Below are positions 1 through 38,440 of a stretch of 38,440 nt of DNA, piece after piece. The stretch is taken from contig JAAWIS010000029.1 in assembly GCA_022796475.1 (NCBI GenBank), positions 1-38,440 on the forward strand. Direction: 5' to 3'. Under the pieces are notes generated by a model. That model searched no databases, was not told the DNA's origin, and saw only the letters and a program-made list of their open reading frames with translations. Source of the DNA: Lachnospiraceae bacterium (GTDB taxonomy: Bacteria > Bacillota > Clostridia > Lachnospirales > Lachnospiraceae). A program made the position numbers and the translations under genes. Positions within the stretch are counted from its first letter, which is position 1. Every line of letters begins with the position of its first letter.

Positions 1-150
1 TGTTCCAATTGCCGCTGTTCCAATCGCCGCTGTTCCGGTTGCCGCTGTTCCGGTTGCCGCTGTTCCAATCGCCGCTGTTCCGGTTGCCGCTGTTCCAATT
101 GCCGCTGTTCCGGTTGCCGCTGTTCCAATCGCCGCTGTTCCAAAGTCCGG
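1..150. repeat. 15-bp tandem repeat inside the coding region (nine units plus a degenerate one)
   Basis: Bases 1..135 are nine head-to-tail 15-mers with the frame TGTTCC-NNN-YGCCGC. The variable triplet is AAT or GGT followed by T or C, and a tenth degenerate unit lies at 136..150. The unit length is a multiple of three, so gain or loss of units changes the number of GNRNS/GDWNS pentapeptides on the minus strand without breaking the frame. The array continues beyond the left edge. Confidence 0.9.
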
Positions 151-481
151 TGCAACCTTTTCCCATGTTCACGATTTCAAGCAATTCAGCCCACGGGATT
201 TCACGCACGATTTCCAGCTTGTTTGTGCAACACTTATCACCTTCTTCTGCAATATCCCCATAGGCAATCACTTCCGCAACCTTATTTTCCGGGTTGAAAT
301 TGTAGTAATTGAAGCAATCAGCCGCCTTTTTACAGAAATGCATCCCACGCCCGCACCGGATCGGGGAAATATTTTCTTCAAATTTGCCGGGGCAAGTGTA
401 CTGTTTTGTGTTCCCGTTAGGGCTGCAAGTCCAATCAGGATTGAACACCTTGAACCCTTTAACAACTCCTGTTTCACTCAT
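1..481 (-). CDS. Phage-type protein with N-x-G pentapeptide repeats, partial at window edge
   Basis: The reading frame starts at ATG 481..479 behind a GAGG-type ribosome binding site and is open to base 1, so the C-terminus lies outside the window. The N-terminal ~110 residues begin MSETGVVKGFKVFNPDW and are rich in Cys, Phe and Asn (CGRGMHFC, DCFNYYNFNPENKVAEV). This matches a small domain common in Firmicutes prophages that I believe is called DUF7666; the label is from memory. It is followed by at least nine five-residue units of the types GNRNS, GDWNS and GNWNS. Such repeats often form a right-handed beta-helix, but a function is not known to me. It is the last visible gene of the leftward prophage operon. 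Confidence 0.8.
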   Translation of the reverse strand, partial: MSETGVVKGFKVFNPDWTCSPNGNTKQYTCPGKFEENISPIRCGRGMHFCKKAADCFNYYNFNPENKVAEVIAYGDIAEEGDKCCTNKLEIVREIPWAELLEIVNMGKGCTGLWNSGDWNSGNRNSGNWNSGNRNSGDWNSGNRNSGNRNSGDWNSGNWN

Positions 482-505
482 TTTCTTTATCCTCGCTTTC
501 TGCCA

Positions 506-925
506 TCAGGCAATTTCATTCAGTGGAACTTCAATCCCCGTGTATTCGGTGAACTTCACGGAAGAAATAAAGTAACTCCATTTTGATAACTTCACCGCAT
601 AGCCCCACGGGAAAACTCCATCCCGTAATCCCTGCATAACCCATTCTTTTGATTTCCCCATCAGTTTAGCGATAAGCGGCACGGGAACATTCACAACCCC
701 GTCATGCTGAACCGTTGCAGCGGTTTCAGAAAACTGGTTGAAATAATTCTCCTGAACTCCCAGCGCAAGGGCGATCTGCTTCTTGCGATCCTCTGCGGGT
801 TCATTCTTGCTGGAAAGATACTGACTGATAGAAGATTTACCAATCCCGGTAAGGTCTGAAAGTTTGGACTGACTGATACCCAAATCTTCCATCAGGTTTT
901 TCAATTTGTCTGCAAATTTCATCAT
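506..925 (-). CDS. XRE-family helix-turn-helix phage protein
   Basis: This 139-residue protein has an N-terminal lambda-repressor-like HTH (residues ~5-60; ISQSKLSDLTGIGKSSISQYL is the recognition region). A ~70-residue C-terminal part holds a second DNA-binding-like segment (LIAKLMGKSKEWVMQGLRDG). Two ATG codons in tandem (925 and 922) follow AAAGGATGAAGTGA. It sits in the leftward early operon between a broken small gene and the pentapeptide-repeat gene. It is probably a Cro-like or accessory regulator of the element; the targets are unknown. Confidence 0.82.
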   Translation of the reverse strand: MMKFADKLKNLMEDLGISQSKLSDLTGIGKSSISQYLSSKNEPAEDRKKQIALALGVQENYFNQFSETAATVQHDGVVNVPVPLIAKLMGKSKEWVMQGLRDGVFPWGYAVKLSKWSYFISSVKFTEYTGIEVPLNEIA

Positions 926-950
926 TCACTTCATCCTTTCTCTTTTCTGG

Positions 951-1144
951 TTAGTCCTGAATCATGGGACTTTTGTTGTACTGCTCCTGAACCTTGATCT
1001 GCCGCTTGTTGCCAGCAACATCACATTCCCACTGGACACGGAATTTTTTCCTGTGGCTTTCATACCATTCAGATATTCCCTTGCTTCTTCCGGGGAATCA
1101 AATTCAAGAACCTTCACGATGGCAGCAGCTAAAACTTTCTTCAT
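951..1144 (-). pseudogene. Small phage protein gene with a homopolymer frameshift
   Basis: From ATG 1144..1142 the frame encodes MKKVLAAAIVKVLEFDSPEE and continues to KATGK, then runs into a frame ending at 962 with low-complexity Ser/Arg residues. If one base is gained, or a -1 slip occurs, at the six-A run (1044..1049 as T on the plus strand), the frame continues KKFRVQWECDVAGNKRQIKV and stops at 951. That continuation looks like a normal charged phage protein of about 64 residues. It could be a one-base deletion, a sequencing error, or a programmed -1 shift at A_AAA_AAT. The start codon overlaps an upstream stop as TAATG. Confidence 0.6.
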
Positions 1145-1236
1145 TACACTTCACCATCCTCTGTTAAAATCTTGATTATTAGCTTCTCAGTCAAATCATT
1201 TAACAGATCAATGAAATATCCATTATTGTTTTCTTC

Positions 1237-1791
1237 TTAATTATTTTCTTGCTGTTTCTGAATATTAGGAACCTTCTGGACGTCAAGTCCTGCTTTCCTG
1301 AATAAATCAAGCACAATAGGAAGCCGTCTATTGTCACACCTTGCTATTGCTTTTCCAGCATCCAAGTAATCATCACTGGTAAGCGGTCTTGTTGGTTTGT
1401 ACTCCTGATCTTTTTCTGAAACTTCGTATTTTCCTGTTTTTCTGATTGCTGGAAGAACTTCCTCAAATATCCACCGTTCAAACTTTTCAGCGGAAGGCAG
1501 TTTACTGTGAGTAATCAGGCGGTATAAGTTCGGCTCTCCAATAAACTTCATCTTTACTTGCTGAACTGCCGGACTTCCGTCTGCTTTTGTTCCCGTCTGT
1601 ACCCCCAGGGGGTGAATTACCACCCAGGGTTCTCTACAATGCTGAATTAGTGCTTTCTTTGTATCTGCATACCCTAAAGCAGTAGCGACATCCTTACCAT
1701 AAAACCAAGGTTCATTATCAATGGTGATTGTCCTGACCTGCCCGAACTCTGGATTTTCAAAAATTTTCAGTTCGTCCATCATCTTCACCAT
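1237..1791 (-). CDS. Bro-N family phage antirepressor
   Basis: The Bro-N domain (residues ~8-115) is recognisable from FGQVRTITIDNEPWFYGKDV, ALGYADTKKA, PNLYRLITHSKLPSAEKFERW and the classic FEEVLPAIRKTG ending. Bro-N proteins are DNA-binding antirepressors or regulators of phages and other elements. A C-terminal tail of ~65 residues follows. The start is one of several ATGs after AAAAGGAAAGTG; 1791 or 1782 fit best. After the stop at 1237 the same frame stays open for 30 more codons and ends as TAATG on the next gene's start, so a C-terminal nonsense mutation is possible. Its 5' end overlaps the 53-residue gene upstream. Confidence 0.85.
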   Translation of the reverse strand: MVKMMDELKIFENPEFGQVRTITIDNEPWFYGKDVATALGYADTKKALIQHCREPWVVIHPLGVQTGTKADGSPAVQQVKMKFIGEPNLYRLITHSKLPSAEKFERWIFEEVLPAIRKTGKYEVSEKDQEYKPTRPLTSDDYLDAGKAIARCDNRRLPIVLDLFRKAGLDVQKVPNIQKQQENN

Positions 1792-1918
1792 CACTTTCCT
1801 TTTTATTGACGCCTGCCCTCGTTTCTACCAGACAGGTCAGATATCCCTTCTCAAACTCTGTCATATTTGGAAGAGCATCTGCCATTTTTGCAAGAATTTC
1901 TTTCTGTTTCTCTGACAT
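1757..1918 (-). CDS. Small phage protein, 53 residues
   Basis: ATG 1918..1916 follows a strong GGGGTGA site and opens a 53-codon frame starting MSEKQKEILAKMADALPNM and ending DDGRTENF, with the stop at 1757..1759. The helix-forming, charged composition and the overlap with the start of the Bro-N gene fit a compact phage operon. I do not recognise a function. The N-terminus resembles short helical proteins often seen beside regulators in clostridial prophages. Confidence 0.65.
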   Translation of the reverse strand: MSEKQKEILAKMADALPNMTEFEKGYLTCLVETRAGVNKKESDGEDDGRTENF

Positions 1919-1929
1919 ATTTTCACCCC

Positions 1930-2337
1930 TTACATTTTCGCCATAATGTCCCGGATCATGGAAACACCGGAATCACACGCCACATTGATTTTTACCTTGC
2001 CGCCTTTCTTGTAAGTCCCAATAACAATTTCCGTTTCAGGATCGAAGATCAGCGTTTCAAGATCGCTCTGCCCTCTTGTCAGTTTCAGGGCTTCCAGAAG
2101 GTAGTCACAAATAAGCTGCTTATGCTCGTAATCTGTCGGACGCTCCGCAACCAGTTCATAGTCTGAAATCTGCTTTTCGGTCAGGGGCTTCCCATAGTTG
2201 ATATAACCCCAAGCCATTTTTCCGATTGATTCCACCATCTGCCGGGTGTCAAAATTCACGATCCCAAGAATTGTCCCGTTGTCCGGGAATGTCCCGATTG
2301 ATACCGGGCGCATGATGCTATAATACTTATGTGCCAT
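1930..2337 (-). CDS. Conserved phage hypothetical protein
   Basis: The start at ATG 2337 (MAHKYYSIMRPVSIGTFP) is chosen because AAAGGAG lies at good spacing; a longer in-frame extension upstream lacks such a site. This gives 135 residues. The N-terminal half (NFDTRQMVESIGKMAWGYINY, then LTEKQISDYELV) resembles a small family common in Lachnospiraceae phages and conjugative elements. The C-terminal half is a short mixed alpha/beta segment (TEIVIGTYKKGGKVKINV). No catalytic motif is visible and I do not assign a function. Confidence 0.7.
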   Translation of the reverse strand: MAHKYYSIMRPVSIGTFPDNGTILGIVNFDTRQMVESIGKMAWGYINYGKPLTEKQISDYELVAERPTDYEHKQLICDYLLEALKLTRGQSDLETLIFDPETEIVIGTYKKGGKVKINVACDSGVSMIRDIMAKM

Positions 2338-2429
2338 ATCCCTTTCTCCTTTCTCTAACAGCCAGTTGCCAAGGTTCGCCGCACTCTGCATTTTCACGGG
2401 GTTATGACCGTCCTTGCCTGCATTACAGC

Positions 2430-2447
2430 GGGGTGTTGCAGCACCCC
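2430..2447. other. Short perfect hairpin in prophage operon leader
   Basis: GGGGTG, a six-base loop and CACCCC form a perfect six-base-pair stem in the ~140-bp gap between two leftward phage genes (2338..2477). No T-run follows on either strand, so it is a weak terminator candidate. It may instead affect translation or mRNA stability. The rest of that gap holds no convincing gene. Confidence 0.4.
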
Positions 2448-2477
2448 ATCTATATCAAAATCACTTCATCCTTCCGA

Positions 2478-2675
2478 TTATTCAAAAGTAAGGGTAATCA
2501 CCCCATCGTGCACGGAAATCTTACTGATTTCTTTTTCCATAATTTCATCAAATCCTTCTCTGTTTCTGTAATAACTCCCGTAGTGTGTCGTAGAAAATTC
2601 TATCCCAAACACTTTGATAGAAATGGTTATTTGCACTCCCTCAGAAATCCGATTAACAAAATCTTTAAATTTCAT
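2478..2675 (-). CDS. Small phage protein of unknown function
   Basis: This is a 65-residue frame from ATG 2675 (MKFKDFVNRISEGVQITISI) behind AAAGGTGG; a GTG at 2684 is possible but sits inside the ribosome binding site. The protein alternates charged and aromatic residues (TTHYGSYYRNREGFDEIMEKEI) and ends with a beta-strand-like VHDGVITLTFE. It lies directly downstream of the SprT-like gene. I do not recognise a family. Confidence 0.65.
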   Translation of the reverse strand: MKFKDFVNRISEGVQITISIKVFGIEFSTTHYGSYYRNREGFDEIMEKEISKISVHDGVITLTFE

Positions 2676-2702
2676 ATTTTCCACCTTTCCGGGAAGCGGC
2701 TT

Positions 2703-3365
2703 TTACTCCGCTTCCTCAAATTTCATTTCACAATCGCCACAAATCACATTTACTTCTTTTGTTGCTCTGATAATACAGCCACATCCGGGACAAATGTATT
2801 TCCGGGTTGACTGTTTAGCTTTGGACACTCCCGGAAGTTTCAGTTCCGGCTTCCTGAAAAGCTGAAATTTCTTGTCCTGCAAGCCGTCAACAAAGGCTTT
2901 CGCTTCCGGGTTCAGGCTTGTTTTCGTCCACCCGTATTTTGCATCCTTTTCAACGGTCAATCCGTGCTGTTCAGCAGCTTCCTTGTATTTCTTATTGTGG
3001 TAAGTCCCGCTTCTGGAAGTGTCCTGAACCCCCTGCTGCAAGTTCCAAAGATGAACCATTTCATGTAAGAGGGTTTCGGCAACATGTTCAAAAGGTCTTG
3101 CAAGGTGTTCAGCGCAAAGGTTGATTTCATAGAACCCTTCATTTTTCATAGCTTCCACTTCTTCCGGCTTCATTTCGGAAATCGCTTTCGGCTCTTTGTT
3201 GCTCCAAGCCTTCCATGCGGTACACCACCCATAAGCCCCTTTTGTTGTGTCCTGGCTTACGGTGATGATTGGCTTTTGAAGTTCACCGCCGTAAAACTTT
3301 TCATTGAACTTTGAAAATAAATTTTCAAGTTTGTCGATAATCGGTTTCAAACTCTGCTCTGCCAT
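2703..3365 (-). CDS. SprT-like zinc metalloprotease domain protein
   Basis: The 220-residue protein carries HEMVH at residues 101-105, the zinc-binding and catalytic motif of SprT/Spartan-like proteins, inside an ~150-residue domain (ETLLHEMVHLWNLQQG). The C-terminus holds a zinc ribbon with two CxxC-type pairs (CPGCGC and CGDC). SprT-like proteins are often carried by phages and conjugative elements of Firmicutes. The substrate is unknown; a role with DNA-protein complexes is known only for the eukaryotic relatives. It is the first gene of the leftward operon, directly after the repressor-controlled promoter. Confidence 0.88.
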   Translation of the reverse strand: MAEQSLKPIIDKLENLFSKFNEKFYGGELQKPIITVSQDTTKGAYGWCTAWKAWSNKEPKAISEMKPEEVEAMKNEGFYEINLCAEHLARPFEHVAETLLHEMVHLWNLQQGVQDTSRSGTYHNKKYKEAAEQHGLTVEKDAKYGWTKTSLNPEAKAFVDGLQDKKFQLFRKPELKLPGVSKAKQSTRKYICPGCGCIIRATKEVNVICGDCEMKFEEAE

Positions 3366-3394
3366 GATCTATTTCATACCTCCTTTCTTATATT

Positions 3395-3479
3395 TGTTGC
3401 TATACCACTATTATATGTTGATAATCACCTTTTGTCAAGTATTTTTTGTGGTTATTCCACATTTTGTTGACAGACCACA
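3395..3479. promoter_or_regulatory. Three 15-bp operator-like dyads in the divergent control region
   Basis: Three related 15-mers are present: O1 3395..3409 (minus AGTGGTATAGCAACA), O2 3447..3461 (minus TGTGGAATAACCACA, near-perfect palindrome) and O3 3465..3479 (minus TGTGGTCTGTCAACA). O1 overlaps the start region of the leftward promoter, O2 lies between the two -35 boxes, and O3 covers the rightward -35 box. The layout is what a lambdoid-type repressor switch needs. The likely ligand is the adjacent XRE repressor; binding is inferred, not shown. Confidence 0.7.
3410..3438 (-). promoter_or_regulatory. Leftward early promoter of the prophage operon
   Basis: On the minus strand TTGACA (3438..3433), a 17-bp spacer and TATAAT (3415..3410) form a perfect sigma-A promoter. 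It points at the SprT-like gene and the rest of the leftward operon. Operator-like dyad O1 (3395..3409) abuts the -10 element on its downstream side. Confidence 0.85.
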
Positions 3480-3495
3480 TTTTAAGCGTTATAAT
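3467..3495 (+). promoter_or_regulatory. Rightward promoter of the repressor gene
   Basis: TTGACA (3467..3472), a 17-bp spacer and TATAAT (3490..3495) form a perfect sigma-A promoter on the plus strand, about 20 bp before the repressor start. Operator-like O3 covers its -35 box, which implies autoregulation of the repressor. Confidence 0.85.
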
Positions 3496-3514
3496 TAGTA
3501 ACAGAAAGGTGGTG

Positions 3515-3889
3515 ATGATTTTGAAAGACCGGATTAAAAAACTAAGAAAGGAGTTAGATTTAACACAGCAAGAATTTGCTGACAAATTAGGGGTAAGCAG
3601 AAACAATATTGCCAGTTATGAAACAGGGAAAAGTAATTTAGGTGATACTGCCATTTCTTTAATCTGCACCAAATTCAATGTCAATGAAGAATGGCTTCGG
3701 GACGGAACAGGAGAGATGTTCATAAAGCAATCACCGGATGAGCAGATTGCAACATTTATAGGTGGGCTGCTTAAAGATGAAGAAGATTCGTTTAAACGTC
3801 GGCTGATCTCAGGGCTGTGTGAGTTAGATGATGATGGCTGGAGAATCCTAGAGCAATTTATCGATTCCATCCAAAAGAAAAAAGGCTAG
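3515..3889 (+). CDS. XRE-family repressor of the prophage (cI-like, no autocleavage domain)
   Basis: This 124-residue protein has an N-terminal HTH (residues ~5-65: LDLTQQEFADKLGVSRNNIA, YETGKSNL) and the WLRDGTGEMF segment typical of clostridial phage repressors. A short helical C-terminus follows (LDDDGWRILEQFIDSIQKKK). The start is ATG 3515 or TTG 3521, both behind AAAGGTGG; TTG has the better spacing. It lacks the S24 peptidase domain that lets cI or LexA self-cleave, so SOS induction would need another route. Its last codons also encode the T-run of a terminator on the opposite strand. Confidence 0.85.
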   Translation: MILKDRIKKLRKELDLTQQEFADKLGVSRNNIASYETGKSNLGDTAISLICTKFNVNEEWLRDGTGEMFIKQSPDEQIATFIGGLLKDEEDSFKRRLISGLCELDDDGWRILEQFIDSIQKKKG

Positions 3890-3903
3890 GTCTTACCCTA
3901 GCC
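3873..3903 (-). terminator. Intrinsic terminator of the SOS-controlled small gene
   Basis: Read on the minus strand, GGCTAGG, a six-base loop and CCTAGCC are followed directly by TTTTTTCTTTT. This is a textbook intrinsic terminator ending the 33-residue gene. It overlaps the stop codon and last codons of the convergent repressor gene. Confidence 0.85.
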
Positions 3904-3994
3904 CTAATAATGCTTTAATATAGCAGAAAATCAGCTTTAAGCAACGGTCATCTGCTTTATCAAGCAACTCAATAATGAGTTGTTTATAGTCCAT
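3893..3994 (-). CDS. SOS-controlled 33-residue small protein, antirepressor candidate
   Basis: ATG 3994..3992 follows GAGGGTGAG and opens a 33-codon frame (MDYKQLIIELLDKADDRCLK, then a hydrophobic LIFCYIKALLGLG), with stop TTA 3893..3895. It has its own promoter with an embedded LexA box and its own terminator, so it forms a complete unit of about 165 nt. Short helical proteins of this look (hydrophobic, ending in a Tyr/Phe-rich helix) are frequent beside regulators in clostridial prophages. Function is unknown to me. Convergence with a repressor that cannot self-cleave suggests an SOS-induced antirepressor or a type I-like toxin; both are inference. Confidence 0.72.
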   Translation of the reverse strand: MDYKQLIIELLDKADDRCLKLIFCYIKALLGLG

Positions 3995-4042
3995 GCTTCT
4001 CACCCTCTATGTAGCCGCACGTTCTATGGTAGCGATACAAAA

Positions 4043-4071
4043 ATTATAGCAAACATATGTTCGATTGTCAA
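4043..4071 (-). promoter_or_regulatory. Perfect sigma-A promoter with embedded LexA box
   Basis: On the minus strand TTGACA (4071..4066), a 17-bp spacer and TATAAT (4048..4043) drive the 33-residue gene about 50 bp downstream. The spacer contains CGAACATATGTTTG (4063..4050), which matches the Gram-positive LexA (DinR) consensus CGAACRNRYGTTYG at every fixed position. LexA bound there would block both core elements, so expression is expected only after DNA damage. Confidence 0.88.
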
Positions 4072-4327
4072 GATAGACGACTACAATGAAGGTGGAAGAT
4101 AAATCCAAGATAACACCAAGATGGTTCAAGTTGCGGTTCAAGTTAAAAACCGCATAAAATCAAGGAAATTCAAGATGCACCAAGTTACTTCTAACTTCTA
4201 AGCAAAAAGAAGAAATCATCATAATTTATGATGAAAATTAAAAATAAATATAGTAATAAATAACTGGTTTATCTTGAACTACTTGTACTTTGAAAAGTTT
4301 ATTTCAAAAATAAGAAGGGAGATTATT
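4072..4327. other. Non-coding stretch between SOS promoter and membrane-protein gene
   Basis: This is about 255 bp of AT-rich sequence without a supportable gene. It contains a short direct repeat (GGTTCAAGTT twice within 25 bp around 4122..4145). I see no clear promoter for the downstream membrane protein and no stable hairpin. Confidence 0.5.
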
Positions 4328-4918
4328 ATGTTGCTTGCAAATACAACAAATTCTGTTAGTTCGGCGAATTTTCCCGAATGGCTGCCGCCATTGATTATAA
4401 TCCCGGTTATGGTTCTAATTGTGCTAATGATTAGAAAATCCCGGAAAAGAGCAAAAGCCAACAGAGAATCTATCCGACAAAGTGGAATTTTATCTTATAC
4501 CGCATTTCATCATGTGGACGGACTACAGATTCCAGAAAATACCTTATGTGAAATTAAATCTTTTTCGGATAGAATTGAATTCAAAGCTGGGACAACCAGC
4601 ATCAAGCTGTCACGGGAAAAAATTACTGATATGTCCATTAAGACGGATGTTGAAATTCAAAAACAGACTGTTTCAAGTGTTGGCGGTGCAATCGCCGGGA
4701 GCGTGATGTTTGGAACTTTAGGGGCAATAATCGGAGGAAGGGCAAAAAATAAAAAGGTGAAAACCACTACCCAATATTTGATTATTACCTATACCGGGGA
4801 ACAAGGGGATTTGAAATATATTGGTTTTGATATTAAAAATAACCCCCCTTCAGCGTCAAAACTGGTTAAAGAATTCCGTGAACTGAATACAAATTCAGGG
4901 GTTCAAATCGAACTATGA
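4328..4918 (+). CDS. Small membrane protein with glycine-rich segment
   Basis: The start at ATG 4328 (MLLANTTNSVSSANFPEW) follows AAGAAGGGAG at good spacing; an 18-codon in-frame extension upstream is unlikely to be used. This gives 196 residues. One transmembrane helix is clear at residues ~20-36 (PLIIIPVMVLIVLMI), followed by a basic stretch. A Gly-rich segment (SVGGAIAGSVMFGTLGAIIGG) could be a second membrane-active or hairpin region. A charged cytoplasmic part lies between and after. It sits between repressor and integrase in the position of lysogenic-conversion genes. Superinfection exclusion is possible but unproven. Confidence 0.75.
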   Translation: MLLANTTNSVSSANFPEWLPPLIIIPVMVLIVLMIRKSRKRAKANRESIRQSGILSYTAFHHVDGLQIPENTLCEIKSFSDRIEFKAGTTSIKLSREKITDMSIKTDVEIQKQTVSSVGGAIAGSVMFGTLGAIIGGRAKNKKVKTTTQYLIITYTGEQGDLKYIGFDIKNNPPSASKLVKEFRELNTNSGVQIEL

Positions 4919-4929
4919 GAACAAAAAAT

Positions 4930-4957
4930 TCCCGCCAGTGCTGCAACACAAGCGGGA
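4930..4957. other. Hairpin after the membrane-protein gene
   Basis: TCCCGC and GCGGGA form a six-base-pair stem around a 16-base loop, 12 bp after the stop codon. No T-run follows, so it is a weak terminator. The loop shares the 12-mer GTGCTGCAACAC with the hairpin at 2430..2447 (there read on the minus strand). Confidence 0.45.
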
Positions 4958-4972
4958 TGTGACCTATAATTC

Positions 4973-5025
4973 AGGATGAAGTGATATTATAGGCAAACCA
5001 CATTCTTATGATACCACTTCATCCT
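4973..5025. repeat. 11-bp inverted repeat upstream of the integrase
   Basis: AGGATGAAGTG (4973..4983) and CACTTCATCCT (5015..5025) are a perfect inverted repeat separated by 31 bp. The 10-bp core GGATGAAGTG also occurs on the minus strand at 927..936 and 2462..2471. A TATAAT at 4965..4970 suggests an integrase promoter here. The pair could be integrase arm sites or an operator; neither is demonstrated. Confidence 0.5.
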
Positions 5026-5053
5026 TCCAAAATCAAGGAAAGGATGACATTTT

Positions 5054-6055
5054 ATGAAGTTACCTAATGGGTATGGTACGGTGACTAAGCTATCAGGGAA
5101 TCGCCGCAAACCATACGTTGTGAAGGAAGGTATATCCGGGAAGCAGAAGCCCATAGGATATACCACCACACGGGAAGAAGGGCTTATCCTTCTCGCTCAA
5201 TACAATAACGATCCGTGGGACATACAGACGGACAAAATCACGTTTCAGGAATTATATAGCTTGTGGCTGGAAAAGCGGGCTGTCAAGTTGGGGGCTTCAA
5301 ACCAAAGTTCCTTGAAGTCAGCATATAAGCATTGTGTGAAGCTGGAAAAGATGAAATATAAGCAGATCAAATCATATCAAATGCAAGATTGCATTGATTC
5401 ATGTGGCTGCGGGTACTCCACGCAAGGGGCGATCAAAAATCTGTTTGGGCATCTTGACCGTTTCGCTATGGAACTGGACATAATTTCAAAGTGTTGTTCC
5501 GATCTGCTTACCTCTGCGCCGATACCGGAAACAACAAAGGAAATTTTCACGGATGAAGAAGTTGCCCGGATATGGGACAACCAGAAATTGGAATGGGCTG
5601 ATTCTGTCCTGTTCTTCCTTTATACCGGGTTCAGAATTTCGGAAATGATAGACCTGAAAACGGAAACGGTTGACCTTAAAGCCGGGACAATCACCGGGGG
5701 AACAAAGACCGCTGCCGGGAAAAATCGCCTTGTCCCCATCCATTCAAAAATTCAAAGCATTGTTCAAAATAGGGCTGGACAATCGAAAAGCGGGTATCTG
5801 TTTGAATATAACGGGAAAAAGCTGAACCAGACACAATATAGGGAGTTTTGGGCGGGCATCATGGATAAGCTGGAAATGCGACATACCCCGCATGAGTGCC
5901 GCCACACTTTCCGAAGCCGCCTTGATTCTGCCGGGGCAAATAAGGTCTGCATTGACCGGATCATGGGGCATAAATCAAAGGGGACAGGTGAACGGGTTTA
6001 CACCCACAAAAATATAGAAGAACTCAAAATGAACATTGAACTGATAACAAATTAG
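5054..6055 (+). CDS. int: Tyrosine recombinase (integrase)
   Basis: This 333-residue protein has an N-terminal basic region, a SAM-like core-binding domain (~60-150) and a C-terminal catalytic domain. The active-site set is complete: Arg194 (TGFRISE), Lys218 (GGTK), His280 and Arg283 (HECRHTF), His306 (MGHKS) and the nucleophile Tyr316 (RVYTH). The family carries out site-specific integration and excision of phages and integrative elements. The start ATG follows AAAGGATGACATTTT. It is the last gene of the element on this side and ends in a strong terminator, so the attachment site is probably in the gap to the right. Confidence 0.93.
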   Translation: MKLPNGYGTVTKLSGNRRKPYVVKEGISGKQKPIGYTTTREEGLILLAQYNNDPWDIQTDKITFQELYSLWLEKRAVKLGASNQSSLKSAYKHCVKLEKMKYKQIKSYQMQDCIDSCGCGYSTQGAIKNLFGHLDRFAMELDIISKCCSDLLTSAPIPETTKEIFTDEEVARIWDNQKLEWADSVLFFLYTGFRISEMIDLKTETVDLKAGTITGGTKTAAGKNRLVPIHSKIQSIVQNRAGQSKSGYLFEYNGKKLNQTQYREFWAGIMDKLEMRHTPHECRHTFRSRLDSAGANKVCIDRIMGHKSKGTGERVYTHKNIEELKMNIELITN

Positions 6056-6065
6056 TAACAAAAAA

Positions 6066-6103
6066 GCCCCGTATTGCCGAAAAATCAAGCAATACGGGGC
6101 TTT
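6066..6103 (+). terminator. Integrase terminator
   Basis: GCCCCGTATTGC (6066..6077) pairs perfectly with GCAATACGGGGC (6089..6100) and is followed by TTT. A-rich sequence precedes it, so it may also stop leftward transcripts leaving the glycan locus. Confidence 0.85.
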
Positions 6104-6350
6104 CCGTCAACATTATACCATAAGCGCCAACATACAGCAATAATATACTATTTTTATTTCTATCTTTAGTAGAGCGGCAGTTACTGTTCACACCATGACG
6201 AATCACCACGCTGATTCGTCATGAGCCAGTACCGTTATGATGGCAAAGCATATGCCCCATCGCCGCCAGGCGACTTTAAACGGGCATATGCAATTACTGT
6301 TGATGGCACTAAAGGAGACTCTTCTGTTTTATAATCACTGTTCTGCTGCG
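6104..6350. repeat. Intergenic composite of nested hairpins; probable element boundary
   Basis: No gene is visible. Two inverted repeats stand out: ATGACGAATCA (6195..6205) with TGATTCGTCAT (6212..6222), and GCATATGCCC (6248..6257) with GGGCATATGC (6281..6290), the latter enclosing TCGCC-GCCA-GGCGA. Short direct repeats of the type AGTTACTGTT/AATTACTGTT flank them (around 6179 and 6291). This resembles a dispersed intergenic repeat. Because the integrase ends just left of it and an intact host operon begins right of it, the attachment site probably lies here. The core cannot be defined without the other end of the element. Confidence 0.6.
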
Positions 6351-7013
6351 TTAAAAATGTAATTCCCGTATATTCTTAAGGGTTTCCCCATATGGCCTGC
6401 CTTTTCCAAACAGCAACGTAGTGCCCAGCACAAAACCTTTTACGCCTTTCGGCGCATATTCTAAAATCTTATCTGCACTGCAGGCCCCGTCCCAATAAAT
6501 CTCAAAATCCATATCTTCTTTTATGGATAGGAGCTTGGTGATCTTTTTTCCCACATAGGGAAGATACATCTGGCCTGCATTTCCCGGATTTACTGACATC
6601 ACCAGAACCTTCTTTACAATCCGCAGCATCTCAAGCACCGTTTCTACCGAAGTTCCTGGATTAATGGCAATTCCTGGAATCATTCCTGCATTAATTATTT
6701 TCTGCAGCGTGGTAGACGGGTGATATTCTGCTTCCGGATGAATATATACGGTATCCCCCTGGCGGAGATTTTTTAAAAAAATGCCGATACAATTATTTGG
6801 ATGTTCGATCATTAAATGGACATCCAAAGGTGTTTTCGCTGCACCGGCTATGTAGCGCATGTCATTTAAAGACATGGCAAAATTCGGGACATAGCGACCG
6901 TCCATGATATCAATGTGGAAGGAATCAATTCCCCCTTCCTCCAAATCCTTAACCTCTTTCTCCAAATTGCCGTAATTCGCACACATCATGGAGGCTGTCA
7001 GTTCAAATTCCAT
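6351..7013 (-). CDS. Ribulose-phosphate 3-epimerase-like sugar-phosphate epimerase
   Basis: The 220-residue TIM-barrel protein follows the RPE pattern: HIDIMDG at residues 33-39 (metal ligands His33 and Asp35), LDVHLMIEHP, the phosphate-binding VNPGNAGQMYLP and a late WDG aspartate. It departs from housekeeping RPE (the early aspartate region reads CANYGN, and WDGAC replaces the usual DGG), so it is a paralogue with a specialised substrate. The start is taken at ATG 7013 behind TGAGGTG. It is the last gene of the glycan operon, beside a HAD phosphatase. It may supply a xylulose- or related ketose-phosphate precursor; the substrate is inferred. Confidence 0.82.
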   Translation of the reverse strand: MEFELTASMMCANYGNLEKEVKDLEEGGIDSFHIDIMDGRYVPNFAMSLNDMRYIAGAAKTPLDVHLMIEHPNNCIGIFLKNLRQGDTVYIHPEAEYHPSTTLQKIINAGMIPGIAINPGTSVETVLEMLRIVKKVLVMSVNPGNAGQMYLPYVGKKITKLLSIKEDMDFEIYWDGACSADKILEYAPKGVKGFVLGTTLLFGKGRPYGETLKNIRELHF

Positions 7014-7026
7014 ATTTAGCACCTCA

Positions 7027-7398
7027 TTATTTTTCTCTTATTATTTGTGGAAGGCGAAACCGATCCCGATCTATATTCAGCGCTACTGCCATATCAAGTC
7101 CGGAGGGTTTTCTGTCATTCACCACAATCCGCTCTCCCATAGGCATACCAAATAAAATATCATCAAACCGGATCGAATGGCAGCGGAGAAATTTCATAGT
7201 TTTCTCCCGATCTGCTTCCAGGCGTGAAGTAAGAATCAGTATCCTGTCCTCCTTTGGCAGCTTATCCAGATAATCTTTCGCTTCTTTGAAAAGGGTATCC
7301 TCACCATCTGTTTTATAGCCATTATGTTTTAAAATTGTTCCATCCAAATCAAAGATCCATGTTTTTGGAAGGGTTGACAGTATTAATTTTTCCTCCAT
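7027..7398 (-). CDS. HAD-family phosphatase, capsule-biosynthesis type
   Basis: This 123-residue protein has HAD motif I (FDLDGTIL, residues ~16-23), motif II (LILTSR) and a C-terminal motif with NDRKPSGLDMAV. The short length and the Lys-Asn-Gly cap region resemble HAD phosphatases of capsule loci. It likely dephosphorylates a sugar phosphate made in this operon. The start ATG follows GGGAGGAATTTCA and overlaps the end of the upstream gene by 16 bp, so translation is coupled. Confidence 0.78.
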   Translation of the reverse strand: MEEKLILSTLPKTWIFDLDGTILKHNGYKTDGEDTLFKEAKDYLDKLPKEDRILILTSRLEADREKTMKFLRCHSIRFDDILFGMPMGERIVVNDRKPSGLDMAVALNIDRDRFRLPQIIREK

Positions 7399-8621
7399 TG
7401 AAATTCCTCCCTAACTGCTATATTTTCCCATCCCTCTATGCGGTACATATCAATCGCCTTCCACTTTGTATCGCAATAATAGTAGTCTGGATACAGAGCA
7501 ATCTTGCGGCAGGAAGCTTCCCGAATTACGTCGCAGAGTCCGCTTCGGATTCCAATAAACGTGCCTGCCCGTTCCGCCACAGACTGGATTTCCGTAATAG
7601 CCGGGCTGATTGGATGAGTTCCCGGTAACGGAAGCTCATTGCCAGCTATATTGGTATAGCAAGTAAAACCTTTCTTTTGGTAAAAATCAATTATCTGCAT
7701 CCAGATCTCTTTCTTTAACGCAGTGACAGATTTTGCATAAGGAGAAAGAATCACCGATTTTCCCGGCTCAATCTGCTCTAACTGGTTATACTGGCTCAGT
7801 TTGATTGGCCGGAACGGTTTTGTGGAAATAGGCAAACCGAATACCCCGCAGCGGTAAATGGTTTCTAATGGAATCGGCTTAACATACAAAACCCGTGAAA
7901 GATTTACCACATACGGCCTGTCCTGATGGGGAATAAATGTATCTTTGTCCTCTGTAAACAAAGCAGCCTGGATGATTTCATCCATATCTTTCTGAGAAAA
8001 CACCTCTATATCATAAGAGCCAAACAAGGAAACCACCTGACCGCATGAAGCCCCAATTACTCCAATTACACATTTTTTTATATTCCGCTTCTGCATCAAA
8101 TAAGGAAGGTATGACATTGCAAAATAGATATCGCCCAATGCTGAAAACGGACACAAGATTTTAAAGCAGTCCGGATGATTTTGCTCTAATCGGCGCAGAA
8201 GCAGAACTCCCCGTTCCACTCTTTGACGCCTTCGGGCAAGTGTATCCGGAGAAAGGGAATATTCTGCATAGCTATTATAGTCTACCAATTTCCGTACTTG
8301 ACCACGATATCCCATCCGATTTAGCTGATCTGCCATGGCTGCATAGGCACGGGCAGCAATACACACGATAGTCTGTTCCGGCAGTTCTTCCAAAAGGCTT
8401 TTTGGAGAAATAATTTTTATCCCGCGGTAATTATTATTATGCTTTGCTGTATTATTGTCCAAAATGGCTGCTGCCAAAAATCCCTTCGCCATCAGTAAAT
8501 CGGCTAATTCTTCTGTAGCATTGCAGTGACCGAAAAGATAAATTTTCTTCTCTTGAATCTGATGCTCCTGGAGCAGTCGATTCAGATTTTCTTCCATTTC
8601 TTTGTAGTGTATTTGATCCAT
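7383..8621 (-). CDS. Putative GT9-like glycosyltransferase with N-terminal Rossmann-like domain (copy B)
   Basis: The first ~115 of 412 residues form the Rossmann-like domain that recurs in this locus (KIYLFGHCNATEELADLL, ILDNN, GIKIISPKSLLEEL, IVCIAARAY). The rest resembles a GT-B transferase of the heptosyltransferase (GT9) type: a first half with ALGDIYFAMSYLPYL, then VILSPYAKSV and FIGIRSGLCDVI, where the donor site is expected. It is paralogous to the gene at 13070..14353 (shared FIGIRSG-CDVI). Both copies follow a small FSDK protein. Donor and acceptor are unknown. Confidence 0.7.
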   Translation of the reverse strand: MDQIHYKEMEENLNRLLQEHQIQEKKIYLFGHCNATEELADLLMAKGFLAAAILDNNTAKHNNNYRGIKIISPKSLLEELPEQTIVCIAARAYAAMADQLNRMGYRGQVRKLVDYNSYAEYSLSPDTLARRRQRVERGVLLLRRLEQNHPDCFKILCPFSALGDIYFAMSYLPYLMQKRNIKKCVIGVIGASCGQVVSLFGSYDIEVFSQKDMDEIIQAALFTEDKDTFIPHQDRPYVVNLSRVLYVKPIPLETIYRCGVFGLPISTKPFRPIKLSQYNQLEQIEPGKSVILSPYAKSVTALKKEIWMQIIDFYQKKGFTCYTNIAGNELPLPGTHPISPAITEIQSVAERAGTFIGIRSGLCDVIREASCRKIALYPDYYYCDTKWKAIDMYRIEGWENIAVREEFQWRKN

Positions 8622-8630
8622 TGTCTAATC

Positions 8631-9062
8631 CTATGCTAATATTGATTTCAATACTTCATCTAAGTCAAGCAATCCCGTATCACAAAAATTAAATAATGTT
8701 CCAAACGTATTGCTATTTGAAAGGACCAGGAATTTATCAGAAAATTCATATGTATGATATAAGTTAACCAAAGCCAGACTTTCTTCATCCTCTATTTTTT
8801 TATAAGTAAAACTTGAATGTTTATCCCATTCAACTGTTGATAAAACCAATATCTTTTGATCGATATTATTCACAATATCTGGCTTCTCAAATTTATTCAT
8901 TATAGTAATTGCTTCTTTCTCTTCCAGTTGAATTAAAACTATTTTATCATAAACGTCTATCATAGACTGTAACTTACACAATCCTATATCATGTATTCTG
9001 CTATCCTCTGCTTTTGCAGTCCTTTCCATACCGCTACATTCTTCCATAACGCATTTTTCCAA
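8631..9062 (-). CDS. Small FSDK-motif protein (copy B), unknown function
   Basis: The frame is up to 143 residues from a TTG at 9062; ATG 9047 or a later ATG is also possible, since no strong ribosome binding site decides it. The C-terminal part (VNLYHTYEFSDKFLVLSN, then GTLFNFCDTGLLDLDEVL) matches the protein at 14408..14863 in the LYxxYxFSDK core. Both sit directly upstream of a GT9-like gene, so they probably act with that enzyme. The N-terminal part has two beta-alpha units (DKIVLIQLEE, QKILVLSTVEW). I do not recognise a named family. Confidence 0.62.
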   Translation of the reverse strand: MEKCVMEECSGMERTAKAEDSRIHDIGLCKLQSMIDVYDKIVLIQLEEKEAITIMNKFEKPDIVNNIDQKILVLSTVEWDKHSSFTYKKIEDEESLALVNLYHTYEFSDKFLVLSNSNTFGTLFNFCDTGLLDLDEVLKSILA

Positions 9063-9074
9063 TTCAATTTTTTC

Positions 9075-10088
9075 TTATTTTCTCTTATCCTTTACGCTGA
9101 AACTGATATCCCATTTATTTTGTATAAACAGATCTGGATGGATAAGAAATCCCATAAGCTTTACCTTATTTTGAAAACAAATCTTCTTATTTTTCAAATA
9201 TGCATATAAATATTTCCAGCTACATCGATAAGCATTCCTTTTCGCCTTATCATTGTCTTCAAATTCTGATATTGCATAATGCATAATGCAAAGGGGCTCT
9301 ATGCGTGCTATCACCACAGAGGCAAACTCGAAATCCTTCTGCTTAAAATATCGAATCTGCTCCTCATGAGCGACTATTTCATCTTGAAAATGAATACTAT
9401 AACCTCGCCTTGTTATGCTGTTTCCGCTCTCTCGATAGCAATATAATTTTTCTGATATTACACATATCTTTTTCGCATGTTGAAAACATTTGTATGTAAA
9501 AAATTGGTCTTCATACATCCGCCCTTCAGGAAATTTAAGACCAGATACCAATTCCCTTTTATACAGTTTATTCCAAACAACCGTATATACCACAGACGCA
9601 TAGACTGAAGATTCTGAATATAGTTCCATCAACGCCTGTTTCCCAGTTAACACCTTATTATCATCTAATAGTGGATCCTTATGGAGCGGGAAACAGTCAT
9701 TGGTAACATTGGCATAACTGCATTGAGCCATATCTGCATGATTCTGTTTGATCCCCTCATACAAGCATTCAATAAATGTCTGATCCACCCAATCGTCAGA
9801 GTCAATAAAGGAAATATACACACCTTTGGCAAAATCCATCCCTGTATTTCTAGCCTCTGAAAGTCCTCCATTTTCTCTCTTATGGATTACTTTTAAACGT
9901 GAATGCTTTTCTGCATACTCATCACAAATACGCCCGCTAAAATCTGTTGAACAGTCATCAACACAAATCACTTCGATATTCGAATATGTTTGTCCAAGAA
10001 TACTGTCTAAGCATTTTCGAATATATCGTTCAACATTATAAACCGGGACAATTACGCTAATTAAATCTTCTTGTTTACTCTGTTTCAT
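9075..10088 (-). CDS. Family 2 glycosyltransferase
   Basis: This 337-residue GT-A protein has the GT2 signature: ISVIVPVYNVERYIRKCLDS at the N-terminus, VDDCSTDFS, NGGLSEARNTGMDFAKG and the metal-binding FIDSDDWVD (residues ~90-98). The C-terminal ~130 residues are helical and basic. It most likely adds one sugar of the glycan. The start follows GAGGAATTGTTAA and overlaps the upstream Rossmann-like gene by 14 bp. Confidence 0.88.
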   Translation of the reverse strand: MKQSKQEDLISVIVPVYNVERYIRKCLDSILGQTYSNIEVICVDDCSTDFSGRICDEYAEKHSRLKVIHKRENGGLSEARNTGMDFAKGVYISFIDSDDWVDQTFIECLYEGIKQNHADMAQCSYANVTNDCFPLHKDPLLDDNKVLTGKQALMELYSESSVYASVVYTVVWNKLYKRELVSGLKFPEGRMYEDQFFTYKCFQHAKKICVISEKLYCYRESGNSITRRGYSIHFQDEIVAHEEQIRYFKQKDFEFASVVIARIEPLCIMHYAISEFEDNDKAKRNAYRCSWKYLYAYLKNKKICFQNKVKLMGFLIHPDLFIQNKWDISFSVKDKRK

Positions 10089-10566
10089 TTAACAATTCCT
10101 CAAGGCTCCAGACAGGACACATAAACCCTTCTTTCAGCATATTACTTAAGTGTTCATCTTTGTTATACATAGTTAATATCACTACATCAGGAGCATTTAA
10201 TTTTAATGCCTTTTCTAATTGATATACCGGAATAATAGCTGATATCTGATCTGCATTTTGATCAATTCCATATAACACATCGATACTTTTATATAGTTCT
10301 AACTTTTCCAAAAGGCGCTGCCCTAATTCTCCCATTCCGTAAATTACAGCCGTTTGATATCCTTTTTCTGTCAGTATCTTACCAAAATCTTTTTTACATA
10401 GTTCCAGACGCAGCCACTTATTCGCTGTAGCATATAGCCGCTGCATCCGCTTTAAGTTTTTCTTATGTTCCAATGCTTCTTTCTTTTTTATTGTTAAATT
10501 GATATACAATAGAAAAGACACGAAAAGCAATCCCATTGCTTTCCTATCCATCTTCTTTTTTCCCAT
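10075..10566 (-). CDS. Stand-alone Rossmann-like domain protein
   Basis: Of 163 residues, the first ~30 include a hydrophobic helix (GLLFVSFLLYINLTI) that may anchor the protein in the membrane, followed by a basic coil. Residues ~60-163 are the recurring Rossmann-like domain: AVIYGMGELGQRLLEKLE, YGIDQNAD, VVILTMYNKDEHLSNML. It resembles the PglD N-terminal/C-methyltransferase C-terminal type of nucleotide-binding fold. No catalytic partner domain is present. The start follows AAAAGGAATCGT. Confidence 0.65.
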   Translation of the reverse strand: MGKKKMDRKAMGLLFVSFLLYINLTIKKKEALEHKKNLKRMQRLYATANKWLRLELCKKDFGKILTEKGYQTAVIYGMGELGQRLLEKLELYKSIDVLYGIDQNADQISAIIPVYQLEKALKLNAPDVVILTMYNKDEHLSNMLKEGFMCPVWSLEELLNETE

Positions 10567-10607
10567 ACGATTCCTTTTCCAGTCTAATGCAATTTCTTTT
10601 TAACTTT

Positions 10608-11753
10608 TTATGATTTTCGTTTCCCTGCTGAAAAATCAACTGCTATGTTATGGATTTTTTTAATTTCCTCCGGAATTGCAATCTTCTGCGGACATCTTTG
10701 GCTGCATTTTCCGCATTGAATACACTTATCTCCTCTTTTTTCTTCCGGTACAAAGGCAAAGTAGTCAATATCAAACCGAGCCATATTTGAAAACATGCAA
10801 AAATCGTTATATCGCTTAAAAATCTGCGGAATATCTACTCCCCTTGGGCACTCGTCCACACAATATCTGCATCCGCTGCACGGTACTACATGATAAGAAT
10901 CAATAATCCCATTCACCTGTGATATTCCTTCTTTTTCACGTTCTGTTAAGGGACGGATATCTTGAACCTGCATATTATTATCACTAAGCTGTTCTTTATT
11001 TCCCATTCCGGATAAGGTAACAGCAACATTTGGCAAAGAAGTCACATATCGGATGGCCCAGGCAGCAGCAGACCAGTCTGGATGAATCTCCTTTAATATC
11101 CGCTCTGCCTCCTTTGGCAGCTGGCTTAACCTACCTCCTCCTACTGGTTCCATAACCATACAAGGAATCTGCTTCTTTTCCAGATATGCGTAACTATCTT
11201 TCACACCAAGGACATCCCAATCGTAATAATTAATCTGAAGCTGAATAAAATCCCAGGCATAGCTTTTTTCAATTGGCGGTAATACATCTGCTGTATCATG
11301 AAATGAAAAGCCAACTTTATTAATTTTTCCTTCCCTTTTCTTTTTTTCTAAAAAATCAAGGACACCCTTTTCATAAATATCATTCCACCGATTTTTATGT
11401 AATCCATGAAGCAGATAAAAGTCAATCCATTCCACCCCAAGACGTTCCAGTTGGATTTGAAAAATCCGTTCCATATCTTCCTGATTTTTACATTCCCATA
11501 CAGGAAGTTTGTCTGCGATAAAAAACTGACTGCGGCTGTATCGCTTTACTAATGCTTCCCGAATCAATACTTCTGATTTTCCGCGAAGATATGGAAAGGC
11601 TGTATCATAATAATTAATCCCGATTTCCATAGACTTGTCTAATAATTCATAAACTTCCTTTGGAAATCCCTCCTGATTCATTGGCAATCTCATTACACCA
11701 AATCCTAAAGGTGATAATTTCATTCCTAGCTGTTTGATATATCTTTGTTCCAT
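10608..11753 (-). CDS. Aldo/keto reductase with two [4Fe-4S] cluster motifs
   Basis: The 381-residue protein has an aldo/keto reductase barrel (residues 1-290; GINYYDTAFPY, FFIADKLP and FYLLHG carry the Asp/Tyr, Lys and His of the usual tetrad). A C-terminal ferredoxin-like extension carries CSGCRYCVDECP and CIQCGKCSQRCP. Such fused reductases are common in clostridia. Here it is 9 bp downstream of a radical SAM gene, which suggests that it supplies electrons or reduces the radical SAM product. The substrate is unknown; a ketosugar or aldehyde intermediate is plausible. Confidence 0.85.
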   Translation of the reverse strand: MEQRYIKQLGMKLSPLGFGVMRLPMNQEGFPKEVYELLDKSMEIGINYYDTAFPYLRGKSEVLIREALVKRYSRSQFFIADKLPVWECKNQEDMERIFQIQLERLGVEWIDFYLLHGLHKNRWNDIYEKGVLDFLEKKKREGKINKVGFSFHDTADVLPPIEKSYAWDFIQLQINYYDWDVLGVKDSYAYLEKKQIPCMVMEPVGGGRLSQLPKEAERILKEIHPDWSAAAWAIRYVTSLPNVAVTLSGMGNKEQLSDNNMQVQDIRPLTEREKEGISQVNGIIDSYHVVPCSGCRYCVDECPRGVDIPQIFKRYNDFCMFSNMARFDIDYFAFVPEEKRGDKCIQCGKCSQRCPQKIAIPEEIKKIHNIAVDFSAGKRKS

Positions 11754-11762
11754 TATCTTCTC

Positions 11763-12971
11763 CTAAATATACTCCTCTATCTTTTTACTACTTGCTTTCC
11801 ATTCCGAATGACTCCCCCAATGTTTCAGATCACAATAGCGGCAAAACGGTACGTATTGACAAGTAAATTCTGAAATATCCCGCCAGCTTTCAATTTGATA
11901 AATATCTAAAGAATCATTTTCCTGAAGAGTTAAATTTTGCTGAAAGGCCTGGTTAAAAATATCACTATGGGCCGCAATTGGGCACATATATAAACGCCCT
12001 TTCTTTAAAACATTAAACTTATTAAAATAAAGGCAATTTACACAGTAAAATTTATCTACTTTCCCTTCCAGATCCATGGTATGCTTATCTGAAATTTTTT
12101 TAACGCGTAGTGACGTTCCTGCATGAATATTAGAGGACATAAAAATAGAAACACCGTATTCCCTGGCCTTTTTCTCCATCGCCAAATAGTCCAAATTAAT
12201 CGGATAAACCGTCACACTAATATGTACTTTATTTTCTTTGCAAATCTCCCAAAAATTTCCTTCTGATGAATGTTCCAAATCGAGCAGCAGTACGCCATTT
12301 GTTAATATAATCAATTCAGACTCCGGAAATTCCCGTCTGGTAATCTGGATACATTTTATAATATCTTTATGAAGGGTTGGCTCTCCTCCTAAAAGAGTAA
12401 TTGCACCTATTTCATGATCAAATAGCTCTCCCATCCGGATCATATCTTTTTCAAACTGTTCCAGTCCTACATACCATTCCTCTGAAACCTGCGAAAAGTG
12501 ATCACACATCTGACAAGATAAATTGCAGTGATCTGCCAAGCTGATTTCGAAAGTCATCTCCATCTTATTCCTTGGTTTCATCTGATTTGCAATTGCCCGT
12601 TTGTTAAATTCAGACATAATAAAATAGTCGTCAAACCCATTTTCCCGAAACTGTGGTATGATCTTCCCGAAATAACGGTCGGATATTGCAAGAATAATCC
12701 CAACATTTTCCATACCATATATTTCATGCACCAGTTTAACTGCTATCTCACGATAGGTAAGGGGCGGTTCTTCCTCCTTCATAAAAGACACCACATATCC
12801 TTCAATTGCAATCCCACACATATCAAAATATTTTAATAGATATTCCTGATTTTCGTCTTTTCCGTAAATATATAAGCTCTTGTGCCTTCTGCAGAAATCT
12901 ATCATATCTTCTAATTCATAAATGTGAGGCAGTTCATTAATTAAATGAATGCTTCTCCTATCATTTCCCAT
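11763..12971 (-). CDS. Radical SAM enzyme with N-terminal Rossmann-like domain
   Basis: Residues ~30-125 of 402 are the recurring Rossmann-like domain (KSLYIYGKDENQEYLLKYFD). The radical SAM core follows with CNLSCQMC (Cys149, Cys153, Cys156), GGEPTLH at 195 and LTNGVLL. The C-terminus has further cysteines (CVNC, MCP, FCRYCD) fitting a SPASM-like auxiliary cluster. Radical SAM enzymes of this type carry out C-H chemistry. In a glycan locus the likely substrate is a nucleotide sugar or a glycan carrier, but that is inferred. The start follows a strong AGGAGGAGAAG. Confidence 0.82.
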   Translation of the reverse strand: MGNDRRSIHLINELPHIYELEDMIDFCRRHKSLYIYGKDENQEYLLKYFDMCGIAIEGYVVSFMKEEEPPLTYREIAVKLVHEIYGMENVGIILAISDRYFGKIIPQFRENGFDDYFIMSEFNKRAIANQMKPRNKMEMTFEISLADHCNLSCQMCDHFSQVSEEWYVGLEQFEKDMIRMGELFDHEIGAITLLGGEPTLHKDIIKCIQITRREFPESELIILTNGVLLLDLEHSSEGNFWEICKENKVHISVTVYPINLDYLAMEKKAREYGVSIFMSSNIHAGTSLRVKKISDKHTMDLEGKVDKFYCVNCLYFNKFNVLKKGRLYMCPIAAHSDIFNQAFQQNLTLQENDSLDIYQIESWRDISEFTCQYVPFCRYCDLKHWGSHSEWKASSKKIEEYI

Positions 12972-13069
12972 AATCTTCTCCTCCTAGTAGATGAGTGTAA
13001 GGTTTCTTCTCACAATAGCTAATTCTTACCTGGTTTTATATTTCTGCATTTATCATAAAATGAAAGAAA

Positions 13070-14353
13070 CTAATGCATAATACCGTCCATTACCATTTCA
13101 CACAAAGGTTCATCCGCCTTTTCAAATTGAATTTCCACCGCATCCTTACTTAGTCCCATTCGTTTTAAACTAAAGTACTCATATGTACTGCCATTAAAAA
13201 ACCGTTCTTTTGCATGATATAAGATAACCTTTTTTGCCTCTGCTCCGCTGATCACATCACAAAATCCACTTCGGATTCCTATAAAAAATCCTGCCTTTGC
13301 AATCACTTGCGGAGCAATATCCAGTGAAAACGTAAGCGGAACCGTTCCTTCTATTGCAGGTTCCGTATCCCCGATACTGTTAGTACAGACACTAAATCCG
13401 ACTTGCTCAAGCTTTTCTGCCAAATCAGACCAAAACTGTTTCGGCAGATCTGCCAAGGTATTAGAATACGGCGACAACACCACAGTATTTCCTTCCTGAA
13501 GCCGATTTTTTTTCAGTAATTCTGCTGCTTCCTGATCAACATTCTGAAATACGGGATGTTCAGGCTTGCAAGAATCGGGAAGTTCAAATACAAATTTACG
13601 AAATTGCTCCATAAATTCCAGTCCTTTATACCCCCGAAACCATTCCAGCGGATTTGTGTGAACCTGCTGCCATGAGTCATTTAATAGAATAAGCTTTACT
13701 TTTTCAGGGCAAAGCATATAATACCGGATCAAATAAGAACATTCTGCTTTTTTACTAAGTACTACTACATTTTTAATATTGAATAGCTTGGCCACCTTCT
13801 CGCAAGCTTTGCTGATCACTAAAAAAATATAATCCTTTATGTGATTTTTTTCGATATACTGTTTCCAGAAAGTCCCAATTAAATAAATATCCCCTGTTCC
13901 TGTGTATGGACATGCAAAAACTGGCACATCTCCATATTGATCAATTAGCTTATGATAAATCTTTTTTCCGCGCATCGCCTGTAAAAAGCACTCGGTTAAG
14001 GATTCTTCATAGTACAGTGTCAATATATTTTCTTTTTTGACACAATTATGGTTTAATTGTGCGGCCATTTCACGCCAATAAAGAGAACAAATAAGATACA
14101 GATTCTGAGGATCTGAAATATGTGGTACTTCCTCAACTGATATTACTTGAATGCCACTGCAGTAGGTATTTTGTTTTATTTTATCATTATCTAACACATT
14201 CACCGGATTCAATTGACAGGCCCGTAATATTTGTATCATTTGCCTTGTATTTTCACTGACTCCAAACAAATAAATATTCTTATTTTCAAAGTATCCTTTA
14301 CGGTACAATCGGTGCAATATTTTCTCAACCCGGGCTAATTTGTAATCAAACAT
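13070..14353 (-). CDS. Putative GT9-like glycosyltransferase with N-terminal Rossmann-like domain (copy A)
   Basis: Of 427 residues, ~20-115 form the shared Rossmann-like domain (KNIYLFGVSENTRQMIQILR, VLDND, GIQVISVEEVP). The C-terminal two thirds look GT-B/GT9-like (TGTGDIYLIGTFWKQY, VVLSPYSNTLADLP, FFIGIRSGFCDVI). It shares domain order, length and the FIGIRSG-CDVI motif with the gene at 7383..8621, so they are paralogues. It lies downstream of the small FSDK protein. ATG 14353 follows GAGGGATATTATGC. Confidence 0.7.
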   Translation of the reverse strand: MFDYKLARVEKILHRLYRKGYFENKNIYLFGVSENTRQMIQILRACQLNPVNVLDNDKIKQNTYCSGIQVISVEEVPHISDPQNLYLICSLYWREMAAQLNHNCVKKENILTLYYEESLTECFLQAMRGKKIYHKLIDQYGDVPVFACPYTGTGDIYLIGTFWKQYIEKNHIKDYIFLVISKACEKVAKLFNIKNVVVLSKKAECSYLIRYYMLCPEKVKLILLNDSWQQVHTNPLEWFRGYKGLEFMEQFRKFVFELPDSCKPEHPVFQNVDQEAAELLKKNRLQEGNTVVLSPYSNTLADLPKQFWSDLAEKLEQVGFSVCTNSIGDTEPAIEGTVPLTFSLDIAPQVIAKAGFFIGIRSGFCDVISGAEAKKVILYHAKERFFNGSTYEYFSLKRMGLSKDAVEIQFEKADEPLCEMVMDGIMH

Positions 14354-14407
14354 GCATAATATCCCTCAAATTTTGTGATTAAGTTTTGGATGCTTACGTG
14401 CCAGTTC

Positions 14408-14863
14408 TTAATGTTTTCTATTTGGAACCATTCTTAAGCGGTACAACCCCAAACAAACAGCTTCTTCTTCCTGAACCTGCGTTTCTCTTAAAAGTTTTCC
14501 CAAACGATTATCTTTTGGACAGTCTGTATAAGTAAATACAATCTTATCTGAAAAATTGTAAAAAGAATAATAATCATACAGCCACTTGATTTTTTTCTTA
14601 TCCCATCGGCAAAACCTGACCGGGACTGATTGATTAATTCTTACAGCCCTTTGATACACACTTCTATCATCAAACAAAACAATGGCTTCTTTTGCATATT
14701 TTCGCTCCATATAATGTTTTAAATGTACCAACGCATAATGATCCAGTTTCTCGTTATCATTAACCAGCACAAGTACTACCTTATTTTTATCAATTTGAAA
14801 CCGCAGCCGAAATATATCCCATATTATGGCTCCATGTAAAATGTGTATCATCTCTCTAAGCAT
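14408..14863 (-). CDS. Small FSDK-motif protein (copy A), unknown function
   Basis: This 151-residue protein is basic in its N-terminal half (KVVLVLVNDNEKLDHYALVH, EAIVLFDDRS). Its C-terminal core, YDYYSFYNFSDKIVFTYTD, is matched by the protein at 8631..9062. The start overlaps the upstream SIS gene by eight bases behind GGAGAAG. It precedes the copy-A GT9-like gene as copy B precedes the other. It might be an accessory subunit or chaperone of that enzyme; no family is recognised. Confidence 0.65.
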   Translation of the reverse strand: MLREMIHILHGAIIWDIFRLRFQIDKNKVVLVLVNDNEKLDHYALVHLKHYMERKYAKEAIVLFDDRSVYQRAVRINQSVPVRFCRWDKKKIKWLYDYYSFYNFSDKIVFTYTDCPKDNRLGKLLRETQVQEEEAVCLGLYRLRMVPNRKH

Positions 14864-15440
14864 CTTTTAGCACTTCTCCAATATGTCCGCCTGGATGATT
14901 CCGTTTAAACTGTCCAATATCAATTTGCATTTCCTTTGCAATCATCATGGCTAGACCTTGTAATATAATTAAATTCATTGTTGTAGAATTGTTTGGCATA
15001 ATATTCCATAAATCACCTTCATGGACTAAATCCAATACTATGTTATTTGGTATTTCCCTTGTAAGCGTGCTTTCCTTTACAAATGTTAAAAGCCACATAC
15101 AAACCTTACGTTTCTTTAGCAATTTGGTTAAATAAATGGATTCTGAGGTTTCTCCGCTTTTGGTCAGAATAATTACCAGATCCCCTTCCTTTACCAAACC
15201 CATATCCCCATGGACAGCCGAATTGGTATGCAGGAAATATGCGTCCAGCCCCATAGAAACCATCGAACCAACAAACTTATCACAAATTGGTACGTTTTTT
15301 CCTAATCCAGATACAATAATCTTATGTCCTGCTTTTAAAGCAGCAACCGATTCATTTACCAGACTCTCAAAACGGACAAGATCCAATGAATGGACGCAAT
15401 GCTTAATTTCTTCTAACTGTTTTTCAAAGTATGTAGTCAT
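14856..15440 (-). CDS. SIS-domain sugar-phosphate isomerase (KpsF/GutQ-like)
   Basis: This 194-residue protein is a single SIS domain. It shows IIVSGLGKNVPICDKFVGSM, HGDMGLVKEGDLVIILTKSG (the SIS phosphate-binding serine region) and a C-terminal HPGGHIGEVL that is characteristic of arabinose-5-phosphate isomerases (KpsF, KdsD, GutQ). CBS domains found in many KdsD proteins are absent, as in short capsule-locus forms. It is translationally coupled (ATGA) to the nucleotidyltransferase-kinase fusion. A role in interconverting pentose or hexose phosphates for an activated sugar is likely. Confidence 0.82.
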   Translation of the reverse strand: MTTYFEKQLEEIKHCVHSLDLVRFESLVNESVAALKAGHKIIVSGLGKNVPICDKFVGSMVSMGLDAYFLHTNSAVHGDMGLVKEGDLVIILTKSGETSESIYLTKLLKKRKVCMWLLTFVKESTLTREIPNNIVLDLVHEGDLWNIMPNNSTTMNLIILQGLAMMIAKEMQIDIGQFKRNHPGGHIGEVLKDA

Positions 15441-16927
15441 AGCACATCCTCCAGATAGTACAAACCATTATAAAAAGCCCCGCAAATCGAATCGTAATCC
15501 TGCCAGGCATATGTAGTCAGAGAAAGCCAGATTACTGCATGAAGCAGTTTAATCTCATATTCATCCGCTCCCGTCAGATCAAAAAAATCACGCTCCATAT
15601 CTTCCCAATGATTGGATTGAATTTGAAGGAAAACTTCGTTTTCTCCGATTTCCAAGCGAAAATTTTTCAAATTAAAGGGATCGTAATTGCCCACTATTGA
15701 ATAATAAAGCTTGGCCCAGTCATACCGGATATCCCCGTAAAACTCTGTAAATCCAAAATATCCTCTGGGATCAATCAGGACTGGCGTTCCATCCTGGCGA
15801 AGCATCAAGTTAGAAAAGGTACAATCACCATGAATAAAATGAAACCGAGTGCAGGTAAGCTGTTCTAATTTCTTTTCCAATTCCCGTTTATGGAAATATA
15901 CGTTTCTGCATTCTTTACCATTAACTCGTATTGTTCTCTCTCTAGCAAAGGGAACCAAATCTTCTATCTTTTTTAAACGCTCCATGGTTTTATGGTAATA
16001 GGCCTCTTTTATGCTGAATGAATCAGAAACAATGGAATCAGATTGATGCAATTGATGAAGGGCAGAAATCAATTTTTCCAATATCCCTTTCTTATCTTCA
16101 TAGGATAATTGACACTCGTAAATATTTTTTCCTTTAATATATTCCATCTCTAAAGGATTTGTAGAATAAATATGGGGAAGTACCTGAATCTTATTTTCCT
16201 TTGCTTTTTCATACCAGGCGCATTCTCTTGCAGCAAGTTTCTGTCCTTGCAGATCCACTGCTTCTTTAATGATTTTATCGCCCTTTATGGTTATACGGTT
16301 AAACGGGCGGCACTTTTTCTGAGCAAGCTTGTTATATTCCTCCAGCAGTCCAAACTCCTTTGTGCCGGCAAGGCTAAGTTCTTCAAATGTCATCTGCTGC
16401 TCCTGCATCCAGCGAACCAATTCACCACTGTCTGGAATCCTAGTAAGTTTGGATTTATCGGTAAACAAAAAGAACCCTGCCACTCCGTTTTCCATGGAAC
16501 GTTTTTCAGCAAATGCTCCGTTTTCATAACTCCAACGACATGGAAATGTTTTAGAGATGCCGATATAGTCTTGAACATCTGTATTTTTAGGCAGTTCAAA
16601 ATTTTCTGGGAGAATTAAATCAGACCATGTCAGAAGAAATGGCTTATTAGGCGGAATATAGGATAATGCCTGCTTAATCCCGGCACACGTTCCCGTTCCG
16701 TCTGCATCGATTACTTGATATCGAACTTCTGCAAAACTGGAAAGATATTCCCGCAGTACCTCCTTATGATAATCTGCTATAATGATAAACTTTTTATCAG
16801 AATATTTTCGGAAAAGGTGGAATATCATGGGAAGGTTATCGATGGGAACTAATGCTTTGGGTTTATTTTTAGTCAAATATCCAAGGCGCGTGCCTTTTCC
16901 TCCTGCTTGTACAATAATATACTCCAT
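15437..16927 (-). CDS. Nucleotidyltransferase fused to an aminoglycoside-phosphotransferase-like kinase
   Basis: Residues 1-230 of 496 are an NTP transferase: VQAGGKGTRLGYLTKNKPKA is the nucleotide-binding signature, and LTWSDLIL carries the metal-binding aspartate. Residues ~235-496 are an APH/choline-kinase-like fold with FIHGDCTFSNLML (catalytic loop) and VLIDPRG (metal loop). A kinase and an activation domain in one chain implies a route from free or singly phosphorylated sugar (or polyol) to an NDP-linked donor. The SIS isomerase downstream overlaps by four bases. The substrate cannot be read from the sequence. The start follows AAGGAGG. Confidence 0.83.
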   Translation of the reverse strand: MEYIIVQAGGKGTRLGYLTKNKPKALVPIDNLPMIFHLFRKYSDKKFIIIADYHKEVLREYLSSFAEVRYQVIDADGTGTCAGIKQALSYIPPNKPFLLTWSDLILPENFELPKNTDVQDYIGISKTFPCRWSYENGAFAEKRSMENGVAGFFLFTDKSKLTRIPDSGELVRWMQEQQMTFEELSLAGTKEFGLLEEYNKLAQKKCRPFNRITIKGDKIIKEAVDLQGQKLAARECAWYEKAKENKIQVLPHIYSTNPLEMEYIKGKNIYECQLSYEDKKGILEKLISALHQLHQSDSIVSDSFSIKEAYYHKTMERLKKIEDLVPFARERTIRVNGKECRNVYFHKRELEKKLEQLTCTRFHFIHGDCTFSNLMLRQDGTPVLIDPRGYFGFTEFYGDIRYDWAKLYYSIVGNYDPFNLKNFRLEIGENEVFLQIQSNHWEDMERDFFDLTGADEYEIKLLHAVIWLSLTTYAWQDYDSICGAFYNGLYYLEDVL

Positions 16928-17058
16928 AACGGCTTTCCTCCTTATTTTCCGATTTTAATTCACTGCTTAATTTCCCTTTATCAATAAAATGTAATCTTAA
17001 ATAGTTACAACAAAACTAATTTTCAAAATCTATAAAACTGCTATATTTCAGATCGTAC
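16928..17058. other. Intergenic gap inside the glycan operon
   Basis: This 131-bp AT-rich gap is one of the longer ones in the block. I see no clear promoter or terminator. It separates the pentose-type activation genes from the uronic-acid genes upstream and could hold an unrecognised internal promoter. Confidence 0.4.
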
Positions 17059-17970
17059 TTAAATACTTTTAGCAGGATTTCCAACAACCGTAATACAGTC
17101 ATTTACACTCTTGATAACAGCAGCGCCCATCCCTATCACACAGTCTTTTCCTATCTGTATTCTGTTCCGGATACAGCTATTAACTCCTAAATAAGCATTT
17201 TCTTCTATAATAACAAACCCCGCAACAATTACTCCTGCTGTTAATTGCACATTTTTATGGAGATGCGATTCATGCCCGACATGAACTAATTCCGCTAATT
17301 TCACATAATCTTCTAAAATCGTATCACTGCACATACCGCGGGATATCACATTGCATGCGCCAATTTCTACACAATTTCCAATAATCACCTGCCCTAACGC
17401 AGGTATTCTTTTCTTGTTTCCTTTGGAATCTTCCACAATCGTAAAACTGTAATCACCCACCACAGCATTTTCATTGCAAAGAAAATCATCCCCAATTTTT
17501 GCATTTTTAATTTTTGAACCTGATAAAATTCTTGCATTTTTTCCAATGGAAACATTATGCCCGATTAGTACACCTGGCTCAATATTTGAATTTTCTCCAA
17601 TCGTTACATTTTTTCCAATGTAATATCCTTCATTTGTTAACGAAAAGCCTTGCTTTGCTTCCTCTTTCTGGATTAATTTTGCAAATTCTTCAACACATTT
17701 GGCATATTCCCATTGAGGATTATCTGTGTATACAACTTTATTATTTTTTATCACTGTATCATCTGTCTGAATGCCATTTTCTAAAAATATTAAACACTCC
17801 TTATGCCCTATAAGTCCATCCACTAAATGCTCAACTTTCTTCGTTATATACATCATAGTGTTGTCCTTGGGTTGTCCGGCATAAGATACGCCATGAATTG
17901 CAAACGGACCATTTAAATCTATTGATCTTAAAGGAAACTTCTCTTTTGAGGGCTCAGTTTTCATATTCAT
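17059..17970 (-). CDS. Left-handed beta-helix acyltransferase (WbpD/LpxD-like)
   Basis: Of 303 residues, the first ~105 form an N-terminal alpha/beta domain as in LpxD. From ~115 onward many hexapeptide repeats appear (IGKNVTIGENSNIEPGVLIG, and NCVEIGACNVISRG). A His-rich loop, VHVGHESHLHKN, is where the catalytic base of these acyltransferases lies. Its position beside dehydrogenase, oxidoreductase and aminotransferase genes fits N-acetylation (WbpD role) of the 3-amino group of a UDP-diaminouronic acid. It is longer than WbpD (~190), so O- or N-acylation of another sugar is also possible. Confidence 0.78.
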   Translation of the reverse strand: MNMKTEPSKEKFPLRSIDLNGPFAIHGVSYAGQPKDNTMMYITKKVEHLVDGLIGHKECLIFLENGIQTDDTVIKNNKVVYTDNPQWEYAKCVEEFAKLIQKEEAKQGFSLTNEGYYIGKNVTIGENSNIEPGVLIGHNVSIGKNARILSGSKIKNAKIGDDFLCNENAVVGDYSFTIVEDSKGNKKRIPALGQVIIGNCVEIGACNVISRGMCSDTILEDYVKLAELVHVGHESHLHKNVQLTAGVIVAGFVIIEENAYLGVNSCIRNRIQIGKDCVIGMGAAVIKSVNDCITVVGNPAKSI

Positions 17971-18032
17971 TCAATCTCTCAATATATATTCAAATTTACA
18001 AAAATTTTTATTTTTTGAATTCTATAACATTC

Positions 18033-19193
18033 TCAAACTCTATTTGTTTTATATCCTATATTCTCTAAGCTTTTGTATATCCCGTCTGCAACCCTTTCTA
18101 TCGTTTCATGCTCCATATATGGAGAGAGGGGTAAGCTTAACACGCAATCACAAAGTTTTTTTGTTACAGGACAATCTGCATATGAACTTTTCATGCCGGC
18201 AAATGCTTTCTGCTGATGCATCGGCTTTGCATAATATATCATTGTTGGTATTCCATATTTTTTTAATTCTATCTGGAAACAATTTCGGTCAACTTCATCT
18301 GGCAATTGAACGGTATACTGTGCCCAGCTACTTACCGCTCCATCCAATACTTGTGGAATAATCAAATTGCTGCCTTTCAATAGCTCATGATACCAGTTTG
18401 CAATTTGGTTCACTGCATCCAGTTCATAATTTTGAAATGCCTTAAATTTAACCTGTAAAATAGCTGCTTGAACCGTATCCAAACGGCTATTCATTCCAAT
18501 TCTTACATTATCATATTTATCTGTTTCACTTTTTCCATGGACTGCAAAGCTGCGAATTAATGCTGCCCATTCATCATTATCTGTAAAAATGGCGCCGCCG
18601 TCACCATAACACCCCAATGGCTTTGCCGGAAAAAAACTTGTTGTGGAAATATCTCCAAACCCACATGCTTTTTTTCCATTCAGCCTGCCGCCAAACCCTT
18701 GAGCACCATCCTCTAACAAAAGAAGATGATATTTGTCACAAATAGGTTTTATCTTACTATAATCCGCAGGCTGTCCGAATAAATCAACGGTAATGACAGC
18801 TCTTGGTGTATATCTTTTTTCTTTTACCACCTGAATGATGGCTTCTTCCAGTTTTTCCGGATCCATATTATAGGTAATAGGATTTACATCAACAAAAATT
18901 GGCATTGCACCTACACCTGCAGGGCTTTCCCCGCTTGAAAAGAACGTGAAATCTGGTACAAATACGGCATCATTTTTTCCGATTTTCCATGCAAAAAGAG
19001 CTAAGGTTAAAGCGTCTGTCCCATTGGCACAAGAGATGCAATGCTTTACCCCAACATACTCAGCTAACTGCTCTTCAAATTCGGCTACATGCTTTCCACC
19101 AATAAAATTACAGTCATCCAAAACATCAGAGATCGCTTTATCAATATGATTCTTTAATACAGTATATTGTGTTTTTAAATCTCTAAACTGCAT
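18033..19193 (-). CDS. wbpE: PLP-dependent sugar aminotransferase, WbpE-like
   Basis: This 386-residue DegT/DnrJ/EryC1/StrS aminotransferase has VDLFGQPADY, EDGAQGFGG, and SFFPAKPLGCYGDGGAI containing the PLP lysine. The length and motif set (FRDLKTQY start, VPDFTFFSSGE) match WbpE, which converts UDP-3-keto-GlcNAcA to the 3-amino sugar using glutamate. The neighbours complete the pathway: WbpA-like, WbpB-like and an acyltransferase. The start follows GAGAGGAACTAGCA. The WbpE call rests on family and context. Confidence 0.83.
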   Translation of the reverse strand: MQFRDLKTQYTVLKNHIDKAISDVLDDCNFIGGKHVAEFEEQLAEYVGVKHCISCANGTDALTLALFAWKIGKNDAVFVPDFTFFSSGESPAGVGAMPIFVDVNPITYNMDPEKLEEAIIQVVKEKRYTPRAVITVDLFGQPADYSKIKPICDKYHLLLLEDGAQGFGGRLNGKKACGFGDISTTSFFPAKPLGCYGDGGAIFTDNDEWAALIRSFAVHGKSETDKYDNVRIGMNSRLDTVQAAILQVKFKAFQNYELDAVNQIANWYHELLKGSNLIIPQVLDGAVSSWAQYTVQLPDEVDRNCFQIELKKYGIPTMIYYAKPMHQQKAFAGMKSSYADCPVTKKLCDCVLSLPLSPYMEHETIERVADGIYKSLENIGYKTNRV

Positions 19194-19327
19194 TGCTAGT
19201 TCCTCTCTTTAATCGCCTTTTCTATAGTTCGAAAGATACATTTTACATCCGTTTATCTTTGCAGTCATCTATGTATAGGCATTACCATCAAATTAGATAA
19301 TCTTGATTTTCTATAAAGATTTGTTTT
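19194..19327. other. Intergenic gap upstream of wbpE-like gene
   Basis: This 134-bp AT-rich stretch between two leftward genes has no gene and no convincing hairpin followed by a T-run. An internal promoter is possible but not obvious. Confidence 0.35.
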
Positions 19328-20641
19328 TTATAGCACTTCAATATTCGTTCTTGGCTGAATCGATTTCATTACATTTTTTGTGTCAAATATCATTTTTGCA
19401 TTTTTCTGAACCATTCCATAGTCAACATTGCTATGTGCTGTTGTCACCATTACCAAATCGTAAGAAGCGATAATTTCTGGAATAAGTTTCTTTATTCCAA
19501 CCCTGATTTTTCCATCCTTTTTATATTGAGGGATCCAGGGATCATAAAAATCAACTATTACTTGTTCTTTTTCTAATTCTTCAATGACCTGAAGGGCAGG
19601 ACTTTCCCGATAATCATCAATGTCTTGTTTATAGGCAACGCCTAAAATAAGGACTCTACTATTTTTCATAGCTTTTTCACAATGATTTAAAATCTTTCTG
19701 GCTCGTTCAACACAATACTCCGGCATTTTATCATTAATCATCATGGAGGTTTCGATCATAGAAGTATGAAATCCGTATTCCCGTGCCTTCCATGACAAAT
19801 AGTAGGGATCCAACGGAATGCAATGTCCTCCTAGCCCAGGGCCTGGATAAAAGGGATGAAATCCGTAAGGTTTTGTTTTAGCAGCATCTATTACTTCCCA
19901 CATACTAATACCCATTTTATTGCAAAGCATCGTTAATTCATTTACCAGACCAATATTAATATTTCGATAGGTGTTCTCTAATATTTTTTCCATTTCTGCC
20001 ACAGCAGGCGACGATACTTCATGGACATCTCCTACTAAAACTTCACGATACATAGCTGATATTACTTCTGTTGCATCCTTTCCAATAGCACCAACAACTT
20101 TAGGCGTGTTCTTAGTTTTATAAATTAAATTTCCCGGATCGACACGTTCCGGAGAAAATCCCAAATAAAAATCTTTACCACAAGTTAGTCCGGAGCCATC
20201 TTCTAAAATAGGTTTAATTAAATCTTCTGTCGTACCTGGATAGGTGGTAGATTCCAAAACTACAATCGTACCTTTCTTAAGGTATCGTGCTATTTCAATA
20301 GTTGAATTTCTGACACAGCTAATATCAGGCTGCTGATGCTTGTCTAAAGGCGTTGGTACACAAATGGCAATGAAGTCCATATCTTTCACAAAGGAAAAAT
20401 CTGAAGTTGCTTTTAATCTTCCATCTTCTACTAATTTGCATAAATCAGAATCAACCACATCTCCAATATAATTATGCCCTTCATTTATCAGCTGGACTTT
20501 TGATTCCTGTATATCGAATCCTATCGTTTTGTATCCCGCCTTTGCTTTTTCTACTGCCAGAGGCAATCCTACATATCCTAAACCAATCACGCCAACTTTA
20601 ATTGACTTTTCCCTGATCTTTTTTAATAGCTCTTCTTTCAT
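19328..20641 (-). CDS. wbpA: UDP-N-acetylglucosamine 6-dehydrogenase, WbpA-like
   Basis: This 437-residue protein belongs to the UDP-sugar dehydrogenase superfamily. It has the NAD-binding VGVIGLGYVGLPLAVEKAKA, ICVPTPLD, LESTTYPGTTEDL, GFSPERVDPG, the catalytic-cysteine loop PGPGLGGHCIPLDPYYL and a C-terminal UDP-binding domain. The WbpA/WecC family oxidises UDP-GlcNAc to UDP-GlcNAcA, consistent with the WbpB- and WbpE-like neighbours. The start ATG follows AAAGGACTTAAT. Confidence 0.9.
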   Translation of the reverse strand: MKEELLKKIREKSIKVGVIGLGYVGLPLAVEKAKAGYKTIGFDIQESKVQLINEGHNYIGDVVDSDLCKLVEDGRLKATSDFSFVKDMDFIAICVPTPLDKHQQPDISCVRNSTIEIARYLKKGTIVVLESTTYPGTTEDLIKPILEDGSGLTCGKDFYLGFSPERVDPGNLIYKTKNTPKVVGAIGKDATEVISAMYREVLVGDVHEVSSPAVAEMEKILENTYRNINIGLVNELTMLCNKMGISMWEVIDAAKTKPYGFHPFYPGPGLGGHCIPLDPYYLSWKAREYGFHTSMIETSMMINDKMPEYCVERARKILNHCEKAMKNSRVLILGVAYKQDIDDYRESPALQVIEELEKEQVIVDFYDPWIPQYKKDGKIRVGIKKLIPEIIASYDLVMVTTAHSNVDYGMVQKNAKMIFDTKNVMKSIQPRTNIEVL

Positions 20642-20652
20642 ATTAAGTCCTT

Positions 20653-21738
20653 TTATTGTAAATAGTCTATTACCGGTTTCATAATACTATCCCAAGTCAG
20701 ATATTTGACTGCATAATCCCGGATTTGTTCTTTAAAATCCTTCTGCATACAAAGATGCTCGTAAAAGCGAATAACTTCATTCATATCAATTGGTGTGTCA
20801 TCATTTGGAACATGGAGTACAAAAAATTCATTATTTGAGAAGCGCAAGTCTTCATAACCACAAATAACTGGAATTCCTCTTGCACAATACTCTGCTCCCT
20901 TAATAGGGCTTCCATTTCTCAATCCAGTTTTATAAAAACCAAGTGCTGTTATTCCAATATCGGAATCATTAAAAATTTCTGTAAGGGCATTTCCTTCCAA
21001 TGTTCCAGTAAATTCTATGTATGATTGTAATTCATACTTTTTAGATAATTCTCTATATTTTTTTAATTCTGCACCTTCTCCTACAAGCTTGAAAGATAAC
21101 TTCCAATCTCCTCCATTTTTATAATAATTATGAAGACCAGAAATAATTCGTTCATATCCATGCCATGGTGCCATGCTAGCAACTGCAACCATTACAATTT
21201 CTTTATTTCTTTTCATATGATTTGCCATAGGCAATTTTTGCGCACTAACCCCATTATTTAATTGAATACATGGTTTTCCCCATATTTCCTTATCTTTTGT
21301 ATATGTAGTAAAAATATCTATGTAACTTATTATCTCATTTCTATAATAAATATCTTCTATTTTATGCCTTCCGTATGGAATCTCACCATCATAGGGATAG
21401 GTGGGAATTTCAATAACTGTTTTTATATTATTTTCTTTCTGATACTTCAACAGCTTAATGCACGAAATATTTGCGTGAATATATCTAATATAAGTATGCT
21501 TCACCTGATACGCTTGAATCCACTGAATTAATACATGGATCAAATCTTCCCGTGTGACTGCTGCTTCTTTTTGAATAACCTTATCCTTATCCATTAGATA
21601 GGCTATCTGCCAGCTCCAGATTGTATAATAAACCCTTCCAAATACATTTTCAAACGCTTCTATCTGTGCCATAATTTTTTTTCGTACTCCGACATATCCT
21701 GGCCAATTTAAATCACAATCCGTAATATACAATAGCAT
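20653..21738 (-). CDS. GT-B (family 4-like) glycosyltransferase
   Basis: The 361-residue protein has an N-terminal acceptor domain starting LLYITDCDLNWPGYVGVRKK and a C-terminal GT4 domain with VAVASMAPWHGYERI, KLVGEGAELKKYREL, FTGTLEG and GSPIKGAEYCARGIPVICG (donor site). A retaining transfer of a nucleotide-activated sugar is expected. The ATG overlaps the previous stop as TAATG behind GGAGGG, so it is translationally coupled to the Rossmann-like gene upstream. Confidence 0.83.
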   Translation of the reverse strand: MLLYITDCDLNWPGYVGVRKKIMAQIEAFENVFGRVYYTIWSWQIAYLMDKDKVIQKEAAVTREDLIHVLIQWIQAYQVKHTYIRYIHANISCIKLLKYQKENNIKTVIEIPTYPYDGEIPYGRHKIEDIYYRNEIISYIDIFTTYTKDKEIWGKPCIQLNNGVSAQKLPMANHMKRNKEIVMVAVASMAPWHGYERIISGLHNYYKNGGDWKLSFKLVGEGAELKKYRELSKKYELQSYIEFTGTLEGNALTEIFNDSDIGITALGFYKTGLRNGSPIKGAEYCARGIPVICGYEDLRFSNNEFFVLHVPNDDTPIDMNEVIRFYEHLCMQKDFKEQIRDYAVKYLTWDSIMKPVIDYLQ

Positions 21739-22157
21739 TATTTTCCCTCCTGAAAATTTCCTAAAAACAGAATTTTATCATCAGGCACAAAATTTCTTAA
21801 TTCATTATAAATTTCCGCATAATGCTTAATTGATGTGATCACTACTATCTGATTTTGATATTCGCATTGAAAGGCATCAAAATTGATAACAGGGATATTC
21901 AAACCATCTATCAGCAGTTTTCCACTTTTATCCACAACTGAAATCACATGAACAATATCTTTTACTGCACGGAAAAATTGGATTCCTAAGTATCCGCCTC
22001 CATATATGTATAATTCTGAAATTCCAGATTTTTTAATTTGAGAATCCAGTTGTCTTTCATCTAAAAGCCTGCCCATCATCTCATAACATGCTGATAGGAC
22101 ATCTACCTCATTTGCATACAAATTAATCAGTTCATCTACATTATTACTTTGTCCCAT
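21738..22157 (-). CDS. Stand-alone Rossmann-like domain protein
   Basis: The start at ATG 22157 (MGQSNNVDELINLYA) is chosen for its AAGGTG site; 15 upstream in-frame codons lie inside the previous gene. This gives 139 residues. Residues ~40-139 are the locus-typical Rossmann-like domain: ISELYIYGGGYLGIQFFRAV, VVDKSGK, INFDAF, IVVITSIKHYAEI. It has no fused catalytic domain. It is coupled to the GT4-like gene by a TAATG overlap, which suggests that it works with that enzyme. Confidence 0.68.
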   Translation of the reverse strand: MGQSNNVDELINLYANEVDVLSACYEMMGRLLDERQLDSQIKKSGISELYIYGGGYLGIQFFRAVKDIVHVISVVDKSGKLLIDGLNIPVINFDAFQCEYQNQIVVITSIKHYAEIYNELRNFVPDDKILFLGNFQEGK

Positions 22158-22170
22158 TAAATTCACCTTG

Positions 22171-23244
22171 TCAAAATCTGTCTTTATAATTAATAGTTGC
22201 ACAATCTGTTAGCGGCAATCGAATTGGCATACCGGTATATGCTGACTGATAAATAGCTAATACCAGCTCTAATGCCCTTTTTCCTGCTTCGGCATCAACA
22301 AGAAGCTCTTCTTTTCCGTCAATAGCTGCTATTACATTTTTATATAATTTGGAATGGCCAAAGCCATAAACATTTGGAGGCACTTCGCTGCAGTTTTTCT
22401 TAATCTCCTCTGGTTCATCCAAATCGTCTGAAAATCTCCATTCTTCAATTACATTAACAGCCTGTCCTCCGGCCTTAACTGTTCCTTTTTCTCCAAAAAC
22501 ATAAAGCGTTTCTTCCAAATTCTTAGGATACACATTTGTAGTTCCTTCAACTATTCCATAACTTCCATTAGAAAATTTAATTAATGCGATTCCTAAATCT
22601 TCTGCTTCTATATATGGATGGTTTAGCCTGTCTGTCATCCCGAACACTGTATCAATCTCATCTCCCATCATCCATCGAAGCAGATCGATATTGTGAATGC
22701 ATTGGTTCATCAAGGCGCCGCCATCCTGTTCCCAAGTTCCGCGCCAGGCAGCTTTTTCATAATATGCATAATTTCTGTTCCAGCGTACATGTGCTGTCCC
22801 ATACAGCAGGTTTCCAAATCGTTCTTTCTCCAGAGCCTGACGAATAGCTTGTATTGACTTGTTAAATCGATTTTGATGACATGCGCAAACCTTTACATTT
22901 TTTTCTTTTCCCTTTGCAATAATCGCATCAGCATCTGAAATTGATAATGCAATTGGCTTTTCGATGATTAAGTTACAGCTATAATCTAAACAATCTAATG
23001 CAATTTGTGCATGTTTTCCGCTTTCTGTAGCAATTGCAACCAGCTCCGGTTTCTCTTCTTCCAGCATCTTACGATAATCTGTATATACGCGGATATTCGA
23101 TTCCGATAATTCAAATTTTAAAATTTTATCTTCTATATTGTTCCTTTCTAAATCAACCAACGCAACAATTTCCAGATTATTATTCTTTGCGGCTGCAATA
23201 TGATTTGGTGATATTCTTCCGCATCCGATCAATGCATATTTCAT
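22171..23244 (-). CDS. wbpB: Gfo/Idh/MocA oxidoreductase, WbpB-like
   Basis: This 357-residue protein has an N-terminal NAD-binding GCGRISPNHIAAAKNN, IATESGKHAQIAL and the catalytic EKPIALS lysine motif, then a C-terminal domain with CHQNRFNKSI, GGALMNQCIHNIDLLRWMMG and AEDLGIALIKF. WbpB oxidises C3 of UDP-GlcNAcA; this fits the WbpA- and WbpE-like genes downstream. The start follows GGAGCAAAGGAT. Confidence 0.84.
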   Translation of the reverse strand: MKYALIGCGRISPNHIAAAKNNNLEIVALVDLERNNIEDKILKFELSESNIRVYTDYRKMLEEEKPELVAIATESGKHAQIALDCLDYSCNLIIEKPIALSISDADAIIAKGKEKNVKVCACHQNRFNKSIQAIRQALEKERFGNLLYGTAHVRWNRNYAYYEKAAWRGTWEQDGGALMNQCIHNIDLLRWMMGDEIDTVFGMTDRLNHPYIEAEDLGIALIKFSNGSYGIVEGTTNVYPKNLEETLYVFGEKGTVKAGGQAVNVIEEWRFSDDLDEPEEIKKNCSEVPPNVYGFGHSKLYKNVIAAIDGKEELLVDAEAGKRALELVLAIYQSAYTGMPIRLPLTDCATINYKDRF

Positions 23245-23263
23245 ATCCTTTGCTCCAATCGCC

Positions 23264-24817
23264 TTAGCTTAAAATTAAGTCTATCTCTTTTTGAATTGTA
23301 TTTTTATATCCACATTGCTTTTCTGCCCTTATTTTGGCATTTTCACATTTTTTTAAGAAGTCCTCAGGATGATAATATAAATATTCTATTTCTTCTGCCA
23401 TCATAAAATAATTTTCTCCCTCAAACAAGGAGGCACATTCTTCATCCATAAACTCCTGCATCGGCCCGACATTGCATGTGATCACTGCCATACCTGCTGA
23501 CATGGCTTCACTGGAAGTCACTTGATGAGAGTCCATCCTGGTGGGCGAAAGAAATACTCCGTTTTCTTTAAACTGTTCCTGCATTTGCCCTTGGCTCAGG
23601 AATTCCCGATGTATTTGTACATTTGGATAATTACGTTTTTGCAACTCGCCAAAATTTTCTTCAAATAATTCACCATCACCATATAATTCAAAGGTTAACT
23701 CTGAGAAAAAATCTCTATTTGCCAGTTCAAGAATTGCTTTTGCAGTTAAGTCATTGGCATATGTATGTGCCTTATGGCTTTTTATTGATAATATATGAAG
23801 TCTATCTTTGGCTTCTCTATCCGATACTAAGTAAAATTTATTATCTATAAAATTAGGTATATGACTATAATTATCTGGTAACTCCCCAACATATTTTTTT
23901 ACTCTGTTTTTTAAATAATTTGAAACAAAAATAAAATGCAAATTACTCATTTTAAAAATATAAGCTAAGAATTCAGCACGCTTTTTATCTTGAATATACC
24001 AAGATTCTTTATACTTATTTATCGCATCATCTGAATAGTTAAACCAAGTTCGAAACCAAGGTGTTATCTCATATCCATGACACCAGATAATCATTGGAAT
24101 ATTCATTTTCTTTGCTCTGCCTATAGAATACATTATCTTTTCGTCAATAAAATGAATAAGCAGCTTTTTATATTGCTTTAAAGATAATAAAGACTGAAGC
24201 TCAGATGTTCCTCCCTCATATACCTGAATTCCCTGATAGTAGTATTCGTTAAAAGCTGAATTTTCAATAAATCCGAACGCTTCTACTTGAATTCCATTTT
24301 CAATATACTTCAATACACGCCTATGAGCAAAGGCAGATCTGTGATTATTCTCTTTTGGATAACCCCCATTACAAATCACCAAATAATTTCCTGTTTCTGT
24401 GTTATTGTCGATCAACGACTTAACTTCTTTATAATCCAAATTATGATATTTTATAGTATCTTGCAACTTACTTTTTAAATCCTTTTTATCCGGTTCAGAA
24501 AGTTTTCCAATTATCAAATTAACGCTTTCTAAAAACCCTCCTTCCGGAATAATATTTTCTTTTATTAATTGTGTTCCGATTTGAACATAATACGCACTTG
24601 CAATTACAATCGAAGCATCCTTATATCTACTAATAATGTCATTTGGAGAAATGATATCAAAACCATATCTTTTTGTTCCCCATTTCGATGTATCATTATC
24701 AGAAAATGCAACTATTTTATATCTTGATAAGTATTTTATAATTCTATATGCCTCATCTCCCCGCTCTCCTGTGCCAAAAATAACTATTTTTGTTATCTGA
24801 TTTTCGCGATTTACCAT
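23264..24817 (-). CDS. GT4-like glycosyltransferase with N-terminal Rossmann-like domain
   Basis: Residues 1-~110 of 517 are the shared Rossmann-like domain (KIVIFGTGERGDEAYRIIKY, FSDNDTSKWG, FDIISPNDII, SIVIASAYYVQIG). Residues ~145-517 are a GT-B transferase with YLVICNGGYPKENNHRSAF, IIWCHGYEI, VSNYLKN and the GT4 donor motif FLSPTRMDSHQVTSSEAMSA. The fusion suggests that the Rossmann-like domain positions or modifies a nucleotide-linked substrate for transfer. The start follows AAGGATGATTTTAAG. Confidence 0.8.
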   Translation of the reverse strand: MVNRENQITKIVIFGTGERGDEAYRIIKYLSRYKIVAFSDNDTSKWGTKRYGFDIISPNDIISRYKDASIVIASAYYVQIGTQLIKENIIPEGGFLESVNLIIGKLSEPDKKDLKSKLQDTIKYHNLDYKEVKSLIDNNTETGNYLVICNGGYPKENNHRSAFAHRRVLKYIENGIQVEAFGFIENSAFNEYYYQGIQVYEGGTSELQSLLSLKQYKKLLIHFIDEKIMYSIGRAKKMNIPMIIWCHGYEITPWFRTWFNYSDDAINKYKESWYIQDKKRAEFLAYIFKMSNLHFIFVSNYLKNRVKKYVGELPDNYSHIPNFIDNKFYLVSDREAKDRLHILSIKSHKAHTYANDLTAKAILELANRDFFSELTFELYGDGELFEENFGELQKRNYPNVQIHREFLSQGQMQEQFKENGVFLSPTRMDSHQVTSSEAMSAGMAVITCNVGPMQEFMDEECASLFEGENYFMMAEEIEYLYYHPEDFLKKCENAKIRAEKQCGYKNTIQKEIDLILS

Positions 24818-24852
24818 CTTAAAATCATCCTTATTTACATATAATTCATAAG

Positions 24853-26172
24853 TTAAATAGTATAAATAATATCTTTAATATGTATAATCGGGCAAGTTAC
24901 CTTTTTAGATAAATCTTTAATTATTTGATCGTAATTTTTTAACGGAGTTACTATAATTGCATCTATTTGTTTTAATTCGTTATCTAGAGTATATATACTG
25001 AAATCTGACAAAATCATATCTGCATTTTGATCGATCAAATATTGTATTTCCATTTCTGTATCCTTAAACGCCTCACATAGCTTTAAAGCTACACATCCTG
25101 CTCCATATATAGCAATTGATCTATAATTTCTTTCTCTCAAAAAATCTATAATTTCTTTTTTTTGATAGTTTAAAGAAATCCATTTTTCAAGAAGAAAAAT
25201 CAACTCTTGCTGTTTCGCATTTTTCTCTCTTTGCATCTCTATTGACTCTTTTTTCAAAAAATCGAATGAAATCTCAATACCATTATGATTCATTTGATTT
25301 AATATCGAAAAAAATCCTCTCAAGAATTTTGCTTCCCAGCATAGTTTCAAATATTTATAATAATACAATTTCTTGCATTTTAATTTATCATCCTCTGACA
25401 AGTAAGCAATATATTTATTCAGCGTTTTCCCATTTGATAACATGGAAACTATAATTTTTCTTTTTTTCCCTTCGCTGAAAAAATTGGTTATAGAAGTATT
25501 TCCTCTTCTATAATAAACTAGGCACTGATCTAAATAATAAAATTTAACTTTATTATAGGAAATTCTAAGCCAATATTCATAATCCTCATATGAAATGGAT
25601 TCATCAAAAAATCCATATTTTTCAAACACTTCTCTTTTTATCATAACAGTAGGAGCAGCGATACTATTTCCAAACATTAATTTTCGAAATAAATCCCCCT
25701 TTATAACTCCTGAACTTCGATAAAAATATAGTTTATTTGATTGACTAACCTGAGTACCTTTCCTATATCTATCATTTATAACATATCCATTTGAATATAC
25801 CACGGAACATTGGGGTTCAATCATAAAACATTCTACAAGTTTTGAAATACAATTATACGCCATAATATCATCGCCGCTCATTAACTTACAATATATACCT
25901 CTCACCTTTTTAAGCATAGAATTTACATTATGTGGTATATTTCCGGAATTCCTTTTTCGTTTCAAAAAAGTAACTTTGTGTAATTTTTCTTTTAATTCTT
26001 TCTGATAAGAATCTATGATTTCTACAGTTCGATCTTTAGAAGCGTCATCTAATATAATTAATTCTATATTAGGATAATTCTGCTCTATAATACCTAATAT
26101 ACAATCTTCTATGTATTGTTCATGGTTATATGTTAATAATGTAATAGATACTAAAGGAAAATTATTCTTCAT
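24853..26172 (-). CDS. Family 2 glycosyltransferase with C-terminal Rossmann-like domain
   Basis: Of 439 residues, ~5-290 are a GT2 domain (VSITLLTYNHEQYIEDCILG, LDDASKDRTVEII, and MSGDD as the DxD-type metal site). Residues ~345-439 are the recurring Rossmann-like domain at the C-terminus: SIAIYGAGCVALKLCEAF, LIDQNADMILSD, IDAIIVTPLKNYDQII. The reversed order compared with the neighbouring gene shows that the domain is mobile among enzymes of this locus. AT-rich codon use fits the central part of the locus. Confidence 0.82.
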   Translation of the reverse strand: MKNNFPLVSITLLTYNHEQYIEDCILGIIEQNYPNIELIILDDASKDRTVEIIDSYQKELKEKLHKVTFLKRKRNSGNIPHNVNSMLKKVRGIYCKLMSGDDIMAYNCISKLVECFMIEPQCSVVYSNGYVINDRYRKGTQVSQSNKLYFYRSSGVIKGDLFRKLMFGNSIAAPTVMIKREVFEKYGFFDESISYEDYEYWLRISYNKVKFYYLDQCLVYYRRGNTSITNFFSEGKKRKIIVSMLSNGKTLNKYIAYLSEDDKLKCKKLYYYKYLKLCWEAKFLRGFFSILNQMNHNGIEISFDFLKKESIEMQREKNAKQQELIFLLEKWISLNYQKKEIIDFLRERNYRSIAIYGAGCVALKLCEAFKDTEMEIQYLIDQNADMILSDFSIYTLDNELKQIDAIIVTPLKNYDQIIKDLSKKVTCPIIHIKDIIYTI

Positions 26173-26223
26173 TGTTTATTACCTTTTAATTTATTTTTAA
26201 CTTTCATTGTTTATAATAAACTC

Positions 26224-28003
26224 TTATTCTTTTATTTGAATTTGTTCTAAATCACAAACCGTAATTTTATTCATAATAGTATTCAGCAATTCCATTTTTA
26301 AGTCAAAATTATTTATAATATGATCGGTTCTTTTTAAATATAATTCAACTGCACCATCTGAATAAATAGCTAATTTATATTCTTCAAAAATAAAAACTTC
26401 AAATGCCAATAATTCATGATCGTGTTTCGCCATTTTATATACACATCTAACTTCTGGATTATAAATTTCTGAACGCATTACTTTTACAAAATTATTTTCT
26501 CTAATTATCACCTTTTCTTGTTTCATCAGAGCTATTATAATACTGTTCAACTCTTGAATCGAAGTAAGATTTTTATTGACACCTGATACAGTTTCCGGGG
26601 ATTTCACTGCAAGCGGAACCTGTATAATATCTTCATGAAAAGTAAATTTAGTTCTTTCAATATCCTTTAAGCTGCCCCCCCCGTGGAATTAAAATATTAC
26701 CATGATCAGCATATAAAACCATCCTACACGGTATACACTCTATTAAAGGAATAACAATATCATCAATATACAATAATGCATCTTTCTGCTGCCTTATATA
26801 GTCCTTTTTAATTTGACCTCCGTTTTTGTCTAAATAGTCAAATAAAATATATGAGCCTTTTATTTCAAGTTCTTCACTTGTATATGGATTAGGATATGAA
26901 TAATGACTTTCATACAAGAGATGAATATAAAATAGTCCGTTCTTTTCATTTATCGAATCTACTAAAAAACTCCATATTTTTTCAGTTGCTGTCTGCGAAT
27001 ATGATGTTACTTTAATCATATCATCATCAATATATTCCGTTCCATCCGTATAAAAAAATATATTTCGTTCTTGCTTTTTTGCTTCTTTTATAAAGCGACA
27101 ATTATCACTAACAATCATATTATTTTCATAATATTTAGTTTTTAGATCATCATTTTCACTATAAGCAGAAAGTAAACTTTCATAAGTAGAAGTAGACGCT
27201 GAATACGCATTGGAAAAATAGTACGTATCTCTTTCTAGAAAATCGTGTAAATTCTTCACTCGTTCTTCACATACATCTTTTCTACGAAGCCCGTCTATAC
27301 ATAACATTAAAACATTATTCTCGTTAATACTTCTTAATGATTCAATTTCTAGATCATAAATTTCGTGTAAATTCTTCAAAATTTGGTCTTTTTCGTTTGA
27401 CCTTTTTAATTTATCTGCATACTTAATTGCCGATAAGAAATCTTTAATTTCTATATATTTCTTTATAATCTTTTTTAAGATTTTTTCCTGATCACTTGTT
27501 CCGTTGAAAAGCTGGATTTGCATTGTATTTATACTGCGATATTTAACATATGGGTGCTCTGCTAATTTTGATTCATAATAATTGCCTTCTATATTCATCC
27601 CTGCTTTTTCAAGTTCCTGATAAATATCCAAGTACTTAACGCCTTTATAATTTTCTTCTATATTATCAATTATTTCATTTTTATAAATTCTACTCGAAAT
27701 AATTATTCCATCAATCCCTTTTTCTAGGATTTGCTTTTCATTAATAATTTCAAATCCCTGTTCTTTATTAGAATCCATACCGTTATCAATAATACATTTT
27801 ATTTTTTTTAATTCAAACATAAAATCTGCCATAAGCATTTTTGTATGATTCCCATAACACCAAATTGCTGGCTTTTTACATTCACTTACAAACTTTGTTA
27901 TCGCCTGGGTAATAACAAGATTAAGATTTGCAAAGTTATCTTGATTAATTATCCCAAACATTTTCTGTAAATTTTCATACTTGTTTTCAATTAAGTTCTT
28001 CAA
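26224..28003 (-). pseudogene. Sulfatase-superfamily gene interrupted at a poly-G tract (phase-variation candidate)
   Basis: Translation from TTG 28003 (behind GAGGGGAAGG) gives 448 residues ending shortly after ADHGNILIPRGG, with the stop at 26657. Removing one G from the G8 run at 26682..26675 restores one frame of 592 codons, continuing GGSLKDIERTKFTFHEDIIQ to the stop at 26224. Domains are a Rossmann-like domain (~43-130) and an alkaline-phosphatase/sulfatase-fold domain (~225-560) with LMLCIDG (metal Asp237), NAYSASTSTYES (nucleophile region) and ADHG. Relatives transfer phosphoethanolamine or phosphoglycerol or hydrolyse such groups. As sequenced it is OFF. Confidence 0.82.
26675..26682 (-). 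repeat. Eight-base poly-G tract at the frameshift point
   Basis: Eight G in a row on the minus strand (C on plus) sit inside the coding region just after the ADHG metal motif. Seven would keep the sulfatase-like frame. Runs of this kind slip during replication, and in a locus otherwise rich in A/T runs a G8 stands out. Confidence 0.85.
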
Positions 28004-28074
28004 AACCTTCCCCTCTTATCACTACTTTATAATGGCCATAAAATGGCTATTTACAACTCAAGTCTTCTATAATA

Positions 28075-28689
28075 TCAGGATAAAAATTCACTTAATTCGT
28101 CAATTATTCTTCCTGGCTTATATTCAGCTAACTTTTCCCTACTCATAAACCCATGACTAATTGCTACAGTACTATATCCAATCTTATTTCCAAGTAAAAT
28201 GTCATTTCCCATATCACTAACGAAAATGTTTCTTTTATCTCCTAAATCAGGAATATCTTTTATTACTTTACATAATAATTCTTCTTTCGTTTTACTGCCT
28301 TCTGTTAATAATATTTTTCTAAAAAAACCAAATAGACTTAATCGTTTCAATTCATCGTATAGTCCTGTTTTTGATTGCCTTGCTGTAAGCAAATATAAAT
28401 CAAAACTTTTATCTAAACTGTATAACACATCAAGTGTATCCGGATAATTTTGATCCATATCCAAATAGTATTTTTTTTCTATACTTCTCATCCACTCTTT
28501 ATTAAATTTACTAAATTCAATTTCCGGATACCGCATTTTAAGCAGTTCCTTATGATTTACTTTATCTCTTTTAAGATCCCAGTATTCTTTTTTTGTTAAT
28601 TTGCATTGTGAAACAAGGCAGCAAAAAAGCTTGTACATTCTTTCGGACGAGTCTATTAACGTTCCATCAAGATCAAATATTATATTCAT
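28075..28689 (-). CDS. HAD-superfamily hydrolase, phosphatase type
   Basis: The 204-residue protein has HAD motif I (IIFDLDGTLIDSS, residues ~3-15, nucleophile Asp5 and Asp7), a helical cap, motif II (YLLTARQ) and motif IV (FVSDMGNDILLG). It most likely removes a phosphate from a sugar phosphate or related metabolite. It overlaps the SDR gene upstream by four bases (ATGA), placing it in the same translation unit as the ThDP enzyme and SDR. Confidence 0.82.
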   Translation of the reverse strand: MNIIFDLDGTLIDSSERMYKLFCCLVSQCKLTKKEYWDLKRDKVNHKELLKMRYPEIEFSKFNKEWMRSIEKKYYLDMDQNYPDTLDVLYSLDKSFDLYLLTARQSKTGLYDELKRLSLFGFFRKILLTEGSKTKEELLCKVIKDIPDLGDKRNIFVSDMGNDILLGNKIGYSTVAISHGFMSREKLAEYKPGRIIDELSEFLS

Positions 28690-29573
28690 AAGATTTTATA
28701 CTTTTTAAAATGCTCAGACAGCTTTACTAGACCACTTTCGTAAGGTGTAAAATATTCGTATTTATCAAAAATCGTTCTTACTTTTAAAGCATCATAATTA
28801 TCATTTCTTCCCTTTACTCTGTTTTCGATAATAATCCTCGATTCAGAATTTAAAACCTTAATTACAAGTTTCGCTAAATCAAACACTGTAATTGATTCTT
28901 TTGACACAAGATTAACCTTCCCTATGCCCTTTTCAAATAGTGCAGCATTGCAAATATATTCCGCAGCATCATCTACATATAACATATTCCGATTTTCCTT
29001 GCCAGATGAATTTATTATAATGTCTTCATTATAACTTGCTTTTTTTAAAAAAGTCCCTGTGATTTTGTTATATGTTTCTTCACCAGGCCCATAGATAGCC
29101 CCCAAACGGAGTATTTGAACATCTGTACCATATGGCATAAACTGGTTTAAATATCTCTCACAAACTATTTTAGAAAGAGCATACATATTGTCTGTTGTCA
29201 ATTCTGACTGTTCATCAATTTTTTTACTTTCTTTATAAACGGATACGGAACTAAGAAACACTATTTTTTTAGGAATTTCTGTAAGATTTTCAAACAAATT
29301 CACTGTTGATCTAATATTTTCTATATATCTATTCTCATCATCATATCCCTTTCCTTTAGGTGTAACTGCTCCTCCATGAATGATGCAATCAAACCTTTCA
29401 CCTTGAAAAGCTTCTTTCTCGATATTATAGTTATCATGTATTATGCATTGATACCCGGGAATCGGATTTCTGCTTAATAATGTTATATTCTGTTTTGAAA
29501 CACCCTTTGTTTGAAATTGATCCAATAGTCTTTTTCCAATGAATCCCGATGCTCCAGTTATTAATATTTTCAC
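28686..29573 (-). CDS. Extended SDR: NAD-dependent sugar epimerase or dehydratase
   Basis: This 295-residue protein opens with ILITGASGFIGKRLLDQF (glycine-rich NAD(P) site) and has FLSSVSVY and the catalytic YALSK pair (Tyr-x3-Lys). LRLGAIYGPGEETYN and NRNMLYVDDAAEYI complete the extended-SDR pattern. A nucleotide-sugar epimerase, reductase or 4,6-dehydratase is expected; the substrate is not decidable. Four-base overlaps on both sides link it to the ThDP enzyme and the HAD protein. Confidence 0.82.
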   Translation of the reverse strand: MKILITGASGFIGKRLLDQFQTKGVSKQNITLLSRNPIPGYQCIIHDNYNIEKEAFQGERFDCIIHGGAVTPKGKGYDDENRYIENIRSTVNLFENLTEIPKKIVFLSSVSVYKESKKIDEQSELTTDNMYALSKIVCERYLNQFMPYGTDVQILRLGAIYGPGEETYNKITGTFLKKASYNEDIIINSSGKENRNMLYVDDAAEYICNAALFEKGIGKVNLVSKESITVFDLAKLVIKVLNSESRIIIENRVKGRNDNYDALKVRTIFDKYEYFTPYESGLVKLSEHFKKYKIL

Positions 29574-31279
29574 CTATCTATTTCCTCCAGGTATGGACTC
29601 TGCTTATCTAATCTGTCCAGTCCAAGTAATTCCGGCCTAACATATGTATTGCCATTTAATTCTATCACTATCATCCATGCTTTATCATCTTCAAAGACTT
29701 GGCTTAATCCATTACACTCTGTATAATCTATAATCTTCTTATAATTCATTCCATAAGCAGATGCAATTTTATCTAAAGCCGGTACAGAAAACCCTTTTAC
29801 TGATCCTATGTATCTTCTGCTATAGTACTTTTCATGAATATCACGGATTAGTCCTAATGCATTATTCTTTAATACAATAACTTTTATAGGAATTTTATAT
29901 TCAGAAATCATTTGGAGTTCCTGAATATTCATCTGTAATCCTCCATCACCCATAATAGCAATTGATTTATTGTCTGGATCTGCAAAATAGGCTCCGATAC
30001 TTGCCGGCAATGCATAACCCATTGTTCCTAATCCCCCGGAATTAAGAATCCTAATATCATTTCCTTTCACTCTGAGTGATTGTGCTGCCCACATCTGATT
30101 TTGTCCCACATCAAATGTTATTGTAGCATTTCCCTTGATATTTTCACCAATGGCTTTAATGTAAAGATTGGGATTTATTTCTATTTCCCTGTTAAATTCC
30201 TTATTACTTCTATAAAATGATTTCCATACATTAATCTGCCGTTTCCATTCAATAATATCTGGCATTTTCTTGCCTGAAAGTTCTTTATCTAACTGTTTAA
30301 TAAATTCTCCAATATCACTTTTTATTTGTATTTCATTTTCTATAAAATGTCCAAGTTCAGTTTCATCAATATCAATATGAATAACGCAAGCCTGGCAAGC
30401 AAATAAATTCCTATTTTTTCCTGTTTGACGCATGTCAAGTCTTGAGCCAAGAACTAGAATTACATCCGCATTTTGAATTGCATAATTTGCATATCGGTTG
30501 CCATATGAGCCAATAAAACCAACAAAATTAACATCATTATGAGGCATAACATCCAGTCCCATTAAAGAAGTTACCACTGGTATATTATATTTACAAATCA
30601 AACCTCTAAATTTATCACAAGCCTGTGCTGCTCTTATCCCTCCGCCTGCAATAATTAGCGGACGCTTTGAATATAAAATCTTATCTCTTGCAAAGGATAT
30701 ATCGATATCTTTATGTTTTACAATTTCTTTAAATTCATTATTTTTATCTATACTATACTCTATATCCTGGCCTTGTATATCAACTGGCAGATCAATTACA
30801 ACAGGACCTTTTCTTCCAGTAAGTGCAATATTTATAGCTTTCCTAATTTCATCTATTGCTCTATTTTTCTCCTTAATGGTAACTGCATACTTAGTAATGG
30901 TTTTAACCATGGAGAGAATATCAATCTCTTGAAAACTTTCCTGCCTCACATCCATAGATTTTTTCATTGCGAATGTATGAACCTGGCCAGTAAAAAATAA
31001 TACAGGAACCGAATCACAATATGCATTTGCAATTGCCGTTATTAAATTGGTTGCTCCAGGACCATTTGTTCCAATTGCAATCCCTATTCCAATTTTACTA
31101 ATACGTGCATAGGCATCTGCCGCAAGTCCAGCTCCCTGCTCATGATAAGACTGTATATATTTGATTCCATATTTATCAAATGAATCTATCATATGAGTAA
31201 TAGAACCGCCCTGATATCCGAAAACAGTATCTATGCCCCGACTTGTAAGATATTGTGCTATTGCATCAGATAATTTCAT
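29570..31279 (-). CDS. ThDP-dependent acetolactate-synthase-like enzyme
   Basis: This 569-residue protein has the three-domain layout of acetohydroxyacid synthases. The N-terminal PYR domain carries the cofactor glutamate in YHEQGAGLAADAYARIS. A central domain has PLIIAGGGIRAA and VILVLGSRLDMRQTG. The C-terminal PP domain has the ThDP motif GDGGLQMN with a closing NN. In a nucleotide-sugar locus this could be a YerE-type enzyme that adds a two-carbon unit to a ketosugar, or one that makes an acyl precursor. A housekeeping role in valine synthesis is less likely, since no ilv gene or regulatory subunit is nearby. Substrate assignment is inference. Confidence 0.83.
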   Translation of the reverse strand: MKLSDAIAQYLTSRGIDTVFGYQGGSITHMIDSFDKYGIKYIQSYHEQGAGLAADAYARISKIGIGIAIGTNGPGATNLITAIANAYCDSVPVLFFTGQVHTFAMKKSMDVRQESFQEIDILSMVKTITKYAVTIKEKNRAIDEIRKAINIALTGRKGPVVIDLPVDIQGQDIEYSIDKNNEFKEIVKHKDIDISFARDKILYSKRPLIIAGGGIRAAQACDKFRGLICKYNIPVVTSLMGLDVMPHNDVNFVGFIGSYGNRYANYAIQNADVILVLGSRLDMRQTGKNRNLFACQACVIHIDIDETELGHFIENEIQIKSDIGEFIKQLDKELSGKKMPDIIEWKRQINVWKSFYRSNKEFNREIEINPNLYIKAIGENIKGNATITFDVGQNQMWAAQSLRVKGNDIRILNSGGLGTMGYALPASIGAYFADPDNKSIAIMGDGGLQMNIQELQMISEYKIPIKVIVLKNNALGLIRDIHEKYYSRRYIGSVKGFSVPALDKIASAYGMNYKKIIDYTECNGLSQVFEDDKAWMIVIELNGNTYVRPELLGLDRLDKQSPYLEEIDR

Positions 31280-31354
31280 TTTTTCACCATAGTATTCATA
31301 GTATTCTATTTTTTAATGTTGCCTCTTAAATCTATAATCTTTCCACCTAACCAT

Positions 31355-32422
31355 TTAAAGTACAATTAGTTTATTTTGCATTTCCTCTTTTGAAATCAGC
31401 ATTGGCTCCCTATCCATTGCTCTCAGCCACATAAGCCCATCTGGCAATGGATTGATTTTTTTTCTTAACTCTGGTTTTTTTCCATAGATGGCCAAGTCTT
31501 TAAAAATAACTGGCATATTTAACCCAGCTTTCGTAAAAAAAAGAATTGTTGTAAAAAATCTTGAGATATTTATTTCTGTAGGATTAGGAATTTCATTATC
31601 ATCATAAGCCATATCTACTCCAAAAATACCATGTGGCTCTTTATCAACAGCCTTTATAGCCTTAAGTGCAATATCCGTTACAAGCTCATCACTGCAAGTA
31701 ATTCCAACCTTTGTAACTCCAGTTACACCAGAAGCAGATCTGTTTCCATGAATCCAACCGCTTCTTTTTCTGGTCTGTGCACAAATCAATTCCCCTTCCC
31801 ACCAGATAGATAAAAATGTTACTGTCTGCGAACGAAGTATTTCTGCTGCAATAAACTTTCCCCATCCATCATATCTGTCAATCCATGCTTTAGCCATAGA
31901 ATAGCTATTTGTAGGGATAGATCCTATTCCACCGCCGCCCATAGCTTCTGCTCTAATCCATATTTCACCATTATCATTTCTGAATTTCTCAAATGCACTC
32001 TTTAAGTCATTTTCATCATTGATAAAGATGTTCTCAGGAACAATAATTCCCGCTTTCTTAAATGCTTTCCAAGATTTCCACTTACTAACACAAGTCTCAA
32101 TAACCTCATGACGTGGCATATATATTTTTGTGCCACAAGCCATAATTTCATCTCTAATTAAAGAAGCATGGTATACTTCTAAATCATTTTGAAAATGAAC
32201 AAGATTAGGGCACTCCTTATTTAGGATCTTTAGTAATTCCTTTTTATAAAAAGGATCATTTGCATAAGGTATTACATATTTCCGCTTTGCATTAGATGCT
32301 GCTAAATCTGACGGAATCGCTCCCATACCGATTATTTCTTCTTGTTGGCAACTAAGCAATAAGGAATTAATCACTCCTTCTGAAGGTGTTCCTCCAGCTC
32401 CTGCAATTAATATTTTTGCCAT
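31355..32422 (-). CDS. ATP-grasp ligase
   Basis: The 355-residue protein has an N-terminal Rossmann-like part (ILIAGAGGTPSEGVINSLLL) and an ATP-grasp domain: VSKWKSWKAFKKAG, the Gly-rich lid RAEAMGGGGIGSIPT, GIFGVDMAYDD and the metal-binding EINISR. It resembles the carboxylate-amine ligase/CarB-like proteins found in capsule loci. It sits between an aminotransferase (FdtB-like) and the ThDP enzyme, so it may acylate an amino sugar with an amino acid or other carboxylate. The start follows AGGAGGAAAAGA. Confidence 0.82.
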   Translation of the reverse strand: MAKILIAGAGGTPSEGVINSLLLSCQQEEIIGMGAIPSDLAASNAKRKYVIPYANDPFYKKELLKILNKECPNLVHFQNDLEVYHASLIRDEIMACGTKIYMPRHEVIETCVSKWKSWKAFKKAGIIVPENIFINDENDLKSAFEKFRNDNGEIWIRAEAMGGGGIGSIPTNSYSMAKAWIDRYDGWGKFIAAEILRSQTVTFLSIWWEGELICAQTRKRSGWIHGNRSASGVTGVTKVGITCSDELVTDIALKAIKAVDKEPHGIFGVDMAYDDNEIPNPTEINISRFFTTILFFTKAGLNMPVIFKDLAIYGKKPELRKKINPLPDGLMWLRAMDREPMLISKEEMQNKLIVL

Positions 32423-32477
32423 TCTTTTCCTCCTAATCTAATGCAATGCATCGCTGCAATCTCTAAAACCTAAGGTT

Positions 32478-33572
32478 TTATTGAAACTGATTAACTGTAT
32501 TGATCACAAATTCCTGCTCCCTATCCGTCATTCCAATATACAACGGTAATGACAACACTGTTTTTGCATATTTCTCTGTTATAGGAAGACTTCCTTCTTT
32601 TAAATTTAAATATTGATATGCCTCTGACAAATGAGGTGGTATTGGATAGTGTATAATAGTTCCAATTTCATTTTTAGTTAAATAATTTATGAGTTCTTGG
32701 CGTTTTTCTACCCTAACCACAAATTGATGCCAAACATGTGTTGCCTTTTCACAAATTTGAGGCAAAAAAATCTGTTCGTTTTTAATTTCTTTAAGATAAC
32801 GATTACTTATTTTTGTTCTCTCTTCATTTAGTTCTTTTAAATGAGAAAGTCGAACTCTTAAAAGGCCTGCCTGCAGCTCATCCAATCTTGAATTAGCTCC
32901 AATAATGCGGTTATAATAACGTTTTTCACTCCCATAATTTCTAAATACACGTATTTTTTCTGCAAGTGTTTCATCATTGGTTATAATAGCTCCTCCATCA
33001 CCAAAAGCACCAAGATTTTTGGTCGGATAAAATGAAAAGCATCCTACATCTCCAAATGTTCCTGTCATTTTTTCGCCAAAGTAGGCGCCATGTGACTGGG
33101 CACAATCTTCTATTACTTTCAAATGATATTTTGATGAAATTTGTAATATTTTATCCATATTAGACGCTTGCCCATATAGGTGAACTACTAAAATTGCTTT
33201 TGTTTTATCTGTTATTTTTTCTTCTATACATTCAGCATCTATATTAAAAAATTCATCAGGTTCTACAAGCACTGGTGTTGCGCCATTTATTGTAATTCCC
33301 ATTATGCTTGCAATATATGTATTTCCTTGTACGATAACTTCATCGCCTTTTCCAATTCCTAAACACTTGAACGCAATCCACAATGCATCAAGCCCGCTTG
33401 CTAATCCAACACAACATTTCGCTTTTGTAAAAGATGCAAATTCTGTTTCAAAAGAAGATAGTTCATTTCCTAATACATACCATCCTGATCTTAAAACTTC
33501 TAAAGCCTTCCTTTCAAACTCTTCTTGATACAAGCAAAATCCACGTTCTAATCTATTTGGTATGATTTCCAT
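32478..33572 (-). CDS. fdtB: PLP-dependent sugar 3-aminotransferase, FdtB/QdtB-like
   Basis: This 364-residue DegT-family aminotransferase has [38 protein letters not shown] and [19 protein letters not shown] with the PLP lysine. It lies directly downstream of an FdtA-like ketoisomerase, the same pairing that makes dTDP-3-amino-3,6-dideoxyhexoses (Fuc3N or Qui3N). Which C4 epimer is made cannot be read here. The start follows AAGGAGAATGG. Confidence 0.83.
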
Positions 33573-33665
33573 CGATAACCATTCTCCTTATCTCAATATA
33601 ATTTAAGATATAAGCTATGTACTTCAGCAGACTTGTTAGCATATATGCCACATTAGAACTTTTTA

Positions 33666-34100
33666 CTATTCCGTATTCACGTCCCCTTCATTGTTCTTAG
33701 CTTTTAACATAACAGTTTTTTTAAACTCGTCATAATTTCTAATATAATCTTCTTCTTTATAAATATCCGAAGCCAAAACCAACAAAACAGCATCCGGTGA
33801 AAAATCATACATTTCACGCCATATATCATTAGATACATATAGTCCTTCATATGGCTTCTCTAAATATACAACTTTTTTTTCATATCCGTTGTCTAGTAAT
33901 ATTTTGCATGTTCCATGTATACAAACTAAAATTTGCTCTAAACTTTTATGTGCATGAAATCCTCTACGAATATTTTCTTTTGTATTGTACATATAATATA
34001 CTCTCTTAATTTCAAAAGGTATATCGCTGTATTCTTCTAATGCTACCAACATACCTCTCTCATCTCCGTGTTGTTGAAACGCATATTTTATTACTTGCAT
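33666..34100 (-). CDS. fdtA: dTDP-4-keto-6-deoxyhexose 3,4-ketoisomerase, FdtA/QdtA-like
   Basis: This 144-residue single cupin carries the family marks: DERGMLVALEE, FEIKRVYYMYN, RGFHAHKSLEQILVCIHG (metal/active-site histidines) and GLYVSNDIWREMYDFS. FdtA and QdtA shift the keto group of dTDP-4-keto-6-deoxyglucose from C4 to C3. The substrate must come from RmlA/RmlB encoded elsewhere, since neither is in the window. ATG follows GGAGGATAGA and overlaps the ribosome-binding end of the upstream gene. Confidence 0.86.
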   Translation of the reverse strand: MQVIKYAFQQHGDERGMLVALEEYSDIPFEIKRVYYMYNTKENIRRGFHAHKSLEQILVCIHGTCKILLDNGYEKKVVYLEKPYEGLYVSNDIWREMYDFSPDAVLLVLASDIYKEEDYIRNYDEFKKTVMLKAKNNEGDVNTE

Positions 34101-34101
34101 T

Positions 34102-36663
34102 CTATCCTCCGATTTTCAATTTTTGAAATATCAGATATCCTGTTTCAAAATTTAGCAGCTTCTGTATCTTGTTTTTTTTCTCCATTTGCTTTAAGAAAAT
34201 ATCTAAGTTTATTTCTGTACTATTTTTTTCAAATATTATCCCATCCTTTTTCAAATCAAATGATGCTATCTGTTGTGCAATTTTTTCTAGCTGTGAATCA
34301 ATTTCAATAAAGTGTTGTTCTACTTTTCCGGTGTCTATACTAATCTCATATAAGCATTTTTCTAAAATATTCATCATAAAAATCTTGCTGTTGAGATATG
34401 ATATATTGGAAAACGTATTATATTTCCACCAACCTGATTCAATTTTATCTCCACAAATTGAATCACTAAAATCCGCTTTTTTCAATTCACAGGTTTGTAT
34501 ATTGAATTCTTTAATCTCTTGTTCTGAAGATTCTGGAATCATAAATAAACTATTCTCCATTAGAATGCTATCCCATATTTTCATTTTAACATCGTAATAG
34601 CAAGAAATATCAGAAACTCTATTTGTGCTTATATCATCCATATTAATTAAAATAATTTTTCCATATTTATCTAGTAAAATCATTTCTTGGTTAGTTAATT
34701 TACACATTGTTACATATTGATTCGTGACGTTTCCAATATTAATAGTTTTACCTGTTTCTGTACTCAAATTAAACTCAAAAATTGTATTGCTATTACAGAT
34801 AGGCAAATAAATTTTATCATTAAACTGCGTATATCTCGATGTAAAAATCGGAAGATCTTTTTTCGACAATTGTGATATTATATCAAATTCTAAATATTCT
34901 ACCTCCTTAGTATCGGTATTAATTTTAAGGATATAGGAATAGGAAATTGGAAATAGATATATCCATTCCTTCCACTTTAAACAAATCTTAAATTTTTCTC
35001 CTCTATTTTCGCATTCATTAAAATGAATACAAGAAAATGTTTCATGGATAATATGATAGAAAAATATAGTTGTTCCTCTTGAAGGTATCAATACCAATTC
35101 GTCTTTTACTTTTTTTAAACTATAAAAAGATCCATGCTTTTTCTCGTTGTTAGGTATTCCGATAATCTTTTTTACTTTTTTCGTCTTTAAACTATATTCG
35201 CATAAAAAGTTATAAAAAAAAGAAACAAGCCATATACTATCTTTTTCTACTTCAAAGATGCCATTTGACCATAAGAAAAATTTAAATTTACTGGAATTTT
35301 TCTTATTAAGATAATCAACATTTTGATACATAATAGGCTGCCCTGTTTCTTGATACAATTGCACAATCGAACTGCCATCCCCATAATACCCATCACTCAA
35401 AGCAATCGCCCGATCTAGATCCACCGTATCATCATAAATCCCCCATCCCTGCCTGCAATATTCTTCTACAATCCGATCATACCGTTTCTCTAATTCCGGT
35501 CTTACTGAAACAATTGTGGCACGAAATAACGGATGGGGCCTCCAAAGCAGCGCCACCTCTTCCTGATTTTTCTGAAATACTTCCAGTACATCTTCTATCT
35601 TGTCCAGCATCTTTTCCCCATACCGCAAAAGAGCTGTCAAACCAGTGTTATAAAATATGATTTTTTTCCAATTTCCATCTTCTTTCTCAATCACATTACG
35701 CCACTCTTTGGGAACTGATACATCTTCTTTTTTTGTTGTCAGTACCTTATCCATCTTAGGCGAACCTAATCCCAGTATCTTTTCTTCCCAATACTTTCTT
35801 GTATCTCCACCTGAATGTTCCTTCATAAAATCAGTCAGTACATTCACGTATATTTTTTTCATATTTTCTGATTGTACAATCGCCTTATCTGCATTAATAA
35901 TTCCTTGCGTAATGCAAAAATGCTTCATGCCTTCCACATCTGCTTCATTATCTGGATCTATCTCTCCCAGTATGAAATATGGAATATAAATTAGTTGATC
36001 TGTAAATTTTTTTAAATTCCCGGAATAAAAGAATGGGTGGACGCTGGTTACAGTATTATTATTATCATATGGATTATGGATAAAAATCATATCTGGCCTG
36101 CGTTCCTCAAAATCATATTCGTCATATCTTGTAATTGGAACGTATTCCGGATATAAATCTCCTTCGTAATGCTCTTCCTGGAAACTTCCGTCTGGATTTT
36201 TATCGTAATATGGAATGGGAATCACGTAAGCATCTGTATCCTCATCCTGATCTGCTGCTTTCCACACGCTTTCTAAAGAGTCCCACATAGAAGCCTTGTA
36301 TGGCAGAAATACCACTTCTTTCCTGTCATCTGGCATATTGTATTGGATTTGATTTTGTAGATCAGTAAGCTGCTTCCTGATTTTTTTTGAAATCTTTCGG
36401 CAGGCATTCTCATCTGCCGTAGCAATGCTCATTTGATAGATTTTTTCACAATAGTCCTCCAAAATTTCTACAAGAGGACGATATTCTTCTTCAAATTTTT
36501 CCAGATATGTACCAATCTGTATTGCTGCATCCTGACACTGTATAAACACATCGGCCAAATCTTCCGGGGCTGCTGGAAGAGATTTTACAACAGAGCTATT
36601 GGCCTCCATCATTGTATTAAGTAACTTTAATAGATCCTTTTTTTTATGCCGCTCCAATATCAT
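34102..36663 (-). CDS. Large CDP-glycerol-transferase-like protein with C-terminal beta-propeller
   Basis: Of 853 residues, 1-120 are helical. ~125-445 form a GT-B/CDP-glycerol glycerophosphotransferase-like domain with FHNPYDNN-type loops, FYNTGLTALLRYGE, LLWRPHPLFRA and the donor-site DGYYGDGSSIVQLYQETGQP. From ~460 to 830 there are five to six similar blades (LCEYSLKTKKVKKI, ILKINTDTKEVEYL, FEFNLSTETGKTI, KEFNIQTCELKK, YEISIDTGKVEQH), fitting a beta-propeller. It is the first gene of the operon, with ATG behind GGGGAGG. Base composition shifts to much richer A/T at about 35,330, at the domain border. Confidence 0.8.
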   Translation of the reverse strand: MILERHKKKDLLKLLNTMMEANSSVVKSLPAAPEDLADVFIQCQDAAIQIGTYLEKFEEEYRPLVEILEDYCEKIYQMSIATADENACRKISKKIRKQLTDLQNQIQYNMPDDRKEVVFLPYKASMWDSLESVWKAADQDEDTDAYVIPIPYYDKNPDGSFQEEHYEGDLYPEYVPITRYDEYDFEERRPDMIFIHNPYDNNNTVTSVHPFFYSGNLKKFTDQLIYIPYFILGEIDPDNEADVEGMKHFCITQGIINADKAIVQSENMKKIYVNVLTDFMKEHSGGDTRKYWEEKILGLGSPKMDKVLTTKKEDVSVPKEWRNVIEKEDGNWKKIIFYNTGLTALLRYGEKMLDKIEDVLEVFQKNQEEVALLWRPHPLFRATIVSVRPELEKRYDRIVEEYCRQGWGIYDDTVDLDRAIALSDGYYGDGSSIVQLYQETGQPIMYQNVDYLNKKNSSKFKFFLWSNGIFEVEKDSIWLVSFFYNFLCEYSLKTKKVKKIIGIPNNEKKHGSFYSLKKVKDELVLIPSRGTTIFFYHIIHETFSCIHFNECENRGEKFKICLKWKEWIYLFPISYSYILKINTDTKEVEYLEFDIISQLSKKDLPIFTSRYTQFNDKIYLPICNSNTIFEFNLSTETGKTINIGNVTNQYVTMCKLTNQEMILLDKYGKIILINMDDISTNRVSDISCYYDVKMKIWDSILMENSLFMIPESSEQEIKEFNIQTCELKKADFSDSICGDKIESGWWKYNTFSNISYLNSKIFMMNILEKCLYEISIDTGKVEQHFIEIDSQLEKIAQQIASFDLKKDGIIFEKNSTEINLDIFLKQMEKKNKIQKLLNFETGYLIFQKLKIGG

Positions 36664-36732
36664 TGCCTCCCCATTAAAAGACTCTCTCTTTCAGATGTGC
36701 TATTACTACTATATCTTTTACTTTTTATATCA

Positions 36733-36758
36733 ATTAAGGCTGCAAATCAAACCTTAAT
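36733..36758. promoter_or_regulatory. Inverted repeat in the presumed promoter region of the glycan operon
   Basis: ATTAAGG (36733..36739) and CCTTAAT (36752..36758) form a perfect 7-bp dyad about 70 bp before the first glycan gene. On the minus strand TTGATT lies in the dyad loop and TATAAA 15 bp later, a weak promoter-like pair. It could be an operator; no cognate regulator is identified. Confidence 0.4.
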
Positions 36759-36824
36759 CTGTTTTTATTAAATTCTAATTTTTTACATTTTAAAATCCGT
36801 ATCAAATTCCTATTGTGCTTTTCG

Positions 36825-37080
36825 TTTGAATAGAACCTTTTTTACACAAATAAGGTACATTGGTCACCCTCTCCGGTGATGCATAAATCTCTGCTTCGCT
36901 CCTTAGTACATCATGGAAAAATTCCATGTTCCCAAGGTCCTGGCATACCCAATCCGCAGTAGGCTCTTGCCTTAGCTGCCTTCTAATGCCGACTTGATTT
37001 TGATATAATCATAAACAGTCCTGCCAGTCCATTTTCTGGTAAAATTGCGGTTTTGCCCCAATTTACCTGGTAAGCTGTTT
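36825..37080 (-). ncRNA. Candidate guide RNA (omega-RNA-like) downstream of the TnpB-like gene
   Basis: The ~250 bp after the TnpB-like stop codon hold no gene but are structured. CATGGAA-AAA-TTCCATG is a perfect 7-bp hairpin (36912..36928), TCACC-CTCTCC-GGTGA another (36864..36879), and GTAC/TAAGG blocks around them can pair. TnpB and its nuclease-dead relatives use a guide RNA made from exactly this position, with the scaffold at the 3' end of the gene and the guide following it. On the minus strand the structured part ends near TTCTATTCAAACG (about 36825). Scaffold end and guide are not determined; RNA existence is inferred. Confidence 0.45.
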
Positions 37081-38391
37081 CTATGATCCGCCATTCTCCT
37101 GCCCACGCTTTTTTGCATTGCAGGCTGCATTTGTTCTTTCTTCTGCCTGAAAACCACAGGATAAGCAAACAAATCTTCCATCCCGTTTCTTACCTGGTTC
37201 CCCGCATCGGCTGCACTCATTACTGATATCTTTGCCCATAACTTCAACAATTTTAATGGACTGCTGCCTGCACTTTTGTTTTAAACGGCTGCGGATATAT
37301 CCTCTTTGCCACAAGGTTACAGAGTGATTAATTGATTTGCTGACACCAGAGGGCTTAGAACCTGGAAGCTTTGGAAGATATAAGGTTTCTGGTTTTTCAG
37401 TCTGAAGAAATCGGTTTAACTCCTGATTGATATAGCTGTGGAGCTGTTCCTCATACCGATTTTTTGTTCGGTTATATTTTTTTCTTCCTGGATTATTCTC
37501 TTTGTTCCGATAGTAGCTCCCTGCCTGCTTCCGAATCCAATCCGCATATTCCATGTGATACTCACCAAATTGTACCCCATACTTGTGGCCCTGATCGGTA
37601 GTCAGCATATCCTGCATTCCCATAGCTAATCCTACTTGATTCCTGTAATCCGGATGGCTGCGAACCGCCACGTAAACAGGAACATGAATTTTCAGCTTCC
37701 TCTCTTTGGGATATAACTGGATATAAAGCTGGGACTGATACTGGTTGTTATCTGTTAATGGAACAAATATCCGTTTTCTCTTTTCCTTAATAGAAAGGTA
37801 GATTCCATGGTTTCCATACCGGTATGCCCGCTCTCCTGCTGAAAATCCCTCTGCTCCCTTGGTATGAAGCTTTTCCTGATGCTTCCTTGCCTGACGGCGA
37901 AGATAGTTTTGAAGCTTTTTAATCTCTACTTCCTGCTCCAGCTTTTCTCTCTGTTTTTGCATATCACCTGAAAGAATGATTTCCTTCCGGTTTAAGACAG
38001 ATTCAAACGCCCCTCCTGCCTTCATAAGAAAACGAAGATAATGCTTTTCTTCTGGGGTGAAATTTTCATTCTGTCCGATCCGCTTCTGAATGATTTCCCT
38101 TACCCTGGTCCATTGGCCTTTGATATCACTTAAAGCCTCAAAAACTGCCAGATAAAAGTATACGGAAGGCAGCCCTAATTCTTTCCTTAAGCCGCTGTTA
38201 GTCATTTCATTCTGGATCGTATATCCAGGGTAAAGCTTCGGCAGGCTGGAAGGGCCGCTATAGCGTTGGTATACATACTCCTTGACCTTACTGTAGTCAG
38301 CGGCAATTTCCAGAAGTTTTCTCATATCTTCTTCCGAAATCGGCTCTTTGTTATACTGATGAACGGTCTTGCATACGGTATTTCGCGGCAT
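37081..38391 (-). CDS. TnpB-like protein with all three RuvC acidic residues replaced (nuclease-dead, TldR-like candidate)
   Basis: This 436-residue protein of the IS605/IS607 OrfB (TnpB) superfamily has an N-terminal beta/helical region, a long helical bundle (~95-180), a split RuvC fold and a zinc ribbon (Cys393, Cys396, Cys409, Cys412: CSRCG, CLSCG). RuvC-I reads VGLAMGM with Ala256 where active TnpB has Asp. RuvC-II reads TLYLPKLPG with Pro340 in place of Glu. RuvC-III reads ERTNAACN with Arg419 in place of Asp. The frame is intact over full length, which argues for selected function without cleavage. No TnpA is seen. The start follows AAGGAATCAAA. Confidence 0.85.
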   Translation of the reverse strand: MPRNTVCKTVHQYNKEPISEEDMRKLLEIAADYSKVKEYVYQRYSGPSSLPKLYPGYTIQNEMTNSGLRKELGLPSVYFYLAVFEALSDIKGQWTRVREIIQKRIGQNENFTPEEKHYLRFLMKAGGAFESVLNRKEIILSGDMQKQREKLEQEVEIKKLQNYLRRQARKHQEKLHTKGAEGFSAGERAYRYGNHGIYLSIKEKRKRIFVPLTDNNQYQSQLYIQLYPKERKLKIHVPVYVAVRSHPDYRNQVGLAMGMQDMLTTDQGHKYGVQFGEYHMEYADWIRKQAGSYYRNKENNPGRKKYNRTKNRYEEQLHSYINQELNRFLQTEKPETLYLPKLPGSKPSGVSKSINHSVTLWQRGYIRSRLKQKCRQQSIKIVEVMGKDISNECSRCGEPGKKRDGRFVCLSCGFQAEERTNAACNAKKRGQENGGS

Positions 38392-38412
38392 TTTGATTCC
38401 TTAACAATTCTC

Positions 38413-38440
38413 ATTCTCAAAAAGTGTAGGTTTTGAGAAT
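38413..38440. repeat. Perfect 10-bp inverted repeat upstream of the TnpB-like gene
   Basis: ATTCTCAAAA (38413..38422) and TTTTGAGAAT (38431..38440) flank an eight-base loop, 22 bp before the TnpB-like start codon at the window edge. It may be an operator, a leader hairpin or an insertion-sequence end; the flank needed to decide is outside the window. Confidence 0.6.

Follow-up and report, generated by a model that had tools for sequence, protein, structure and literature searches.

The window analysed here, a stretch of 38,440 nucleotides from a Lachnospiraceae bacterium, encodes a nuclease-dead TnpB homologue at the head of a surface-glycan operon (Table 1). Judged from its sequences, the protein belongs to a conserved nuclease-dead TnpB family of some Lachnospiraceae that is under purifying selection and is not a product of decay. 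We suggest that this family probably represents a TldR-type RNA-guided repressor, which some Lachnospiraceae would have domesticated to coordinate rival glycan operons. The evidence comes from the protein family, from a structured RNA behind the gene, and from short predicted sites in other glycan loci and in the leaders of the loci themselves.

Table 1. Features of the window at and around the tldR-like gene
Feature	Position	Strand	Basis or remark
tldR-like gene, nuclease-dead TnpB/Cas12f-fold protein, 436 aa	37081..38391	(-)	ORF, Pfam, homologue alignment
Structured guide-RNA scaffold (predicted)	36859..37070	(-)	core 36859-36992 conserved; 5' part less certain
3' pseudoknot strand CCAAT	36859-36863	(-)	within scaffold
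Predicted guide GTACCTTATTTGTGTA	36843..36858	(-)	start from L157/L158; length assumed
First gene downstream, 853 aa, no Pfam match	34102..36663	(-)	family carries [IV]Y[IV]PY[FY] motif
Rest of co-directional surface-glycan operon	7383..34100	(-)	left border approximate, by eye
Dyad ATTCTCAAAA-n-TTTTGAGAAT just upstream of tldR-like gene	38413..38440	.	contig end

The window protein is a member of the TnpB/Cas12 superfamily, as TldRs are. It matches the Pfam family PF07282 with 35.1 bits against a cut-off of 26.3, and the NCBIfam model guided_TnpB under its cut-off (52.6 versus 100 bits). There are two PF07282 matches in the window genome in all, and the tldR-like copy is one of them. The sequence-only reading had described an intact TnpB-family frame with all three RuvC acids replaced and the zinc ribbon conserved, and the alignments agree with it on both counts. 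We aligned the catalytic positions to the D/E/D-intact TnpB of the same genome (L001) and to two intact relatives, L157 and L158. The RuvC-I Asp is Ala256 (VGLAMG versus IGLDLG), the RuvC-II Glu is Pro340 and the RuvC-III Asp is Arg419; by this alignment, the D/E/D triad of an active TnpB transposon nuclease is absent from the protein. The zinc-ribbon cysteines 393, 396, 409 and 412 show no variation across 14 sequences. Asp261 had been named as a residue that could stand in for the lost acids. It is not conserved, since Thr takes its place in 26 of 35 homologues and the window protein alone has Asp there. The residue assignment is one of sequence alignment and not of structure, because AlphaFold modelled the region of the RuvC-I site with low confidence (pLDDT below 50 at 239-274).

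The same three positions are lost throughout the family. We collected 38 copies, one of which is a remnant, and counted 35 intact proteins, L061, L072 and L022 having been excluded beforehand. The three positions are occupied by Ala or Ser (21 and 14 proteins), by Val, Pro or Ala (22, 10 and 3) and by Lys or Arg (31 and 4), with an acid in none, and dN/dS is 0.058-0.161 over the 18 closest pairs. Because all 35 homologues lack the acids at low dN/dS, we regard the family as nuclease-dead and not as decaying, as had been argued for the window gene. A divergent subclade (L007, L008 and L010, 33-36% identity) is likewise without the RuvC acids. Counting the window's own genome, 6 of 98 related genomes contain relatives, which were also found at 14 loci of named contigs, mostly from Lachnospiraceae. 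Among 397 sampled genomes of the window's family, again counting its own, 17 have them (E up to 1e-100). In a sample of 391 genomes of the class, 4 were matched (E up to 1e-30), namely the own genome, a further member of the family and two genomes from another family, which carry the intact TnpB proteins L157 and L158. Among phages and plasmids the search returned distant TnpB only, all in Thermus records. Several genomes hold multiple copies: seven plus the remnant in S. musculi, seven in G098, four in Dorea sp. 5-2 (five rows, one copy being split over two) and one to three in the others, with a single copy in the window genome.

In the window, the tldR-like gene is the first gene of a co-directional operon, which contains glycosyltransferases, a UDP-sugar dehydrogenase, DegT aminotransferases, FdtA, a TPP enzyme and a nucleotidyltransferase. 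Ten operon proteins were scanned, of which eight have sugar-related Pfam families, one is the TPP enzyme and one has no match. In the 13 neighbourhoods that were listed, the dead TnpB gene mostly lies ahead of surface or glycan genes, as read by eye; a conserved neighbourhood had been proposed as something to look for, and it does recur in the homologues. Reading by eye, we noticed no tnpA in these 13 neighbourhoods and recognised no fliC, csrA or oppF in them or in the window. An AAA-ATPase_like/PDDEXK_9 gene recurs upstream in L012, L014, L017, L018 and L019 (by eye, with Pfam on L017). The left end of the window holds a repetitive NSGNWNSGD-type protein at the contig end (2-481), and a tyrosine-recombinase-like ORF (5054-6055) and phage-like genes, the latter two read by eye.

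As in TldR systems, the gene is adjacent to a structured guide RNA. RNAalifold on 27 sequences gives 30 pairs, 21 of them with compensatory changes; from a set of 37, nine sequences had been excluded before alignment for exceeding 260 nt, as had the near-duplicate L069. When the pseudoknot ATTGG:CCAAT is added, 21 of 35 pairs show compensatory changes, 97.4% of cells pair versus 28.8-48.2% with a slid partner, and covariation is 0.401 versus 0.170 after shuffling. The pseudoknot has no covariation support of its own within the family because its strands hardly vary, and its support is the corresponding CTGG:CCAG in the intact relatives, seen by eye. Rfam gave no family at gathering score for this RNA, with chance-level matches only. 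At one locus, L161 (G714 C30:301291-302580), the RNA was not found by the end pattern. This locus has an open frame and retains a site, AGTATAT-ATATCTTATTATATAAAAC, and nearly the same 25 nt occur in a leader of another genus (L105).

The start of the guide was placed with the help of L157 and L158, which have D, E and D intact and are 79% identical to each other and 29-32% to the window protein. The last ~50 nt of their downstream elements are identical and end in TTTTTAGAACCAG, after which unrelated sequence follows at once. Because the two diverge immediately there, we take the element to end with TTTTTAGAACCAG and the guide to begin right behind it. The homologous point in the window family is just after CCAAT, and therefore we read RTRYCTTATT as the guide. 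Upstream, these two relatives also share a conserved stretch of several hundred nt that looks intron-like and has no match in Rfam; presumably they are IStron-like and the upstream part is a group I intron.

The first 10 nt of the window guide match the family consensus RTRYCTTATT. Over 51 guides, T2, T6, T7 and A8 are invariant, and positions 1, 3, 4 and 5 change by transitions only. Thus the family guide is conserved, unlike those of transposons, though in part by construction because the patterns used to find the RNA ends contain most of the conserved letters. The same RNA end is visible by eye in most of 23 raw sequences; it is not seen in L007, L008 and L010, and L004 is incomplete. Guide ends were placed by hand in L060 and L084. 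Six of the 18 later loci have no fitting end; of these, L169 and L165 were likewise placed by hand and L161, L159, L171 and L172 were excluded. L170 was excluded by hand. We also tried the sequence after TTATT as the guide, searching genome-wide for the window and two S. musculi loci, in 400 kb around the S. musculi copies and in the loci of each genome, and obtained no convincing target. The window version had a single other match, with three mismatches, in a glycosyltransferase gene; for the L059 pattern, two of three further matches were inspected, one close to a hydrolase gene and the other inside an AraC-type gene. This placement was given up once the intact relatives had pointed to the guide start.

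The conserved guide resembles the DNA that encodes the [IV]Y[IV]PY[FY] motif in the family of the first downstream gene. We searched the window genome with the window guide preceded by TAT, allowing at most one mismatch. The search returned only the RNA itself and C155:27877-27891, and the reversed control gave one match. The C155 site reads GTGTAT-GTACCTTATTT, agrees with the window guide at 11 of 11 positions and lies in VYVPYF codons. The gene opens a second glycan locus (by eye), its product is 37% identical to that of the window's gene 34102-36663, and both PF07282 matches of the genome are on contigs other than C155. At the equivalent site, the window's own gene reads ATTTAT-ATTCCATATTT, with mismatches at 3 of 11 positions to its own guide. 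The sequence-only reading had the protein as an RNA-guided regulator of the adjacent glycan operon or of another surface gene, possibly flagellin. The first half of that proposal gains from the guide-RNA-like element after the gene; as to the target, the adjacent operon is not the predicted one, as the search pointed to another glycan locus and the adjacent gene mismatches the guide. A similar pair occurs in G797. There, a family gene on contig C3 matches the L162 guide (ATACCTTATT) over 10 nt at the same codons, behind a GTATAT flank, and L162's own next gene differs from this guide by one position.

In the collected sequence, which consists mostly of glycan loci, exact 10-nt matches to guides number ten, seven of them with a GTNTAT flank. 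This count excludes the RNAs themselves (G009 C16:51385 is L084's own RNA end) and the low-complexity guide ATATTTTATT, which matches 14 places in G101 and four in G098, with the flank at none. The background of GTNTAT is 0.0014 per position, and the flank stands at that distance in 8 of 572 CTTATT words. Because five of the seven flanked matches are the leader sites that defined the flank, only the two coding matches test it. These are the two flanked ones among five non-leader matches, the window's having been found with TAT in the search pattern and that of G797 without it; G009 C16:52185, G098 C14:44628 and G102 C12:27260 are exact but unflanked. As the collected sequence is mostly from such loci, a match's location in a glycan locus counts as independent evidence solely for the window guide and for the leader pattern, which were searched genome-wide. 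In total, 21 coding sites were listed from 11 genomes. A guide of the same genome fits one of them over 11 nt and another over 10 nt, and the other 19 have 1-4 mismatches in 11 positions to the best guide of their genome. The guide-target matches are short, at 10-13 nt, and targets of 10 nt are plausible because the seed reported for a flagellin TldR is short (6 nt; PMC13418256, in part).

The second type of predicted site lies in leaders. In the locus sequence searched, the pattern GTWTAT-RTRYHWTATT gives 19 sites in 15 of 38 loci, all on the strand of the gene and none on the opposite one, 9-192 nt past the TTATT end of the same locus's RNA. Together with 18 further loci, there are 21 leader sites in 17 of 56 loci, and the distance of leader sites from that end spans 9-198 nt. 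Over 10 whole genomes the pattern matches 39 times versus 17 for its reverse. All 15 genome-wide matches that read GTWTATGT sit at tldR-like loci; those that read GTWTATAT are also found elsewhere, several of them in leaders of surface operons without a dead TnpB (15 places read by eye). A second class of leader sites (GTATTATATT, ATATTATATT) is matched by no guide. Sites like GTWTATATATTATATT were noticed by eye from a few dozen to ~200 nt from the starts of surface, glycan and other operons without a dead TnpB (L098, L099, L103, L105, L109, L111, L115, L117, L120, L121 and L123; at about position 1501, but at 949 in L103), and no collected guide fits them.

The leader sites appear to avoid the guide of their own locus. 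Over 10 nt, none of 20 sites is fitted exactly by its own guide, five are fitted exactly by a sister guide of the same genome, and 15 have no exact sister guide in the genome. The mean own mismatch is 3.25, versus 2.67 when guides are reshuffled within genomes (p 0.0013; p 0.0024 without three near-duplicates or remnants). For the absence of exact own fits, the p value is 0.022, or 0.049 without the same three. Over 12 nt, three of the 20 sites have an exact sister guide and the mean-mismatch test gives p 0.0017; at this length zero own fits are expected (p 0.57). In S. musculi, the GTGCC guides of L056, L059 and L060 exactly fit the sites of L054 and L055, and the GTATC guides of L054 and L055 exactly fit that of L058. 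G098 has one leader site for which the guide of the same locus fits best, with one mismatch. An early reading of the downstream repeats as a CRISPR-like mini-array was dropped because the shared part is the guide and the preceding part is a fixed flank, as targets should show. A Fisher test on one repeat triplet (p 0.011) belonged to that reading and was replaced by the within-genome reshuffling test.

Most copies have inverted repeats of ~15-30 bp upstream, often dyads, which lie ~100-120 bp apart around a TTGAC-N-TAnnnT promoter. By one scan, such repeats are present at 29 of 38 copies, some of them weak: the promoter between them faces away from the gene in 23 copies and toward it in two (L074 and L075, both in G102), and four have repeats without a called promoter. 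For L055, L022 and L023 the score relies on longer or wider repeats; L066 and L078 have weak ones. The window is among the nine copies scored as having no repeats, because the contig ends inside the arm at 38413-38440. This dyad is probably the gene-proximal arm of an invertible promoter, with the other arm off the contig. Thus, relatives show repeats around a promoter in both orientations, as expected of phase variation, and the window shows one arm. A dyad search of S. musculi with at most three mismatches gave nine sites, all at copies of the tldR-like locus or its remnant, and the reversed dyad gave no match there. Phage_integrase-type recombinase genes lie directly upstream in L016 and L025, and also in L159 (by eye). 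Upstream of the gene in L067 and L075, the inverton is enclosed by long fold-back repeats of 296/298 and 135/135 nt, which are perhaps assembly artefacts that hold both promoter orientations.

We propose that inversion of the promoter would switch a locus on, so that the protein and its guide RNA are made together. The resulting complex would read GTNTAT as its target-adjacent motif (TAM), bind other glycan operons in their leader or first gene and act there as a roadblock to transcription, and mismatches in the seed would spare its own operon. The window guide is predicted to act on C155 at 27874-27890, within the gene that opens the glycan locus there. A possible extension, which we advance with some reserve, is a genome-wide dominance network in which up to seven phase-variable loci, all encoding the same dead TnpB with near-identical guides, each silence a set of rivals when expressed and never themselves. 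The guide would be tuned to the [IV]Y[IV]PY[FY] codons of rival first genes, and the sequence would have been copied into the leaders of operons that begin with other genes. In such a network, guides would differ by transitions at a few seed positions, and the order in S. musculi would run from L056, L059 and L060 to L054 and L055 and on to L058.

Other explanations account for parts of these data. The gene and its RNA head very long glycan operons. Processive antiterminators are usually located at the head of long operons, and UpxY, LoaP and the EAR RNA offer comparisons for operon antitermination. The protein could then bind its own leader RNA and carry polymerase through the glycan operon, with no DNA target. 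We consider this fairly unlikely, since it leaves unexplained the letters after the pseudoknot that recur behind a fixed flank, the excess of mismatches at own sites over reshuffled guides, and L161 with its site but no RNA found by the pattern. It is also rather improbable that RTRYCTTATT belongs to the scaffold, with the guide further on, the leader sites being unrelated elements (promoters, for instance, or former RNA ends) and the coding matches due to chance. The AT-rich stretch after TTATT does vary as a guide might, and a similar class of sites, which could hold a -10 box, occurs ahead of surface operons that lack a tldR-like gene. However, the intact relatives diverge directly after the pseudoknot strand, guides with a later start found no convincing targets, and both coding matches carry the flank. 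The closeness of the leader sites to the end of the same locus's RNA, and the G098 guide that fits its own site with one mismatch, would suit an RNA-guided autorepressor, in which each complex dampens its own operon. Such autorepression is quite improbable, as there is no exact own fit among the 20 sites, the own mismatch exceeds that of within-genome reshuffling, and the average of 3.25 own mismatches falls over positions 1-6, which are the seed of the studied TldR (PMC13418256, in part). That the dead TnpB is kept only for promoter inversion, or is a neutral relic, is scarcely credible: upstream repeats and recombinase genes beside L016, L025 and L159 could suggest the former, but copies without a short inverton retain gene and RNA, and purifying selection and the covarying RNA speak against a relic.

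The RNA-guided repressor that we favour is closest to systems already described. For a CsrA-associated TldR clade of Oscillibacter and Flavonifractor, targets within ORFs, an inverting promoter and cross-targeting between the several loci of a genome are reported (PMC13418256, in part). It shares with the window family a dead TnpB homologue with a guide RNA on the chromosome, predicted cross-targeting among multiple loci, a target inside an ORF and an inverting promoter upstream. It differs in its partners csrA and fliC, its hin invertase and its FliA-dependent promoter; the window family has glycan operons, a family-wide guide consensus and self-avoidance. The flagellin-remodelling TldR likewise combines a dead TnpB with a guide RNA and a short seed, but it is prophage-borne and an inverton is not noted for it in the part of PMC13418256 used here. 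By word search, the main text of that paper lacks polysaccharide, glycan, capsule, glycosyl and Lachnospiraceae. The open literature that was searched holds no report of a glycan-linked clade, though it may be listed in Wiegand 2024 or Altae-Tran 2023. Cas12m also has a RuvC without double-stranded DNA cleavage and silences through binding, but it is a CRISPR effector with array-derived guides (PMC10442227, in part). The intact TnpB proteins L157 and L158 from Clostridia share full-length homology (29-32% identity) and a homologous RNA pseudoknot with the window family; they differ in their intact RuvC acids and in the sequence past the RNA end, which is not the same in the two copies.

RNA-guided transcription factors are known mainly as regulators of a few partner genes, for example flagellin, and the oppF-clade TldR is a dead TnpB with a guide RNA whose gene lies beside oppF. 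TldR is a known kind of protein, and the glycan partner, the shared guide and the self-avoidance look new. Natural guide-target pairs with self-avoidance are a test set for the seed and TAM rules of dead TnpB proteins. If the proposal is true, it becomes testable how a gut commensal displays a single surface glycan at any time. In Bacteroides, UpxY and UpxZ are encoded by the first genes of phase-variable capsule operons and suppress sister operons; they are a NusG-like antiterminator and its inhibitor, are not known to use a guide RNA and are not homologous to the dead TnpB family. The loci described here would then be a Firmicutes counterpart of this capsule cross-inhibition, based on RNA guides.
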